The translations under genes were made by a program, and so were the position numbers. The notes below the pieces were generated by a model. The model saw only the letters and a list, made by a program, of their open reading frames with translations, did not search any database and was not told where the DNA came from. Shown here piece by piece: positions 1-64,000 of a DNA stretch of 64,000 nucleotides. Location: contig NC_009901.1 in assembly GCF_000018285.1 (NCBI RefSeq), positions 3,409,001 through 3,473,000 on the forward strand, written 5' to 3'. Each line of letters opens with the position of its first letter. Position 1 is the stretch's first letter. This DNA comes from Shewanella pealeana ATCC 700345. Lineage in GTDB: Bacteria > Pseudomonadota > Gammaproteobacteria > Enterobacterales > Shewanellaceae.

Positions 1-538
1 GCCCCATCACCGCCATCTTGCTAGCGCTAAAACTGGTTTCATACATGTCACCATAGACGGAACTGGCACTGCTCATCACGACTCGGCCATAGCCCTGTCG
101 CTTCATCAGAGGCCAGACAGCCTGAGTCATATAGAAGGTGCCATTAAGATCGACATCTAGCTGATGTTTCCAGTTCGATGCACTCATCTGCTCGAATGCA
201 CAAGGGTTATGAACTCCTGCATTATTGATTAAGATATCGACTCGTCCCCAGCACTGCACCACGTCATCGATCATAGTCTTGATGTCATCAGTGTTGGTGA
301 CATCCAATGCAAAAGACTTAAACTCTCCTCCTAGAGCCGTTATCGCCTTACCACAAGATGTTAGTCCAGAATTAGGTTCTAAGTTTAACGTTGTGCTTGG
401 GCTAACATCCTCTGTCTGAGTCGTTTCGTTATCCACCAAAACCACTCTTGCTCCTCGCTCAGCTAAGGCTATGGCATAGGCTCTTCCCAAGCCCGATGCA
501 GCACCTGTTACTATGGCGACCTGTCCCTCAAAACGCAT
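1..538 (-). CDS. SDR-family NAD(P)-dependent oxidoreductase (3' part outside window)
   Basis: Open from an ATG at 538 to the window edge, so about 179 N-terminal residues are visible. The start MRFEGQVAIVTGAASGLGRA carries the TGxxxGxG dinucleotide-binding motif of classical short-chain dehydrogenases; an acidic residue ends the second strand (VVLVD), and the NNAG motif lies near residue 113. The catalytic region reads SSASSVYG followed by FSASK, so the usual Tyr of YxxxK appears to be Phe (TTT), although the Lys is kept. The fold is secure, the substrate is not; it may act on an acyl-CoA or a ketone. It is transcribed away from menA. Confidence 0.85.
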   Translation of the reverse strand, partial: MRFEGQVAIVTGAASGLGRAYAIALAERGARVVLVDNETTQTEDVSPSTTLNLEPNSGLTSCGKAITALGGEFKSFALDVTNTDDIKTMIDDVVQCWGRVDILINNAGVHNPCAFEQMSASNWKHQLDVDLNGTFYMTQAVWPLMKRQGYGRVVMSSASSVYGDMYETSFSASKMAVMG

Positions 539-880
539 AGCTTCGACCCCTAAGCAAATCTGTTAATTACAAATGTAGTCCTTGGCTGCAAAGACAGCAG
601 CCTCATTAATCTAAAGCAAGAATGACTGCTCACATTCTTTATGCCCACTTTAAAGATGTAATATTGCATACACTCCTGCCTATCAAGTGTGCGCTAGTTC
701 AAAAATATGCAATGAACCAAACCGAAAAATGATAATGCTCGGCAAAGTGTTAAGCCGACCACTTTTGCAATTACAAAATCCACTTTTTAGAAGTTGTTAA
801 ATTTGCTATGCTTGCGCTAATTCATTTTAATCTTTATGTCATCCTTCTTTGATGTAAACCTCTGTAAGTAAATATAAACC

Positions 881-1765
881 ATGAATCCTTGGATACTTGC
901 CATCCGCCCTCGCACCTTGCCTGCGGCGATTGGACCACTGCTGGTTGGTAACGTGCTCGCACTACAACTTGAGCAATTCAGCTTATTCATTGCTGTAATC
1001 TCAATGCTTTGTGCCTTGTTACTGCAAATTGCCGTGAATTTAGCCAACGACTATTTCGACTTTAAGAGCGGTGTCGATACAGAAGAGCGTCTAGGCCCTG
1101 TTCGCGTTACCCAGAGCGGTATGTTGAGCCCTACAGCCGTGCGTAATGCCATGATCTTATGCCTAGTGTTAGCATTACTCGTTGGCTCTTTTCTTATCTA
1201 CCATGGTGGTTTACCGATTGCCTTCTTAGCGGCGGCGGCCGTGCTTGGCGCTTTAGGTTATAGCGGCGGTCCTTACCCGCTAGCCTCCCATGGCTTAGGC
1301 GAAGTCGCAGCATTCGTGTTCTTTGGTCTTGTGGCTGTAGTAGGAAGTTACTTTCTACAAGCGGGTGAAACGGCAAGCAGTGCTTGGTTGCTCGGTAGTG
1401 CCATCGGCTTCTTAAACGCGGCAATTATGTTAGTAAATAACACCCGCGATATGGAAACCGACATTAAGGCGGGTAAAAAGACCTTAGCGGTTCGTATGGG
1501 ACTCGAGCAATCACGGATCTTCTACCAGAGCTTTGTCTTCCTTCCATTTGCCATCATTATTGCTGGTTTCTTTATGGGTGCGCTGCCTGGCCTGCCTGTG
1601 CTTTTAGCAGGACTTGCATTTGTCATGGCAAGAAAGTTAAGCCGTGATTTTAATGAAGTTAAAGGTGCAGCGCTCAATCCGTTACTCGGTCGTACCGCTA
1701 AGCTAACCATGATTTTCAGTGCGCTGTTCAGTGCAGGTCTACTAGTCGATGTAGTGATGGCCTAA
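881..1765 (+). CDS. menA: 1,4-dihydroxy-2-naphthoate polyprenyltransferase MenA
   Basis: Integral membrane UbiA-superfamily enzyme of 294 residues that transfers a polyprenyl chain to 1,4-dihydroxy-2-naphthoate, giving demethylmenaquinone. The N-terminus NPWILAIRPRTLPAAIGP is typical of MenA. The first Asp-rich motif, NDYFD, is at residues 56-60, followed by the conserved SGVDTEERLGPVR; the second, DMETD, is at 190-194. About eight hydrophobic segments are visible. Length is normal. Menaquinone is the electron donor for the anaerobic reductases encoded later in the window (NrfA, DMSO reductase). The gene stands alone and is followed directly by a repeat element and then a terminator. Confidence 0.95.
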   Translation: MNPWILAIRPRTLPAAIGPLLVGNVLALQLEQFSLFIAVISMLCALLLQIAVNLANDYFDFKSGVDTEERLGPVRVTQSGMLSPTAVRNAMILCLVLALLVGSFLIYHGGLPIAFLAAAAVLGALGYSGGPYPLASHGLGEVAAFVFFGLVAVVGSYFLQAGETASSAWLLGSAIGFLNAAIMLVNNTRDMETDIKAGKKTLAVRMGLEQSRIFYQSFVFLPFAIIIAGFFMGALPGLPVLLAGLAFVMARKLSRDFNEVKGAALNPLLGRTAKLTMIFSALFSAGLLVDVVMA

Positions 1766-2029
1766 TACCAATCAGTATAAAGATTTGATCGCTCAGCGAG
1801 AGTTTAGCGGTTCTGAGGCAAGGCAACGAGTGAAGAGCATAGTTGTTCTACGGTTAAGCTCGTTAACACAGCATCAGAACCGCTAAAACTCGCCATTCTG
1901 GAGCGTTTTTGGCTGCCTACTTCTGCGTTGAACGGCTTCACAAGGGAGCAACCATTCTTTCAGCTATTCGCCTTGAATTAGTTGCCAAAAAACGCTCTGA
2001 GTAGATCAACTTCTTATACTGACTGGTAT
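1765..2029. repeat. MITE-like element with terminal inverted repeats
   Basis: A 265-bp non-coding block starting at the last base of the menA stop codon. The left end ATACCAATCAGTATAA (1765) and the inverted right end ATACCAGTCAGTATAA (read from 2029 on the minus strand) match at 15 of 16 positions, and similarity continues inward through a TTGATC box and CTCAG/GCG sequences. An internal inverted similarity is also present (GAGTTTAGCGG with CCGCTAAAACTC). It has no open frame. This organisation is that of a miniature inverted-repeat element; copy number elsewhere cannot be judged here. Confidence 0.7.
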
Positions 2030-2070
2030 AACTTCTAGCATTAACTAAACTCTGTACGAGACTCGATGAC

Positions 2071-2101
2071 AAAAAAGCCTATCAATTTGATAGGCTTTTT
2101 T
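2071..2101. terminator. Bidirectional rho-independent terminator between menA and gnd
   Basis: Stem AAAAAAGCCTATCAA with TTGATAGGCTTTTTT, with an A-tract on the left and a T-tract on the right, so it can end transcription from both menA (plus) and gnd (minus), which converge here. Confidence 0.9.
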
Positions 2102-2129
2102 ATTATCTATGTCTTGTCCTGAAATATGG

Positions 2130-3665
2130 TTACACCTTAATTAAGCTGAGATCGCCACTCCAGTTTAAGTGGAACTTCTCACCTGCAGGCTTATCGATAC
2201 GTTCAAAAGTATGGGCACCAAAGAAGTCACGCTGCCCCTGAAGTAAGCTCGCGGGCAAAGTTTCGCAGCGATAGCTATCGTAATAAGCCAACGCCGAGCT
2301 GATACAAGGAGCCGGAATACCACTGAGTACCGCAGTCGATACCGCCACTCGCCAATCTTGCTGCTTTACAGACAAGGCCTTTGAGAAAGCTTCCGCCAGC
2401 AACAAGTTCTCAAGCGAGCTATCTTGCTGATAAGCCTCAGTAATCGACTGTAAGAATGTGGCGCGAATAATACAGCCTGCTCGCCAGATCTTAGCTATCT
2501 CGGCAAAATCTAACTGCCAGCCCTGCTCTTTAGCTTGCATAGCCATCAGCTGAAAACCTTGAGCGTAACAGGATACTTTAGCGCAATAGAGTGCACTTTC
2601 CAGCTGTTCGATAAACGCTTGTTTATCAATATTGCCTAGGGCTTTACTCGGCCCCGATAACTGCTGACTTAACTGCTGACGCTGAGTTTTTTGAGTGCTC
2701 AGCGCACGAGCATATACGGCTTCGGCAATGGTTGGCGCCGGGCAGCCTATTTGCAGGCTGCTTACCGCAGTCCAAAGGCCTGTGCCTTTTTGCCCCGCCT
2801 TATCTAAGATCATCTCCACCAGCGGCGCGCCCGTTAATGGGTCTGCTTGCTTAAGCACCTTTGCGCTGATCTGCATCAAGTAGCTATTTAAGCTACCTTG
2901 ATCCCAGCGCTCAAACACATCAGCCACTTCACTCGGGGTTAACCCTAAGCCTTGATTTAGTAGCTGGTAAGCCTCACAGATCAGCTGCATATCGGCGTAT
3001 TCGATGCCGTTATGTACCATTTTTACATAATGACCTGACCCAGCAGGACCGATATAAGTAGTGCAAGGTTCGCCCTCTTTAACAGGGTTTCCCGGCTCAA
3101 ACCGTTCGATAGGTAAACCTGTTTTTGCATCGACCTTAGCGGCAATGGCTTGCCAAATCGGTTCAATTCTATTCCAGGCCTTTAAGCTACCGCTTGGCAT
3201 CAATGAGGGGCCAAAACGGGCGCCGACTTCACCGCCAGAAACGGCGCAGCTAAAAAATAAGAAATCATCGGCGTAGCGCTGTTCTCGCTCGACAGTATCT
3301 GTCCACAGACTATTACCTGTATCGATAACGATATCATCGCTCTCAATTCCGGCATCAATCAGGGACTGACATGCACCACCTACAGGCGCACCCGCTGGAA
3401 CCGATAGCAACAGCACTCGAGGTTTTTCTAATTTAGATAACATTTCAGAAAGATTGTTACAGCCGAGGATGCGTGGCTCTGTTATCTGTTTTAGGTATTG
3501 TTGACGTTCAAGTTTCTCTTGATTGACAGTGTCTTGCACTTTAATTTCATCAAGGTCAAATGCAGCGACGCGATATTGGTTATCAGCGATATTAAGCGCT
3601 AGATTCTTGCCCATTACGCCTAAGCCAATAACACCTATATCGAAAAGATTAGATTGGTTATTCAT
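2130..3665 (-). CDS. gnd: 6-phosphogluconate dehydrogenase (decarboxylating)
   Basis: Cytosolic enzyme of the oxidative pentose phosphate pathway: 6-phosphogluconate plus NADP+ gives ribulose 5-phosphate, CO2 and NADPH. The Rossmann motif IGVIGLGVMGKNLA is at about residues 10-23. SGGEVGARFGPSLMPSG (143-159) and the catalytic block GHYVKMVHNGIEY (K215, H218, N219) are intact, as is DKAGQKGTGLW. At 511 residues it is longer than the usual roughly 470; much of the excess seems to lie around residues 178-200. It is a single gene with no zwf or pgl neighbour in the window, and it converges on menA. Confidence 0.95.
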   Translation of the reverse strand: MNNQSNLFDIGVIGLGVMGKNLALNIADNQYRVAAFDLDEIKVQDTVNQEKLERQQYLKQITEPRILGCNNLSEMLSKLEKPRVLLLSVPAGAPVGGACQSLIDAGIESDDIVIDTGNSLWTDTVEREQRYADDFLFFSCAVSGGEVGARFGPSLMPSGSLKAWNRIEPIWQAIAAKVDAKTGLPIERFEPGNPVKEGEPCTTYIGPAGSGHYVKMVHNGIEYADMQLICEAYQLLNQGLGLTPSEVADVFERWDQGSLNSYLMQISAKVLKQADPLTGAPLVEMILDKAGQKGTGLWTAVSSLQIGCPAPTIAEAVYARALSTQKTQRQQLSQQLSGPSKALGNIDKQAFIEQLESALYCAKVSCYAQGFQLMAMQAKEQGWQLDFAEIAKIWRAGCIIRATFLQSITEAYQQDSSLENLLLAEAFSKALSVKQQDWRVAVSTAVLSGIPAPCISSALAYYDSYRCETLPASLLQGQRDFFGAHTFERIDKPAGEKFHLNWSGDLSLIKV

Positions 3666-4053
3666 TTAAATTATATTCCGCAGGTCACAGAGAGTTCCCT
3701 ATCTATTTTTTGTTCAGCTTACGTCATTGCGCTTGCTTGATTGATAGGGTTATTTGTTATGGATTATACAGACTTTGGTAACTTAATTACTATATAAAAC
3801 TTAACAACTCAAGCTTAACTCATGTAAACGAAAACCCATTCGTTGATATGCAAGCGACCTAAACAAAAAAAATCAGGCTGCTATTAAAGCCCTGCTTTCA
3901 ATAGGCCGGTATTTATGCCGACAAAGATTGAATATAAATCCTTTCATTGATGGGCTAAAGCCCAACCTACAAAGGAATAACACCACCAGTCTTAACCGTC
4001 TTAGTCTTAGCCGTCCCAGCCTTCCCTAGGACCTGCTCTTCCTAGGACCTTTT
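3666..4053. other. Intergenic region with short dispersed palindromes
   Basis: No gene is supported here. The gnd promoter should lie near 3700-3800. At 3951-3965 there is a palindrome TGGGCTAAAGCCCA followed by ACCTACAAAGG, a sequence of the dispersed-repeat type. At 4025-4034 and 4041-4050 the decamer CCTAGGACCT occurs twice, 16 bp apart; the same core recurs at 14062-14093. Confidence 0.5.
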
Positions 4054-5958
4054 TTAAACCTGCGCATCTGCATAGCCCATACGGGTCAAAGTATTGCGCA
4101 CTATGTCAATTGTGGCAGGATCTTCAATGGTCGCAGGCACCTTGTAGCTTTGGTTGTCAGCAATATTGCGCATGGTGCCACGTAAAATTTTACCGCTGCG
4201 AGTCTTGGGCAGCTTTTGCACCGCGCTCACGAGCCTAAATGAAGCCACCGGCCCTATCTCTTGACGCACTAGACTCCTGAGTTGCCGGTTAAGCTCATCT
4301 TCATCCAGCGTCACCCCTTTCTTCAATACTACCAGTCCTAACGGAACTTGGCCCTTAAGCACATCTTTAACCCCGATCACCGCTGCCTCGGCAACCGCTT
4401 CATGTTGACACAAGACCTCTTCAAAACGTCCGGTAGATAATCTATGACCGGCCACATTAATAATGTCATCGATACGACTCATGATGTACAAATAGCCATC
4501 TTCATCTTTATAACCCGCATCTCCCGTCAGGTAATAGCCTGGATACATAGACAAGTAACTATCCTGATAGCGCTGCTCGTTTTGCCATAGTGTGGTTAAG
4601 GTCCCTGGCGGTAGCGGCAGCTTTATCACCACATTACCGGATTCATTGGCGCTAACTTCATCCCCCATCACATCGACCACATCAACTTTATAACCTGGAA
4701 CTGCCAACGCAGGAGAGCCCGGCTTGACCTCTACGGGTGCGTACCCCATCAAGTTGGCCGCTACAGGCCAGCCAGTTTCAGTCTGCCACCAGTGATCTAT
4801 CACGGGTTTATTTAACCTATCTTCTGCCCAGTGCAAAGTGTCAGGATCGCAGCGCTCCCCAGCGAGGAACACGTTTTTCAGGCAAGTTAACTCGACATCC
4901 TTTAAAAAGTCGCCATAAGGATCATCGCGCTTAATCGCTCGAATAGCCGTAGGTGCGGTAAAGAAGCTCTTCACCTTATACTTAGCAATGGTGCGCCAAA
5001 ATACACCTGGATCCGGTGTGCCGACGGGCTTACCTTCATACAGAATACTCGTTGCCCCAACCAATAAGGGGCCATAAACAATATAGGAATGACCTACTAC
5101 CCAACCAACATCCGATGCAGCCCAAAATGTGTCTCCAGCGTTAATGTCGTAGATATTTTTCATCGACCAAGCCAGCGCCACGGCGTGGCCGCCATTATCG
5201 CGCACCACCCCTTTTGGCTGCCCCGTGGTACCTGAGGTATATAAAATATAGAGTGGATCTGTGGCATCTAGAGGCTGGCAATCGATATTCGGCGCAGTCG
5301 CAATCACGCTTTGCCAGTCGTTATCACGCTCAGGTTTCAACTTAGCCTCTAGCTGACTTCTATTTAATATCAAGCAAGACTCAACTTGATGGCAAGCCTC
5401 CTCTAACGCTGCATCAAGCAGAGGCTTATAGGCGATCACACCTGAGGGTTCAATGCCGCAGGAGGCCGACAGAATAAGCTTAGGTTTGGCATCATTAATA
5501 CGGGTAGCGAGTTCATTGGCGGCAAAACCGCCAAATACCACAGAGTGAATAGCCCCAATACGTGCGCAGGCAAGCATGGCAAAGGCCGTCTCTGGCACCA
5601 TGGGCATATAGATCACCACCCTGTCACCTTTCTTGACGCCAATGGAGTCCATGTAACCTGCGAGTCGACTCACCTGCGCCTGCAGTTCTCGATAAGAGAT
5701 CCCATATTCACAGTCGGTAACTGGACTAACATACTGCAAGGCAATTTGCTCGCCCCGCCCAGCTTCTACGTGTCTGTCGACGGCGTTGTAACAGGTATTC
5801 ATCTTGCCACCTTTAAACCAATGGTAAAAAGGTGCCTCAGTCTTATCTAAGACTTTATCCCATGATGAAAACCAATCAATTTTGCTTGCGGCCTCAGCCC
5901 AGAATGTTTCTGGGGTGGCGATGGATTTGGCATGTAGCTGCTTATTTTTATCTATCAC
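4054..5958 (-). CDS. prpE: PrpE-like short-chain acyl-CoA synthetase (propionate--CoA ligase type)
   Basis: AMP-forming acyl-CoA ligase of the acetyl/propionyl-CoA synthetase class, about 634 residues. The N-terminal FWAEAASKIDW, the ATP-binding YTSGTTGQPKG (about residues 240-250) and the C-terminal PKTRSGKILRGT with the catalytic Lys are all visible. NTCYNAVDRH, WWQTETGWP and the closing TIDDPATI-type segment resemble PrpE/ACSS3 more than Acs. I chose the GTG at 5958 because GGAG lies 8 bases upstream; an in-frame GTG at 5982 lacks this. It diverges from liuR, so it may supply acyl-CoAs to, or share control with, the leucine/isovalerate pathway. The exact acid (propionate, isovalerate or other) cannot be read from sequence. 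Confidence 0.8.
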   Translation of the reverse strand: MIDKNKQLHAKSIATPETFWAEAASKIDWFSSWDKVLDKTEAPFYHWFKGGKMNTCYNAVDRHVEAGRGEQIALQYVSPVTDCEYGISYRELQAQVSRLAGYMDSIGVKKGDRVVIYMPMVPETAFAMLACARIGAIHSVVFGGFAANELATRINDAKPKLILSASCGIEPSGVIAYKPLLDAALEEACHQVESCLILNRSQLEAKLKPERDNDWQSVIATAPNIDCQPLDATDPLYILYTSGTTGQPKGVVRDNGGHAVALAWSMKNIYDINAGDTFWAASDVGWVVGHSYIVYGPLLVGATSILYEGKPVGTPDPGVFWRTIAKYKVKSFFTAPTAIRAIKRDDPYGDFLKDVELTCLKNVFLAGERCDPDTLHWAEDRLNKPVIDHWWQTETGWPVAANLMGYAPVEVKPGSPALAVPGYKVDVVDVMGDEVSANESGNVVIKLPLPPGTLTTLWQNEQRYQDSYLSMYPGYYLTGDAGYKDEDGYLYIMSRIDDIINVAGHRLSTGRFEEVLCQHEAVAEAAVIGVKDVLKGQVPLGLVVLKKGVTLDEDELNRQLRSLVRQEIGPVASFRLVSAVQKLPKTRSGKILRGTMRNIADNQSYKVPATIEDPATIDIVRNTLTRMGYADAQV

Positions 5959-6259
5959 GATACTGACTCCACTGGCTAACACTCAGCTAAATAAGGCCCT
6001 ACAGCAATAGATAGCGAGCAATTTATGTCCATTTTATGCTTAATCGCATTATGCTCCTGCGTTCAAAAAATCCCCATTAGACCTTAGAATAGGTAGTAAC
6101 AAGCCATGTATGCATTCAGGCAACTCTTGAATGCACCACGCTAAACCATTGTTTTTAAAGTGCTAACCATTATCTAACGTCATCTTATAGCTTAAGTTTT
6201 CTTGCAATGGCAAGCCTTGTGGCAAGCGCAATTGACATGAAAACCACTTTCATCGACCG

Positions 6260-6310
6260 GGGCAAACTTTACCTTTACGTAAACTTCATATATCGTGCAA
6301 TTAATGTAAA
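6260..6310 (+). promoter_or_regulatory. Candidate LiuR-type operator/promoter upstream of liuR
   Basis: The perfect palindrome TTTACGTAAA (6274-6283) sits in TTTACCTTTACGTAAAC, about 50 bases before the liuR start, and TGTAAAC is repeated at 6306-6312. MerR-family regulators bind palindromes in the spacer of a stretched promoter; TTTACC (6268) and TATCGT (6291) are possible -35 and -10 boxes. The site lies between the divergent prpE-like gene and the liu operon. Assignment to LiuR is inference from position and symmetry. Confidence 0.45.
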
Positions 6311-6329
6311 CAATTATGGTGTTTTTTTG

Positions 6330-6728
6330 ATGGTAGATAATCAACTCTCACAAACGACATACTCAATTAGTGAACTATCCAAAGAGTTTGATATCACTAC
6401 CCGTAGTATTCGTTTCTATGAAGATCAGGGGCTTTTAAAACCTAAGCGCCGTGGTCAAACACGGATCTATAGCCTTAAAGATAGGGTCAGACTCAAGCTT
6501 ATTTTACGGGGTAAGCGCTTAGGCTTCTCGTTGGCCGAAACCAGACGTTTATTCGAGCTTTACGATGCAGATAAGAATAGCAGTAGCCAACTACACACCA
6601 TGTTGGAGTTGGTCGAAGAAAAAAAAGTGTCGCTACAACAACAGATGGATGACATCAAAGTCGTGTTGATGGAGCTAAATTCGGCCGAGCAGCAATGCCT
6701 TGATGCATTAGCCAACAATGCCCAATAA
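6330..6728 (+). CDS. liuR: MerR-family regulator of leucine/isovalerate catabolism LiuR
   Basis: A 132-residue DNA-binding protein with an N-terminal MerR winged helix: YSISELSKEFDITTRSIRFY (about residues 11-30) then EDQGLLKPKRRGQTRIYS. A C-terminal helix (ELVEEKKVSLQQQMDDIKVVLMEL) would form the dimer coiled coil. The first in-frame ATG upstream is at 6207, but the leader it would add has no family similarity, so the ATG at 6330 is preferred although its ribosome site is weak. It is the first gene of the liu operon, as in other Shewanella-type organisms, and in that family represses the liu genes. No metal-binding Cys pattern is seen. Confidence 0.88.
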   Translation: MVDNQLSQTTYSISELSKEFDITTRSIRFYEDQGLLKPKRRGQTRIYSLKDRVRLKLILRGKRLGFSLAETRRLFELYDADKNSSSQLHTMLELVEEKKVSLQQQMDDIKVVLMELNSAEQQCLDALANNAQ

Positions 6729-6857
6729 AAGAGTAAGCACAACATCAAGTCATCATAAAAGCATAATTTAACAATCTAATAAATAGATGGATTTATCAAG
6801 TATCACGGCAAAGATCGGTGAACTTGTATTCAAATAAAATTGACAGGACACAAGCAA

Positions 6858-8027
6858 ATGACTCAACTCTACACATCTCTAAACTTCGGACTCGGTGAAG
6901 ATGTCGATATGTTACGCGATGCCGTGCAAAACTTTGCCGCCAATGAAATTGCGCCTATCGCCGCAAAAACAGATCTAGATAACGCCTTCCCTAATGAGCT
7001 TTGGCCTGTGCTGGGTGATATGGGATTACTCGGTGTCACCGTCTCTGAGGAGTATGGTGGGGCTGGCATGGGCTATCTCGCCCACGTTGTTGCTATGGAA
7101 GAGATCTCCCGCGCCTCTGCATCGATTGGCCTAAGTTACGGTGCGCACTCCAACCTCTGCGTTAACCAAATCAACCGTAACGGTAATAGTGAGCAAAAAG
7201 CCAAATACTTGCCAAAACTCATCACGGGTGAGCACATTGGAGCCCTCGCTATGAGCGAGCCCAATGCAGGTTCTGATGTGGTATCGATGAAACTCCACGC
7301 CCGTAAAGAGGGTGACAGATACATACTCAACGGCAACAAGATGTGGATCACCAATGGCCCAGACGCGCACACCTATGTGATCTATGCCAAGACAGATCTC
7401 GATAAGGGTGCCCACGGCATTACCGCATTTATCGTTGAGCGCGGCTATAAGGGTTTCAGTACCGCTCAGAAGCTAGACAAACTCGGTATGCGCGGCTCAA
7501 ACACCTGTGAGTTGGTATTTGAAGATTGCGAAGTACCAGAAGAGAACATTCTTGGCGGGCTTAACAACGGCGTAAAAGTGTTGATGAGTGGTCTTGATTA
7601 CGAGCGCGTAGTCTTGTCAGGTGGTCCACTTGGGATCATGACCGCCTGCATGGATATTGTGGTGCCATATATCCATGAGCGTGAACAGTTTGGTAAATCA
7701 ATCGGCGAATTCCAGCTTGTACAAGGCAAACTTGCTGATATGTACACAGGCATGAACGCGGCTAAATCTTATATCTACAACGTGGCAAAATCTTGTGACC
7801 GTGGCGAGACTACTCGTAAAGATGCCGCTGGCGCGATTCTCTATTCTGCTGAACTGGCAACCAAGATGGCGCTCGATGCGATTCAGTTACTTGGCGGTAA
7901 TGGCTACGTCAATGAATACGCAACGGGTCGCTTACTTCGTGATGCCAAGCTTTATGAAATCGGCGCTGGCACCTCAGAAATTCGCCGCATGCTGATTGGT
8001 CGCGAGTTATTTACCGAATCTAAGTAA
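6858..8027 (+). CDS. liuA: Isovaleryl-CoA dehydrogenase
   Basis: FAD-dependent acyl-CoA dehydrogenase of 389 residues converting isovaleryl-CoA to 3-methylcrotonyl-CoA, with electrons passed to ETF. The signatures [17 protein letters not shown] and [19 protein letters not shown] are present, and near the C-terminus [34 protein letters not shown] Glu in [13 protein letters not shown] (about residue 249) fits the catalytic base position specific to isovaleryl-CoA dehydrogenases. The start is ATG 6858, preceded by AGGA; an upstream TTG at 6840 is less likely. First enzyme of the operon, about 130 bases after liuR. Confidence 0.95.
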
Positions 8028-8112
8028 AGATCTAGCACTTAGCACCTAAGGTGGACAATTGGGCGCTCGCATAGCGACGCCCTTATATCTCAGCTTCAAA
8101 AGGATTGAAATT

Positions 8113-9720
8113 GTGACGCAACTTAGCAGCCGTATTAATGCTCGCAGCGATGAATTCAAAGCTAAATTTGATGACATGACCGCTGTGGTTCAAGACCTAA
8201 AACTAAAACTCCATCAAATTGAACAGGGCGGCGGAGAAGTCGCTCGAAACCGTCATCTTTCAAGAGGTAAGCTCCTGCCTCGTCAGCGTGTTGAGAAGCT
8301 GCTGGATCCGGGATCGCCCTTCCTAGAGATTTCTCAATTTGCCGCCTACGAGTTGTATGAAGACATAGTGCCAGCAGCGGGAGTTATCGCCGGTATTGGC
8401 CGTGTGAGTGGCGTTGAGTGCATGATTATCGCCAACGATGCTACCGTAAAAGGCGGCACTTACTACCCTGTAACTGTTAAAAAACACCTGCGCGCACAAG
8501 AGATTGCTAGTCGTTGCCATCTGCCATGCATCTATTTGGTCGATTCAGGCGGCGCTAACCTACCCCGCCAAGATGAAGTGTTTCCCGATAGAGACCATTT
8601 CGGTCGCATCTTCTATAACCAAGCACAGATGTCAGCCAAAGGCATTCCGCAAATCGCGGTTGTTATGGGGCTTTGTACCGCCGGCGGCGCCTATGTGCCT
8701 GCGATGGCAGATGAATCGATTATCGTTAAAGAGCAAGGCACCATCTTCTTGGCTGGTCCACCACTCGTAAAAGCTGCGACTGGTGAAGAGGTCACAGCAG
8801 AAGAGCTTGGCGGCGCAGAGGTACACACTAAGATTTCAGGCGTGGCCGATCATATGGCGCAAAACGATGAACACGCGCTAGAACTTGCCCGCAAAGCGGT
8901 AACACGCCTCAATCATCAAAAACAAATTGCTGCTCAGCTTAGCCCTGTTAAACCACCAAAATTTGATATCAACGAGCTTTACGGCATCGTAGGGACGGAT
9001 CTTAAAAAACCCTTCGATGTTAAAGAGGTAATTGCTCGCCTAGTCGATGATTCTGATTTCGATGAGTTTAAGGCTAATTACGGTAATACCTTAGTCTGTG
9101 GTTTTGCCCGTATTCATGGCTACCCAGTAGGCATTGTCGCTAACAACGGCATCTTGTTCTCAGAGTCGGCGCAAAAAGGCGCGCACTTTATCGAGCTATG
9201 TTGCCAGCGCAAGATCCCACTGCTGTTCCTGCAAAACATTACCGGCTTTATGGTGGGTAAGAAATACGAGCACGAAGGCATTGCTAAACACGGCGCCAAA
9301 ATGGTGACCGCTGTATCTTGCGCCAATGTACCTAAGTTTACCGTGATTATTGGCGGCAGCTATGGTGCAGGGAACTACGGCATGTGTGGCCGCGCGTTTG
9401 AACCAACCATGATGTGGATGTGGCCCAACGCCCGCATATCTGTGATGGGTGGCGAGCAAGCCGCTGGCGTATTGGCCACAGTTAAGCGCGACGGCTTAGC
9501 TCGTAAAGGTGTCGAGTGGTCTGATAGTGAAGAACAAGACTTCCGTAAGCCGATTGTTGAGCAATATGATAAAGAGGGCCACCCCTATCATGCCAGCGCC
9601 CGTTTATGGGATGACGGCATTATCGATCCGGCGCAAACCCGTGATGTTGTTGGTTTAGCGCTATCAGCTGCGCTAAACGCACCGATTGAAGACACTAAGT
9701 TTGGTGTGTTCCGTATGTAG
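8113..9720 (+). CDS. liuB: Methylcrotonyl-CoA carboxylase, carboxyltransferase (beta) subunit
   Basis: Carboxyltransferase subunit of 535 residues that moves CO2 from carboxybiotin to 3-methylcrotonyl-CoA, giving 3-methylglutaconyl-CoA. It has both crotonase-like carboxyltransferase halves: [37 protein letters not shown] and [14 protein letters not shown] in the N half; [26 protein letters not shown] and [11 protein letters not shown] in the C half. I place the start at GTG 8113, which has AAAAGGA 8 bases upstream and gives the usual family length; a TTG at 8059 would add an unrelated leader. The biotinylated partner is LiuD. Confidence 0.95.
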
Positions 9721-9778
9721 TGGCTTAACGCCATTGCAAATAGAACATCAACTTAGCTAACAGAGTGGATCGACAACA

Positions 9779-10657
9779 ATGAATAATTCAGTCGCAACCC
9801 AGACAGAAATACTGGACCAACAATTACACTATCTGAGCTGCACGCTAAATGGCGGCGTGGCGCAGATGGTGCTGGATCGTAGTGATAAGCACAACGCCTT
9901 CGACGAGGTGATGATAAGCGAGATGATCCAGGTACTTGAGCACTTCAAACGCAATGAGCAGTGCCAAATATTACTGCTTAAGGCTAACGGCAAAAACTTC
10001 AGCGCGGGCGCCGATTTAAATTGGATGCGCAAACAAGCCAAGATGGATTTTGAGCAAAACTTAGCTGACGCCAATGAGCTAGCTAGGCTTATGTCCATGC
10101 TCGATAAATTTCCTAAGCCGACCATAACCTTAGTACAAGGTGCAGCCTTTGGCGGTGCGCTTGGGCTTATTTGCTGCAGTGATATCGCCATTGCCAATGA
10201 GCGCGCTAGTTTCTGCCTAAGCGAAGTCAAGCTTGGACTCATTCCTGCCGTTATTAGCCCCTATGTGACCCGCGCCATGGGGCAGCGCGCAGCGCGCCGC
10301 TATATGCTTACCGCCGAGCGTTTCGATGCTCAAAAAGCCCTTGAGCTACAAATTATCCATGACATCAATGATGACCTAGACGCAGCGGCTCAGCCGTTTA
10401 TTGATGCGCTACTAAGCAATAGTCCACAGGGTATGGCTTGGGTTAAGTGCTTACTGTCATCACTTGAAGATGGCGTGATTGACCAAAACACACTGGACCA
10501 TACCAGCGAGCGGATCGCCCGCATTCGTGTATCAGAGGAAGGTCAAGAAGGATTAAATGCCTTCTTCGAAAAGCGTAGCCCTCAATGGCCAACGACAACA
10601 GACTTTAGCATTGCGCCTGAAAATAATAATGATGCCAGCGGGCAAGGAGCCAAATAA
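9779..10657 (+). CDS. liuC: Methylglutaconyl-CoA hydratase (enoyl-CoA hydratase family)
   Basis: Crotonase-fold enzyme of 292 residues. ANGKNFSAGADLNWMRKQA and QGAAFGGALGLICCSDIAIA form the oxyanion hole and active site, and SEVKLGLIPAVISPYV carries the Glu typical of hydratases. NWMRKQA is characteristic of the 3-methylglutaconyl-CoA group. It hydrates 3-methylglutaconyl-CoA to HMG-CoA. It ends one base before the liuD start, so the two are likely translationally coupled. The C-terminal tail of about 25 residues after SPQWP is Asn/Ala rich and looks disordered. Confidence 0.93.
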   Translation: MNNSVATQTEILDQQLHYLSCTLNGGVAQMVLDRSDKHNAFDEVMISEMIQVLEHFKRNEQCQILLLKANGKNFSAGADLNWMRKQAKMDFEQNLADANELARLMSMLDKFPKPTITLVQGAAFGGALGLICCSDIAIANERASFCLSEVKLGLIPAVISPYVTRAMGQRAARRYMLTAERFDAQKALELQIIHDINDDLDAAAQPFIDALLSNSPQGMAWVKCLLSSLEDGVIDQNTLDHTSERIARIRVSEEGQEGLNAFFEKRSPQWPTTTDFSIAPENNNDASGQGAK

Positions 10658-10658
10658 T

Positions 10659-12749
10659 ATGTTCACTAAATTGCTAATTGCCAACCGCGGCGAAATTGCC
10701 TGCCGAATTATAGAAACCGCAAAAGCCATGGGTGTGCGCACGGTCGCCTTATATTCCGATGCCGATATCAATGCCCGCCATGTGGCCATGGCCGATGAGT
10801 CATTCTATTTAGGTGGCAGCGCCCCTGCTGACTCTTACCTTAAGGGTGATTTGATTATAGAGATCGCCAAAAAATCTGGCGCTCAGGCCATACACCCAGG
10901 TTACGGTTTTCTATCTGAAAACGCCGAGTTTGCATTGAAGTGCGAGCAGGCCAATATCGCCTTTGTTGGCCCAAGCGCGGCTGCGATTGATTCTATGGGC
11001 AGCAAGAGCGCAGCTAAAGAAATTATGGGCGCGGCCAATGTCCCACTAGTGCCGGGCTATCACGGTGACAGCCAGGACGATGAGCTACTTGTTGCAGAAG
11101 CTAACAAGATGGGCTTTCCTCTGCTGATAAAAGCAGCCTTTGGTGGCGGCGGTAAGGGAATGCGCATCGTAGAAAGCAGCGACGAAGTGCTTGAAGCGAT
11201 TAACTCGGCAAGGCGTGAAGCCATCAACTCATTTGGTAACGACAAACTCTTGATGGAGCGCTACCTGCGCCAACCTCGTCATGTCGAGGTACAGGTCTTT
11301 GCCGACAGCCAAGGCAACTGCATCTACCTTTCTGATAGAGACTGCTCTATTCAGCGTCGTCACCAAAAGGTGGTCGAAGAAGCCCCTGCTCCCGGACTCA
11401 GCGATGCACTAAGAGTTAAGATGGGCGAAGCCGCCGTTGCCGCCGCCAAAGCCATTAATTATGAAGGCGCCGGTACGGTTGAGTTTCTACTCGATACCGA
11501 TGACAGTTTCTACTTTATGGAGATGAATACCCGACTGCAGGTAGAGCATCCAGTCACAGAACTGGTTACTGGCCAAGACTTAGTCAAGTGGCAGTTGATG
11601 GTAGCTAGCGGTAGCCAGTTGCCACTGAAGCAGGACGAAGTCCGCATTCATGGTCACGCCTTTGAGGTGCGTATTTACGCCGAAGATCCACAAAATGACT
11701 TTTTACCCGCTAGCGGTAAACTCAACTTTTTGCGTGAACCCGAGCAGAGCAAGTTTGTGCGCATCGACTCAGGAGTGCGTGAAAACGATGTGATCAGTAA
11801 CTTTTACGACCCGATGATCTCAAAGCTTATCACTTGGGATGAATCACGCCCTCGCGCGCTGCAGCGTTTAGTGCATGCATTAAATGATTATCAAATCAGC
11901 GGTCTGAAGCACAACATAGAATTTCTAGCCAATATCGCCGAGCATCAAGCCTTTATCGATGCAGACTTTAGCACCGACTTTATTGAGCGTTATGGTGACG
12001 CCTTAATTGGTCATGGCCTGAGTGATAGTCAATCCAATGAGTGTCAGACCGCTTTAGCATTAGCTGCTCTTTATCAGCTCTGCGCTCGAAAAGCCGAGGC
12101 TAAGAGCTGTGCAGTCAATAGTCACGACCCATACTCACCGTGGGGGGCTGTCAGTGGCTTTAGGCTTAATAGCGCCAGTCAGCACCAAGTGGCATTGCTA
12201 GATGATAACCATGAGATTAATCACCTTGAGTTAATTGAAACACAGGTGGGGGCTCAATCCTTCTATCAACTCAAGTTAAATGATAGCCAGCTCACCTTGT
12301 CGGGTGAACTGAAAGGCGAAACCCTACACGCTGAAATAGCCGTGAATAACGACGCTGGCCAAGCCGTTAAAAGCGCCGCTCACAAGATAAAAGTGCCCGT
12401 CAGCCAAGTGGGTGATGACTTTACTCTATTTATTAACTCCTCAAGCTACCACTATCGTGCACTGCTGTCTGAGGTGATTGAAGAGCAAGATAACCTCGAA
12501 GATAAGCTCAAGGCACCGATGAACGGCACTATCGTGACTCAGCTGGTCGCTGTTGGAGATAGCGTAAAAGCTGGCCAAGGCATTATGGTGATGGAAGCGA
12601 TGAAGATGGAGTACACAATAGAAAGCCCATTTGACGGCGTTGTTACAGCATTCTTCTTTGAGCCAGGCGAACTCGTTAGTGACGGTATGCTACTTGCCGA
12701 GGTTGAGGCTAAAGCAGAAATTACTGCTGAAAAGGAAGAAGCCGGATGA
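10659..12749 (+). CDS. liuD: Methylcrotonyl-CoA carboxylase, biotin-containing (alpha) subunit
   Basis: Biotin carboxylase plus carrier domain, 696 residues. It begins MFTKLLIANRGEIACRII with GGAG upstream; the longer frame starting at 10557 overlaps liuC and is rejected. Biotin carboxylase/ATP-grasp motifs KAAFGGGGKGMRIV, RDCSIQRRHQKVVEEAPAP and MNTRLQVEHPVTE are intact. The C-terminal biotinyl domain has VMEAMKM with the biotin-accepting Lys at about residue 649. It carboxylates biotin for LiuB. Its last ~45 codons, through EKEEAG, are repeated twice immediately downstream (12746-13071), which is unusual. Confidence 0.95.
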   Translation: MFTKLLIANRGEIACRIIETAKAMGVRTVALYSDADINARHVAMADESFYLGGSAPADSYLKGDLIIEIAKKSGAQAIHPGYGFLSENAEFALKCEQANIAFVGPSAAAIDSMGSKSAAKEIMGAANVPLVPGYHGDSQDDELLVAEANKMGFPLLIKAAFGGGGKGMRIVESSDEVLEAINSARREAINSFGNDKLLMERYLRQPRHVEVQVFADSQGNCIYLSDRDCSIQRRHQKVVEEAPAPGLSDALRVKMGEAAVAAAKAINYEGAGTVEFLLDTDDSFYFMEMNTRLQVEHPVTELVTGQDLVKWQLMVASGSQLPLKQDEVRIHGHAFEVRIYAEDPQNDFLPASGKLNFLREPEQSKFVRIDSGVRENDVISNFYDPMISKLITWDESRPRALQRLVHALNDYQISGLKHNIEFLANIAEHQAFIDADFSTDFIERYGDALIGHGLSDSQSNECQTALALAALYQLCARKAEAKSCAVNSHDPYSPWGAVSGFRLNSASQHQVALLDDNHEINHLELIETQVGAQSFYQLKLNDSQLTLSGELKGETLHAEIAVNNDAGQAVKSAAHKIKVPVSQVGDDFTLFINSSSYHYRALLSEVIEEQDNLEDKLKAPMNGTIVTQLVAVGDSVKAGQGIMVMEAMKMEYTIESPFDGVVTAFFFEPGELVSDGMLLAEVEAKAEITAEKEEAG

Positions 12750-12904
12750 AGATGACTCATGTAATAAACGCCATAGAATCCCCCTTTGATGGCGTCGTCA
12801 GTGCGTTCTTCTTCGAGGTCGGTGAACTGGTTAGTGACGGTATGTTGCTAGCAGAAGTTGAGGCGAAAGCTGAAATGCCGACAGAAAAGGAAGAAGCCGG
12901 ATGA
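12746..12904 (+). CDS. Small ORF: first partial duplicate of the LiuD biotinyl-domain tail
   Basis: A 52-codon frame whose ATG overlaps the liuD stop (ATGA). It starts MKMTHVINA and then repeats the LiuD C-terminus from ESPFDG through [22 protein letters not shown] to EKEEAG. The Lys at position 2 aligns with the biotin-accepting Lys of VMEAMKM, but the N-terminal half of the biotinyl fold is missing, so biotinylation is doubtful. The MKMT beginning resembles the start of LiuE, which suggests the unit arose by duplication across the liuD/liuE junction. The frame is kept and coupled, so a short peptide could be made; it may equally be a duplication scar. Confidence 0.6.
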   Translation: MKMTHVINAIESPFDGVVSAFFFEVGELVSDGMLLAEVEAKAEMPTEKEEAG

Positions 12905-13071
12905 AAATGACTAATGTAATAAACGCCATAGAGTCGCCTTTTGACGGCATCGTCAGTGCGTTCTTCTTCGAGGCCGGTGAACTGGTTAGTGACGGTATGT
13001 TACTTGCCGAGGTCGTGGCTGAAGTTGAGGCGAAAGCTGAAATGCCGACAGAAAAGGAAGAAGCAGGATGA
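12901..13071 (+). CDS. Small ORF: second partial duplicate of the LiuD biotinyl-domain tail
   Basis: A 56-codon frame starting inside the stop of the preceding small ORF (ATGA) and ending inside the liuE start (ATGA). It reads MKMTNVINA, then the same ESPFDG to EKEEAG tail as the LiuD C-terminus, with four extra codons (V-A-E-V) after LLAEV that repeat locally. It is more like the first duplicate than like LiuD (shared [18 protein letters not shown]), so the two extra copies probably came from one event followed by another. Function unknown; it preserves coupled translation into liuE. Confidence 0.6.
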
Positions 13072-13973
13072 AAATGACAAGCCCTTATCCTAAAAAGGTT
13101 AGCATTTTTGAAGTCGGTGCCCGTGACGGCCTGCAGAACGAAAAGCCTGTCACCACCCAAGATAAAATTATCTTGATTGAAGACTTAGCAGCCGCAGGCA
13201 TAAAACGTATCGAAGCCGCTAGCTTTGTGTCACCAAAATGGGTGCCGCAGATGGCAGATTCAGCCGATGTGCTTCACGGTATTACTCGTAAAACGGGTGT
13301 GACCTACAGCGCTTTAACGCCTAACTTAAAAGGCTTGGAACTTGCTCTTGACGCTGGCGCCGATGAAGTTGCTATCTTTGGCGCAGCTTCAGAGAGCTTT
13401 AGTCAGAAGAATATTAACTGCTCGATAGAAGAGTCCATTGAGCGCTTTATCCCAGTTATGGAGCAGGCTAAGGCCAGAAACATCCCTGTTCGTGGTTATG
13501 TTTCTTGCACTTTGGGTTGCCCTTACGAAGGAGACATCGCGGTCAGCGAAGTGGCTCGGGTGTCTGAATTACTTTACAAAATGGGCTGCTACGAGATCTC
13601 CCTTGGCGACACCATAGGCGTTGGCACACCGCTTAATGCCCGTAGAATGATTGAAGCGGTAGCAGAGCTTGTGCCCGTAGAAAAACTGGCACTGCATTTT
13701 CATGACACTTATGGCCAAGCGCTCGCTAATATTCTGGCTTGCCTAGAAACCGGTGTCAGCGTTATCGACTCGTCAGTTGCAGGTCTTGGAGGCTGCCCCT
13801 ATGCCAAAGGCGCATCGGGTAATTTGGCCACAGAAGACTTAGTTTATATGCTGCATGGACTTGGTATCGAAACTGGTATCGACTTAACTAAACTGGTTAA
13901 TGCTGGCAATAAGATCAGCCAAGCCCTAGGCCGTCCGTCGGGTTCAAAGGTGGCTAGAGCCCTCAGCGAATAA
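13068..13973 (+). CDS. liuE: Hydroxymethylglutaryl-CoA lyase
   Basis: TIM-barrel lyase of 301 residues splitting HMG-CoA into acetoacetate and acetyl-CoA, the last step before CoA transfer. Signature elements: [13 protein letters not shown] near residue 10-22 (catalytic Arg and metal-binding Asp), [26 protein letters not shown] (metal-binding His residues) and [20 protein letters not shown] with the active-site Cys of HMG-CoA lyases. The ATG overlaps the stop of the preceding small ORF. The last six codons (RALSE and stop) form the first unit of an 18-bp tandem repeat that runs on downstream. Confidence 0.95.
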
Positions 13974-14045
13974 AGAGCCCTCAGCGAATAAAGAGCCCTC
14001 AGCGAATAAATAGCGCTAAGTTAATAAAGAGCGATTAGCAAATAA
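13956..14045 (+). repeat. 18-bp tandem repeat beginning in the liuE 3' end
   Basis: Three exact copies of AGAGCCCTCAGCGAATAA (13956, 13974, 13992) followed by two degenerate copies (14010 and 14028). The first contains the liuE stop codon, and every later unit again ends in TAA in the same frame, so read-through would be stopped five times. Confidence 0.9.
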
Positions 14046-14061
14046 GAAATAGACTCTGAAC

Positions 14062-14093
14062 CTAGGACCTAGGATCTAGGACCTAGGACCTAG
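14062..14093. repeat. Heptamer CTAGGAC tandem repeat
   Basis: Four consecutive 7-bp units (CTAGGAC, CTAGGAT, CTAGGAC, CTAGGAC) plus a final CTAG, just before scoA. The same CCTAGGACCT core occurs at 4025 and 4041 next to the prpE-like gene. CTAG is normally rare in enterobacteria and relatives, so the cluster stands out. Confidence 0.75.
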
Positions 14094-14120
14094 CATTGAC
14101 AGAATATGGAGATAACAAAA

Positions 14121-14855
14121 ATGACAGGACTAAATAAGGTTGTTGCAAGTTACGATGAGGCACTCGCAGGCCTAAGCAACGATATGACAGTAATGGTCGG
14201 CGGCTTTGGCTTGTGTGGTATTCCTGAGGGCTTAATCGCGCAAATGGTCAAATCCGGTGTAACAGGATTAACCGCCATCTCAAATAATGCTGGCGTCGAT
14301 GACTTTGGTTTAGGCCTGCTATTAAAGAGCCGCCAAATCGATACCATGATCGCTTCTTACGTAGGTGAAAATGCCACCTTCGAACAGCAGATGTTATCAG
14401 GTGAGCTTAACGTTATCTTGACACCTCAAGGCACCTTGGCAGAGAAAATTCGTGCCGGCGGTGCTGGTATTCCAGCATTCTTTACCGCTACAGGTTACGG
14501 CACGCCTGTCGCGGAAGGTAAAGAGACCCGTGAAATTGATGGCCGTCACTATGTGTTAGAGCCAGCGTTAAAAGCAGACTTTGCGCTAGTACGAGCTTGG
14601 AAAGCTGACACCATGGGCAACTTGGTGTTCCGTAAAACTGCGGCCAACTTTAACCCTATGATGGCCACAGCTGGTAAAATTACCGTGGTAGAGGCTGAAC
14701 ATATTGTTGAGCCGGGAGAGCTCGACCCTGACCATATCCATACACCTGGCATTTACGTTAATCGCGTGATCCAAGGTAAGTTCGAGAAACGTATCGAGCA
14801 ACGTACTGTTAAACCGGTCTCTGATTCAAATACAAACTCAGATGCAAAAGCATAA
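14121..14855 (+). CDS. scoA: Succinyl-CoA:3-ketoacid CoA-transferase subunit A
   Basis: Alpha subunit (244 residues) of the transferase that activates acetoacetate to acetoacetyl-CoA using succinyl-CoA. The CoA-transferase family I alpha signature [16 protein letters not shown] is at about residues 24-39, followed by [12 protein letters not shown]. Family blocks [19 protein letters not shown] and [15 protein letters not shown] are present. ATG 14121 is preferred because ATGGAG lies just upstream at the right distance; an ATG at 14106 is in frame but overlaps that ribosome site. It closes the liu pathway together with ScoB, 12 bases downstream. Confidence 0.94.
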
Positions 14856-14867
14856 GGAGGCAGCACC

Positions 14868-15524
14868 ATGGCATTATCAAGAGAACAACTGGCACAGCGT
14901 GTAGCACAAGAACTCCAAGATGGCTTTTACGTCAACCTAGGCATTGGTATTCCAACACTCGTTGCTAACTATATCCCTCAAGGCATCGAGGTGATGCTGC
15001 AATCGGAAAATGGTTTACTGGGTATGGGCGAGTTCCCAACCGAAGACACCATCGATGCAGACTTAATTAACGCAGGTAAGCAAACCGTTACCGCTGTAGA
15101 CGGTGCCTCATTTTTCTCATCCGCGGAAAGCTTTGCCATGATCCGTGGCGGCCATGTGGACTTAACCGTACTTGGCGCATTTGAAGTCGATGAACAGGGC
15201 TCAATCGCCTCGTGGATGATCCCTGGAAAATTAATTAAGGGCATGGGCGGCGCTATGGATTTAGTGGCAGGCGCAGACAATATTATTGTCACCATGATGC
15301 ACGCCGACAAGAAAGGCAATTCTAAACTTTTGCCTAAGTGCGAACTGCCATTAACCGGCTTTGGCTGTATCAAGCGGGTATTAACCGACTTAGCCTTTCT
15401 GGAAATTAAAGATGGCGCGTTTCATCTATTAGAGCGTGCACCGGGTGTATCTGTTGAAGAAATTGTATCGAAAACAGCTGGCAAGCTAGTAGTGCCTGAA
15501 CATGTTCCAGAGATGAGATTTTAA
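14868..15524 (+). CDS. scoB: Succinyl-CoA:3-ketoacid CoA-transferase subunit B
   Basis: Beta subunit of 218 residues with the active-site block QSENGLLGMGEFP, whose Glu forms the glutamyl-CoA intermediate, near residues 45-57. NLGIGIPTLVANYIP and IRGGHVDLTVLGAFEVD are family hallmarks. A strong AAGGAGG lies upstream of the ATG. Last gene of the liu operon; a terminator follows about 45 bases after the stop. Confidence 0.95.
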   Translation: MALSREQLAQRVAQELQDGFYVNLGIGIPTLVANYIPQGIEVMLQSENGLLGMGEFPTEDTIDADLINAGKQTVTAVDGASFFSSAESFAMIRGGHVDLTVLGAFEVDEQGSIASWMIPGKLIKGMGGAMDLVAGADNIIVTMMHADKKGNSKLLPKCELPLTGFGCIKRVLTDLAFLEIKDGAFHLLERAPGVSVEEIVSKTAGKLVVPEHVPEMRF

Positions 15525-15569
15525 CGCCCCATGCTCTAACCACCAGCGCTCAAAACACTATGATCTATA

Positions 15570-15597
15570 AACGCAGCTCAAGAGCTGCGTTTTTTTA
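15570..15597 (+). terminator. Rho-independent terminator of the liu operon
   Basis: Stem AACGCAGCTC / GAGCTGCGTT with a short AA loop, followed by seven T residues. It lies 45 bases downstream of scoB. Confidence 0.9.
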
Positions 15598-15639
15598 CTC
15601 AGTTAGCGTTCAGTAATGCCCATCTATAGAGAGTCCAGT

Positions 15640-16653
15640 ATGAATCTGTCGTTCTTAACGTTATATCCTAGCGCACTGTGGCTACCTGAATCGCCTGAAT
15701 ACGACTTGGCCTGCGACATCATAGATCATCTTGATTTTAGCTTTTGGAGACCATTGACAGAAAAGTTAGCGCTAGAGCATCGACTCACCTATACCAAATG
15801 TACACGTGTTACAGAAGGGGCTAATCCGGTATTTATCTATGAGGGCGAACAAAAGTTCGTATTAAAGCTGGTGCCACCAAATTGGTCTCAGCAAGCAAAA
15901 TCCGAGCTCACAGGCCTCAAGCTATTGGAACAAGTAAAACTGGCGCTAGATGTACCAAAACTTATCTGTCATGGCCACTTTCGCAACTGGGATTATATCT
16001 TCATGAGTTTTGTAGAGGGAGAGAATCTCGCTTCCCTCTTGCCCACTCTCACGCAGCAAGATAAAGAGATGATTGCATTTCAGCTTGGTGAATTCTGCCA
16101 CCAGCTACACCAAATTCCAATTACGACTATCACAGAAACGACCACGAACGTTATCTTAGACTGGCCCATCCTTCTGCAAGAGCAACGCGGTAACATTTAT
16201 CAGAAACGGCAGCAACAAGGTTTAATTGAGCCATTTTTATCTGACCTAGAACCTTACTTAAACAATATTAATATCCAATGTAAGCAGGGTAGCAACCACT
16301 TCATTCATACGGATTTGCACCCAGCAAACCTGCTAGTAAAACGCACTGCAAAAGGAGTTAGATTGACTGGAGTCATTGACTTTGGTGATGCAATTATTTG
16401 TCCCGATCCTGTATTTGAATTTACCTCACCCGGACTGTTACTCGCGCTGTCGGATAAAAAGATATTCACTCAATTTTTAGATGGTTACGGCTTTGATTAT
16501 AAAGATAAGCAAAGCTTGGTAGAGCAGTGTATGGCGTTATCTTTACTGCGCCATACGGGCGAACTCAACTACATACTCAATACTGTTCCCCATGCCAATA
16601 CGGCTAAGGGGTGGAAACAAGCGGAAAGGTATCTTTTCCCACTCTGCGAATAA
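15640..16653 (+). CDS. Aminoglycoside phosphotransferase (APH)-family kinase-like protein
   Basis: Cytosolic protein of about 337 residues with a small-molecule kinase fold. The catalytic loop HTDLHPANLL and the metal-binding VIDFGDA are clear, at about residues 223-232 and 244-250; FVLKL in the N lobe supplies the ATP-binding Lys. FMSFVEGENLASLL is the usual hinge region. The substrate is unknown; related proteins phosphorylate sugars, homoserine, choline or fructosamine as well as drugs, so a resistance role should not be assumed. ATG 15640 has GAGAG upstream; ATG 15616 is the alternative. It is a single gene after the liu terminator. Confidence 0.8.
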   Translation: MNLSFLTLYPSALWLPESPEYDLACDIIDHLDFSFWRPLTEKLALEHRLTYTKCTRVTEGANPVFIYEGEQKFVLKLVPPNWSQQAKSELTGLKLLEQVKLALDVPKLICHGHFRNWDYIFMSFVEGENLASLLPTLTQQDKEMIAFQLGEFCHQLHQIPITTITETTTNVILDWPILLQEQRGNIYQKRQQQGLIEPFLSDLEPYLNNINIQCKQGSNHFIHTDLHPANLLVKRTAKGVRLTGVIDFGDAIICPDPVFEFTSPGLLLALSDKKIFTQFLDGYGFDYKDKQSLVEQCMALSLLRHTGELNYILNTVPHANTAKGWKQAERYLFPLCE

Positions 16654-16670
16654 CAGAGTTAAATTGCCCG

Positions 16671-16701
16671 GTATGAACTTGCACAACCGACAAGTTCATA
16701 C
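16671..16701. terminator. Hairpin between convergent genes
   Basis: An 11-bp perfect stem GTATGAACTTG / CAAGTTCATAC with a 9-base loop between the APH-like gene and the DUF4156 lipoprotein gene. There is no long T-tract on the plus side, so termination efficiency is uncertain. Confidence 0.5.
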
Positions 16702-16713
16702 TTAATATAGCGA

Positions 16714-17127
16714 TTACTGAGCTTCGTTAGCAGACATAATAACATCTGCAGCCTCGTTGATTTTCAACTGACTTGAGCTATTTGTTTCAAGAGGCGCAGT
16801 CTCACAATCATATGCATTGGCTATCATGGTCACCGAACCTGTAAACCCCAACGGCTTGTACAAGTAGATGGTGTCAGCCCCAAGCTTGGCAGCCTTAATA
16901 CGCATTTCATTAAGTGTGCCCCACACCATATCCTTATCGGCATGCAGCCAATAATCATAAAAGTGGCCTTGTGAGCCAATGACAGTGCCTTTATGTTCGC
17001 AGCCAACCAGTGAATCGGTATCATCCCAGAGGACTTTAACAGTGTTGGATTCATCTGTGGGAAAGGTTATACAAGCGCTAAGGCTTGAGCACATCAGAGC
17101 GATGGCAGCCAGTTTTACAAATTTCAT
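16714..17127 (-). CDS. DUF4156-type lipoprotein
   Basis: A 137-residue predicted lipoprotein. The signal peptide MKFVKLAAIALMCSSLSAC ends in a lipobox (LSAC, Cys19). The body has a GCEHKGTVIGSQ stretch and a conserved-looking NEMRIKAAKLGADTIYL block, as found in small envelope lipoproteins of the DUF4156/YjeI type. The function is unknown. Monocistronic, convergent with the APH-like gene. Confidence 0.75.
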   Translation of the reverse strand: MKFVKLAAIALMCSSLSACITFPTDESNTVKVLWDDTDSLVGCEHKGTVIGSQGHFYDYWLHADKDMVWGTLNEMRIKAAKLGADTIYLYKPLGFTGSVTMIANAYDCETAPLETNSSSQLKINEAADVIMSANEAQ

Positions 17128-17310
17128 GGTTTACAGTCAAAATTAAAAGGGAGGCGATAATATAGTCTTTAAGCCGTTTTGTGAATCCTGCTATAAAATA
17201 TTTGTAATGCCGCCGTCAACTCCACAAATTAACTGATATTTTTCAAACACCACTGTCCTTCTAAATGGCCCCAAGGCAATAATATTGCGCCTGAGGCCCA
17301 CATCTATGCT

Positions 17311-20300
17311 TTAGCCTTTATCTGCTAGTTTTGATGAAAAGGGGTTACGCCTAACTCGCTCTAAAAACTGGCAAATAAACACAAAAAATACCGGCACAAA
17401 TAACACGGCAAATACCGTGCCGGTAAACATGCCACCAAGCACACCAGTACCAATCGAATTTTGGATCTCTGAGCTGGGTCCACTGGCTAGATAGAGTGGA
17501 ATGATGCCGCAACTAAAGGCCAAAGACGTCATCAAAATAGGCCTAAGTCTTTGCTTAGTCGCTAGCAATACCGAGTCGACGAGGCTACTTCCTTCAGCCA
17601 AAGCTTGCTTAGCAAATTCAACAATTAGAATGGCATTTTTTGCAGATAGGCCAATGATGGTCACTAAACCCACTTTAAAAAACACGTCATTGGCAGCGCC
17701 ACTTAGCATCACAGAAGCAATTGCCCCAATAATCCCTAACGGCACTACCAAAATAACCGCTAAAGGGATAGACCAACTTTCATATAACGCTGCCAATACT
17801 AAGAAAATAACCAGCATAGAGAACAGCAATAACCACACTGTTTGAGACTCAGCTTGTTTCTCTTGCAGTGACAGCCCCGTCCACTCAACTCCCGCAGCCG
17901 TAGGCAAAGATGCAGCAATGCGTTCTACCTCTTGCATCCCCTCTCCAGTTGAAAATCCTGCTGCTGGCGACGCCGATACTGCCACGGCCAATAAACCATT
18001 AAATCGTGTCAATTGCTGCGGCGCCATTTGCCACACAGGGGTGACAAATTCAGAAAGATAAACCGTGCCGCCTTGCTCATTACGGATAGCCAGTTGCAAT
18101 ATATCCTCAAGTTGCATTCTTGACTCAGCTTGAACTTGAACAATCACCTGTTGCAAACGACCATTATTAGGAAAATCATTAACGTAATTTGAGCCCATTG
18201 CAGTAGAGATAGTTTCGCTAATCGCGTTAAAAGGCACCCCTAGCGCCCGTGCTTTGGCGCGGTCAATATTAAGATGTATGCCACTGGTTTCTGGCAGCGC
18301 CTCATAGAACACAGATGATAGCTTTTCACTGGCATATGCCTGCTCAAGGAATTCCTTTTGGATCAATTGGAAGCGCTCGTAACCTGCATTACCACTGTCT
18401 TGTAATTGGAAAGATAAATTGGATGAGCTCCCCAAGCCATCTATCGCAGCAGGTAACACACTAAATATTTCTCCTTCCGTTAAATCACTTAAATAATCAC
18501 TTAACGCTGCCACTTCTTGTTGTGTAGAGCTACCACCACGTTGTTGCCAGTCTTTTAAGGTCGTAATTCCAAAGGCTGAACCAGAACCTGTACCACTAAA
18601 ACTGAAACCAAGAATACTCATGCTCGCATCAACGGCCTCCCTACCTAAAGTAAACGCCTCCATTTTACTCACCACATCCATAGTCCGCTCTACCGTCGCA
18701 TCAGGCGGCAGCTGGATAGACGTCATAAAGTAGCCTTGATCTTCTTCGGGTAAAAAGGTGCTCGGCACTAGAGTAAAGCTATAAATACATGCCACCACGA
18801 GTACGATGTAAACTGCCATCACTCTGCCCGTTCGTTTAACGAGATGGGCAACACCAGCCGTCACTTTTTGTGTAAAATTGTGGAAGTTACGATTAAACCA
18901 GCCAAAAAAACCAACGCTTTTATGGTCATGCTCTGTCAAAGGCTTTAATAGAGTTGCACACAAAGCTGGCGTCAATGTTAGGGCTAAGAAGGCCGAAAAT
19001 AAAATCGACACCGCCATTGCAAGCGAGAACTGCTGGAAAATTGTGCCTACCGAACCCGATGCAAATGCCATAGGTATAAATACCGCAGACAACACAGCCG
19101 TGATCCCAATAACTGCGCTATAGATGCTTTTCATCGCCTGCTCTGTGGCCGCTTTGGGTGGCAAGCCTGTTTCAGCCATTACTCGTTCAACGTTTTCAAC
19201 CACTACGATGGCATCGTCAACAATAATACCGATAGCCAACACCATACCAAACATAGTGAACACATTGATGGAAAAGCCCATTAGCCACATCACTGCAAAT
19301 GTACCTAACAGTGCAATAGGTGCAACAATGGCAGGAATAAGGGTATAGCGAATTTTCTGTAAAAAGAGATACATGACTAAAAAAACCAACACCATTGCTT
19401 CGAGCAGTGTCACGATCACTTTTTGAATCGAGATCTTGGCAAAGATAGCGGCATCGGAGGTAATCGAATAGTCCATATTGCTGGGCATGGCAAGCTTAAG
19501 CTCAGCCAATCGGTCTCTGATCCCTTGCGAGGTCGCAATCGCATTCGCTCCAGGCGATAGCTGAATCGCAGCAGATGTCGACTGCTGACCATTTTCCCGA
19601 TTACTAAACAGGTAATTTTGTGCCCCAAGCTCAACTTTAGCTACATCCCCTAATAGGACCATGCCAGCGTCAATATTGGAACGCAGCACAATGGCTCTAA
19701 ATTGCTCAGGGGTTTCTAATTGCCCTTGGGCGGTTAGAGAGTGCACCGTCATTTGGCCGCCAGATGTCGGAGAGTCACCCACTTTGCCAGGAGAGATCTG
19801 CACATTTTGCTCTGCAATGGCTAATGTCACATCTTCCATCGTTAAGTTATAGCCTGTCAACGCCACCGGGTCGACCCAGATCCGCATCGCAAACTCAGCG
19901 CCATACATCTGTACTCGTCCCACACCGGGCACGCGCTTTATCTCCTCAACGATATTTCGCACCATGTAGTCACTCAGTTGCTGCTCTGAGTAATCACCAC
20001 TCGGTGAGATAAGTCCTAAATACATCAGGTTATTTGAAGAAGTTGTTTCCACCGTGATGCCGATTTGACGAACCGCTAAAGGTAGTCTTGGCTCAATCGC
20101 CCTGATCTTGTTTTGGATCTCAACCTGAGCCATCTCAGGATCGGTACCATTTTCAAAGGTCACCGTGATTGAGGCGCTGCCGCTAGCATCTGACGAGGAG
20201 CTAAAATAAAGCAGACCATTAATCCCTGAGATCTCCCGCTCAATCAAGGTCACAACACTGTCATTAATGGTTTGTGGACTGGCACCAGGATAGGATAGAT

Positions 20301-20436
20301 ACAAACCAATACTCGGCGGCGCAACGCTAGGAAAACGCTCGACAGCCAACTTAGGAATGGCAATCACGCCTGCGATGCTAATTAAAATAGCAATAACCCA
20401 TGCAAAAACAGGTCGAGAAATAAAAAAATGCGACAC
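17311..20436 (-). CDS. RND multidrug efflux transporter (AcrB/HAE1 type)
   Basis: Inner-membrane proton antiporter of 1041 residues, normal for the hydrophobe/amphiphile efflux class. It begins MSHFFISRPVFAWVIAI. TM4 has GIIVDDAIVVVENVER with the paired Asp of the proton relay, and TM10 has SAKNAILIVEFAKQ with the partner Lys. Two large periplasmic loops follow TM1 and TM7. It pairs with the adaptor encoded 33 bases upstream; no TolC-type outer-membrane channel gene is adjacent, so a channel encoded elsewhere must serve. It is divergent from a two-component system that probably controls it. Confidence 0.95.
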   Translation of the reverse strand: MSHFFISRPVFAWVIAILISIAGVIAIPKLAVERFPSVAPPSIGLYLSYPGASPQTINDSVVTLIEREISGINGLLYFSSSSDASGSASITVTFENGTDPEMAQVEIQNKIRAIEPRLPLAVRQIGITVETTSSNNLMYLGLISPSGDYSEQQLSDYMVRNIVEEIKRVPGVGRVQMYGAEFAMRIWVDPVALTGYNLTMEDVTLAIAEQNVQISPGKVGDSPTSGGQMTVHSLTAQGQLETPEQFRAIVLRSNIDAGMVLLGDVAKVELGAQNYLFSNRENGQQSTSAAIQLSPGANAIATSQGIRDRLAELKLAMPSNMDYSITSDAAIFAKISIQKVIVTLLEAMVLVFLVMYLFLQKIRYTLIPAIVAPIALLGTFAVMWLMGFSINVFTMFGMVLAIGIIVDDAIVVVENVERVMAETGLPPKAATEQAMKSIYSAVIGITAVLSAVFIPMAFASGSVGTIFQQFSLAMAVSILFSAFLALTLTPALCATLLKPLTEHDHKSVGFFGWFNRNFHNFTQKVTAGVAHLVKRTGRVMAVYIVLVVACIYSFTLVPSTFLPEEDQGYFMTSIQLPPDATVERTMDVVSKMEAFTLGREAVDASMSILGFSFSGTGSGSAFGITTLKDWQQRGGSSTQQEVAALSDYLSDLTEGEIFSVLPAAIDGLGSSSNLSFQLQDSGNAGYERFQLIQKEFLEQAYASEKLSSVFYEALPETSGIHLNIDRAKARALGVPFNAISETISTAMGSNYVNDFPNNGRLQQVIVQVQAESRMQLEDILQLAIRNEQGGTVYLSEFVTPVWQMAPQQLTRFNGLLAVAVSASPAAGFSTGEGMQEVERIAASLPTAAGVEWTGLSLQEKQAESQTVWLLLFSMLVIFLVLAALYESWSIPLAVILVVPLGIIGAIASVMLSGAANDVFFKVGLVTIIGLSAKNAILIVEFAKQALAEGSSLVDSVLLATKQRLRPILMTSLAFSCGIIPLYLASGPSSEIQNSIGTGVLGGMFTGTVFAVLFVPVFFVFICQFLERVRRNPFSSKLADKG

Positions 20437-20469
20437 AATAAACTTCCTCTTACACTAGCCGTTGATACA

Positions 20470-21606
20470 TTACTGTTGCCAATCTGACAGGACTAACTCA
20501 GCCCCTTCGCGCAGATTATCTTGGCCAGTCACAACCACAATATCGTTTGGATTAATACCTTTCGAAATGACATATCGTCGCTGTTGCAGCCCTTCTAGTT
20601 GTACTGGTCTTTGCTCAAACTTATCGTTAACAACAATGTAGACAAACGGCGAGCCCGCACTGTTACGGCGAACCGCGTGCTCCGGAACTGTGATTGCTTG
20701 TAACTTCTGACGGGGAATTTGAGTTCGTACATACATGCCTGGTAGCAGCTGTTGCTTAGCGTTATCAGCAATAATTCGAATAACCAGATCGCCGGTATTT
20801 TCATCAACGCTGATCCCTGAGAATAAAATTTGCCCTTCAATATCATCTGCACTCTCTGCAGACGACTGCACAATCACCTTGACCCCTTGCTCACTGTTTT
20901 TCTGTTCATTGGCTAATAAACGTCGCAATACCCCAAGTTTCGATGCGGGTTGACGAACATCGATATAGACCTTATCAATCTGCTGAATGATGGCTAATGG
21001 CTGTGGCTCGGTACGGCTCACTAAACTTCCCTCAGTCACTAATGCCTCACCGATAATCCCTGAGATAGGAGCTGTTACTTTCGCGTACTCAAGTTGTAAC
21101 TCACTATGCTTAAGTTGAGCTCGATTTTGCTGCACAGTGGCGGCTGCAATTTGTAAGTTAAAACTGGCCTCTTCAAAAGCCTGCTTACTTACCGCCTTAG
21201 TACGATCTAATTGAGTAAAGCGATCAACTTGGCTTTGTATTAACGCTAAGTGAGCCATAGATTGCTCAAGCGCTGCTTGCTTTATCTCAACATCGATAAT
21301 GAAAATGTCTTGGTCAATTTGAAACAGTGCATCGCCTTGCTCAAGCGTATCTCCTTGTTTAAATAATCTTTGGGTGATGATCCCTTCAACCTGAGGGCGA
21401 ATTTCAGCGCTACGTAATGGGCGCACTCGCCCTTGTAACTCATCAAATAAGGTGACTTGAGTTAACTCGGCGGTTACGGTGGCAATATTGGCGGTGTTTG
21501 GATAATTAAACGCCTCGTCAGTGCCACTTTTCTCACAGGCTGTCGTCCAGAAACAGACCACTGCAAACAGCCCTAAACGGGTAATTTTTTTTAATTCACT
21601 AGCCAT
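20470..21606 (-). CDS. RND efflux periplasmic adaptor (membrane fusion protein), lipoprotein
   Basis: A 378-residue HlyD/AcrA-family adaptor. The N-terminus has a lipoprotein signal ending FWTTAC (Cys24). Then comes a split lipoyl domain (GRVRPLRSAEIRPQVEGIITQRLFKQGDTLEQGD, and the closing TAPISGIIGEALVTEGSLV) around an alpha-helical hairpin (about residues 105-165), a beta-barrel region and a membrane-proximal domain with VPEHAVRR. It links the inner-membrane pump to an outer-membrane channel. First gene of the two-gene efflux operon. Confidence 0.93.
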   Translation of the reverse strand: MASELKKITRLGLFAVVCFWTTACEKSGTDEAFNYPNTANIATVTAELTQVTLFDELQGRVRPLRSAEIRPQVEGIITQRLFKQGDTLEQGDALFQIDQDIFIIDVEIKQAALEQSMAHLALIQSQVDRFTQLDRTKAVSKQAFEEASFNLQIAAATVQQNRAQLKHSELQLEYAKVTAPISGIIGEALVTEGSLVSRTEPQPLAIIQQIDKVYIDVRQPASKLGVLRRLLANEQKNSEQGVKVIVQSSAESADDIEGQILFSGISVDENTGDLVIRIIADNAKQQLLPGMYVRTQIPRQKLQAITVPEHAVRRNSAGSPFVYIVVNDKFEQRPVQLEGLQQRRYVISKGINPNDIVVVTGQDNLREGAELVLSDWQQ

Positions 21607-21707
21607 ATATTATCTTCACTCATACCTGACAGGCACAGCCTATGTTGTATCTCAATGAAGACAAAACCTAGGCATTAAAATTGATTGCGACAGATTAAAT
21701 GAGCAAA

Positions 21708-21786
21708 GGTAAAAATAGGGTAAACAGGCAGGAATAAACAAATGCTAGCCGAGCCATTTCTTGAATAACTTTACTCTATATTTACC
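21708..21786. promoter_or_regulatory. Candidate response-regulator operator in the divergent efflux/two-component intergenic region
   Basis: GGTAAA-N5-GGTAAA at 21708-21724 and, on the opposite strand, GGTAAA-N5-AGTAAA at 21786-21770. Each pair is a direct repeat with an 11-bp period, the arrangement bound by OmpR/PhoB-type dimers. The two pairs point at each other in the 253-bp gap between the adaptor gene and the response regulator gene, which suits control of both directions. Confidence 0.6.
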
Positions 21787-21859
21787 CTTGAGCCACTAAG
21801 CTGTAATCTCCTAGCCCGAATGACTGAAAACAGCTAAAAATTTTGATTGGAGAACAGAG

Positions 21860-22537
21860 ATGATCCGTGTTTTATTGATTGAAGATGATCGCGATCTCGC
21901 CGAGACGCTACTCCAATTAATGGAGATGTCACATATGCTTCCCGATCATGCCAGCAATGGTATTGCAGGGCTTAATTTAGCCAGCAACAATCACTACGAT
22001 GTACTGGTTATCGATGTCGGCCTACCAAAACTTGATGGCTATAGTATCTGCAAGCAGTTGCGCGCAAATGGCGCTGATACGCCAATACTTTTTCTAACAG
22101 CCTTCTCCAGTATTGACAACAAGCTAGAAGGGTTTGCCTCAGGAGGAGATGACTACCTTGCTAAGCCCTTCGATAATCGAGAACTTATTGCTCGTATAAC
22201 AGCCTTGTCAGGCAGAAAAAGTAGCCATGTAAAACGGCTTGATATCGCGGGCTTAATCATGAATTGTGAGCAACAGCAGGTGTCCTATCAAGGACAAACT
22301 ATTGAGCTTACTCCTGCCTGCTATACCCTGTTAGAAATGTTGATGCGCGCAAGCCCTGAAGTAGTCAGTCGTCAATCATTAGAAAACAAGTTATGGGGCG
22401 ACGAGCCGCCAAGCAGTAATGTGCTTAAAGCACATATCTATTATTTACGCCGGGCATTAACTCAGGTACAGCTTGCACAAATGCTGTATACCTCTACGGG
22501 AAGAGGTTGGGCACTGCGCCCAAGTAACACACTATGA
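21860..22537 (+). CDS. OmpR/PhoB-family response regulator
   Basis: A 225-residue transcription factor. The receiver domain (1-115) has LLIEDDRDLAE with the acidic pair, the phospho-acceptor Asp in VIDVGLPKLDGY (about residue 52), the Thr switch in FLTAFS and Lys in YLAKPF. The C-terminal winged helix (about 125-222) contains ELTPACYTLLEMLMRASPEVVSRQ and LKAHIYYLRRAL. GGAG lies upstream of the ATG. It overlaps the histidine kinase gene by ATGA. Likely regulator of the divergent efflux operon; the repeats at 21708-21786 are candidate sites. Confidence 0.93.
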   Translation: MIRVLLIEDDRDLAETLLQLMEMSHMLPDHASNGIAGLNLASNNHYDVLVIDVGLPKLDGYSICKQLRANGADTPILFLTAFSSIDNKLEGFASGGDDYLAKPFDNRELIARITALSGRKSSHVKRLDIAGLIMNCEQQQVSYQGQTIELTPACYTLLEMLMRASPEVVSRQSLENKLWGDEPPSSNVLKAHIYYLRRALTQVQLAQMLYTSTGRGWALRPSNTL

Positions 22538-23811
22538 AACTTCGGCAGAGCTTAACCGCCTTATTACTCGGGGGCGCTGGTTTTATTCTGTTGCTACTCG
22601 TGCTCAGCTACACCCTGTGGGCAAGAGAGAACTACTTTCGCGCCTTAGATACTTCTTTCAGTGTGAGTATGCATAAAGCTCAGGAGCTTATTAATCAACA
22701 AGGATTTGACAGCATTACGCCCGGATTAGCGATTATTGATGCTCAGCTATTTCGTCAATACAAAGCGCTACCAGAGAGTATTAGACTGACATTTTCAGAA
22801 AAACAACTACAGGTTGGCCAGCATTATTACGCCGATGGTATAACCCAAAATGATAAAGCCAAACACCGAGATTTCTTTATCTATACTGCACAGCATAACG
22901 AACAAGAGATCTACTATCTCGTGCAGCAATATGAAGAATCTGACAGTCCTAGCTATTGGGATATTGCAGACTCTCAGCTGCAACAGATCTGGGCGGTATC
23001 GGCTATCGTTACCCTGCTACTCGTCATATTAATTTTGGCTTGTTTTCGTTACTTAGCGAAACCGATTTACAGACTCAATGCTTGGTCCAAACAATTAAAT
23101 AGTGCCGATCTCAGCAAGCCAATTCCTTCTTTTGAATACCAAGAGCTCGATCGCCTCGCCGAGCAGATTATGCATAGCTTGCGGGAAGTCGATAGTGTGT
23201 ATCAACGCGAGTCACAGTTCCTCCAATACGCCAGTCACGAGCTAAGAACCCCAATTACTGTCGTAAAAAGCAATGCTGCACTACTAGAGCAACTAGTCCC
23301 ACCAAGTAACATGCCGCCGTTACAACGTATAATAAGGGCGAGCAATACCATGCATCATCTCACCGAGACATTATTGTGGCTGACACGTAAAGATATGGCA
23401 CAACCGATAGCCAGTCAGTTCCAATTCGATTCGTTGATCAATGAACTCATAGAAGAGCATGATTATTTACTCAAAGGAAAAAATGTTGAGTTGCAGGTCA
23501 AGATTGCCACACAAGCGGTTGTACTACCGCAAACCTTAGTTAGAATAGTTACTGCAAACCTCATCCGCAATGCGATGCAACATATAGATGAAGGCGTTAT
23601 CAGCATTGTTCTGGACCAAGAAAAGCTCACCATAGAAAATAAGGGCGAAATGCTAAGCGATATTTCATCCAGAAGCGGCTCAGATGGGTTTGGCCTTGGG
23701 CTAAAGCTAATTCATCAAATTTGTGAACAACAAGACTGGCCATTCACAACAGCAAACAAACCGCAGCACTATACTGCTAGCATCAGCTTTCTGGCTCCGA
23801 TGCAACTCTGA
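22534..23811 (+). CDS. Sensor histidine kinase
   Basis: A 425-residue membrane sensor. TM1 is at about residues 10-30, a periplasmic sensor of roughly 120 residues follows, TM2 (about 151-170) precedes a short HAMP-like linker (YLAKPIYRLNAWSKQL). The H box is YASHELRTPITVVKSN with the phospho-His near residue 235, the N box LIRNAMQH, and the G box DGFGLGLKLIHQ. The canonical D/F (DxGxG) box is poorly preserved, as in some QseC-like kinases. The start overlaps the regulator stop, so the two are translationally coupled. Confidence 0.9.
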   Translation: MKLRQSLTALLLGGAGFILLLLVLSYTLWARENYFRALDTSFSVSMHKAQELINQQGFDSITPGLAIIDAQLFRQYKALPESIRLTFSEKQLQVGQHYYADGITQNDKAKHRDFFIYTAQHNEQEIYYLVQQYEESDSPSYWDIADSQLQQIWAVSAIVTLLLVILILACFRYLAKPIYRLNAWSKQLNSADLSKPIPSFEYQELDRLAEQIMHSLREVDSVYQRESQFLQYASHELRTPITVVKSNAALLEQLVPPSNMPPLQRIIRASNTMHHLTETLLWLTRKDMAQPIASQFQFDSLINELIEEHDYLLKGKNVELQVKIATQAVVLPQTLVRIVTANLIRNAMQHIDEGVISIVLDQEKLTIENKGEMLSDISSRSGSDGFGLGLKLIHQICEQQDWPFTTANKPQHYTASISFLAPMQL

Positions 23812-23843
23812 CTAAACGACTAGATTAAACGGAAAATAATACA

Positions 23844-24305
23844 ATGATAGAGCGTATTAGAAAGGCTTACGATGGCGAGATTTATGGGATCTCTTTTTTC
23901 AGCTATTTCGCTAGTAACTATCAATTAGCGCCATCTTCAAAAACACTTTGGAAGGCCTTAATTCAAGTTGAGACGCTAACGGCTGATCTTCTCGAAAATA
24001 CGTTAAACAAGCATCAAGTACAGTACGATAGAAATAACCTTGTAATGATCAACAAGGGAAGTAAGGATGCCCAAGAATGGGTCCATTTACCATGGGGGGA
24101 GTTAATCGAGACCCTGCTCAGTTGGGTGGATCCTTACGAAAAAAAATATCGTTACTGGGAAGATGAAGCAAGAAATGAAACTGAAACGTTCCAATTAATC
24201 GCAGCTCATGAAACGGCCATCTATGAGTGTTGGCAAGCAGAGGAAATTGGAATGTCTGGGGTACCGATACTTTTAGAGTTTATAAAAAAGTATAATCAAA
24301 AATAA
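23844..24305 (+). CDS. Conserved-looking hypothetical helical protein
   Basis: A 153-residue soluble protein, 32 bases after the kinase gene. It is rich in helix formers and aromatic residues, with no signal peptide. Two Glu/His-containing helices (LWKALIQVETLTADLLENTL near residue 40 and LIAAHETAIYECWQAEEIG near 120) give it the look of a ferritin-like bundle, but a metal site is not clear. GGAAA precedes the ATG weakly. It may be co-transcribed with the two-component system, though the link is only positional. Confidence 0.6.
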   Translation: MIERIRKAYDGEIYGISFFSYFASNYQLAPSSKTLWKALIQVETLTADLLENTLNKHQVQYDRNNLVMINKGSKDAQEWVHLPWGELIETLLSWVDPYEKKYRYWEDEARNETETFQLIAAHETAIYECWQAEEIGMSGVPILLEFIKKYNQK

Positions 24306-24492
24306 ACAGTTTCATGGCTTAATTGAGCATGTTCAACTTCCTGAACTCACCGCCAAAAGGCTGCAACTAACTGTCGGTTAAAGTCTTTTTAGCCTGTAAA
24401 GAGCAATAGTGCGCATATCTATGTCATTCCAAAACATGGGGAGCGATATAGACCTAATTAATCCCATTACAGACTCTAAGCAGAAAACAAAA

Positions 24493-24527
24493 AATCCGGG
24501 AAGTTCACTTCCCGGATTATATTGAAG
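24493..24527 (-). terminator. Terminator of nrfA
   Basis: Stem AATCCGGGAAGT / ACTTCCCGGATT; on the minus strand it is followed by a run of T residues. It lies 16 bases after the nrfA stop. Confidence 0.85.
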
Positions 24528-24542
24528 CGCAGCAATTAAAAC

Positions 24543-25928
24543 CTATTCACCGCCATTGGCTGCCTTATAGTCAGCCTCCCATTTAGGCACGACTTTCTCG
24601 ATAAAGATGGCTTTATCTGCATTCATCTTATCCATATCCATGCCTAAGACCGCTTGTGCTTTTGCTTTAGTTGAAATATCAGGAATGGTGACCGCAGCTT
24701 TAACGCCTTGAGTATCCAAGACTTTCGCCAATTTAGTCCGAGCTTCAGCGCTTTTAGTCAGTGAGGTTTCTAAAATGCGTAAGCCTTCTTCTGGGGCATG
24801 TGCCGCAATACCGTGGGACGCAATCGCAAAGTCCCAGCGCCACTGTGCGTGACGAATATCGGTTAATGCCGCCGCCATTTGCTGCTCTGTCGCTCCTGCT
24901 TTCCATGCTGCAGCCGCTTCAAAGTGAGCTTTAACGAGTTCTGCCTCAGCTTTAAGCTTAAGCGCATTGACCTTATCTTTATTCGCTTTAACTAAAGACT
25001 GCAATTGCTCTTTGGTCTGCTCATGACAATTTGCGCAGGTAAATTCAAACTTATCAAATGGGCTACCCACATTATGGTCGGTGTATTCCTTCCCCTCAGC
25101 ATTGGTGACTCGCGGCATATGACAATCGGTACAAGATACGCCCATATCTCCGTGCATACCTAGCGCTGTGGTTTCATAGCCAGGATGCTGAGCTTTTAAC
25201 ATTGGTGCTTTTGACAGTTGATGAGTCCAATCTTTGAACTTCAACTTGTCATAATACGCTTCCATATTCTCTACCGTGGTGCCGTTATCCCAAGGGAACT
25301 TAACCCAGTTTGGGTGCTCAGCCGTTTTCTCAAAGTAATACTCTACATGACACTGTCCGCACACCATATTTTGCTTTTCGCTCTTTTCAGCCTTATCAAA
25401 CGGTGTACCTATCGCTTCAAAGGCGCGTTCGGCAAAGGGTCGTGCAACTCTTAACTTTGATGTCCCAGGTTTATGACAATCTGCACAGCCAATCACATTG
25501 ACGATTTCAGGGCCACCTTTAGCCCACTTACCACTGAAATACTCCCCTTCGCCTTGTCCCTCGATAACTCTCGGAACATCTGGGCTCTTACAACTCCAGC
25601 AGGCCATCGGCATAGGGCCTTCATCTTCTTTCATTGGGGCGCCGGTTCGTAACGTGGTTCTCACATCGGTAATAGCATATTGGTGCCCTCTAGGGGCATT
25701 ATAATCCTTAGAGAAACCATAACCCGCCCACAGAATGACCAAGTTAGGGTCACCTGCTAATGCGTCATCCACCTCTTTACTCTCAGCTGTTTTTTGCCAG
25801 CTTTGGTATTGCTTAGGAAAGCGTTTTTCGTACTGGGCATTATCTGCAGGGTTCGTTTTTGCAATTGCTGCGCTACTAAACAAACCTATGCAAACTCCAG
25901 CAATCAAAGGGAGTTGGTATGCTCTCAT
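24543..25928 (-). CDS. nrfA: Ammonia-forming cytochrome c nitrite reductase (cytochrome c552)
   Basis: Periplasmic pentaheme enzyme reducing nitrite to ammonium with six electrons. The active-site heme motif CWSCK, with the distinctive Lys ligand, is at about residue 110; four CxxCH motifs follow (CADCH, CGQCH, CTDCH, CANCH). [16 protein letters not shown] and the DHNVGSPF region with ligand His are typical. I place the start at 25928 because GGATGGA precedes it and the signal peptide [12 protein letters not shown]...AIAK then begins properly; ATG 25943 is an alternative. It is monocistronic, without nrfBCD or nrfH, as expected where CymA supplies electrons from menaquinol (known for Shewanella; cymA is not in the window). 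Confidence 0.96.
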
Positions 25929-26134
25929 AGGGTATCCATCCATTACATAAGGGTATTGTGATATATAAAATGTAGTCGCTGCTAATGCATTGTCAAAAAA
26001 CGCATAAAATTAGTTATCAAACAAAAGAAAGCTGTAGATAGAGTTTATAAACGCTTAAATTCTGGTTCGCTTGTTATGTCTTTGTCTAGAGTTAAACTAG
26101 ATAAATCAGTATAAGCTTGATTAAGGAGCTAGTT

Positions 26135-26572
26135 TTGAAAATAGAACTCTCTGGCGAGCACACCATTTCCGTGTTTCAACTGACTGCAGTGTTCAGTATG
26201 TTGTTTGCCTTAGTGGGATTTAGTTATAACGTCTGGCGCATGCAGATCACCGAGTACAATAGCAATGTACGTTCGGCAAGTTTTGAACTGCTACTGCAGC
26301 TATCTGAGCTTGAGTCAATCGTGTACGCCGCCCATTACGATCAAGATGTTATTCTAGGCAACCCGCGTAAAGGCTGGGTGAAGGTGAATTTGATTGCCGA
26401 CTTGAGCATGATAACAGAGCCCGAAATCGGTTTTGCTGCAGAGGAGCTCAAACTGAGCTGGCAATCAAATTGGCAGCAATTGGCCGATGATGAAGCTAGC
26501 GCCCAAGCCGTTGTCATTAAAATAGATGAGACTCGTGCACAAGTGCGGATCCTGCTTAAGCAGTTAGATTGA
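26135..26572 (+). CDS. Hypothetical single-pass membrane protein
   Basis: About 145 residues with one N-terminal hydrophobic segment (FQLTAVFSMLFALVGFSYNVW, split over about residues 12-32) and a cytoplasmic or periplasmic helical domain rich in Glu and Gln. A strong AAGGAG lies 6 bases before a TTG at 26135, so that is the likely start; an upstream in-frame TTG at 26117 overlaps the ribosome site. No family is recognised. Divergent from nrfA and convergent with the RidA-like gene. Confidence 0.65.
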   Translation: MKIELSGEHTISVFQLTAVFSMLFALVGFSYNVWRMQITEYNSNVRSASFELLLQLSELESIVYAAHYDQDVILGNPRKGWVKVNLIADLSMITEPEIGFAAEELKLSWQSNWQQLADDEASAQAVVIKIDETRAQVRILLKQLD

Positions 26573-26640
26573 GCCACAATCTAACTGAATCAACATCTGT
26601 TTACGCCAACATCTGATATCGGCAGCTAAACAGAGCGGTT

Positions 26641-26988
26641 TTACTTAACCGCTGCAACAAATGCGATTTCAACTAAATATTTAGGATCGGCAAGTTCAAC
26701 TTTCAAGCATGCACGGCTTGGTGCACAACCCTCTGGTAACCATGCTTGCCACGCCTGATTAAATACCGCTACGTTAGCAAAGTCAGTCACATAGATAGTC
26801 ACTGATAGAAGACGTGACTTATCGCTGCCCACACTGGCTAATGTCGCTTCTGCTTGAGCAAATAACTGCTCAGTTTGGCTAAGCATATTGCCTTCAGGAT
26901 CGGCTGCAATCTCAACAAAATGCACCATGTTATTAAACACTGTTGCATCGGACCAATTGGCACATGGGTTAACACGTTGAATATCCAT
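26641..26988 (-). CDS. RidA/YjgF-family protein
   Basis: A 115-residue small enamine/imine deaminase-like protein. FVEIAADPEGNMLSQTEQLFAQAEATLASVGSD and LLSVTIYVTDFANVAVFNQAW are the classic RidA blocks. CAPSRACLKVELADPKYLVEI contains the Arg (about residue 95) that binds carboxylates in RidA and the terminal Glu. The family hydrolyses reactive 2-aminoacrylate-type intermediates; many paralogues have other or unknown substrates, so only the family is assigned. Confidence 0.88.
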   Translation of the reverse strand: MDIQRVNPCANWSDATVFNNMVHFVEIAADPEGNMLSQTEQLFAQAEATLASVGSDKSRLLSVTIYVTDFANVAVFNQAWQAWLPEGCAPSRACLKVELADPKYLVEIAFVAAVK

Positions 26989-27163
26989 TTTAAACCTTAA
27001 AAAAACTCATCGAAATAGTGTGCAGATTTTAGCAGAAATACGCTATTTACCTAGATAAATTCCCTAGACCACACCAATATGCAATGCCGCGCACATAGCG
27101 CGATAGGCTTTGATGCTAAAATCACTGATTAGTGACTTTCATCCCTAGATTTAAGTAAACAAC

Positions 27164-27676
27164 ATGACTCTTAGACGCTCATTAGGCCAACAGTGGAGTA
27201 AGTCGATTCTTGCTCACAGACTAGCTTTAACCCTACACAGTAGTGACAAGGTACAGCAGCTATTTGGCGGTGCTACCTCTCTTACCACTGTGACCAACAC
27301 AATTTCTGCATTGGTATTTGCTGAGGGCGACCCAGTTTGGCTTCCACCTATGGACAGCAGTGAGCAGACGCCACTCGGGCAAGAGTTTGCCCTGCACTGT
27401 TTATTTGCCGCCAGTCGTTTACTGTTTGTCAAAGAGATTGAGCAAGGCGAACTCAATCAAGCGGAGCATCTGGTGCTAACGATTGGTTACCAGTGGAGTC
27501 AGTCGCTTATTAAGTCCGAAGATGAGCATCCGCTCGCCAACAGTGAATCAACAAGCAGCGAACTCGGCGCCGATGCGTTGCAACTGTGTCTACTGCTGCA
27601 AACCATCAATACTCAGCTCGAAAAAGTGCGCAGTGACAAGCGCCAATCGAGCCGCAATATGGGTAGTCATGGTTAG
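27164..27676 (+). CDS. Hypothetical protein
   Basis: A 170-residue soluble protein without a signal peptide or recognisable motif. It is mostly helical by composition (QEFALHCLFAASRLLFVKEIEQGELNQAEHL) with a low-complexity acidic/Ser stretch near residues 125-140. It is convergent with the dms operon and shares a bidirectional terminator with it. Confidence 0.55.
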   Translation: MTLRRSLGQQWSKSILAHRLALTLHSSDKVQQLFGGATSLTTVTNTISALVFAEGDPVWLPPMDSSEQTPLGQEFALHCLFAASRLLFVKEIEQGELNQAEHLVLTIGYQWSQSLIKSEDEHPLANSESTSSELGADALQLCLLLQTINTQLEKVRSDKRQSSRNMGSHG

Positions 27677-27697
27677 CTTTTACTAGATTTTATAAAT

Positions 27698-27731
27698 AAA
27701 AAGCCCGCAAACTTTCATTTGCGGGCTTTTT
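27698..27731. terminator. Bidirectional terminator at the end of the dms operon
   Basis: Stem AAAAAGCCCGCAAA / TTTGCGGGCTTTTT with a short loop. The A-tract and T-tract on the two sides allow use in both directions, for the plus-strand hypothetical gene and the minus-strand dms operon. Confidence 0.92.
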
Positions 27732-27752
27732 GTCGTGCTTTATTTGGCGCAA

Positions 27753-28478
27753 TTAGCGAAACAGTCGCTTATCCAGTGCTAATACTTGAAAGTCTTGCTG
27801 TAACTGCAACAAGAAGTCTGTAGTTAACAGCGCTATTCCACGATAAAAATCTGTCTTGGCATGCTCATTGGCTAACTCACAGCAGCGCAATGCCCACGGC
27901 AATAGGTGTTGCTGCAATAGCACTTGAATAAAGCGGATCAAAGCTTGGTTATCAATTTCGCTCTGCAAGCGACCAAATGTTTGGTCGAGTACAGCGAAAA
28001 ACAAACCTATATGGTCAATGGGCTGCTTGTAATCGAGTTGTAACTCAACCCCATGAGCGCGATAGTAATCCATCAACTCAACGGTAGTTCTATCGTTAAT
28101 TAACTGCTCTTCACACAGGTAAACTGAGCCTTGCGGCACAGCTGTCGGTTCGCCTGGTCCAAAGAAAAGTTGGCCGTAATCCAGCTTTAAGGTGATTAAT
28201 GCCTTCTCCGAATCCGCAGCATCAATATCAGAAGACCATTGCTGTAAAAAATCTCCCAGCAATTTGCGACCAGTGCTGTTTTGCTGACGCTGAGAAAATT
28301 CAGGCCAGCTGCCAGCCACATCACACTCTTTTAGCCCATCGATAAAATCGGCCTCTGGATAACGAATAAGGCAATGATGCAGTATTCGCGCTAGCCCTTG
28401 GTACTCGACAAAGTCAATATTGCTTATAGATGATTGAGTAAGCGCTGATTGTGTTAACGGCTGCGTGTTTGAAGACAT
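27753..28478 (-). CDS. TorD/DmsD-family redox enzyme maturation chaperone
   Basis: A 241-residue all-helical cytoplasmic chaperone that would bind the Tat signal of the molybdoenzyme DmsA and assist cofactor insertion. LDYGQLFFGPGEPTAVPQGSVYL is the TorD/NarJ-type signature (LFxGPxxPxAPPxxSVY), and DHIGLFFAVLDQ the second conserved block. ATG 28478 is preceded by AAGG at a good distance; an ATG at 28505 is also in frame. Last gene of the dms operon, matching the accessory gene placed after dmsB in Shewanella (dmsG/dmsH there), but which of those two it equals cannot be decided here. Confidence 0.87.
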   Translation of the reverse strand: MSSNTQPLTQSALTQSSISNIDFVEYQGLARILHHCLIRYPEADFIDGLKECDVAGSWPEFSQRQQNSTGRKLLGDFLQQWSSDIDAADSEKALITLKLDYGQLFFGPGEPTAVPQGSVYLCEEQLINDRTTVELMDYYRAHGVELQLDYKQPIDHIGLFFAVLDQTFGRLQSEIDNQALIRFIQVLLQQHLLPWALRCCELANEHAKTDFYRGIALLTTDFLLQLQQDFQVLALDKRLFR

Positions 28479-28556
28479 AGTTGACCTTAAAGCTAAGCGG
28501 GCCATTAAGCCCGCTGATGTATTATTTAAAGACTTTTGTTATCCAAACAACTGAAA

Positions 28557-29222
28557 TTAAACTTCAGTTGGGTTTAGGATATCGCCGCCTTGTCCACCAT
28601 TCACGTTCGCCTTAATGATAAGGTTTGGTGAAGTGATTGACTCTGGTGGCAGCGGTGCAATGTGGCCATCGCCGTTACCATATTTAGCGCGTAGGTTATC
28701 CATGGTATCAAAGTCTAGTGCACGTAGTGGGCAAGACTCAACACATACAGGCTTACGGCCATCGGCAATACGCTCGAAACAACCATCACACTTGGTCATC
28801 ACTTTACGTTCACGATCGATTTGTGGAGCATCATAAGGACATGCACGGGCGCAGCTTTCACAACCGATACATAAGTCTTGTGCAACGTGAACTAGACCAT
28901 CTTCACGGCGCTTATGCATAGCGCCAGTTGGGCAAGCCTTAACGCACACTGGCTCAGAACAGTGGTTACAACCAATAGACATGTAGTAAGCAAATACACT
29001 TTGCTCAAAACAGCCGTTTTGGCCTTCAGTCCATTGTCCGCCGCCGTATTCGTACACGCGGCGCCAAGTCACGCCATTTAGCGCAGGAACGCCATTTTGT
29101 TCAGGATTGGTATTGTTACGGATCTCGTTACCTTGACGGTCTTTACAAGATACATGGCACGCTTTACAGCCAGTACACTTAGTGCTGTCGACGTAAAAAC
29201 CGTATTGAGTTGCTTCAGTCAT
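28557..29222 (-). CDS. dmsB: DMSO reductase iron-sulfur subunit DmsB
   Basis: A 221-residue ferredoxin-like electron-transfer subunit with four Cys clusters: CTGCKACHVSCK, CNHCSEPVCVKACP, CIGCESCARACP and CDGCFERIADGRKPVCVESCP, fitting four [4Fe-4S] centres. It passes electrons to DmsA. No signal peptide of its own is present, so it is likely exported together with the Tat-folded DmsA. It starts 14 bases after dmsA. Confidence 0.95.
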   Translation of the reverse strand: MTEATQYGFYVDSTKCTGCKACHVSCKDRQGNEIRNNTNPEQNGVPALNGVTWRRVYEYGGGQWTEGQNGCFEQSVFAYYMSIGCNHCSEPVCVKACPTGAMHKRREDGLVHVAQDLCIGCESCARACPYDAPQIDRERKVMTKCDGCFERIADGRKPVCVESCPLRALDFDTMDNLRAKYGNGDGHIAPLPPESITSPNLIIKANVNGGQGGDILNPTEV

Positions 29223-29236
29223 AATTAACTACTCTC

Positions 29237-31759
29237 TTAAATCTTTTTAATGGCAACACGAATAGTGTGCTGTGGGTTACCTTTAGCGACAGGGCTAGGC
29301 TGGTAGCGAGTTAACGAGTTAATTGCGCCGCCTTCGTCAACGATATGGCCAGTACTGCCTCGCTTGTTGCCAGGGTTGTACCAAGCACCTTGTCCTAGGG
29401 CAAATACACCTGGCGCAACACGTGGTGTGATACGTACAGTCACTTCAATTGAACCACGCTCGTTGTACATCTCAATCTTGTCGCCAGAGCTTAGGCCGTG
29501 CTTAGCACCGTCCATTGGGTTAACCCAAACAGCGTCTTCTACCGCTTCACGCAGCCATGGAACGTTGTGGTAGCTTGAGTGGGTACGGCCCTTAGTGTGG
29601 TAACCCGCTAGCTGAATTGGGTAATCTTCTTTAGTGCCTTCATCTTCATAACCGTCCCACGTTACTGTGTACTGTGGAATAGCTGTGATGGTGTCGCCCT
29701 TAACGTTTGTAGGATTTTGAGTACTGTTCTCTTGGTCCCAGTTAGCCGCACGCCATGCAAGTTCAGCAGAATAGATTTCAATCTTGCCACTTGGTGTTGA
29801 TAGCGCTTTACCGTCTTTCACAAAGCTTTGCAGTGCAACGTGGTTATCGTTCATGTTCTTACGGAAGAAACCAATCTCTTGTGCTTCTTTGTAAGTTGCA
29901 GGGAACGCTGGAGAAACACCGATGTTGTTGCTGTTAGCTTTAGTGCTTTGATAAAGCTCTTCTAACCACTCATCTTCGTTTTTGCCGTCTCTAAAGCCAG
30001 CGCCAACGCCCATCTTGTCAGCGATCATCGCAGCCGCTTCGTACATAGACTTACAATCCCACATAGTCTCAACAGATGAAGACATGGCAGTTAGGTAACC
30101 TAGTGAGCCTGAAGCGTATGAGTCGTTAACTAAGTCGTTTGACTCTAACCAGCTAGTATCCGGTAAGATGATGTCAGCAAACTTAGCGCCAGGCGTCATC
30201 CAGCAATCACAAGATACGATGAATAGATCTTCAGCATTACGGAAGATATCAGCCGTATTGTTGATTTCAGCGTGCTGGTTCAGTAACGAACTATCTGATG
30301 CAGACAGAATGAACTTAATGTTTGCGCCAAGTGGCGTATCTAAACCGTCAGTACCACGAACGCCGTGACTACGAGCAGTCATATTAACGCCGTTATTAAT
30401 CGCTTCAGACCAAGTGAAGAAAGAGATGCTTTCTGTAACTTTATTTGTACCTGTTGGAATTCCTGCACGAGACATGCTGCTCATGTACGGTAGTTCACCA
30501 TTTGATGCACCGCGAGTACCTAGCTTACCGGTTAGCACTGATAGCATGTATAGAGAACGCATGCTTTGCTCGCCGTTTGCTTGGCGGTTAACGCCTGCGC
30601 CCACAACGATGTAAGGAGCTTTAGCTGTCATTAGCTTGCCAGCGATGTAGCGGATTTTCTCTGCAGAAATACCACAGATTTTTTCAGCCCATTCTGGTGT
30701 CTTAGCGTCAGTGTAAATACCTTGACCTAGAATGTAGTCTTGGTAGTTTTCATCTGAGTTCATTACCTTAGCGTATTCTTGGTCAGTCGCATCGCTGCTC
30801 GCTGCAAAAATCGCTTTTTGATCTTCAATTGACTGCTTGTTGAAACCAACTGAATGCTCAAGTACAAACGGTAGAGATTGACCAACAAAGTTAGCGTGGT
30901 TGATCATCACATAGGCAACCGCTTCAGCAAACGCAGCATCAGTACCTGGACGGATTGGTAACCAGCTTGATTCTTTACCTAGCATGGAGTCAGTGTAACG
31001 AGGGTCGATCATTACCACTTCTAGGCCATTATTTTTCTGCAATGCCTGTAGGTAATCGTAACCTTCGCCTGAACCCGATTGACGGATCTCGCTTGGGTTG
31101 TAAGCAACACCTAAGAAGAAGTCACTGTCTTCAATAGTGATGGTTGACGAACCGCTAGTACTGCCAGTACCGAAGGTGTGCTTAGCCGCTTCCATCTGCT
31201 GCGCCCAAGAGTAGTTACCATAAGCATTTAGGCAACCACCATTTAGGTTAAATAGACGGTTGAAACAGGCATTTGATGCAAAACCGTAGTAAGCACCAGA
31301 ACCGTAGCTACGGAATACTGACTTAGCACCATTTTCTTGTGCGTAAACAGCAGCAAGCTTTTCAGCGATAATGCTGGTTGCTTCGTCCCAGCTAATGGGT
31401 ACAAATTCAGCTTTACCACGCTCACCAACACGCTTCATTGGTGTTTTTAGGCGGTCAACAGCGTAGTTTCTTTGACGTAGTGAACGACCACGAGCACAAG
31501 CACGTACTTGGTGTAGACCGTAGTTGTCTTCAACTTCATGGTCAGTTTCAACACGGGTCACGATACCGTCTTTAGTAAAGACCTTAATTGGACAGTTAGA
31601 ACCACAGTTAACTAGGCAAGATGACCAGTTTACCACTTCGTCAGTCACTGGCGGCTGTGGTGGAATAACATTGGCATCATCAGAGCTTGAATTACAGCCG
31701 GTAACTGTTGCAGCGCAGCCCAGCGCGGCACTCATTTTTAAGAAACTTCTACGTTCCAT
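29237..31759 (-). CDS. dmsA: DMSO reductase-type molybdopterin oxidoreductase DmsA, Tat lipoprotein
   Basis: Catalytic subunit of 840 residues. The N-terminus has a twin-arginine motif (RRSFLK) and then a lipobox (TVTGC, Cys22), so it is a Tat-exported lipoprotein, as expected for an outer-surface reductase. The [4Fe-4S] motif is C48-x3-C52-x3-C56 with C88. A Ser in AYGNYSW (about residue 184) is a candidate Mo ligand for the DMSO reductase class. The C-terminal cofactor domain contains HTKGRTHSSYHNVPWLRE. Electrons arrive through DmsE/DmsF/DmsB. The physiological acceptor could be DMSO or another oxyanion such as iodate; sequence alone does not decide. Confidence 0.94.
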   Translation of the reverse strand: MERRSFLKMSAALGCAATVTGCNSSSDDANVIPPQPPVTDEVVNWSSCLVNCGSNCPIKVFTKDGIVTRVETDHEVEDNYGLHQVRACARGRSLRQRNYAVDRLKTPMKRVGERGKAEFVPISWDEATSIIAEKLAAVYAQENGAKSVFRSYGSGAYYGFASNACFNRLFNLNGGCLNAYGNYSWAQQMEAAKHTFGTGSTSGSSTITIEDSDFFLGVAYNPSEIRQSGSGEGYDYLQALQKNNGLEVVMIDPRYTDSMLGKESSWLPIRPGTDAAFAEAVAYVMINHANFVGQSLPFVLEHSVGFNKQSIEDQKAIFAASSDATDQEYAKVMNSDENYQDYILGQGIYTDAKTPEWAEKICGISAEKIRYIAGKLMTAKAPYIVVGAGVNRQANGEQSMRSLYMLSVLTGKLGTRGASNGELPYMSSMSRAGIPTGTNKVTESISFFTWSEAINNGVNMTARSHGVRGTDGLDTPLGANIKFILSASDSSLLNQHAEINNTADIFRNAEDLFIVSCDCWMTPGAKFADIILPDTSWLESNDLVNDSYASGSLGYLTAMSSSVETMWDCKSMYEAAAMIADKMGVGAGFRDGKNEDEWLEELYQSTKANSNNIGVSPAFPATYKEAQEIGFFRKNMNDNHVALQSFVKDGKALSTPSGKIEIYSAELAWRAANWDQENSTQNPTNVKGDTITAIPQYTVTWDGYEDEGTKEDYPIQLAGYHTKGRTHSSYHNVPWLREAVEDAVWVNPMDGAKHGLSSGDKIEMYNERGSIEVTVRITPRVAPGVFALGQGAWYNPGNKRGSTGHIVDEGGAINSLTRYQPSPVAKGNPQHTIRVAIKKI

Positions 31760-31798
31760 AATCTTGTTTTCCTCAAACTTATTAATATCTGACTCGAC

Positions 31799-33832
31799 TT
31801 ATTTCAGCTTGTAGCTGAAGGTCAACATCAGTTGATGGGCGTTGTAATTGTGGTTCAGGTCACCCAAGGTCACTAAACCTGGAATACTATCGGGAGTGAC
31901 CGCAGCACTATCGGTATCAAAATAACGTTCAAACTGGTAAGCCAACTTGACAGCCATTTGCTCAGAGATCAGGTATTGCCCGTATAAACTCACGCTGTGG
32001 TTATACGAGTAATAACTGCCATAGCTGTTGATATTGGCACTGTCTGTGTTGTAACCATTCACACCGGTATTACTTGATGAGTTAGCAAATAGGTAGTCAC
32101 TACCTAAAATCAATCTGCCATCCATTAGTCCTGTGTAAGTCGCACCCAAACCAAGATTAATGAATTCATCATTAACCTCTGTGTGCCAAACTGACGCTTG
32201 GTCACCGTTTTGGTCTGAATCAATCCACTGCTGACCCGCAAAGGCATATACAGATAATGGTTCGGTGATTTGTGCATGTACGTTGATGTCGTAACCGTAA
32301 TCTTTAGCCTGAGTCAGGCCGATTTCAGTTGCGTCATAGTCGTCATTGGCGTAGTAAGTGCTAACATCGAAAGTTAACCACTCAAGCGGCACGTAGCTCG
32401 CTCTGGCGTTAACTTCGCTGCGCTTGCGATCGGCAAGGTTGTACTTACGCATTAACGATTCAGTTTCGTCGCTGGTTAGCTCATTAGCTTGGTAGTCACT
32501 GCCACCTCGCTCGCCATAGCTGACACCAAAATCTAGGGTTAGCTTGTCAATCGCACGGATGTTTAGCTTGCTCCAAAACTCATTGTCACGGGTTTCTTCG
32601 CGCTCACCATAACTACGTTCAACTTGCTTATAGTCGTAACCCGCTTGTAAGCGGTAACCACTGGCAATACGGTAACTTGCGTTGGTTTTAAAGGTTTGAC
32701 GCTCAATATCCATTGGCACGTTTTGTTTAAACGCACCTGACATTGAATTGAACTCGTACTGAGCAAAGTCAAATACCGATGAGCGGTTATCACGCTTGCT
32801 GTAGTCATAGCTTGCGCCTAGACGTAAGCGATTGCTTACTCGCGTGCTTGCCGCTAGGTTTGAGCTTAAGGTATCAACCTGACCGTCCCAATTTTGAATT
32901 GGGTTTCCACTCATCTGGATAAGGTCTTGATCTTGGATCATACGACCGGTAACCACACGACCACTAAACACGCTAGAAGCTAAACGGTACTGACCAGATA
33001 GCGACACTTGGTGCGCTTGGTTATCAGGTGTTGCACTGTATACGTCATAGGCGTAAAGCAGACTTAAATCGCCCATGTTGTTGTCATAGCGTGAGCCGTT
33101 GTAGCTCAGCTCTGACAACCAGTTAGCGCCATCAAGCACCACACCGGCACTGAACTTATCTGTGGTTTCATCAACCGCTTCAGCAAAGTTAGTTGGGCGT
33201 GGGCTAGTGAGGCTTGCGCTGCGGTGACCGGTTTTATCTTCACGGTCGTAGCGTGCATAGCTGCTAAGGCCTAGACCTAATACTTCAGAGAAGTCATACT
33301 CAAATCCGATACCACTGCGCTGTCTTTGTAGCGCTAAATCCAATACGCGAGTCTGATCGCTTGGCGTTAGCATGCCATTGTTTTGCCAAAGATTAGTCGA
33401 GGCATTACTGCCTTGATTAGTGGTAATCGTCTGAAAATCAACATCTAGCTTATAATGACCGCTCTTACCCGCTTCCATGGTCACAAAGCCGTTATCCATA
33501 CCCAACTGATGGGCTTGAACTTTCGCTTTATAGCCACTTTGCTGATAAGCAAGGTCGGCATTGACGCCTGCAATAGCACCGTCTTCGCCGGTGCCAAACT
33601 GGTTGATGGCATGATTATCATCGGCATCAATCGCGCCAACACTCACACCAACACTACCAGTGTAACCTTGAGTCTCAACACAACGCTTACATTGATAATT
33701 AGCGGTTTTACCGGCGGTAATATTGGCATTTTGCACACCAAAATCAGCCGCAAACGCGCTGGTTCCTGCACCTAGTAACGCTAAGGTGATCAGGTTTAAT
33801 GAAAAAGGTTTAATTAAACGCATATTTGTCAC
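31799..33832 (-). CDS. dmsF: MtrB/PioB-family outer-membrane beta-barrel DmsF
   Basis: A 677-residue porin that sheathes the decaheme cytochrome across the outer membrane. A Sec signal peptide ends in SAFAAD near residue 30. The N-terminal CKRC (Cys48 and Cys51) matches the CxxC typical of MtrB proteins. The rest alternates polar and aromatic residues as beta strands and ends in LMLTFSYKLK, a barrel terminus. It lies 8 bases downstream of dmsE and 39 bases upstream of dmsA, in the dmsEFAB order known from Shewanella. Confidence 0.93.
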   Translation of the reverse strand: MTNMRLIKPFSLNLITLALLGAGTSAFAADFGVQNANITAGKTANYQCKRCVETQGYTGSVGVSVGAIDADDNHAINQFGTGEDGAIAGVNADLAYQQSGYKAKVQAHQLGMDNGFVTMEAGKSGHYKLDVDFQTITTNQGSNASTNLWQNNGMLTPSDQTRVLDLALQRQRSGIGFEYDFSEVLGLGLSSYARYDREDKTGHRSASLTSPRPTNFAEAVDETTDKFSAGVVLDGANWLSELSYNGSRYDNNMGDLSLLYAYDVYSATPDNQAHQVSLSGQYRLASSVFSGRVVTGRMIQDQDLIQMSGNPIQNWDGQVDTLSSNLAASTRVSNRLRLGASYDYSKRDNRSSVFDFAQYEFNSMSGAFKQNVPMDIERQTFKTNASYRIASGYRLQAGYDYKQVERSYGEREETRDNEFWSKLNIRAIDKLTLDFGVSYGERGGSDYQANELTSDETESLMRKYNLADRKRSEVNARASYVPLEWLTFDVSTYYANDDYDATEIGLTQAKDYGYDINVHAQITEPLSVYAFAGQQWIDSDQNGDQASVWHTEVNDEFINLGLGATYTGLMDGRLILGSDYLFANSSSNTGVNGYNTDSANINSYGSYYSYNHSVSLYGQYLISEQMAVKLAYQFERYFDTDSAAVTPDSIPGLVTLGDLNHNYNAHQLMLTFSYKLK

Positions 33833-33840
33833 TCCTAGAC

Positions 33841-34815
33841 TTAACGGGCAAAGTTGCTGCCAGCAGGATGGTTAGAACCATGGATCTTGCTGTGGCAATT
33901 TAAACAACTCTTACCCGCACTGAATGCATCTAGACCTGCTTGGCTTGTCATGCGGCTTGCATGGCCATCATCTGCGTGACATTGCTGACACAACTGCGGC
34001 GTACGCGACTTAAGTAGGTTGTCGTTAACACTGCCATGGGGTGTATGACAGCTTGAGCAGTCTTCCATTACTGGCGCATGCTCCCATAGGAATGGTCCGC
34101 GCTTGTCGGCATGACACTCGGCGCAGGTCTCATTTAGGCTTGGCTTGATCAGTGCGCTTTCGGTCATAGAACCGTGTGGGTTGTGACAATCAATACAGGT
34201 CATCTGGTCCCACTTCATTGGGTGTGATGAGCGCTTATTCATGTCTGCCTTAGCGCGGGTATGACAAGAAGTACAGGTGTCGTTAACCGTTAAACGGTCA
34301 AGAGCAGGATCTTTTGCTGCATGAACATTGTGACAATCGCTACAAGCGACTTCTTCAAGATTGTGAGTACTGTTATGCCATGCCATCTGCTTAGGATCGT
34401 TATGACATCCTTGGCAAACACTGTTTTGGCTAGAAGCTGAAAGTTTGCTGTCAGGGCTAAAGCTAATCATTGGCTCTTTACCGCCACGATTATGCTTGCC
34501 TAATGGACCATGACAGGCTTCACATTGAATACCTGCCATAGGTGATTTACTGTTGCTCATGTCACCGTGAACGCCGTCAAAAATTTCCATGACTTTGGCA
34601 TTTTTCTTATGACACATAAGGCAAGAATCCGCCCCTTTCGGAGAGTATTTACCTTCGCTAAACTTCTCTGTTAATTTTTGTTCGAGTTGCGTTGAGTCAA
34701 GCTTATCCCATGGGGTTGCTTGAGCAGGCACAACACTGATAAGAATCGTGAGTAAACTGCTAGCCATTAATTTGGCCATAAAATTCACTGACTTTATGGT
34801 TTTGATTGTGGACAT
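33841..34815 (-). CDS. dmsE: Periplasmic decaheme c-type cytochrome DmsE (MtrA family)
   Basis: A 324-residue exported cytochrome with exactly ten CxxCH motifs (CLMCH, CEACH, CQGCH, CSDCH, CTSCH, CIDCH, CAECH, CSSCH, CQQCH, CLNCH). A signal peptide ends near VPAQA. Additional His residues between motifs serve as distal ligands. It receives electrons from CymA-type quinol oxidation and carries them through DmsF to the surface reductase. The first ATG gives a slightly long leader; an internal Met (MAKLM, residue 13) is a plausible alternative start. First gene of the operon. Confidence 0.95.
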
Positions 34816-35429
34816 TAACTACAGGCCGGTTATATATCGAAGTGAGTATCTTATTCCTTGCAGATATCTAAATTCAAGATTATGCATATCTGCCAACAAC
34901 TTGAGGCTTGCAGCAAGTTTTCATAAAAAGCGTCTATCACCTCACAATATAAACACGCAAAACAAATGCACCTTTAATTAGAGGTAAAACCAATTAACCA
35001 TTTAAATCACTAAGATACAGCTTCCATGAGAATGATTACTATCTTCACAAGTTGTTAATATGAGGCTGAAATGTAAACCAATTGATTTGGCGAGTCTGAA
35101 TTATTGAAGCTAGATCACTAACTATTTCGATGCTATTCAGGCTTCACGTGCGAATACCCCATAATAAGTACCATTATCGAATAAAAATCAAACAAAGCTT
35201 GAATCATGAATAGTGAGTTCAACAAGAATTTTACCTAAAAAAAGTAATAACCAGACAAAACAGCAGACTAAACACCTGTATACATCCTGTTTTGAAATAC
35301 TTTCCTCTCAATAAATTTTTACGCCAGCCTTCAGCATCATGATGATTAAAAAATCAAGGGTCGGTTTATTGATGGCCCGCATTAGCCTATTATTTTGTTA
35401 AGATTTTGAATCGACCCAGAGGATCAGCC
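34816..35429. other. Intergenic region upstream of dmsE
   Basis: About 610 bases without a supported gene, AT rich. It must contain the dmsE promoter. I see only weak matches to a CRP-like site (TTGAAGCTAGATCACT near 35104-35119) and a small near-palindrome CCAATTGATTTGG near 35079-35091, neither strong enough to name. Confidence 0.4.
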
Positions 35430-35933
35430 TTGCACAAATTAGACAGAAGGTTAGAGAGCAAACTAGAAAATAAAATCCCGCCACCCATCGTCACGCTGAT
35501 TTTCGCATTTTTCATGTGGGCAATTGCGTTATTAACCTCCAATGAAAAAGTTGCAACTAGCGAGCACACGCTCATAAACATTAAGTTTATTGCCATCTGC
35601 TTATTCTTAACTCTAGGTGTACTTTCCGCTATTGCTGGGGTAATCAGTTTTAATCGAGCGAAAACTACGGTCAACCCACTAAAGCCTGAAACAGCTTCAG
35701 CATTAGTGACCTCTGGTATGTTCAGACTAAGCCGTAACCCTATGTACTTAGGTATGGCGTTGGCTCTGTGCGCTTGGGCTTGCTACTTAGAATCTATTTG
35801 GAGTCTGCTGGGCATTATTGGCTATATGCTTTATATGCAACGCTTTCAAATCCGCCCTGAAGAGAAGGCACTTGAAGCGTTATTTGGGAAGGTATTTTTT
35901 GATTATAAAAGTAGAGTCAGGCCCTGGCTATAA
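35430..35933 (+). CDS. ICMT-like membrane methyltransferase family protein
   Basis: About 167 residues with at least three membrane segments. The C-terminal half holds the family hallmarks TSGMFRLSRNPMYLGMALAL and IRPEEKALEALFG ending in DYKSRVRPWL, as in isoprenylcysteine carboxyl methyltransferase-like proteins, which use S-adenosylmethionine at the membrane. In bacteria the substrate is usually unknown. The likely start is TTG 35430, with AGAGGA 6 bases upstream; a TTG at 35406 is in frame. Confidence 0.8.
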   Translation: MHKLDRRLESKLENKIPPPIVTLIFAFFMWAIALLTSNEKVATSEHTLINIKFIAICLFLTLGVLSAIAGVISFNRAKTTVNPLKPETASALVTSGMFRLSRNPMYLGMALALCAWACYLESIWSLLGIIGYMLYMQRFQIRPEEKALEALFGKVFFDYKSRVRPWL

Positions 35934-36084
35934 CCTGAGTAAACTCCGATAGCAGCGCGACTTACATTCAACTCATCGACTCAAAAACTATTACAGAGGG
36001 GCAGCAGCAAATCCCCCCCTCTGAAAACACAAGCATGATATAAAGCAAAATGATTTAGATTATGTTGCTGGTCTAAACTAATGC

Positions 36085-37542
36085 TCAATAATCACGGAAA
36101 CTAAGCGACTCTTTCGTTAACTGAAGCTCCTTTAGACGCTTTTCCGTCAAATCAAGCTTGCAGCCTATCAAGACTGGGATCGCCATCGAACCTTGTTCAT
36201 ATGTCAGCATCTCAGCCCTACATGCATCATTACGATAGCTTAACCAAGAGGATTGCGCCTGACCATAAGCGGTGCTTAACTCGCTATTATTTGCCACGTG
36301 CTCAAGGGCACTAATAGATTTAATAACCTCGGTGAGTTTCCATTCGACATTCGCTAACTCTAGCTGACCACACTTAGTCATCCCCTCAGTGTTGTATGCT
36401 TGCTCAGATTGGCAATCGATTCCGGCTGCGGGATCATCACCTAAAATCACAGTACTGACTTGAGTCGGCAGATACCACGCGCCCCCCATGGCTATCTCAC
36501 GACAATCCCCTGTTGAATAATCGTCTGCTAAAATAAAATCACTACCGTTCCAAATTAACCGCTTTGCCGAAACACAATCGGCGATACCGCGTCCTTTCAT
36601 AAACTCATCAATAATACCGTTAGCGTAATTTGTCGAACTATCGGTAATGAACTTAGGCTCTATTGCTGGGTTATCATCGACAAGCCACACACCGTCACCA
36701 TAGTTATAGGCTGCAGACCAGCAAGGTGCAGTAACCACAAGTTGAGTTTTTGTCAGCCTAGATACCTCAAGTTTCAAGTCATCACTATCTGAGGGGACAA
36801 AATCACATTGATTGATTGCATTTTTCATCCTCAGTTTAAACTCTGGATCGGTTGCCAATCGCCTGTCTTTATCTGTTGTCAGTGACCCTTGCTGCACTGA
36901 TGCTGAAGTCAGAGGAATTGAAATCACAGGCGCTTGTTTAGGCTGCACGATATTGCCGATGCTCTGGCCTTTTTTTACAATGCCGAAAGGTGTATCCACC
37001 AAGCCTTGAAAATCGTCCATTTTGAGCAACACAGCTGTAGAGCCGCTGGTCGATAAATGCCACTCATTACCCGTACTATTGGTAAATTTTATCGAAACAC
37101 GGCCTTTCATGGTAAGTGCATTGAGCAACTGACTAATTTGATCTTGGCTAAGTTCACGCTCACCACTAAACCGCATACCTTGCTCTTCATAAGCCGGCAT
37201 TTCAGGCCCTAAATGGCTCATGTATGAGTCATTGATAACCAGTTTGAAAATTTCATTGCCGCCTTCACGGCCATCAATATCATATGAGCCTTCAGCAAAT
37301 TTTACTTTGCCTTGGATCTGAGCATTAGCGCCTGCTTGTCTTTGCAATATGACTGAAACCGGAGCACTGTTATTGTCTTGCGGTTCTTGGATATAAGAGT
37401 GATAGCCTACTGCGCGACAGGTATTAGTATTGTCACAGACCACTTGCCAATCACCATGTGAGAAGCTCAGCCCTTCAAGCGCGAAGCCAGATGTTGAAAT
37501 AAAAAATGAAAGCAGCCCCGCAATTCGAACATAACTCTGCAT
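36085..37542 (-). CDS. Exported DUF1176 protein with C-terminal LprI-like domain
   Basis: A 485-residue protein with a signal peptide ending near SGFA (residue 21). The N-terminal half is DUF1176-like: SHGDWQVVCDNTNTCRAVGY at its start, then a repeated beta-rich region; GYNYGDG-type segment near 275-285. The last ~95 residues (SEQAYNTEGMTKCGQLELANVEWKL to the C-terminus) have the spacing of Cys and aromatic residues of LprI/DUF1311 domains, with SSWLSYRNDACRAE as the key block. LprI domains include lysozyme inhibitors. A fusion of the two is plausible as a periplasmic defence or envelope protein; the function is unproven. Confidence 0.75.
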   Translation of the reverse strand: MQSYVRIAGLLSFFISTSGFALEGLSFSHGDWQVVCDNTNTCRAVGYHSYIQEPQDNNSAPVSVILQRQAGANAQIQGKVKFAEGSYDIDGREGGNEIFKLVINDSYMSHLGPEMPAYEEQGMRFSGERELSQDQISQLLNALTMKGRVSIKFTNSTGNEWHLSTSGSTAVLLKMDDFQGLVDTPFGIVKKGQSIGNIVQPKQAPVISIPLTSASVQQGSLTTDKDRRLATDPEFKLRMKNAINQCDFVPSDSDDLKLEVSRLTKTQLVVTAPCWSAAYNYGDGVWLVDDNPAIEPKFITDSSTNYANGIIDEFMKGRGIADCVSAKRLIWNGSDFILADDYSTGDCREIAMGGAWYLPTQVSTVILGDDPAAGIDCQSEQAYNTEGMTKCGQLELANVEWKLTEVIKSISALEHVANNSELSTAYGQAQSSWLSYRNDACRAEMLTYEQGSMAIPVLIGCKLDLTEKRLKELQLTKESLSFRDY

Positions 37543-37870
37543 TATTAAAATGCTCCCAAAGTAACGACTTAATAAAATGGTCTACAACGAAAAATGATGA
37601 CAACGCCAGATAGTGTCATTACTTACTGCAATTAAGTAGCAGTGTGATTCTATTTCATTGCTACTTTGTGCAATACATCCCAAAACGGTTCACAACCACA
37701 CTAGGCGTTTTTAAGCAACATCGTTATAGTTACAAACCAAACTCAGGTAACCCAGTGTATTTATTATTAAAAGCATAAAAAACAACCTCTAACTCATCAA
37801 TAACGTCTATTGATACTCCTACTATTAGCTCACGCAACTAACGCTCAAATAACAAAGGTCAAATAACAGC
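37543..37870. other. Intergenic region between divergent genes
   Basis: About 330 AT-rich bases between the DUF1176 gene and the next plus-strand gene. It should hold both promoters; I see no convincing operator or RNA element. Confidence 0.4.
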
Positions 37871-38182
37871 ATGTCTAACGCAGTCTCATCATTAATGCAA
37901 ACTCAGCTCGGCAAATATCTGTTTGTTTTAGCAATCCCATTACTGCAATTTATCGGTCCCAACTTTCTGATTGGCGTTGTACGTGTCGACCATGAAGGCG
38001 TAGGTACAGGTCTACTGTTTATCTTTAAATGCTTAATTTGGGTAGGCGGACTGGTGATTGGCAGCTTAGTGTTTTCCAAGCTTTATTATAAAAGCATCCG
38101 TTACGGTTTATGGGCAAACGCTCCGCTAGCTATTTGGATCCTTTACCTGTTATCACAAAACCTACCCTACATATTATCTTAA
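37871..38182 (+). CDS. Hypothetical small membrane protein
   Basis: A 103-residue protein with three predicted membrane segments (YLFVLAIPLLQFIGPNFLIG, LFIFKCLIWVGGLVIGSLVF and LAIWILYLLSQNL). AAGG lies upstream of the ATG. No family is recognised. It is 46 bases upstream of another membrane protein gene, probably one transcript. Confidence 0.6.
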   Translation: MSNAVSSLMQTQLGKYLFVLAIPLLQFIGPNFLIGVVRVDHEGVGTGLLFIFKCLIWVGGLVIGSLVFSKLYYKSIRYGLWANAPLAIWILYLLSQNLPYILS

Positions 38183-38228
38183 ATCATAAAGTTAACGTTT
38201 ATCGTCACCGAAAACGCTAAGGAACGGC

Positions 38229-38912
38229 ATGACTAATATCTTCGCGCCAAAAACCACCAGAACGCAAAAAGTGCTGGGGTATTTTTTTATGTTGCTACTG
38301 GCGCTCATGATGATTGCCGTATTTAGCAACACTTTGGTTAACGACGAGATTTATGAACCACTCAGTCTATTTGCCGCAGTGCTGTCTGTAGTTTTGCTTG
38401 TTGCTATGTTTTGGGGGTTAAAGCAGAAGAATTCATGGCTGAGAGTCAATCTTGATAATCAGCCTCGTAGCCCTGTAAAGGTGATCTTATCTGTCACTAT
38501 CGGCATTCCCATTCTATTGCACTTTTCATTAGCTAAAGGGTTACCTGTACTACTGCATATCCTGCTCGCCGATAAAGCCATCATGATTGCCACCATAGAC
38601 GATAAACGCTTTGGCTATTACAGCCGCACCTGCGATGGTGGTCTATACCTTGGAGGTTATAGTTTCTGGGGCAACGACTACATCTGCGGCATTAAAAAAG
38701 AGGATTGGGATAGTTATCAATCGGGAGACAAACTCGCGCTATATGGTGATAAATCAATACTGGGGTTCACCTACCAAAAATACACCCTGCTCACCGATGA
38801 ATTATTGCAACAGATGATTGCACAATCAGCCGCCTTAAAAGCAGAAGCTATCACAGGCAAAAAACCTATGAGCCTTGAACAGGCACGAAAATTTATTTCT
38901 CAAGGTCAATAA
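38229..38912 (+). CDS. Hypothetical membrane protein
   Basis: A 227-residue protein with three hydrophobic segments in the first ~120 residues and a soluble C-terminal part containing two Cys (about residues 139 and 153) in YYSRTCDGGLYLGGY and NDYICGIKKED. AAGGA lies 5 bases before the ATG. No family is recognised; the pairing with the preceding gene suggests a joint role in the membrane. Confidence 0.6.
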   Translation: MTNIFAPKTTRTQKVLGYFFMLLLALMMIAVFSNTLVNDEIYEPLSLFAAVLSVVLLVAMFWGLKQKNSWLRVNLDNQPRSPVKVILSVTIGIPILLHFSLAKGLPVLLHILLADKAIMIATIDDKRFGYYSRTCDGGLYLGGYSFWGNDYICGIKKEDWDSYQSGDKLALYGDKSILGFTYQKYTLLTDELLQQMIAQSAALKAEAITGKKPMSLEQARKFISQGQ

Positions 38913-39031
38913 AAACAATCAACCCAACATGAGTGGTTGGGCTGACTCTAAACACACTTAGAAGCAGCCTTAAAGCTCCTTTTATAAAGTCTAATAGCTC
39001 TTAAGATATAATTTCATTTGCGATTGTTTAT

Positions 39032-40135
39032 CTATCGGTTACTAAGAAACAGTTGCGCCAATTCCGGATCGGCCAATACCGCTTTAAGTGCGGAGTTATC
39101 CCCTCTCATCAAGTCTTGCATCATCCCAAGGCGCAGATCATTGGGCAGCAAGGGCATTTTTAAAAATGCTTGAATATTAACTAGCTGCTTCTTATTAGGT
39201 TTAAGCTTATTCACTTTAAGATAATGATATAAGCGTGTACACAGGGTCGCCAATATATCGATCCTGGGTATTGCTCCACCAGCGGTCTTCTCAATCTTAG
39301 GCGCGATAGTCTTAGCAAAATCATCGGCGTTCACTATGGCTTCTGGCGACACTAGCTTACTGAGGTTCTGCTCCACAAAGGCAATAAAGGCATTACAGGT
39401 AGTATCATCGAGGCAAGAGTGAGCCAAAATGTTTACTAGGGGCAACTCAGCCTTAAGATCGTTAATGTTAGCGATACTATTGAAAAACTGCACTAAAGAG
39501 CGCGGCGTGGTGCGCTCGCCATCGACTAACTCAGGGTAAGTCAGCACAAAATCGATGCCACGAGGGTCAATTCCCGCCCCTTCGGCCCACAAGGCCCAGA
39601 CCTTTGCATCAAATTCCATGGTGATATGCATCATACGAGTCAGCATGGCATCATCCATCGGCGTCACCGAATAGTCGCCGCCATCAGGGTTTGCCGTCAG
39701 TACGATATGCCAATCAAGCGGTAGCTTCCAGCTCACAAGCTCATGGTTTTGTAGTAGCTGCATGATGCCGCATAAAATTCGCTCATCGGCGCGGTTAACA
39801 TCATCGATAAGCAAGATCCCGGGGCCGGGCTCAGTCGGTACCCAGTGGGGCGGCGCAAAACGAGTGACATAATACCCCTCTTCATCTTGCGTAATCTTTG
39901 GCATCCCCAGCAGATCGCCCATCTCTTCAAACTGCGCCGGTGCAATGGCTCGCCACTGCATGCCTCGATCTTTGGCTATCTGCTCTACAAGCTGGGTTTT
40001 GCCAATGCCATGACGGCCCCAGATGCAAACAGGGGTAATATGCTGGGTATCATTGCTTAGTAGGTGTTCGATAAAGGGGCGCACTTCTTGTGCTTGGCAG
40101 CTTAGGCCGTAGTACTGATATTGAGCTGTATTCAT
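39032..40135 (-). CDS. MoxR-type AAA+ ATPase
   Basis: A 367-residue AAA+ ATPase. Walker A GRHGIGKT (40-47), Walker B GILLIDDVNRAD (about 106-117), sensor 1 LTANPDGG and a conserved Arg in DDAMLTRMMH are all present. Such ATPases act as chaperone-like remodellers paired with VWA proteins. The gene follows, 8 bases downstream, a VWA/metallopeptidase gene, which is the usual partner, and the pair is divergent from two LRR-BRCT genes. It probably uses ATP to control assembly of the VWA partner; the target is unknown. Confidence 0.88.
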   Translation of the reverse strand: MNTAQYQYYGLSCQAQEVRPFIEHLLSNDTQHITPVCIWGRHGIGKTQLVEQIAKDRGMQWRAIAPAQFEEMGDLLGMPKITQDEEGYYVTRFAPPHWVPTEPGPGILLIDDVNRADERILCGIMQLLQNHELVSWKLPLDWHIVLTANPDGGDYSVTPMDDAMLTRMMHITMEFDAKVWALWAEGAGIDPRGIDFVLTYPELVDGERTTPRSLVQFFNSIANINDLKAELPLVNILAHSCLDDTTCNAFIAFVEQNLSKLVSPEAIVNADDFAKTIAPKIEKTAGGAIPRIDILATLCTRLYHYLKVNKLKPNKKQLVNIQAFLKMPLLPNDLRLGMMQDLMRGDNSALKAVLADPELAQLFLSNR

Positions 40136-40143
40136 AAGTTAAC

Positions 40144-41442
40144 CTAATGCTTGCTTACCTTAGATGTAGATATGGACATGGGAATGACACGGCCAGATTG
40201 TTTTAGATGTTCAAAGGCCTGTTTGTCGCGATCACCTAAAAATGACTCACTGTGAATAAGCCAAAGTAACGGCTTACGGGGTAAGGTTGTCGGGGCTAGA
40301 GCCTCGCCATCGGTAAAATAAATGGTGCCATCAAATCTTTGCTGATTTGCCAATAAAATAGGCTCATCGAAACTGGTACCGCCACGGCCAGTTATCTTAT
40401 CAGGCGCTATCCCGCGGTACTGATATTGGCGTTTTAACTCGGTATCACACTCAGCAATGGTGATCTCGCAGCCTGCGCGCCAGATATGGTGCACCTCTTC
40501 AAAAAATAGCTGCAACTGCTCATCATCGACGCTTGCTGATGTATCGATGGCTATCAACAGCCTTTGGTGTTGCTGGATTTTAATCCCAGGCGTAGTGCCA
40601 TAACGTTTAGAGGGGCGTCTTAGGGTGTTTTTTACTGACGTGCGGCGGCTCGATGATGCGAACAATCTCAGTGCCCGCCGCCAATTAAGCACAGGGTTGC
40701 GAGCCTGGCGAACTTGCTCCAACATCGCCACTATCGCAGCCGGTAGATTACCGATGCCATTGCTCATCTCAGTGCGTTGGGCGGCAGTGTCTAACTTGCC
40801 TGCCAATTGTTGCTCAATCAATCCGTTCTGCGCCTGTGTTTGCTTGCCAAAATACCCCCACGATTGATGCCGACTCAGCTCTAGTTGATTCGATGACCCC
40901 CCTGAGTTATCCAATGGCAGAGCTGCTAAACTCTGATCCACTAAGCCTTGAGCCGCTAATCCTTGAGCCGCTATACCTTGTACCATTAGCGCCTGATAGT
41001 AATAATTCAGTTCACGCAGAGGCTCGAGCCTTGGCAGATTGTGCGCCTGACGATATTGATTGACGCCATCGAGGGTGATTGCGTTCGGTAACAGCTGCTG
41101 CGGAGACAGATATTGATTCACTACCAAGTCGGCCGCCAGATCAAATCTGCGTTTATCTACATAGCAATTACGCTGAAAAATATGCCCTAGCACTAAGTGA
41201 AGCGCCTCATGTTTAAGCGCCCCCACCTGCTGCTGTAGGCTTAAGGCCTGCCAACGTTGTGAATGGCAAACTAAAGCGACATCACTGGCGCCATGCAAGA
41301 CGATTTCTAAGACTGGCTCAAGAACTGACGCATTTGTGTCGCCTTTACTCATCAACTGCTTTTGCAAACTGGCAAGATAGTGGCCGTAAAAAGGTTCGCT
41401 AAGCATCAGGGTAACGCCTGCTTTAGACAGTGACGACTTCAA
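40144..41442 (-). CDS. Metallopeptidase-like and VWA domain protein (DUF2201 type)
   Basis: A 432-residue protein with two parts. The N-terminal part has HEALHLVLGH (His78, Glu79, His82), a zinc-protease-like HEXXH, followed by DLAADLVVNQYL; this is the DUF2201 N-terminal arrangement. The C-terminal VWA-like part has the metal-site motif DTSAS (DxSxS), with GRGGTSFDEPI supplying the second loop Thr. A Gln/Ala/Leu-rich linker (about 150-215) joins them. It is the predicted partner of the MoxR ATPase. No signal peptide, so it acts in the cytoplasm. Confidence 0.85.
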   Translation of the reverse strand: MKSSLSKAGVTLMLSEPFYGHYLASLQKQLMSKGDTNASVLEPVLEIVLHGASDVALVCHSQRWQALSLQQQVGALKHEALHLVLGHIFQRNCYVDKRRFDLAADLVVNQYLSPQQLLPNAITLDGVNQYRQAHNLPRLEPLRELNYYYQALMVQGIAAQGLAAQGLVDQSLAALPLDNSGGSSNQLELSRHQSWGYFGKQTQAQNGLIEQQLAGKLDTAAQRTEMSNGIGNLPAAIVAMLEQVRQARNPVLNWRRALRLFASSSRRTSVKNTLRRPSKRYGTTPGIKIQQHQRLLIAIDTSASVDDEQLQLFFEEVHHIWRAGCEITIAECDTELKRQYQYRGIAPDKITGRGGTSFDEPILLANQQRFDGTIYFTDGEALAPTTLPRKPLLWLIHSESFLGDRDKQAFEHLKQSGRVIPMSISTSKVSKH

Positions 41443-41530
41443 AGTTTTGCCTTATAACCATATTATTTTCAAGGGATTATCCATATAATTTCCCGCCCGT
41501 CAATTGGCGAGAGTCAGCATTAACTTTGTA

Positions 41531-41626
41531 TTAGCACTTGTATTAGAACTTGTATTAGCACTTGTATTAGTTCTTGTACTGGCACCTGTATTAGTTCTTG
41601 TACTGGCACTTGTATTAGTTCTTGTA
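41531..41626. repeat. 12-bp tandem repeat between divergent MoxR/VWA and LRR-BRCT genes
   Basis: Eight imperfect 12-bp units of the form TTAGNNCTTGTA (variants CTGGCACTTGTA and CTGGCACCTGTA) without gaps. It lies about 165 bases before the LRR-BRCT start and 90 bases before the VWA start. An open frame crosses it and would encode a Val/Leu-only stretch, but this is not supported by the paralogue downstream. Confidence 0.9.
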
Positions 41627-41791
41627 TTCGTTGTCGCAATAAGGAGCATCCATGGGCAGATCCCATCGCTTTCATTTTGTCACTGTAAACTCAGCAAAAC
41701 TTATCCTAATACCGACGACTTCGAAATTGATCCCGATGAAGATTTTCAACCCCGAGCTAAATATAAGAGTAATAAATATAAGAGTAATAAG

Positions 41792-43894
41792 ATGAGTTTC
41801 AACAGCACCCTGTACCTTAAAGATAACGACCTGCCGCTGGACAGCGTTATTAAGCCAAAGGTAACCAAGCTCCACTATCAACTGACTCGTAACCATCCCG
41901 AGTGGTCTGAATTGGCACGGGCGTTTCCTAATCTAATTGACTTAGAGATTTCTCATTCAGGCAATGTTCCCAGCCGAGTACCAGATGCTGCGTTATTTAG
42001 CAGCTTTGATAAACTGGAGTGCCTGCGTGGTTTGGGTCTGCAGCTGTTTCCTAAGAGCAGACACTCGGAACAAGCTGCAACATTAAGCCACTTAATCTTA
42101 ATCAACTCAGACGGTGAAACGCTGCCACCTTGGTTAAAATCGATAAAAAACATCAGTGGATTAACCCTCGTTAGGCCCAGCATGGCGTCCCTTGACGAGC
42201 TTAGTGAATTGCCTTTTCTGTCTAACATAAAGCTCGAGCTGCATCATTACGACCATCCCAATGACTTGCCTATTCCAAGCTTCGCGTGTTTGCTTAAGGC
42301 CCCAGCCCTACGCCAACTTGAGATAGAACTTAGCCCACAAGCTCAAGATACGGCCTATCTGGCCCCTCTAGCCTGCTTAGTCGATTTACCTCAGCACATA
42401 GAGCTAAAACTTAATGTTTATAGTCGTGTCGCTCGCAGTGATGAACTGAACAAGCTACTGGGAATTTTGCAAAATGCAGAACTGACTGGCGAACAACGAC
42501 GTCACTACTGGCTGCTATTGTTGGCAACGCCTAAACCCAAAAACTTACAATCTGAAAAACTGGATGCGCGCTTTCACCTGACCTTTATGGAAGCCAAGTT
42601 CAATCCAGTAAAAGTATTAGCACAAGCTTGGCTGCGCAGCCGTGCTCAAGTGGATGCCCAGCGCAGCCCATTGGGTCCTGATTGTGTGTTGTTCATCTGC
42701 GGAAAAAGCGGTTTTAAGGCGACAGAACTCAAAGAAAAAGCGGCCGAGCTTGGATTTAGCCTCAGTAAGACGCTCGATAGCAAGGTGACCCATATTGTTT
42801 TAGGCAGTAATCCAAAGCTGACCGCCGCCATCGATGTTGACCAGCACTTGATTATTGACGATACGGTGCTCAGCCAATGGTTCAGCGCCGATGCTCCTAA
42901 GTTTTTGCAACAGACAAGCGCCGCGCCGATGCTGGACAATGTGCTGGATATGCTGCGCTCACCGGATGAAACCAGTCACCTAGTCGCGATCACTATGCTT
43001 GAGCAAGGCGGCATTACATCTGAGATGCAGTTGCCGCTATTTTTAATTCTTAAAACCACCGATAACAAGGCTCTGCGTAAGCAAATTCAGACGTTACTTG
43101 CGGGTCTCGGCGACAATCTGTTCCAACTGGCGGTGCAAGATAGGGTGACATTTGATGGCAAGATGCGCGGATTGAATAAGCATGGTGACCCAATCGGTGA
43201 AGGCGCTGTCTACAAAAAACTCAAAGGCCTGAACAAGCGCTGGGGCAAAGCCCTATGTGACGAATTTTCATTGCTGTATTTCAACCGCTTCGGCGAAGGA
43301 TTATTGTGGCTTTTAAACCAAAAAGAAGAGCTAGCCCTCCGTCAACAAGCAATTCAAGCTCTGGTTGAGGGAGAGCGCCTTAACTGGCACAAAGGCTGCG
43401 GCTTTGAACGTATGTTGACACTGGGCGATGACGATCGTCGAGTTAACTGTCATCTATATCCAGACATCTATCTACGTAGTGATGAGCTGCACAATATCAA
43501 AGCCCCATTGCCTGTTGAACTACCCAGTAAAACGCGCATTACAGAGCTGGATTTGCATAACTGCTTACTCGGTGAGTTACCTGCCAATATCATGCACTAT
43601 GTAGACGTCACTGTGCTCAATTTGCACTTCAACCATCTAAGTTCGCTGCCAGCAACATTAGCCACTCTGAGTAACATTGAAGACTTGGATCTCTCCTATA
43701 ACCATTTCGATGAGTTTCCGGCCGTGCTGTTTAAGCTAACGAATCTGAAACGGCTCGATCTGCGCCGCGCTCGCCAACCCACTGGGCGTATATTTAACCA
43801 CCACTATGACACAAGCCAAGGTTATCAGCCCATTAGTGCACCAAAAGCTTTTCGCGATGCCTTGCCTGACTGTGAAATCCTTGAAGACCTTTAA
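41792..43894 (+). CDS. LRR-BRCT-LRR protein, first paralogue
   Basis: About 700 residues. The N-terminal arm (about 25-215) has leucine-rich repeat-like units, a BRCT domain follows at about 298-385 (VLFICGKSGF, ELGFSLSKTLDSKVTHIVLGS, DDTVLSQWF), then a helical region of unknown type (about 390-580), then a canonical LRR block (ITELDLHNCLLGELP, VLNLHFNHLSSLPATL, DLDLSYNHFDEFP, about 582-665). I use ATG 41792 because ATAAGAG lies upstream, as before the paralogue, and because the alignment with it begins here; an ATG at 41504 would add a repeat-encoded leader. It is divergent from the MoxR-VWA pair and probably its client or sensor. Confidence 0.8.
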   Translation: MSFNSTLYLKDNDLPLDSVIKPKVTKLHYQLTRNHPEWSELARAFPNLIDLEISHSGNVPSRVPDAALFSSFDKLECLRGLGLQLFPKSRHSEQAATLSHLILINSDGETLPPWLKSIKNISGLTLVRPSMASLDELSELPFLSNIKLELHHYDHPNDLPIPSFACLLKAPALRQLEIELSPQAQDTAYLAPLACLVDLPQHIELKLNVYSRVARSDELNKLLGILQNAELTGEQRRHYWLLLLATPKPKNLQSEKLDARFHLTFMEAKFNPVKVLAQAWLRSRAQVDAQRSPLGPDCVLFICGKSGFKATELKEKAAELGFSLSKTLDSKVTHIVLGSNPKLTAAIDVDQHLIIDDTVLSQWFSADAPKFLQQTSAAPMLDNVLDMLRSPDETSHLVAITMLEQGGITSEMQLPLFLILKTTDNKALRKQIQTLLAGLGDNLFQLAVQDRVTFDGKMRGLNKHGDPIGEGAVYKKLKGLNKRWGKALCDEFSLLYFNRFGEGLLWLLNQKEELALRQQAIQALVEGERLNWHKGCGFERMLTLGDDDRRVNCHLYPDIYLRSDELHNIKAPLPVELPSKTRITELDLHNCLLGELPANIMHYVDVTVLNLHFNHLSSLPATLATLSNIEDLDLSYNHFDEFPAVLFKLTNLKRLDLRRARQPTGRIFNHHYDTSQGYQPISAPKAFRDALPDCEILEDL

Positions 43895-43937
43895 TAGCGA
43901 TAGCGCAGCAATAGAATTTGAATATAAGAGCAATAAC

Positions 43938-46424
43938 ATGAACAAGCAAAAAACGTTTCGCTTAGAAGATAAACACCTGCCACTGGATAATAGCGTTCAT
44001 GCTGAAGTGACCGATCTTTTTTATGATTTAAATTACAGCCATCCGGATTGGGCGGAATTAGCGCACAAATTCCCGAATTTAACGAGGCTCGACCTCAATT
44101 ATTATGGCCGTAAAGAACCCAATCGTATTCCTGATGCGCAGCTATTTATCAACTTCCCAAAATTAAAATGCTTAGACGCTGTAGCGCAGCCGCTGGTGTT
44201 AACGCCAGAGCAAGCGCCTTTTCTGCAACATTTAGAAGAGGTGAATAATGTATTGATCACCGATGCCATCAGCTTTGCAGTGTTAACTGGTTTGCCTGCC
44301 ATCAAATCTTTAGACGTGCGCTTGGGTGGCAGCGCCGTAGATCTGACAGCTGCGGGAAAGTCCTTACAAAAAATAAGAATGGTTCTGATGGTGGCTGACT
44401 GTGTACAGCTGGATATGAGCCAAAGCGATAAGCTAACGCACTTTAGCCTTATAATGTCTGACTGCTGCGCTGCTACCCGATTATCACTACCTGCTTCCGT
44501 CATTGTGTTGGATATAGTAGAAACCGCTGAGCTAAGCCTAGCGTCTGAGCTGCCAAATCTCGTCCATGCCAAGTTGAGCCCTTGCCTGCCTGAAGTGCTA
44601 AAGCATAGTAAGCAGCTTGAGTACCTTGAAGTGTGCCACTTTAGCGCAAGCTCACTACCTCAGTGGCTACAAGAGCTGCCCAAGCTGAGTCATCTGTCGC
44701 TGTTAAATCCAGAACTCACTGAACTGGGTGATATGGGCGGACTGAGCGCGTTAACAGAACTCAGTTTAAAACTACATCACTACTACTTCGATCAAGCGTA
44801 CACATTTAACGCGCCTAAGCTAACCGGACTGCTAAACGCACCAGCGCTAAATAAATTAAATGTGACCCTAAGTAAGCAAACGAAAGAGATCAGTAGCCTA
44901 AAAGCGCTTATTAGCTTACCTAAACGTATCGAGCTAAAACTTGATGTTTATAATCATATCGCTCGCAGTGATGAACTGAACAAGCTACAGGGAATTTTGC
45001 AAAATGCAGAGCTGACTGCTGAGCAAAGAGGGCACTACTGGCTCCTGCTGCTTGGCATAGATAAACCTAAAAAACTCCCAGCTGAAAAACTTGATGCCCG
45101 CTTCCATCTGACCTTTATGGAGGCTAAATACAGTCCGCTAAAATCCTTGGCGCAAGCTTGGCTGCGCAGCCGTGCTCAAGTGGATGCCGAGCGCAGCCCA
45201 TTGGGTACTGATAGTGTGTTGTTCATCTGCGGAAAAAGCGGTTTTAAGGCGGCAGAACTCAAAGAAAAAGCGGCCGAGCTTGGCTTTAGCCTCAGTAAGA
45301 AGCTCGATAGCAAGGTGACCCATATTCTACTAGGCAGTAATCCAAAGCAGACCGCCGCCATCGATGTTGACCAGCACTTGATTATTGACGATACGGTGCT
45401 CAGCCAATGGTTCAGCGCCGATGCTCCTAAGTTTTTGCAACAGACAAGCGCCGTGCCGATGCTGGACAATGTGCTGGATATGCTGCGCTCACCGGATGAA
45501 ACTAGTCATCTAGTCGCGGTCACTATGCTTGAGCAAGGCGGCATTACATCCGAGATGCAGTTGCCGCTATTTTTAATTCTTAAAACCACCGATAACAAGG
45601 CACTGCGTAAGCAAATTCAGACGTTACTTGCAGGTCTCGGCGACAATCTGTTCCAACTGGCGGTGCAAGATAGGGTGACATTTGATGGCAAGATGCGCGG
45701 ATTGAATAAGCATGGTGACCCAATCGGTGAAGGCGCTGTCTACAAAAAACTCAAAGGCCTGAACAAGCGCTGGGGCAAAGCCCTATGTGACGAATTTTCA
45801 TTACTGTATTTCAACCACTTCGGCGAGGGTTTATTGTGGCTGTTGAGTCAAAAAGAAGAGCTAGCTCTCCGACAACAAGCCATTGGTGCGCTAGTTGAAG
45901 GCGAACGCCTTAACTGGCACAAAGGCTGCGGCTTTGAGCGCATGTTGACACTAGGCGATGATGATCGTCGAGTTAAATGTCATCTATATCCAAACATCTA
46001 TCTACGTAGTGATGTGCTGCACAATATCAAAGCGCCATTGCCAATAAAACTACCCAGTAAAACACGCATTACAGAGCTGGATTTGCATAACTGCTTACTC
46101 GGTGAGTTACCCACGAGTTTTGTGCATTATGTCGATGTCACTAAGCTCAACTTACACTTCAATCATTTAAGTTCGCTGCCAGCAACATTAGCCACTCTGA
46201 GTAAAATAGAAGACTTAGATCTCTCCTATAACCATTTCGATGAATTTCCGGCCGTGCTGTTCAAGCTAACGAATCTGAAACGGCTCGATCTGCGCCGCGC
46301 TCGCCAACCCGCTAGAGGTGTATTTAACTGCCACTATGATGAAAACGAAGATTACCTGCCCATTCGCGCACCACAAGCATTTCGCGATGCCTTTCCAGAG
46401 TGCGAGATTTTAGAAGATGAATAA
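43938..46424 (+). CDS. LRR-BRCT-LRR protein, second paralogue
   Basis: About 828 residues, 43 bases after the first paralogue and with the same ATAAGAG-type ribosome region. The N-terminal arm (about 30-330) carries more leucine-rich units than the first and differs from it. From about residue 332 on (ELKLDVYNH onwards) the two are nearly identical, including the BRCT domain (about 427-515) and the C-terminal LRR block (about 710-790). Long stretches are nearly identical at DNA level, for example the block around 45405-45800 against 42870-43265. This fits a constant effector or scaffold half with a variable recognition arm. Confidence 0.8.
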   Translation: MNKQKTFRLEDKHLPLDNSVHAEVTDLFYDLNYSHPDWAELAHKFPNLTRLDLNYYGRKEPNRIPDAQLFINFPKLKCLDAVAQPLVLTPEQAPFLQHLEEVNNVLITDAISFAVLTGLPAIKSLDVRLGGSAVDLTAAGKSLQKIRMVLMVADCVQLDMSQSDKLTHFSLIMSDCCAATRLSLPASVIVLDIVETAELSLASELPNLVHAKLSPCLPEVLKHSKQLEYLEVCHFSASSLPQWLQELPKLSHLSLLNPELTELGDMGGLSALTELSLKLHHYYFDQAYTFNAPKLTGLLNAPALNKLNVTLSKQTKEISSLKALISLPKRIELKLDVYNHIARSDELNKLQGILQNAELTAEQRGHYWLLLLGIDKPKKLPAEKLDARFHLTFMEAKYSPLKSLAQAWLRSRAQVDAERSPLGTDSVLFICGKSGFKAAELKEKAAELGFSLSKKLDSKVTHILLGSNPKQTAAIDVDQHLIIDDTVLSQWFSADAPKFLQQTSAVPMLDNVLDMLRSPDETSHLVAVTMLEQGGITSEMQLPLFLILKTTDNKALRKQIQTLLAGLGDNLFQLAVQDRVTFDGKMRGLNKHGDPIGEGAVYKKLKGLNKRWGKALCDEFSLLYFNHFGEGLLWLLSQKEELALRQQAIGALVEGERLNWHKGCGFERMLTLGDDDRRVKCHLYPNIYLRSDVLHNIKAPLPIKLPSKTRITELDLHNCLLGELPTSFVHYVDVTKLNLHFNHLSSLPATLATLSKIEDLDLSYNHFDEFPAVLFKLTNLKRLDLRRARQPARGVFNCHYDENEDYLPIRAPQAFRDAFPECEILEDE

Positions 46425-46463
46425 ACGCAACGAATAGCAACTTAGGTTACAACAATAAACCGA

Positions 46464-46506
46464 TATGGTGGTTCTTCAATGAGATCACCATACTGGAATT
46501 TTTTAA
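46464..46506 (+). terminator. Possible terminator after the LRR-BRCT genes
   Basis: A 7-bp stem TATGGTG / CACCATA with a loop of 15 bases, followed by CTGGAATTTTTTAA. The loop is long, so this is a weak call. Confidence 0.4.
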
Positions 46507-46516
46507 TTCAAGAATA

Positions 46517-46864
46517 ATGAAGATATTTTGTGGTTATTGTATGAAAATAATGTTTGTAACTTTATTGGCGATATTTATCAGCGGTTGCTCTACGGTTGTT
46601 TCTAAAATTCCATCTAATAGCGCCATGGGTATTCCATACTCCGGCACTAAATATGCGTTGGTTAATACGTTCAATTGTAATTTACTTGTTTTAAAAGAGT
46701 CTCCACCATTACTCATACTTTCAATCCCTCTGTCTGTGGTAGACCTAGGCTGCTCAATGGTGGCCGATACGGTATTATTACCGATAGATTTATTACCTCT
46801 TGATAGTAATGAAAATCATAAACAAAAAAATAGTGTGTGTACCTTTCATCTTGATTGGCGTTAA
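46517..46864 (+). CDS. YceK/YidQ-type lipoprotein
   Basis: About 115 residues. A lipoprotein signal ends in FISGC. CSTVVSKIPSNSAMGIPYSGTKYA and LSIPLSVVDLGCSMVADTVLLPIDL match the small YceK/YidQ (DUF1375) envelope lipoproteins, with the second hydrophobic stretch typical of them. An internal ATG at 46541 is an equally possible start and gives a 16-residue signal. Function unknown; it leads a run of exported proteins. Confidence 0.75.
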   Translation: MKIFCGYCMKIMFVTLLAIFISGCSTVVSKIPSNSAMGIPYSGTKYALVNTFNCNLLVLKESPPLLILSIPLSVVDLGCSMVADTVLLPIDLLPLDSNENHKQKNSVCTFHLDWR

Positions 46865-46909
46865 CGACCGTTAACCATAATAACCAAGCCTAACTAATAA
46901 GAATAAATC

Positions 46910-47776
46910 ATGATTACAAAAAGACTCACGACAACCCCGTTCCGATCGATAACATTAACTATTGCTGCGGGTGTACTGTCTGGTTGTAGCCTGTTACCAA
47001 GCAGCATTGAAAGACAAACTGAAATAGAAATCCTGATGCTCGACTTAGGCAGTTGTCAATTCGATAACAATGAGCGCAAAACTATGTATCAAGCTGCTAG
47101 TGCAGGTAATCGAATCCCCTTCCCTTTGCTGATTTGTGAAGGGCAACGTAGTGAGTCTTTTAATCAGCGCTGGTTGCAAAGCCGCCGCAGCGTTGATTAC
47201 AACATTTTGGGTAGCTATTTTGAGGATGCAGGCTCTGGCGCCGCGCTAATCGAGATCAGCATGCCGGACTGGGGAGCAGCATGCACCGACTTAGGCTATG
47301 ACGATACAACCTGTGATCACTTGGTTTACGGCATTAACGCGCCACACATAGAAAAAGTGTCGGATGCTCAAGTACAGAGCTTGCTGGATAAGCAAGACAC
47401 ACTGGCATTAGTCACCAACATCCCAATTATCAAAGACACGATATTAATGCCGCTCAAACACAATGCCACTGGCCAGTTAATCGCAAACTGGATTGAAGAT
47501 AGTGGTGCATCAAGAGCCAATAAAGCGCTAGCGGATAAGCTTGGCGAAGCGGTTAATAATAACGGTAAGCCATTACCGGTCAGCAGTTATAACCTGCAAT
47601 ATGATCTGTTAGAGCAAGAGGATCTACCCGCTCAGTATCAAGGCGTGTTCTATTATGCCACACCGCAGTATATCGATTATAGCGGCAGGCCTTCGGCCGA
47701 ATACTCAATCCCGCTTCGTAATGGCGTACAAGTTCGCGGCTATAAAACCGCTGTTTATCGCGCCCTCCCTAACTAA
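46910..47776 (+). CDS. Hypothetical lipoprotein
   Basis: A 288-residue protein with an N-terminal signal ending in the lipobox LSGC (about Cys26). The body is rich in Asp and Asn with several Cys (CQF, CEGQ, CTDLGYDDTTC), suggesting periplasmic disulfides. No family is recognised. It lies between a YceK-like lipoprotein and a pair of related exported proteins, in the same direction with short gaps. Confidence 0.6.
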   Translation: MITKRLTTTPFRSITLTIAAGVLSGCSLLPSSIERQTEIEILMLDLGSCQFDNNERKTMYQAASAGNRIPFPLLICEGQRSESFNQRWLQSRRSVDYNILGSYFEDAGSGAALIEISMPDWGAACTDLGYDDTTCDHLVYGINAPHIEKVSDAQVQSLLDKQDTLALVTNIPIIKDTILMPLKHNATGQLIANWIEDSGASRANKALADKLGEAVNNNGKPLPVSSYNLQYDLLEQEDLPAQYQGVFYYATPQYIDYSGRPSAEYSIPLRNGVQVRGYKTAVYRALPN

Positions 47777-47805
47777 TTAATTAATTAAATGGCTAAAACA
47801 TACTG

Positions 47806-48774
47806 ATGAAACTAATGATTAAACCATTGATAATATTTACAGCATTACAGTCAGTCATTGCTTTCAATGCCTATAGCTATGCTGAGGCTAGCCTTGAGCA
47901 AGAGAGCTATCAACAGAATAATCAACAACAAGATTGCAGCTTAAATCAGTTAAGCAGCGTACTCGATTTTGATGCCGCACTGGTAACCAGAAAGTATGGT
48001 CTTAGCTTAGCCACAGACAATACGGTTTGTAGAGTATTACCCCATAACAAAGAGCAAGCATTACTGTCTTATTTTCAATATTATCAATCTGACGAAGATG
48101 GCTTTTCAAGCAATCTATGGCGAGTACTCTTGGTCAATCGCTACAGTAACAAAGTTGAAGCTAGCTATACTGGCGTGATCCAAGAAAGCAGCGCAATTAA
48201 AAGTCACTCCGATAGTATTAGTATTGATAGCGCGAGTTATCGTCTCAATGACAATACGAGAGCACTTGGATTGGTATTAGATCTTGCTAATTACGACACA
48301 TCGCCGCAAGAGCATGAGTACCGCGCCTTCAAAACCAATCGTTTTCTTAGCCTATTTGTTCAAGAGGGAGACAAGCTACGCCCAGTGCTTAAACACCTGC
48401 CGCTGGATTACGAGCTAGAAGGCACTGATACGGCAGGCAGTAATGGTGGGGGTTACCTGCATTATGGCGTACAGGGTAGAGTTGAAGTGTTATCCAGCAC
48501 CAGCCATGGCTACCATGATTTAAAATTGGTGACTCAAGGGCAACAATACAGTACAGACGGTGAATATGATCAAACCGAAGAGATAAGCTTTAGCACTGAG
48601 CTTAACTATAGCGGCAGCCGCTACCCAGTGATCACCGAACAATTACCCGCAGCTGAATTTTGGCAAATAAACCAAACTGGGGTGAACTTTTTAACAGAGA
48701 GCAACAATAGCCATGAAGCCGCTTCGCAAACAGATCCAAACAGCAGTCAAGCGGAGAGCCAATATGCCAACTAA
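47806..48774 (+). CDS. Exported hypothetical protein, paralogue of the next gene
   Basis: A 322-residue protein with a signal peptide ending near SYAEA (residue 28). It shares with the following protein the blocks IDSASYRLNDNTRALGLVLD, NRFLSLFVQEGDKLRPVLKHLPLDYE and a C-terminal region ending in tandem-like strand segments (SGSRYPVITEQ). These repeat-like similarities suggest the two genes arose by duplication. Two Cys near the N-terminus (DCSL and NTVCRVL) are candidates for a disulfide. Function unknown. Confidence 0.6.
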   Translation: MKLMIKPLIIFTALQSVIAFNAYSYAEASLEQESYQQNNQQQDCSLNQLSSVLDFDAALVTRKYGLSLATDNTVCRVLPHNKEQALLSYFQYYQSDEDGFSSNLWRVLLVNRYSNKVEASYTGVIQESSAIKSHSDSISIDSASYRLNDNTRALGLVLDLANYDTSPQEHEYRAFKTNRFLSLFVQEGDKLRPVLKHLPLDYELEGTDTAGSNGGGYLHYGVQGRVEVLSSTSHGYHDLKLVTQGQQYSTDGEYDQTEEISFSTELNYSGSRYPVITEQLPAAEFWQINQTGVNFLTESNNSHEAASQTDPNSSQAESQYAN

Positions 48775-49705
48775 CAACGGTTCTATTTACCCATTAGGCT
48801 TCAGATTACCCGCTCTATTTAGTAAAGCTGTTTTGACTTGCTGTATTTTATTCTCGCCCGCAAGCTACGCCAAGCAAGTGTGCAGCACTGATGCTATTGA
48901 AGCGATGGAAAATGACAGCGGTTATTTTCAAGGATTCACCGCCGCGGTATGTAAGCAATTGCCCCACCAAGAACAATTCATCATGGGGGCATATCTACAA
49001 TGGACAGGCGGCAGCTTTGCAGGTGAAAGACATTACACCCTGCGCACCGTTATTATGGATACACAGGCTCATGAGGTTATCGCTCGTCATACAGGAAGTT
49101 TAACTGAGCGCTCAGGATTAACCATTACTCCGACCGCTCAAGCAGACAATGCAGATTCTGACACTAAAAACCAAAGCAAGCCTGTACAAGCGCCGCTTTG
49201 GATTGATACTGCCAACTACAAACTTAACAGCGATACACGCGCACTTGGTGTGCGTATGCTAGCCCAGCAGCACCCTGACGGGACGACGCATTATGAGTCA
49301 GACTACTTAAGTTTATTTGTCCACCAAGGACGTTTTCTTATTCCTGTAGTTGAGAACCTACCGCTTTATTATTGGAAAGCCTGGCAAGACGAAGATAGTG
49401 CCAACAATAATGTAAACAATAGCAATAAAGCTAGCGATGAGACCAGTATGGCACAGCGCTACATCGTGGAAACAGGTAAAGGCGCGTTGCATATTGAGCC
49501 GAAACAAAACAAAGGCTTTGCCGACTTAAAGCTACTAACCAAAACCAAGCTGTCTGGTGCCCTGCCCAAACTCACCGATAGCACTCAGAGCCGCACCACG
49601 ATTACCCGTTTAAGGTTTAATGGTGAGCGTTATTACATTCTAGATTCATCATTTGGCGATCACCGAGATTGGCAGAGTACTGAGCGTTGGTGGAAGCGTT
49701 GGTAG
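48764..49705 (+). CDS. Exported hypothetical protein, paralogue of the preceding gene
   Basis: About 313 residues. The ATG at 48764 has GGAG upstream and overlaps the end of the previous gene by 11 bases, so they are coupled; the longer frame from 48713 is less likely. A signal peptide ends near SYAKQ. Shared blocks with the previous protein: IDTANYKLNSDTRALGVRML, DYLSLFVHQGRFLIPVVENLPLYY and FNGERYYIL near the end. The linker around residues 125-145 is Asn/Gln/Asp rich. Function unknown; the pair may act together in the envelope. Confidence 0.6.
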   Translation: MPTNNGSIYPLGFRLPALFSKAVLTCCILFSPASYAKQVCSTDAIEAMENDSGYFQGFTAAVCKQLPHQEQFIMGAYLQWTGGSFAGERHYTLRTVIMDTQAHEVIARHTGSLTERSGLTITPTAQADNADSDTKNQSKPVQAPLWIDTANYKLNSDTRALGVRMLAQQHPDGTTHYESDYLSLFVHQGRFLIPVVENLPLYYWKAWQDEDSANNNVNNSNKASDETSMAQRYIVETGKGALHIEPKQNKGFADLKLLTKTKLSGALPKLTDSTQSRTTITRLRFNGERYYILDSSFGDHRDWQSTERWWKRW

Positions 49706-49861
49706 GCCTCAGCGCGAGACAATTGCCTCAAGGCAACTGTCACAAGGCTATAAGGTTTGATTGTTTTCACTTGCTATAGCGGCGTATGTCGTCAGCAAAG
49801 ACTATCTGGTTTGCTCTCACATCTGATCAAATGCGGCTCACCACTAAGAACACTGAGGCCA

Positions 49862-50042
49862 CGAAGAAAGCCAATAGCTCAAGCCTTTTAAGAGCTAGAC
49901 CTTTACCTTGGTGTTTTGTGAAATCCTAGCGCTTGGTGGCGATATTAGCGTTGGTGAGACTGAGTACAAAAATCTCTATTCATAGATATCAGAATAGGGA
50001 TAAATGGGGGATGCGGCCGCTCCCAAATTAGAAGGAAATAAA
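49862..50042 (+). repeat. Leader repeat copy A, upstream of the first Imm11-like gene
   Basis: Non-coding block matching 53641-53837 with many small differences, including CTTTTAAGA, ACCTTGGTGTTTT, TAGCGCTTGGTG, GATATTAGCGTT, CATAGATATCAGAATAGG and GGCCGCTCCC then the ribosome site. It ends at the ATG of the Imm11-like gene in both copies, so it probably carries the promoter. Confidence 0.8.
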
Positions 50043-50594
50043 ATGCAGTTTTTTGTGGTGTTGCCAAAGTTTGAAGATGAAGAAGGGCTATATCAAGAGA
50101 GTGATGAAAAAACGAATTTAATGAATATTACCGACAGGCCATTACTTTTCTATAAGAAACCCTTATCTGAAGTTCAGGATGTTTATACTCAAAGACGTTT
50201 TTCTGATGTTTTAAAAGCAGGGTCTTTTATCAGTGTCAGTGATAAAGTTCAACGCATCTTCTTTGAACTCGGGTTTCAGGGAGTACAATTCATCCCTTTA
50301 TTAGTGAATAACAATGGAATTCATGATGGCTATGCATTTATGCATAAAATTGCCACCTATGACCTTCTTGACCCTATTGCTTCTGGCGCTAAACGTTTTT
50401 ATGACGGCAATTTTGCTCGTGTTCTTCATTTATACTTAGATAAAAGTAAATTTGAATCCGTCAATATAATTCACGATGTGTTTATGTGTAGTACCTACTC
50501 AAGTAAGTTTATTTGTAATGAACGAGTAAAAAAAGCACTCGAAGATGCAAATATAACCGGAATTGAATTCGAACCAGTGGAGTTTTCATCATGA
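50043..50594 (+). CDS. Imm11 (DUF1629)-like immunity protein, first copy
   Basis: A 183-residue cytosolic protein. SVSDKVQRIFFELGFQGVQF, FMHKIATYDLLDP, YLDKSKF and the C-terminal NERVKKALEDANITGIEFEPV match the Imm11/DUF1629 pattern seen in polymorphic-toxin immunity proteins. The ATG at 50043 has AAGGA upstream; the frame from 50004 would include the non-coding leader. A second copy is at 53838 with a matching leader. No toxin gene is adjacent, so it may be an orphan immunity gene, which is an inference from family membership. Confidence 0.72.
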   Translation: MQFFVVLPKFEDEEGLYQESDEKTNLMNITDRPLLFYKKPLSEVQDVYTQRRFSDVLKAGSFISVSDKVQRIFFELGFQGVQFIPLLVNNNGIHDGYAFMHKIATYDLLDPIASGAKRFYDGNFARVLHLYLDKSKFESVNIIHDVFMCSTYSSKFICNERVKKALEDANITGIEFEPVEFSS

Positions 50595-50947
50595 TAGCGC
50601 AATGTTATAAACAAGAGGGATTGTTACCTCATAAGCCAAACACATCTATCTTTCCAATGAAGTCAGATATTGTGTTGGTATTTTACCCTTCACCCGGTAT
50701 TTTTGTACGTGATACCCATACACTACCTGAAAAGTATCAAGCCATTACTGCAACATTCTTCAATGAAAAAGGTCATGAGTATATCGATGAATACCAATAC
50801 TTACCTGCGGTATTAGCATCCCAATACACTTCAGGACAAAACCATCACGGCATCATCTATGAAGAAAAGAAATTATCTTTTGACCCCGAACTAATTAATT
50901 TTTTATCTAGCCTATCGTTAAAAATAATAGAACATAGATACGGTTAA
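50591..50947 (+). CDS. Hypothetical protein overlapping the Imm11-like gene
   Basis: A 118-residue protein whose ATG overlaps the previous stop (ATGA), so it is translationally coupled. It lacks a signal peptide. The end (LSFDPELINFLSSLSLKIIEH) recalls the C-terminal helix of DUF4279-type immunity proteins, but the similarity is weak and I do not assign a family. The second Imm11-like copy at 53838 lacks this partner. Confidence 0.55.
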   Translation: MIAQCYKQEGLLPHKPNTSIFPMKSDIVLVFYPSPGIFVRDTHTLPEKYQAITATFFNEKGHEYIDEYQYLPAVLASQYTSGQNHHGIIYEEKKLSFDPELINFLSSLSLKIIEHRYG

Positions 50948-51065
50948 GAAAGAAACCAAAGACTGCCATGATAAGCCTTGATAAAAGTCATCGTCTTAAA
51001 GCATATATGACCAGTAATACCACCCTTGTCTGGCAATACGGGGACCAAATATGGCCCCGTTATTT

Positions 51066-52265
51066 TTACTCGTTGGACTTTGTTATTTGAACCTTCCTAT
51101 CGAATGCTTTTTCATCTAATTGAGTAACCGATAACGGAATAGTTACGTTGGTAATTGCGTTTTTCTCAAATGCACCAGAAGCAATCGAAGTCACTGAATT
51201 AGGGATGGTTACTTTGGTAAGTGCGTTTTTTTCAAATGCACTTGAACCAATCGAAGCCACTGAGTTAGGGATGGTTAGCGTTGTTAAGGAATTCTTAAAA
51301 AACACAAACTCACCAATGGTAGAGATAGAGTTTGGTATGCTCACCGCTGTCAAGGCATTGGATGAAAAAGCACTATCACCTAATGAAGTAAGAGTCTTTG
51401 GCAAGTCAATAGATGTAATTAAATTAACTGCAAATGCACTTCTTCCAATTGAGGTGACCGAATCAGGGATTGTCACACTGTTTAATTTATTGCTATAAAA
51501 TACCTCATTACCAATCGATGTGATGGAGTTTGGTATTATCACACTTGTCAACGAATTGGCGTAGAAGGCCCCATTACCGAGAAAAGTAACTGAACTTGGG
51601 ATATCGACCTTTTTTATTGCATTATTAGTAAACGCACTACCACCTATGGAAGTGACAGAGTCAGAAAAAGTGAGTTCGGTTAACTTATTATGTGCAAACG
51701 ATCCTCCACCAATTGAAACGACGCCATTTGGAATGTGCAATTTTATTAAATCATTATTCCTGAATGCCCAATTTTCAATATCAATTACCGAGTCAGGGAT
51801 CCTAACGTTTGTTAACGCATTTTCTGAAAACGTCCACTTTCTGATGGTAGTTATGGAGTTAGAGATGGTCACATTCTCCAATCCATTTCTTGAAAAGGCT
51901 CCAGAACCTATATACATGACAGAGTCAGGAATGATTAGACTCACGATCTTATTTTGCGTAAACGCATTCATCCCAATAGAACCAATAGTTATAGGGAGCG
52001 ACACGCTTGTTAAACCTGACTGGCTAAATGAGTTCGCCCCGATAGCGATAACCGGTATGCCGCCAAGACTTTTAGGAATTGCAATATTGGTATAGTGAGC
52101 AGTATAGCGCTCAATAGTGCCAGTTTCGCTATTAAAGATACCATCCTCTAAGGTGAAGGTATGAACTAAATCTAGTGATGTCGAGCTCTGTTCAATTTCG
52201 TGAGCAAGTACGCAACTAACAAACAAGTAATATAAAATTGTAAAGCCAAGGATAAGTTTCGACAT
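51066..52265 (-). CDS. BspA-type leucine-rich repeat (LRR_5) exported protein
   Basis: A 399-residue protein with a signal peptide (ILYYLFVSCVLA, about residues 8-21) and then about 13 repeats of 23 residues of the form SVTSIGxxAFxxNxLTxVxIPN, the BspA/LRR_5 class, which build surface adhesion or recognition solenoids. The repeats are diverged but regular. It lies in the opposite direction to its neighbours between the two Imm11-like units. A role in surface contact is an inference from family. Confidence 0.85.
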   Translation of the reverse strand: MSKLILGFTILYYLFVSCVLAHEIEQSSTSLDLVHTFTLEDGIFNSETGTIERYTAHYTNIAIPKSLGGIPVIAIGANSFSQSGLTSVSLPITIGSIGMNAFTQNKIVSLIIPDSVMYIGSGAFSRNGLENVTISNSITTIRKWTFSENALTNVRIPDSVIDIENWAFRNNDLIKLHIPNGVVSIGGGSFAHNKLTELTFSDSVTSIGGSAFTNNAIKKVDIPSSVTFLGNGAFYANSLTSVIIPNSITSIGNEVFYSNKLNSVTIPDSVTSIGRSAFAVNLITSIDLPKTLTSLGDSAFSSNALTAVSIPNSISTIGEFVFFKNSLTTLTIPNSVASIGSSAFEKNALTKVTIPNSVTSIASGAFEKNAITNVTIPLSVTQLDEKAFDRKVQITKSNE

Positions 52266-52330
52266 AATTACCTGCTATAAATACAAAAGCTGTAAAATAA
52301 TTGGATTGGAGGGATATATTAAGCCCTCTA

Positions 52331-52430
52331 TTATAAATCAACAAGATAATGCTAGTTTTCACTTTTAGATTTCAACAGGTGGTAAATTATCGGATCACGC
52401 TTTTTGGGATCGCTAAAAGCGACAAAAAAT
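52331..52430 (+). repeat. Direct repeat B, upstream of the Sel1 gene
   Basis: A 100-bp block with a second copy at 54418-54518 (starting TTATAAATCAACAAGATAAT in both, then GTGGTAAATTATCGG and ending GACAAAAAAT). The first lies directly before the Sel1-repeat gene; the second lies after the second Imm11-like gene, where no Sel1 gene follows. Confidence 0.85.
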
Positions 52431-52461
52431 CGTCAAAGACTTGTGTTGTAAGAGAGTGGAT

Positions 52462-53604
52462 ATGAGAGTTTTAATTTTATTCATAGTTTTCTTGTTGGGC
52501 GGGTGTGTAAGCTCTGATAGGAGTTCTGAGAGGAGCCCAGACTTTGCCATTGAGTTGCATCGCAAAGCGGCAGAGCAAGGCGTTGCAGACGCGCAATATA
52601 CACTCGAGACCATATATGATTATGGAATTAACGTACCAGTGAACAGACAAGAAGCCATTAAATGGTATCGCAAAGCGGCAGAACAAGGCGTTGCAGACGC
52701 GCAATATACACTCGGGACCATATATGATTATGGAATGGGCATACCGGAGAACAGACAAGAAGCCATTAAATGGTATCGCAAAGCGGCAGAACAAGGCGTT
52801 GCAGACGCGCAATATACACTCGGGACCATATATGATTATGGGATTGACGTATCAGAGAACAGACAAGAAGCACTGGATTGGTATTACCTGGCCGCAGAGC
52901 AAAATCATGTCGATGCACTTTATGCTATCGGCATGATCTTTCATTCAACGAAGGAAGATTATCCAGAAGCAATCTATTGGATTAAAAAAGCCGCAGATAA
53001 GGGCCTTGATGAAGCACAGTATGATTTGGCTAGAATGCTTTATTTTGGGGTCGGAACTGAGGAAAACAAACAGCAAGCGTTTATTTGGTATCTGAAAGCC
53101 GCTGAGCAAGGCCATGTTGCAGCCCAATTTTATGTTGGTTCTGCTTATGATTTTGCGCAAGGAGTTGCAGAAAACAAAACAAACGCCTTTGTTTGGTATC
53201 AGAAGGCGGCTAATGAGGGGTATGCAAAAGCCCAGTTTCACTTAGGCTCAATGTACGAACTAGGGGAAGGTACAACAGTTAATAAAGCCAAAGCCATAAG
53301 GTGCTATTTGAAAGCGGCTGAACAAGGGCTACCCGATGCGCAGCATAACCTTGGGGTGATGTTTGAACTGGGCGATGGAGTGGTCAAAAACATGCCTGAG
53401 GCAATAACATGGTACACGGCCGCGGCCAAGCAAGGAAATGCTGAATCACAGTATGTATTGGGCACCATATATGAATCGGATAAGAGTGAACCACAGAATC
53501 TACATATTGCAGACATGTGGTATCAAGGAGCGGCAGCGCTGGGACATCAGAAAGCGCTAGAAGCGTTAAAGCAAAATCGCACGGAACCCCGCACAATGCA
53601 TTAA
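52462..53604 (+). CDS. Sel1-repeat lipoprotein
   Basis: About 380 residues. A lipoprotein signal ends LLGGC; Sel1 (TPR-like) units of 36 residues then run to the C-terminus, for example AIKWYRKAAEQGVADAQYTL. The first three are nearly identical at DNA level, and the later ones (about 105-375) are diverged. Sel1 solenoids mediate protein-protein contacts. ATG 52462 is preferred over the TTG at 52441 because it begins the signal sequence. Repeat B lies just upstream. Confidence 0.9.
   Translation: MRVLILFIVFLLGGCVSSDRSSERSPDFAIELHRKAAEQGVADAQYTLETIYDYGINVPVNRQEAIKWYRKAAEQGVADAQYTLGTIYDYGMGIPENRQEAIKWYRKAAEQGVADAQYTLGTIYDYGIDVSENRQEALDWYYLAAEQNHVDALYAIGMIFHSTKEDYPEAIYWIKKAADKGLDEAQYDLARMLYFGVGTEENKQQAFIWYLKAAEQGHVAAQFYVGSAYDFAQGVAENKTNAFVWYQKAANEGYAKAQFHLGSMYELGEGTTVNKAKAIRCYLKAAEQGLPDAQHNLGVMFELGDGVVKNMPEAITWYTAAAKQGNAESQYVLGTIYESDKSEPQNLHIADMWYQGAAALGHQKALEALKQNRTEPRTMH
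52561..52884 (+). repeat. Three 108-bp near-identical tandem repeats within the Sel1 gene
   Basis: Units start at 52561, 52669 and 52777 (each begins CGCAAAGCGG). They differ at few bases, for example CTCGAGACC against CTCGGGACC and AACGTACCAGTG against GGCATACCGGAG. Each encodes one 36-residue Sel1 unit, so repeat number can change without breaking the frame. Confidence 0.92.
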
Positions 53605-53640
53605 TGTCTGATGTTACGACTAGGTCTGACACTTCTATTT

Positions 53641-53837
53641 GAAAAGAAGAATGCCTACAGTTCAAGACTTTTAAGAACTCTATTTTTACCTTGGTGTTTT
53701 CATGAAAGTGTAGCGCTTGGTGATGATATTAGCGTTTCTGATAGTGAGTACAAAAAATCTCTATTCATCGATTTCATAGATATCAGAATAGGAATAAATG
53801 GGGTATTCGGCCGCTCCCTAATTAAAAGGAAAGTAAA
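53641..53837 (+). repeat. Leader repeat copy A', upstream of the second Imm11-like gene
   Basis: Second copy of the leader at 49862-50042, again ending at an Imm11-like ATG with AAAAGGAAA. Small differences include insertions such as TCGATTTCATAGATATC. Confidence 0.8.
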
Positions 53838-54395
53838 ATGCAGTATTTTGTGATGTTGCCCAAATTTGAAGATGAAGAAGGGCTATATCAAGAGAGTGAT
53901 GAAAAAATGAATTTAATGAATATTACCGACAAGCCATTACTTTTCTATAAGAAACCCTTATTAGAAGTTCAAGATATTTATACTCAAAGACGTTTTTCTG
54001 ATGTTTTAAAAGCAGGATCTTGTATCAGTGTCAGTGATAAAGTTCAACGCATTTTCTTTGAACACGGATTTCAGGGAGCCCAGTTCATTCCTTTATTAGT
54101 GAATAATAATGGAACTCATGATGGTTATGCATTTATGCATAAAATTGCCACCTATGACCTTCTTGACCCTATTACATCTGAAGCTGATGGTTTTTGTGTC
54201 GATGAAAATATATACACACACATCATCACTTTATATTTAGATAAAGCTAGATTCAAAACTACAAATATCGAACATGATATTTTTATGTGTAGTACTTATT
54301 GCAGTGAGTTCATTTGTAATGAACGAGTAAAAAAAGCACTCGAAGATGCGAATGTAACAGGAATAGAATTCGAACCAGTGGAGTTTTCATCATGA
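53838..54395 (+). CDS. Imm11 (DUF1629)-like immunity protein, second copy
   Basis: A 185-residue paralogue of the protein encoded at 50043, with the same blocks (MQYFVMLPKFEDEEGLYQES, SVSDKVQRIFFEHGFQGAQF, FMHKIATYDLLDP, NERVKKALEDANVTGIEFEPV). The differences cluster in the middle (about residues 118-150), where specificity could reside. It follows the Sel1 gene and lacks the overlapping partner ORF of the first copy. Confidence 0.72.
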   Translation: MQYFVMLPKFEDEEGLYQESDEKMNLMNITDKPLLFYKKPLLEVQDIYTQRRFSDVLKAGSCISVSDKVQRIFFEHGFQGAQFIPLLVNNNGTHDGYAFMHKIATYDLLDPITSEADGFCVDENIYTHIITLYLDKARFKTTNIEHDIFMCSTYCSEFICNERVKKALEDANVTGIEFEPVEFSS

Positions 54396-54417
54396 AAAGC
54401 AAATCATTTGCCACCCA

Positions 54418-54518
54418 TTATAAATCAACAAGATAATACTAGCTTTCACTACTAGATTTCAAGAGGTGGTAAATTATCGGCTCACACTTTTTGCGGGGCG
54501 CTAAAGGTGACAAAAAAT
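54418..54518 (+). repeat. Direct repeat B', after the second Imm11-like gene
   Basis: Second copy of the block at 52331-52430. It is followed by GGGTGGGATTTATG, a remnant resembling the Sel1 leader, without an open Sel1 frame. Confidence 0.82.
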
Positions 54519-54621
54519 ACAAATGAATAAAGGGTTGAGCTATAAAAGGGTGGGATTTATGCGAAGAAAATCAGCTTATAGAGTGACTCTATAAACTAAA
54601 TGAACGGGTTGCTTGAATGGC

Positions 54622-55599
54622 TTAGCTTGCCTGAAGATACTCGCAGCAGTGCGCAAAGTGTCGTCGTCGCTTCTCTAAATGTTCACAATAGTGAGTTAAC
54701 TCCTGCAGAGTACCTACTGGCCCATGAAACAGTTTTCCAAATTCAGAGGTGATTTTTATCCAGTTAGCACTCGGAATATTGAGCCTACTCAGTATCTTTT
54801 CTGCATTAGCAGAAATTGCCCCTCGCTTGTTATCCCGAATGATTCGACTCGTTTCTTCAACAAGCATTAAATAATCTTCAAGCGAGAAGTTGATGCCTTT
54901 TGGTTGGTGTTTTCTCTCATTACCAATAAAGGACAATAACTTAGTAGGTTGCTTGCATTTTAGAGCAGCCTTCACTCTTAGTTGCAAGCTGGTATAGTCT
55001 GATTTCTCAGGTGTCTTAGCCACCTTGGCTCTGATGGGATTAAGCTCAACATAAGCCATACAGGCAAGTACTGCGGCTTCATCGAGTAATGCTTGTGACT
55101 TAAAGCGTCCTTCCCAAAAATGCCCTGTGCAGTTGTCTTCATAATTAGCTTGCCTTGCAATAGGCTCATTTAAACAACGCATAAATCAGCTAATATCACT
55201 AAGGCGTGAGCGGTATGTTGCTATTGAATGCTTTAACAATGCAACCATGCACTCCTCAATCACATCACCTTTAGCGAATTTCTGCGTTAAATCAGTGCCG
55301 CGAAACAGCCTATGCCATTGTTCAACAACCTCCCTATCAGACCAGGCATTCACCATCTCTAAGTCGATATAAAGCACTACATGCAAATGATTGCTCATCA
55401 CTGCATAAGCCGCGACATCAATCGCAAACACCTCTGTCAGTTTTAGAATTTGTGCTTCAACCCAACCTCGGCGATGGTCGTAATTCCTGCCTGTATATTT
55501 ATCATCACCACACAAGTAGGCACGCCGAACTACACGGCTACAACAGTGATAATACGGCGTGTCTTCAAGGCTAATTAAGGTACTTCTTGCTCTCGGCAT
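54622..55599 (-). pseudogene. REP-associated-type (Y1/HUH) transposase interrupted by an in-frame stop
   Basis: Two open frames on the minus strand (55599-55186 and 55182-54622) are in the same reading frame, separated only by one TGA (55188-55186) within RLSDIS-stop-FMRCLNEPIARQ. In the family this position is usually Trp (TGG), so a single change explains it. The HUH motif SNHLHVVL is intact in the N-terminal part, and the C-terminal part has GHFWEGRFKSQALLDE and AYVELNPIRAKVA. GGAGG precedes ATG 55599. The gene is likely inactive unless read through. Confidence 0.85.
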
Positions 55600-55611
55600 A
55601 ACAACCTCCAA

Positions 55612-56072
55612 CTTCAGCTTTCACTAAAGTTTAGTAGGAGGAGCAAAAACATACCATTTACAATGGGTGTCACTGTAAGGCTTTTTTTGGAAGAATAAAG
55701 TGCTTTATGTTTGACTGCATTTACTTCAACTTTGCAGTTGAGTTTGTTTAAGCTCACTATATCCTTCTTCAATTTATTAGTGTTGCCAGTAAATATGACG
55801 CAGTATTTCTATCAGATACTTAACGGGATCAACTAGCGATGTAATAAATCCCTTTTATCTCACTTTTTGGTTCTTGATAAGCAATAAACCGTGCACGTCA
55901 CGTTTCAGGTAATTTAGTTTTCTCCAAGCTAAAGACGAGGCAGGCATATCAATGAGTTAATTATTATCTACAAATTCGTTGACGACCTTGTAGCGTATCT
56001 TTAGCTTCCGCAGGGGGTAATCAGTGCAGCTGTGCTCCTGATTTTTACCAGTTCCGAAAAGATCTCTTCAAA
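55612..56072. other. Intergenic region downstream of the transposase remnant
   Basis: About 460 bases with no supported gene. A weak hairpin AATCAG / CTGATT followed by TTTTTA lies near 56019-56046, plus strand. Otherwise I see nothing clear. Confidence 0.4.
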
Positions 56073-56975
56073 CTATTGTAGGCCTTTAGCAAATATCAAT
56101 ACTGCTCGAGCTATGTCTGTAGGGGCTTCAGGCAGTAAGGCGTGGCCAGTATTTTCTATTATCTCAACACTTAGCTGATCACCAAGTTTTACCTTTAGCA
56201 AGTCTGCAGCATCTTTGATTGGGGCGATAGTGTCTCTTTCCGCTTGCAGAATCATCATAGGCAAGCCACCAGCCTGCTGCCAGAGTTTGTCAGCGGTATG
56301 CTCCACTGCAGAGACCTGAAGCAGAGCTGTTTGCAGATACCAGCCTCGCAACCAATAGTCCGGCACCTCATTGTCTTCAGCAAAGAATGCATAGCGAATA
56401 GCCTCTTCACGCTGGGATGCAGTCAGATACGGCGTGATTGAATTACGTAACGCCTGCTTGGCCTTTGGCTCTACCTCGCGCTGACCACCTGCAGCAATTA
56501 ACACAACGCCTTTTGCAATATCGGGATACTTGCTTGCTGTCGCGCGCATTACCCTATTGCCAAAAGCATGACCGATTAATAAAACCGTCTCAGCATTTCC
56601 AGTTTCTGCGATGTCGTGATGGACAATCTGTGCGACGTCATCAGCTAGTCTATACAGGCTGATCGGCTTTTCAATCAGCTCGCTACCTCCAATACCTGGC
56701 GCTTCAACGGCAAGGGTACGATACCCCGCTTTGTTTAGGCTTAAAACCAGTTCATTAAAGTCACTTGCTTCACGCCCAAGACTTGCAACAAGCGTTATAC
56801 GCGGCCCAGTACCAGATACGTGCCATGTCATACGATTGCCATTGGCCAAAATCATAGACTGGGTTTCACCTACGGGGGTTCTTGCTTCAAGCATGGCAAA
56901 GGGATACAGCAATCCTAGATAAACGAGCAAGCCAATAGAGAGTACGGACACGGTTAGCAGTAATTGTTTTTTCAT
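56073..56975 (-). CDS. Alpha/beta hydrolase-fold protein with Ala at the nucleophile position
   Basis: A 300-residue protein with an N-terminal membrane anchor or signal (LLTVSVLSIGLLVYLGLLYPFA). The fold is clear: GTGPRITLVASLGREASDF, LAVEAPGIGGS, the nucleophile elbow GHAFGNR, QAERDTIAPI with Asp, and a C-terminal His in ENTGHALLPEAP. The elbow has Ala where most hydrolases have Ser (codon GCT), although some families carry GHAFG naturally. It may use a different mechanism or none. It lies in the same direction as a PqaA-like hydrolase and a TonB-dependent receptor. Confidence 0.8.
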   Translation of the reverse strand: MKKQLLLTVSVLSIGLLVYLGLLYPFAMLEARTPVGETQSMILANGNRMTWHVSGTGPRITLVASLGREASDFNELVLSLNKAGYRTLAVEAPGIGGSELIEKPISLYRLADDVAQIVHHDIAETGNAETVLLIGHAFGNRVMRATASKYPDIAKGVVLIAAGGQREVEPKAKQALRNSITPYLTASQREEAIRYAFFAEDNEVPDYWLRGWYLQTALLQVSAVEHTADKLWQQAGGLPMMILQAERDTIAPIKDAADLLKVKLGDQLSVEIIENTGHALLPEAPTDIARAVLIFAKGLQ

Positions 56976-57160
56976 TATTTAACCTTTACTAGAGGTGCGT
57001 TATTAACTGGTGAACCAGAAATGACCCGAAGCACTGTAACGGCTTCTGTTTTGGGATTGCTAATGGTTCGAAATATCAGGCAGGGATACAACGGGCATGG
57101 ACTTTAGCCTGCTAGGCCCGCAATATCATTCAGGTTTGAAATTAAACCTGGATTTATCTA

Positions 57161-58645
57161 TTAGTTCGCTCGGTTTATCTCTACCAAAGAACTTGAGTAG
57201 CCGATACCACCTTTATCATGGAAGTCTTCAACCTCAACATAGTAAGCTAGGTTTTTACCGTCAATTTTTTCAAGCTGTGACTGAAATTTACCATTGACCA
57301 TTTTCATGGCTTTAAATTCCCATTTAGCTTCGCGCCAGTCTAATGAGCGGTTAACGGAGTAGTACAAGCGGACATGCTTCAAGGTATTTGAAGATGCAAC
57401 ATCTGCAATCACATTGACTTTCGACCCTTCGACTTGTGATTCAACTTCGACTGTAGGCAGTTTGCGGTCATAAAATACATGAGCTAGCCAAGTGCGCCAT
57501 GAATGTAAGTGTTTCTTTGAAACCCATGAATGACGTAGGTTATCTACATATAAAAACGCTTTGTCGCCTTTAAGCTCACTCATCATACCGTTGGGTGCAC
57601 CTAGTCCAAAGAACTCGTCATTGGTACCCAGAGCGACAAAATAAGGTGTGTTAATCTTTTTCTTCCAGAGATAAGGGTCAAAAGCCATGGTAGCCAAGTT
57701 CCCCGCAGGTCCATTCATTTTTGCTAAGAGCTTATCAGCTGGTTGAAATGCCGGCCCGTCTCTTTCAACAGCAGGACCACCAATATCAGTGCCAAACGAT
57801 TCAAACTTTCTCATAATGTCGTAAAGCACATTACCGCCGTAATAACAGGTTGCCATAACACCGGCTAAGCGATCATCACCAGCCCCTAAGGCGATTGACG
57901 AGGCAAAACCACGTTTAGAGCAGCCCATAATGACGGCCTTTTTTGCTGCTATCCCTTCAATCGACTCAAGCAAGGTAATTGCTTTTAAATAACTTGTGGC
58001 AATAGGCACATAACCAATCCAGCTCAAATCAAATGTGTCTATCGCCATTTGTAAGCCATAACCCATCAAATTACTTTCGTCCTTATCAAAAATTAACGTG
58101 GCAGGGTTTGGAAATATCATGATCGGTGTATTCAAGTCTATCGCGGTTACTTCAGCGTATTCGGCCTCAGTATTTAATTCGGTACCCGGTATTTTTTGAC
58201 GTTCAAAAAGGTGACGCAAGTGTTCAGGCACGACATTAGATTCTACAACCTGATTTTGATGACCCCCTGTTGTACTCTCTGTTTCATGTTGACCTTTGAA
58301 AGCACGATTGGTGGCAATGATGCCGACATTCCCCTCACCTTGGTAATTAGCAGGAACATAGATAGTTGCAGGGTGCCTCCAAGTAGAGCCGTGCCATTTC
58401 TGACTGGTAAAAGAGAGCTTAATGACTCTGACCTTCTCGCCGGGACGTGACTGACTATCAACTATTTTATCTTGCTTGATCTCCACATCTAACGTGGATT
58501 GGTCCTTGATTTCATCCAAGTCAAAATAACTGGCTGGGCCAATAAAGCGGTATGAAAGATAGTCCTTTATTGCTCCACGAGATAGAAAGAGAGTGAGCGT
58601 TACGCAGATAAGGAAAACTACAATGCTAAGAAGTGCTTTTTTCAT
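57161..58645 (-). CDS. PhoPQ-activated pathogenicity-related-like hydrolase
   Basis: A 494-residue exported protein with a membrane-spanning N-terminus (LLSIVVFLICVTLTLFLS). The core is an alpha/beta hydrolase with the elbow MGCSKRGFASS (Ser present), as in PqaA-type proteins. PYFVALGTNDEFFGLGAPNG and LRHSWVSKKHLHSW carry candidate acid and His residues. A beta-rich region (about 395-490) follows. The substrate is unknown. It is co-directional with the hydrolase downstream and the TonB receptor upstream, so a scavenging role is likely. Confidence 0.72.
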   Translation of the reverse strand: MKKALLSIVVFLICVTLTLFLSRGAIKDYLSYRFIGPASYFDLDEIKDQSTLDVEIKQDKIVDSQSRPGEKVRVIKLSFTSQKWHGSTWRHPATIYVPANYQGEGNVGIIATNRAFKGQHETESTTGGHQNQVVESNVVPEHLRHLFERQKIPGTELNTEAEYAEVTAIDLNTPIMIFPNPATLIFDKDESNLMGYGLQMAIDTFDLSWIGYVPIATSYLKAITLLESIEGIAAKKAVIMGCSKRGFASSIALGAGDDRLAGVMATCYYGGNVLYDIMRKFESFGTDIGGPAVERDGPAFQPADKLLAKMNGPAGNLATMAFDPYLWKKKINTPYFVALGTNDEFFGLGAPNGMMSELKGDKAFLYVDNLRHSWVSKKHLHSWRTWLAHVFYDRKLPTVEVESQVEGSKVNVIADVASSNTLKHVRLYYSVNRSLDWREAKWEFKAMKMVNGKFQSQLEKIDGKNLAYYVEVEDFHDKGGIGYSSSLVEINRAN

Positions 58646-58817
58646 TCTATGGCTCTTTTTTTAGTTGATACGAAATAGTCGTCATGTGATTAGTTAATCT
58701 CAATAAAGTGTCTGAGTCGACTTTAACAGCGGGTTTAGTTTTGCTCACAAACCCCCTAAAATGATAGAAAAATGGGGTACTAAGTACCCCTAACGCCCAA
58801 GTGATGAACGAAAAAAC

Positions 58818-61160
58818 TTATTCAAAGTGGTAGCTAGCGCGAAGACCAAAGGTCCTTGGTGTTCCCATGACACATCGAATAAGTGTGCCACCATTGCTTA
58901 CCGTACCAAACTGATCACCAAAAGGTTGGTTAAAGGTATTTTGACAATAAGATTCATTAGTCACATTTTCAGCATAAAGTTGCACACTCCAATCCTCATT
59001 GCTGCCTAAAAGCCCAAGTCTGATATTGGTTAAAGCAAAAGCTTCTTGAATATCCTGAGGATTATTATTTGTAGTTGAGCCAACATTAGAATCATCTTGC
59101 CAATTTGATTCAATACGTGCATACCAACCTAAATTCGCACTTGAAAACGTATCCGCATATTCAGCAAAGGCACTCAATTGATTTTTAGGGGAACGATTAT
59201 TCGGTGTTCCTGTTAAATCTTGTGGACCGGGTATACCCGGGAGGTTGGTTGCGTCTTTGTAATCAAGAAATGCTGAGTCTAAATAAGCATATGAAGCTCT
59301 CAAGGTTAATTCATCGGTGGGATAAACGTTCATTTCGAGCTCTAACCCTTGCTGCCTTAATTTACCAACATTACTGGTAATAAAGTTTAAGCCTTTAAAA
59401 GAGCGGTCTTGAAAGTTATCTATTTCGGTTCGGTACAATGTAGCATTAGTTGTCATGACCCCTTCAAATAAGGTAGATCTTGCCCCAATTTCATAATTAA
59501 TTACTTCTTCTGAGTCTATTGTTCGCTCATCGGCCGTCAGTCCGCCTTGTGTCATAACAGAATTAAAGCCACCCGATTTGAAACCAGTTGAAACTGTTGC
59601 AAACATCATTAAGTCTTGGTCAAACTGGTATTTACTGTTTAATAACCAAGTCACTTGTGAGTCATCAAAGCTAAGCTGATGATCTTCTGCTCCTGCTAAA
59701 AGAGCGCCAGCGACAAGGTTTGTTGGTGCGACCAGCATATCAGCACTTTTACTATCGTCGGTGTATCGAATACCTGCAGTAATATCTAGTTTATCATTCA
59801 AGTGCCAAGTACCTTGGTAGAAAGCCGCCAAGGATTCTGTTGTTTGTGAGAAAGCTGCAGGGGTTGCATTTTCTTGCGGCATTGCTAAACAAGCAGTGAT
59901 TGTCGCTTGGATAAGAGCGGGTGGCATTCCAGCAAGCGATGCGCCAACGCCAACAGGACAGAAAGCCGCACCTAAATGAAAGGTTTGATCAATGCTATAA
60001 CTCTCTTTGCTAAAATACACACCGGTAATGTAGTCGTATGTTTCACCAATTGGCGAAATAAACTGTAACTCTTGGCTAAATGAACGGCTAGAATAATCTG
60101 ATTGTCTGGCGGCTAAATCAAGTGGTAGCCTTGTTATATCACCTTCGAGGGTATTGTTACTCCAATCTCTATATGAAGTTATTGATTTAATAGAATAATC
60201 TGTAAGCAGGTTGTTCCAATTCATTTCCAGCATGGTGCCCCACTGGGAACTTTCCATACTATCGTCATGGACTTGATTAACAACCCCATCTATCCCCGAT
60301 AAATCAGGCACTGCTCCTAAGTAATTGAGCACTTGAAGCCTTTCTGGTGTTGCTGATTCAGGTAAAACTTCTATCGGTGACCCCGTACCGTTAAGCTTTT
60401 GATAATCAAATTTTACTAAGGCATTAAAATCATCTGACGCTTGATAAAGGAAAGATAATCTTGCTAGGCTACTGTCATTCTCACCTAACTTGTCGTTTCC
60501 ATCGTATAAGTTTTCTCCGTAACCGTCATCAGCGCTATAGTTTAAGTTACCTCGCACCGCTAAGTTATTGGTTAAGCTAGCATTGGCCGTAATAGCGGTA
60601 TCTAGTGCGCCAAAGTTACCTACGCCCATGGAGATATCAGTATAATTTTCACCAAGCTCTGGGGATTTACTTCGTATATTCACCACACCAATCGACGCAT
60701 TACGACCGAACAATGTCCCTTGCGGGCCACGTAATACTTCAACCATTTCAATATCTGTAAATGATCCCAGTAAAGCACCAGGCCGAGGCATATATACCCC
60801 ATCAATGTAGGTGGCAACACTTGGCTCTAAAGCGGCGTTAGAAGAGGTGCCTACACCACGAATACCTATAGTCTGACTAACTTGCATACTTGATTTTGAT
60901 ACATATAAATTAGGGGTAAATGCGCCAAGATCAGCCACCTCTTCTATGCCTGATTTAACCATGTCTTCACCACTGAAGGCGACCACAGAAATAGGCACTT
61001 CTTGAATAGATTGTGCACGTTTCGTTGCCATAACAGAAATTACTTCAATTTCTGAGTCATTGACGGTTTCATCTTCTGTTTTTTCTTGTGCTATAACTGG
61101 CGACAAAGAGCTAGCCATAGCGAATGAAATAGCCGTAACAATTGGTTTGATTTTATACAT
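58818..61160 (-). CDS. TonB-dependent outer-membrane receptor
   Basis: About 780 residues. A signal peptide starts at ATG 61160 (MYKIKPIVTAISFAMASS) and ends near VIAQE; the frame from 61217 would add a basic leader. The plug domain is clear (VISVMATKRAQSIQEVPISV, TIGIRGVGTS, VATYIDGVYM, VEVLRGPQGTLFGRN), and the 22-strand barrel ends with FGLRASYHFE. It is of the nutrient-uptake type with a TonB-box-like stretch before the plug. Divergent from a LysR regulator and upstream of two hydrolases, it probably imports the compound they act on. Confidence 0.93.
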   Translation of the reverse strand: MYKIKPIVTAISFAMASSLSPVIAQEKTEDETVNDSEIEVISVMATKRAQSIQEVPISVVAFSGEDMVKSGIEEVADLGAFTPNLYVSKSSMQVSQTIGIRGVGTSSNAALEPSVATYIDGVYMPRPGALLGSFTDIEMVEVLRGPQGTLFGRNASIGVVNIRSKSPELGENYTDISMGVGNFGALDTAITANASLTNNLAVRGNLNYSADDGYGENLYDGNDKLGENDSSLARLSFLYQASDDFNALVKFDYQKLNGTGSPIEVLPESATPERLQVLNYLGAVPDLSGIDGVVNQVHDDSMESSQWGTMLEMNWNNLLTDYSIKSITSYRDWSNNTLEGDITRLPLDLAARQSDYSSRSFSQELQFISPIGETYDYITGVYFSKESYSIDQTFHLGAAFCPVGVGASLAGMPPALIQATITACLAMPQENATPAAFSQTTESLAAFYQGTWHLNDKLDITAGIRYTDDSKSADMLVAPTNLVAGALLAGAEDHQLSFDDSQVTWLLNSKYQFDQDLMMFATVSTGFKSGGFNSVMTQGGLTADERTIDSEEVINYEIGARSTLFEGVMTTNATLYRTEIDNFQDRSFKGLNFITSNVGKLRQQGLELEMNVYPTDELTLRASYAYLDSAFLDYKDATNLPGIPGPQDLTGTPNNRSPKNQLSAFAEYADTFSSANLGWYARIESNWQDDSNVGSTTNNNPQDIQEAFALTNIRLGLLGSNEDWSVQLYAENVTNESYCQNTFNQPFGDQFGTVSNGGTLIRCVMGTPRTFGLRASYHFE

Positions 61161-61229
61161 TATTATTAACCCCAATTTGAATAATTTTCGTTCTGTTTTG
61201 AACCTACCCTCTTTCACTCATGATTAATA

Positions 61230-62213
61230 ATGAGTTATATTGAGCTACCCATGCAAAACATGAATAGATATGTTAATTCTATGCTAACAGTAAAACAGCT
61301 CCAACATGTTGTAGCGATCAAAAAAGCCGGATCAATTCAAGCTGCCACTGAGTTAGCATGTATTAGTCAATCAGCGTTAACTCGAAGCCTTATGAGTTTG
61401 GAAGAGAACTTAGGGGTGGTGTTATTTGAGCGGCACAAAACAGGGGTAATACCAACACCGTTTTGCAAAAAAATCATTGAACAATGCCAGCAAGTTCTGT
61501 ACGGATTAGATGACATTAAGCATAATGCAGATATATACAGGAAGTTAGAAGAAGGCGAATTAAAGATTGGAATAGGTAGAGCGGTCAGTGGTCTAGTTTG
61601 TCAGAATATTCTACCAATATTTGTTGCTGCATATCCAAAGGTAAAGCTTTCAATTATCGAAGGAACCCCAGAAGAGCTTACCCTGCGACTACAACAACGT
61701 GAATTCGATTTTATCATTGCGGGTTTTGGTAGTTACGCTAATATTGAACAAATAAAAGTATCCCGACTAAAATCAATCCCTCTGTCTATCATTGTCAATA
61801 ATAACCATCCTGTGAATAAGCTTGCAACCGTCACTTGGCAAGATTTACTGCCCTACTCACTCATCGGTGCCACTAAGCTTTCTCTCTCAAATCCCTTGTA
61901 TCAGCTATTTGAAAAGTTCACTAAAACCTCCCCTTCCCTGCCATCGGTTATGTGCTCCGACTATCAAGCATTGAAAAATATAGTGTTAAGTTCGAACGCT
62001 TGGCTTATCGCGCCAGCACCAATCTTTGAGCGTGAAGTAGTAGATAAAGAATTAACTGAAATTAATTTATCAGTCAAAGAAATGGCAATCGATTTATCCG
62101 TAATTGAGCTGAGTAAGCGACAACGCTCGCCGATGGCGGAGAAATTTATCAGCTTATGTGAAGAATATTTTTTCAACGAAAGTCAAAATAAAATAAGCAA
62201 ATGTACAATGTGA
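61230..62213 (+). CDS. LysR-family transcriptional regulator
   Basis: About 327 residues. The winged HTH (LTVKQLQHVVAIKKAGSIQAAT, with SQSALTRSLMSLEENLGVVLFERHKTG) starts at about residue 19; the rest is a two-lobe periplasmic-binding-like effector domain. An ATG at 61281 would remove the odd N-terminal extension and is an alternative start. It is divergent from the TonB receptor with a gap of only about 70 bases, so it most likely controls the receptor-hydrolase cluster. The inducer is unknown. Confidence 0.88.
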   Translation: MSYIELPMQNMNRYVNSMLTVKQLQHVVAIKKAGSIQAATELACISQSALTRSLMSLEENLGVVLFERHKTGVIPTPFCKKIIEQCQQVLYGLDDIKHNADIYRKLEEGELKIGIGRAVSGLVCQNILPIFVAAYPKVKLSIIEGTPEELTLRLQQREFDFIIAGFGSYANIEQIKVSRLKSIPLSIIVNNNHPVNKLATVTWQDLLPYSLIGATKLSLSNPLYQLFEKFTKTSPSLPSVMCSDYQALKNIVLSSNAWLIAPAPIFEREVVDKELTEINLSVKEMAIDLSVIELSKRQRSPMAEKFISLCEEYFFNESQNKISKCTM

Positions 62214-62353
62214 ATGCCATCGTTCAAATTAAATTAATAACCACCCATATTAAATCAGTCATGGCCGCATTTACACTTAGTTAGAAAAGCGCAACCTTTG
62301 CGTTAAGAGCTGAAAGATAGTTTGTGATCACAGCGTTACAACTAAGGGGCTAG

Positions 62354-62561
62354 CTCATTTCTGGACAAAAGCTATTCACCGCGAATAAAGGCTGCAATTC
62401 GCAGTAAGCTCAGATGTCGCTACTTCTGTGGAACGCTATAAAGCCGTCCTTGGCCGCTCTGCGGTTTCATCCTTGAAACCGAAGCCCACAGCCGTACCGA
62501 CATCTGAATCATCATCCTTCCGAATTAGTTATCTCAGATGTTTCAAACTCATTTCTGGACA
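62354..62561. repeat. MITE-like element flanked by CTCATTTCTGGACA
   Basis: A 208-bp block with direct repeats CTCATTTCTGGACA at 62354-62367 and 62548-62561. Inside, CTCAGATGTCG (62409) and CGACATCTGA (62499) are inverted. No gene is supported; the frame through it matches no family. Confidence 0.6.
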
Positions 62562-62632
62562 GGAATTGCTTAGAGTTAAAACTCTTAAAGTGATGAATCT
62601 CATTAGGGAAAATATGGCAAGCGGATATAAGG

Positions 62633-62726
62633 TAACGCCGCATTAAGGTGTGAGCGGCGCTTGGCTATACTTGAGCGAAGCGAAAGCGCCAAGCGTTGCG
62701 AATCACTCTTAAATGCTTTGTTATAA
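62633..62726 (-). other. attC-like integron recombination site 1
   Basis: Read on the minus strand it begins TTATAACAAAGC and ends GCGGCGTTA. The arms pair imperfectly (CATTTAAGAGTGA with TCACACCTTAATG) and an inner stem is formed by AACGCTTGGC and GCCAAGCGCC around a GCTTCGCTC-containing loop. This layout (TAACAAAGC...CGTTA with imperfect arms) is that of Vibrio/Shewanella-type chromosomal attC sites. It follows the 3' end of a minus-strand gene by about 25 bases, as in cassettes. Confidence 0.75.
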
Positions 62727-62751
62727 GCCATTTTTGAAGTCACAATAATAG

Positions 62752-63459
62752 TTATCGCTGACTTCTATAAGTGTACTTGTTGCTATTTAGGTCTTTCTTA
62801 ATACCTATATTTTGGATATTCCCGTCAGAGATAATCACTGCACTGCAATTTATAGAGTCACCTTGTTTATAGGTAAATATTACATGATGTAGGTCACCTA
62901 AGAGCTTTGATGCTAAGTCCTGGGCTGTAGATTTGCAAATTGGACCAAAGCGCTCCTTGTCTTGCTCCATCTGTTCGTCATGTTCTTTCATTGCCGCCAG
63001 TTCTTCTTGGGTAAACAATGGCTTTACAGGTTGATTAGCTTCTTTTTGTTTAGCCTCAGCAATAGCCTTACGCTTAGCTACCAACGACGGTGCTGGTATA
63101 GGAGCGTGATAAACTTTAACTTTGACCTTGTCAGTAGAAAAGTCTAGCTGAGTGTAGAGAGGACTACGACTCATAGTTATGCTGTCACCTTTCCATATTA
63201 TAGCTTGGCAACCAAGCACAGCTCCCTCACGATAGAGAACCTTAACTTCTCTCGCCTGAGTAGGGTGATTCAAAGACTTTACGTGATCAGACCATTTCAC
63301 AGCAGGATCATTTTTAAATGCATTAGACACATTTTTACAGTGGGTTAAGTCTGAAATTTGTTTAACGTCTGCGTGGGCATTTGAAGAGACTGAAATATTA
63401 AGACTAAAGACTATTGCCAGTGAGGATATTGATTTGCATGATTTTAGCTTCGCGAACAT
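62752..63459 (-). CDS. Hypothetical exported protein in an integron cassette
   Basis: A 235-residue protein with a signal peptide (ISSLAIVFSLNISVSSNAHAD). It contains four Cys (HCKN, LGCQA, PICKS, NCSAV) compatible with two disulfides, and a charged Glu/Lys/Gln-rich helix in the middle (about 135-170). No family is recognised. It lies between two attC-like sites in the minus direction, the usual cassette layout with the site after the 3' end. Confidence 0.7.
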   Translation of the reverse strand: MFAKLKSCKSISSLAIVFSLNISVSSNAHADVKQISDLTHCKNVSNAFKNDPAVKWSDHVKSLNHPTQAREVKVLYREGAVLGCQAIIWKGDSITMSRSPLYTQLDFSTDKVKVKVYHAPIPAPSLVAKRKAIAEAKQKEANQPVKPLFTQEELAAMKEHDEQMEQDKERFGPICKSTAQDLASKLLGDLHHVIFTYKQGDSINCSAVIISDGNIQNIGIKKDLNSNKYTYRSQR

Positions 63460-63581
63460 AGCCTAAATACACCTTATTTTTATTACTCAGCCACAGTCTA
63501 AGAGTAAGGGTTGTGATGACAATTAAAACGTAGTTTAACAGAATGAAGCCCCGAATCTGAGATAAACTCTCTCATGGCTTA

Positions 63582-63657
63582 TAACGCCCAAATAATGGGC
63601 TAAAATGGAGCGAAGCGAACAGCCCGCTGTTTTTAGTCCTGATTAATTTGCTTGTTA
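63582..63657 (-). other. attC-like integron recombination site 2
   Basis: On the minus strand it starts TAACAAGCAAATTAATCAGG and ends CCATTATTTGGGCGTTA. The arms pair imperfectly (CAAATTAATCAGG with CCATTATTTG), and the inner stem is GGGCT / AGCCC with a loop containing GTTCGCTTCGCTCC, similar to site 1. It begins 3 bases after the stop of the next cassette gene (63661). Confidence 0.75.
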
Positions 63658-63660
63658 GCT

Positions 63661-64000
63661 TTAATTGTATTCCGAATACTGTTCAATTTGTCTTTTAAGG
63701 CCATTCATAACAGTATTTATAAGCGTATTAGGCCAGCCATATACTGCATAAGTGTTGAAGCTGCCTTGATTAATAATTTGCTTTCTACAATTCCAAGCAT
63801 TAGGAATGCCACTCGGAAATGAATCAGGGTGCACACCAAATTGCGCTTCTAAATTGTGCGTGTATAGGTTTCTAACTTCATACAAATACTTCTTCTTATC
63901 TGCTTCATTGCCAAATTCGGAAGTATCGTCATTAATTCCATTTTGATAAATTCTTATAGAGTTCAACAGTTCATTCAGATGATTTTTATCAAGTATGTTA
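63661..64000 (-). CDS. Hypothetical cassette protein (5' part outside window)
   Basis: An open frame on the minus strand reaching the window edge; about 112 residues are visible, ending in QIEQYSEYN. The frame stays open past an internal TTG (63966) to the edge (upstream residues read ILDKNHLNELLNSIRIYQNG), so the true start is beyond 64000. Aromatic-rich, with no recognised family. It is the gene of the cassette whose attC is site 2. Confidence 0.6.
   Translation of the reverse strand, partial: NILDKNHLNELLNSIRIYQNGINDDTSEFGNEADKKKYLYEVRNLYTHNLEAQFGVHPDSFPSGIPNAWNCRKQIINQGSFNTYAVYGWPNTLINTVMNGLKRQIEQYSEYN

What the first reader, a model, noticed from the sequence alone, without database searches (positions are those of the whole stretch)
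39032..46424. MoxR ATPase + metallopeptidase/VWA protein + two LRR-BRCT-LRR paralogues: candidate undescribed system
Seen: a MoxR-type AAA+ (39032-40135) and a HEXXH-VWA protein (40144-41442) are divergent from two tandem large genes with LRR arms at both ends and a BRCT domain in the middle. Known: MoxR-VWA pairs act as chaperone-like modules, and some belong to NTP-dependent conflict systems with variable recognition proteins. Inference: here the ATPase/VWA pair could switch a DNA- or protein-sensing LRR-BRCT scaffold. BRCT plus LRR in bacteria is unusual.
Basis: partly seen in the sequence, partly recalled or inferred. Interest (0 to 1): 0.8.

Follow-up and report, generated by a model that had tools for sequence, protein, structure and literature searches.

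The report
Mobile MoxR-VWA module with LRR-BRCT receptors
Four neighbouring genes (an ATP-driven motor, its metal-binding partner and two large repeat-built binding proteins) form a rare unit that has travelled between marine bacteria as one block, and its two binding proteins keep different binding arms on nearly the same body, as expected of interchangeable sensors on one shared machine whose job is still unknown.

Summary
Window 39032-46424 holds MoxR (AAA_5), a DUF2201 metallopeptidase-VWA protein and two tandem LRR-helical-BRCT-HEAT-LRR proteins. In 14 of 15 genomes found with an LRR-BRCT gene (8 of 325 Vibrionaceae, 6 of 14 Ferrimonas, this Shewanella), MoxR-VWA lies divergently beside one; the exception has a lone LRR-BRCT gene, and two of the 14 loci are decayed. 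In Vibrionaceae the same 8 genomes carry VWA and LRR-BRCT. The four genes moved as one ~8.5-kb block between Vibrio and Ferrimonas (90.5% DNA identity, unrelated flanks); two related Shewanella show the empty site. New: the two paralogues here share a 91% identical helical-BRCT-HEAT core but 38% identical N-terminal LRR arms, and arm and core trees conflict significantly. Best reading: interchangeable LRR receptors on one MoxR/VWA-peptidase motor, like a MoxR-VWA ternary system with an undescribed third component. Whether it serves conflict or protein assembly is open: no PADLOC match, effector domain or positive selection was seen. The MoxR + metallopeptidase-VWA pair is known from jumbo phages and occurs in other bacteria without this LRR-BRCT family. 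New variant of a known kind.

The parts
38917..38947 (-). intrinsic-terminator-like hairpin (12 pairs) at the 3' end of the VWA-MoxR transcript
   Evidence: consensus match only (7 such sites found in the region, 8.1 expected); the transferred block in L019/L022 also begins with a hairpin downstream of MoxR (by reading)
39032..40135 (-). MoxR-type AAA+ ATPase (AAA_5), Walker A/B and sensor-1 motifs intact; closest PDB sequences are midasin
40144..41442 (-). DUF2201 protein: metallopeptidase-like domain (HEALH) plus VWA-like domain with complete MIDAS (DxSxS, T, D)
41443..41791 (.). divergent intergenic region between the two transcripts; holds a 12/24-bp tandem repeat array at 41526-41628
41792..43894 (+). 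LRR-BRCT paralogue A (700 aa): short N-terminal LRR arm 41792-42418, core (helical, BRCT, HEAT-like) from 42419, C-terminal LRR
43938..46424 (+). LRR-BRCT paralogue B (828 aa from the homologue-supported start)
43938..44948 (+). B: N-terminal LRR arm (residues 1-337), 38% identical to that of A over 206 aligned residues
44949..45203 (+). B: helical segment 1 (residues 338-422), 80% identical to A
45204..45437 (+). B: BRCT domain (residues 423-500), 92% identical to A
45438..46052 (+). B: HEAT-like helical segment (residues 501-705), 95% identical to A
46053..46424 (+). B: C-terminal LRR cap (residues 706-828), 83% identical to A
46910..47776 (+). lipoprotein-like protein without Pfam family; its homologue lies directly downstream of the last LRR-BRCT gene in 5 of 5 Ferrimonas loci that hold MoxR-VWA, but is absent from 8 of 8 Vibrionaceae genomes with the module; optional associate
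47806..48774 (+). secreted-looking protein, paralogue of the next; follows the lipoprotein in 3 of the 5 Ferrimonas loci (L018, L022, L191); optional associate
48713..49705 (+). secreted-looking protein, second of the pair; optional associate

Best explanation
The four genes form one horizontally mobile functional module. The LRR-BRCT proteins are interchangeable recognition subunits. The N-terminal LRR arm binds a target that differs between paralogues. The shared helical-BRCT-HEAT core docks onto a single MoxR hexamer/metallopeptidase-VWA motor, the role that VMAP, iSTAND or TERNS3 play as third components of MoxR-VWA ternary systems. ATP hydrolysis, coupled through the MIDAS of the VWA protein (as in midasin or NorQ-NorD; mechanism recalled), would remodel the receptor-target complex, and the HEXXH domain would usually cut the target or the receptor. 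Patchy presence, block transfer and decay make a biological-conflict role somewhat more likely than a housekeeping one. SHOWN here: gene content, linkage, co-occurrence, block transfer, domain-wise concerted evolution in one lineage group, intact motifs. INFERRED: docking of the core on MoxR-VWA, target binding by the arms, remodelling, cleavage, and the conflict role.
For: The same 8 Vibrionaceae genomes carry VWA (8 of 329) and LRR-BRCT (8 of 325). Divergent adjacency in 14 of 15 genomes, in at least seven chromosomal settings by reading of the flanks. Block transfer: V. intestinalis L019 4412-12865 equals F. aestuarii L022 4357-12821 at 90.5% over 8,480 bp with unrelated flanks, limits at the four genes, while PNPase of V. 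intestinalis is 74% identical to that of F. aestuarii. Empty sites in Shewanella G762 and G016. Core homogenised, arms not: A/B core segments 80-95%, arms 38%; P0002/P0008 core 95-100%, arms 41%. AU tests reject same-genome pairing for arms (p 8e-28; 5e-61) and arm-type grouping for cores (p 3e-109; 7e-6). One motor beside several receptors: three tandem LRR genes in L022; P. aquae has four LRR-BRCT genes and one VWA match; P. nomapromontoriensis has four LRR-BRCT hits and one VWA hit on contigs of the same length, 118,797. Purifying selection in every domain compared (dN/dS 0.01-0.20).
Against: No physical contact between core and motor was tested. Core homogenisation could also reflect self-association, a shared DNA ligand or unselected gene conversion. 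The A/B cores in Vibrio, Ferrimonas, P. aquae and V. stylophorae are only 21-64% identical per segment, so homogenisation is seen in one lineage group only. The motor is not tied to these receptors elsewhere: ~40% identical VWA relatives in Bacteroidota and a 52% one in Microbulbifer taiwanensis have no LRR-BRCT counterpart. For the conflict role: no effector domain, no PADLOC match, no defence neighbours noticed, arms under purifying selection with conserved orthologues. HEXXH is lost in V. stylophorae (QQALH), although its MIDAS and MoxR motifs are kept, so cleavage is not obligatory.
Confidence: 0.55

Rival explanations
1. Dedicated assembly or repair chaperone: MoxR-VWA acts on a cellular complex (RavA-ViaA, NorQ-NorD or midasin style) and the LRR-BRCT proteins are adaptors or clients of a non-conflict process, for example DNA-end or envelope maintenance in a niche; the downstream lipoprotein and secreted proteins in Ferrimonas and Shewanella would belong to that process.
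For: The characterised MoxR-VWA pairs in the abstracts listed (RavA-ViaA, NorQ-NorD, CbbQ-CbbO) act as chaperone-like or activase machines. Closest PDB sequence to the MoxR is midasin (summed over weak stretches, none passing alone). Arms are conserved and under purifying selection. Lipoprotein linkage in 5 of 5 Ferrimonas loci with MoxR-VWA. BRCT domains typically serve DNA-damage proteins (family knowledge).
Against: Very patchy: 1 of the 36 Shewanella (this genome) and 8 of 325 Vibrionaceae, with block transfer and two decayed copies, unlike housekeeping; the lipoprotein is absent from all 8 Vibrionaceae carriers.
Confidence: 0.3
2. Phage-derived virion-assembly machine that was domesticated: the MoxR + metallopeptidase-VWA pair is a phage morphogenesis chaperone captured by bacteria, and the LRR-BRCT proteins bind virion parts to block or misdirect assembly of incoming phages.
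For: Jumbo phages carry a MoxR + metallopeptidase-VWA pair proposed to act in virion assembly (PMC7824862, passages).
Against: The phage VWA proteins of those 80 loci are 29-33% identical, and 22 annotated phage records match mostly at 22-31%, less than the ~40% bacterial relatives, so direct capture from known phages is not indicated; no LRR-BRCT in the 80 loci, annotated phages or viral contigs.
Confidence: 0.1
3. No functional unit: mobile neighbours that are adjacent by chance or by shared transfer only.
For: The lipoprotein trio shows that some neighbours travel or persist independently; G1118 has an LRR-BRCT gene without MoxR-VWA within the 19 kb seen.
Against: Identical carrier sets in Vibrionaceae, the same divergent layout in at least seven settings, and transfer limits that coincide with the four genes.
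Confidence: 0.03

Closest known systems
MoxR-vWA ternary conflict systems (VMAP, iSTAND, iSTAND2, TERNS3)
   Same: MoxR AAA+ plus vWA pair with a variable third protein proposed to recognise invaders (PMC8195603, PMC7159879, PMC12839542, PMC10907252: passages seen)
   Different: Third component is LRR-helical-BRCT-HEAT-LRR, not VMAP/iSTAND/TERNS3. The VWA protein is the DUF2201 metallopeptidase-VWA type with no C-terminal effector. In the main text of PMC7159879 'BRCT', 'leucine' and 'COG3864' do not occur and a word beginning with 'LRR' occurs once, in a reference title.
MoxR + metallopeptidase-vWA pair of group 2.2 jumbo phages
   Same: Same pair of domain architectures; proposed virion-assembly chaperone with peptidolytic processing (PMC7824862, passages)
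   Different: No LRR-BRCT partner found in phages; the phage VWA proteins compared are ~22-33% identical to the window protein
RavA-ViaA, NorQ-NorD, CbbQ-CbbO
   Same: MoxR AAA+ working with a VWA partner on a larger substrate protein (start of abstracts)
   Different: Housekeeping or metabolic clients, no LRR-BRCT component, no DUF2201 domain (their domain make-up recalled, not tested)
Midasin (Rea1)
   Same: AAA ring plus MIDAS domain pulling factors off assemblies (mechanism recalled); best PDB sequence match of the MoxR protein, 1.2e-10 for the whole chain, best stretch residues 30-80, no single stretch passing the limit alone
   Different: Single giant eukaryotic chain; ribosome assembly (recalled)

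Membership tests
MoxR-vWA ternary conflict system | MoxR-type AAA+ with intact ATPase motifs | tested here: met
   (AAA_5 over cut-off); motifs intact in 10 of 10 MoxR proteins checked
MoxR-vWA ternary conflict system | Linked vWA protein with MIDAS | tested here: met
   MIDAS residues in 27 of 27 rows
MoxR-vWA ternary conflict system | C-terminal effector domain on the vWA protein or on an adjacent vWA-L gene | tested here: not met
   no Pfam effector domain after the VWA domain or in the nine neighbours scanned; the only catalytic-looking part is the N-terminal HEXXH domain
MoxR-vWA ternary conflict system | Third component VMAP, iSTAND, iSTAND2 or TERNS3 | tested here: not met
   Pfam gives only LRR and BRCT for the third component, NCBIfam only LRR-type matches, PADLOC nothing; no confident NTPase-like match of the models in the listed PDB rows. 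No VMAP or iSTAND profile of the authors was at hand.
MoxR-vWA ternary conflict system | Role against invaders | not testable with these tools
   No PADLOC match; phage challenge needed
DUF2201 metallopeptidase-VWA family | DUF2201_N and DUF2201 above curated cut-offs | tested here: met
   50.7 and 48.6 bits against cut-offs 23.2 and 26.4
DUF2201 metallopeptidase-VWA family | HEXXH zinc motif | tested here: met
   HEALH in the window; 25 of 27 rows keep HEXXH, and 9 of 10 VWA genes checked beside LRR-BRCT genes; peptidase activity itself untested
Known anti-phage defence system | Match to a PADLOC model | tested here: not met
   0 families for 4 proteins at E<=1
BRCT domain | Pfam BRCT above cut-off and BRCT fold | tested here: met
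   34 and 26.5 bits against 21.3; the top core fold hits are mainly BRCT chains, but only at E 0.086 or worse (probability up to 1.00)
BRCT domain | Phosphopeptide or DNA-end binding | not testable with these tools
   The recalled T/S-G phosphate motif reads C-G in 10 of 11 rows of A1 and N-G in one, but S-G in the Vibrio and F. aestuarii A paralogues; not decisive

The most novel reading that the evidence does not exclude
An undescribed bacterial receptor-motor immune module, mechanistically parallel to LRR immune receptors: several LRR receptors of fixed but different specificity plug through a common helical-BRCT-HEAT body into one MoxR/peptidase-VWA engine, and gene conversion keeps the body identical so that every receptor still fits the engine.
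Probability: 0.35. Interest if true: 0.85.

Novelty: new variant of a known kind. Interest (0 to 1): 0.64.

Why it matters
It adds a new kind of third component (LRR-BRCT-HEAT-LRR) to MoxR-VWA machines and offers a natural experiment in modularity: arm and core of the same gene follow different histories. A compact four-gene block that moves between families is testable in a laboratory strain. It may also help to explain what the common but functionally unassigned phage MoxR + metallopeptidase-VWA pair acts on. The phage VWA family is labelled 'HNH endonuclease' in PHROGs, which the domain evidence contradicts.

Tried and rejected
Chance neighbourhood: rejected by identical carrier sets and block transfer.

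Conserved housekeeping cluster: rejected. LRR-BRCT is in 1 of the 36 Shewanella (this genome; the other matches there are LRR-level, 43 bits at most), 8 of 325 Vibrionaceae and 6 of 14 Ferrimonas. VWA: 8 of 394 in an order-wide draw match at E<=0.001, of which only this genome and one Ferrimonas closely, the other six at up to 42 bits; 1 of 398 in a phylum-wide draw at E<=1e-30, this genome.

Plasmid or phage carriage of the whole module: LRR-BRCT had no match in plasmids, annotated phages or viral contigs; VWA matched 4 plasmid records at 24-32% identity.

Arms race by positive selection: not seen; N-terminal arm dN/dS 0.11-0.18 (only Vibrio and F. aestuarii orthologues compared).

The lipoprotein trio as core part: rejected as obligatory. 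The lipoprotein is absent from 8 of 8 Vibrionaceae carriers and present in 4 of 59 other Shewanella without the module in the 17-19 kb around it; kept as an optional associate.

Hidden enzyme in the helical core: no hit at E<=0.001; the listed rows are mainly BRCT chains plus weak, low-probability others.

What led nowhere: the PDB fold search of the whole protein lists only LRR proteins in its 50 rows. The neighbourhood of the ~40% identical Bacteroidota MoxR-VWA relatives could not be reached with the tools left, so their partner is unknown; the same holds for Microbulbifer. Of the 18 closest VWA clusters (P0023-P0040), 8 share a longest-contig length with an LRR-BRCT hit; this crude test is inconclusive for the other 10, of which at least P0031 (F. 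balearica) does have the genes side by side (L023). The first protein search was flooded by LRR proteins and missed members, restricted to the core, gave 32 members at E<=2e-86 and nothing weaker down to 1e-3, still a lower bound.
Full report
WHAT IS THERE. The window lies in a single-contig 5.17-Mb genome; its close named relative P0006 is from Shewanella sp. 125m-7, so the genus is taken as Shewanella. Reading leftward, 41442-40144 encodes a DUF2201 metallopeptidase-VWA protein and 40135-39032 a MoxR-type AAA+ ATPase; reading rightward, 41792-43894 (A) and 43938-46424 (B) encode two LRR-BRCT-LRR paralogues. Homologues fix the starts of A and B at MSFNSTLYL and MNKQKTFRL. An AlphaFold2 model of B (pLDDT 86.5, pTM 0.60, so relative domain placement is uncertain) is consistent with an N-terminal LRR solenoid, a helical segment, BRCT, a HEAT-like helical segment and a short C-terminal LRR cap. 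The core alone (pLDDT 83.5, pTM 0.70) finds mainly BRCT chains in the PDB, none at E<=0.001, and nothing convincing for the helical parts.

HOW RARE AND HOW LINKED. A core-restricted search of about 5.8 billion proteins gives 32 relatives, all at E<=2e-86, with nothing between that and the 1e-3 limit; every named one is Vibrio, Photobacterium, Ferrimonas or Shewanella. The search works by shared words, so 32 is a lower bound. In Vibrionaceae, 8 of 329 genomes have the VWA protein and the same 8 of 325 have LRR-BRCT. In Ferrimonas, 6 of 14 genomes have LRR-BRCT. The 35 other Shewanella have at most LRR-level matches. In an order-wide draw of 394 genomes, 8 match the VWA protein, none of them another genome of the same genus. 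Of the 15 genomes found with LRR-BRCT (8 Vibrionaceae, 6 Ferrimonas, this one), 14 have MoxR-VWA divergently beside at least one LRR-BRCT gene. The exception, G1118, holds one LRR-BRCT gene with no MoxR or VWA match in 19 kb, next to what reads like a truncated copy of a gene flanking the F. kyonanensis locus (by eye). Two of the 14 are decayed: L050 has the VWA frame and one LRR frame broken, L051 has only fragments of VWA and LRR-BRCT; MoxR is still open in both.

THE MOTOR ELSEWHERE. The VWA protein has 708 relatives at E<=1e-3, of which 120 were listed, many of them Bacteroidota at ~40% identity and a 52% one in Microbulbifer taiwanensis. None of these taxa appears in the LRR-BRCT list. 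So LRR-BRCT depends on MoxR-VWA in the sample, but not the other way round.

MOBILITY. V. intestinalis L019 4412-12865 and F. aestuarii L022 4357-12821 are 90.5% identical over 8,480 bp; the match begins at a hairpin behind MoxR and ends just behind LRR-B, and the flanks do not match. PNPase of V. intestinalis is only 74% identical to that of F. aestuarii. The settings differ: between mtn and pnp in four Vibrio genomes, beside dusB in P. aquae and V. stylophorae, another site shared by L048 and L051, three different sites in F. kyonanensis, F. aestuarii and F. balearica, and the window (gene names by reading). In Shewanella G762 and G016 the homologue of 38229-38912 is followed two bases later by the homologue of the lipoprotein 46910-47776, where the window has the module and a DUF1375 gene. 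This comparison alone does not tell insertion from deletion.

CONCERTED EVOLUTION. Window A and B are 38% identical in the N-terminal arm but 80, 92, 95 and 83% in helical segment, BRCT, HEAT and C-terminal LRR. A stretch of about 200 codons has 96-100% DNA identity, while in the arm only 31-60% of third bases agree even where the amino acid is the same. The pair P0002/P0008, probably one contig by its length, shows the same: 41% against 95-100%. In trees of 13 sequences the arms group by type across genomes and the cores by genome; AU tests reject the same-genome pairs for arms (p 8e-28; 5e-61) and the arm-type grouping for cores (p 3e-109; 7e-6). The groups were named after seeing the 30-row trees, which the test formally does not allow for. 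The paralogue pairs of Vibrio, Ferrimonas, P. aquae and V. stylophorae do not show homogenisation (21-64% per core segment), so it is lineage-specific.

SELECTION AND MOTIFS. dN/dS is 0.11-0.18 in N-terminal arms and 0.01-0.20 in the other domains among Vibrio and F. aestuarii orthologues; MoxR and VWA 0.04-0.15. MoxR motifs are intact in 10 of 10 proteins checked. MIDAS is intact in 27 of 27 VWA rows and HEXXH in 25 of 27; V. stylophorae lacks it.

CONTEXT. No PADLOC family matches the four proteins; of ten other window proteins tested, one has a partial repeat-type match. At the other loci only the nearest genes were read by eye, and they look like ordinary cellular genes. A lipoprotein-like gene lies directly behind the last LRR-BRCT gene in 5 of 5 Ferrimonas loci with MoxR-VWA, with two secreted-looking paralogues behind it in three of the five, and near it in the window, where a DUF1375 gene intervenes. 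It is missing from all 8 Vibrionaceae carriers, and present in 4 of 59 other Shewanella whose surrounding 17-19 kb lack the module.

PHAGE LINK. Among 50,697 annotated phage records only 22 match. Jumbo-phage pairs were described and proposed to serve virion assembly (PMC7824862, passages). PHROG 1314, which the VWA protein matches at 3e-46, is labelled HNH endonuclease; the Pfam result argues that this label is wrong for this architecture.

INTERPRETATION. The pattern (one motor, one to three linked and sometimes further unlinked LRR proteins, in one lineage a body kept alike while arms are kept apart, block transfer, occasional decay) fits receptors sharing an engine. It works like a MoxR-VWA ternary system but is not a member as defined: the third-component and effector features were tested and not met. 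A conflict role is favoured only mildly; the absence of defence neighbours, effectors and positive selection counts against it, and an assembly-chaperone role remains a serious rival.

NOVELTY. Literature searches: DUF2201 (4 papers, none on this by title and start of abstract); at least three of MoxR, vWA, leucine-rich repeat and BRCT (3 papers, passages of two seen, none on this); at least three of BRCT domain, leucine-rich repeat, bacteria and HEAT repeat (94 papers, 10 listed); at least three of MoxR, LRR, ternary and conflict (671 papers, 8 listed). No description was seen in these listings and passages. The library is open-access only, so subscription papers are not covered.

On re-reading the calls I widened the range of non-homogenised cores (21-64%), added the S-G motif of some A paralogues, the VWA relatives without LRR-BRCT, the annotated-phage count and the limits of the literature listings; no probability needed changing.

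Noticed in passing
window 41526-41628: 12/24-bp tandem repeat array (TTGTATTAGCAC, 8.6 copies) between the divergent VWA and LRR-A genes; of 8 other intergenic regions tested 7 have none and L048 a short 10-bp one; could vary promoter spacing.
   Followed up: partly
window 40920-40980: 15-bp tandem repeats inside the VWA gene, in the stretch coding the variable linker before the VWA domain.
   Followed up: no
window 50004-50594 and 53838-54395: Two similar genes (by reading), the first with an Imm11 immunity-protein match, flanking repeat-protein genes (51066-52265, 52441-53604).
   Followed up: no
window 54622-55611; L081 14146-15144: Transposase-like gene (named by reading), in two frames in the window and one in the related genome G762, where it sits at the truncated end of the homologue of 48713-49705.
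   Followed up: no
L017 7188-12484, L086 about 9425-12200, L047: P. aquae carries three LRR-BRCT genes away from MoxR-VWA besides the one beside it: receptors apparently in trans to one motor.
   Followed up: partly
PHROG 1314; phage hits H5, H11, H16, H19, H20, H22: Phage VWA relatives are annotated 'HNH endonuclease' although the window protein of that family is DUF2201 metallopeptidase-VWA: probably a propagated mislabel.
   Followed up: partly
window about 27753-34815: Cluster that reads like an outer-membrane DMSO-reductase set (multihaem cytochrome, beta-barrel, molybdopterin and iron-sulphur subunits, named by eye) upstream of the module; at least partly collinear in four relatives whose loci lack the module.
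   Followed up: no
L022 12798-15590: A third, strongly diverged LRR-BRCT paralogue lies behind the recently transferred pair in F. aestuarii, directly followed by the lipoprotein; the recent block may have landed on or replaced part of an older locus.
   Followed up: no
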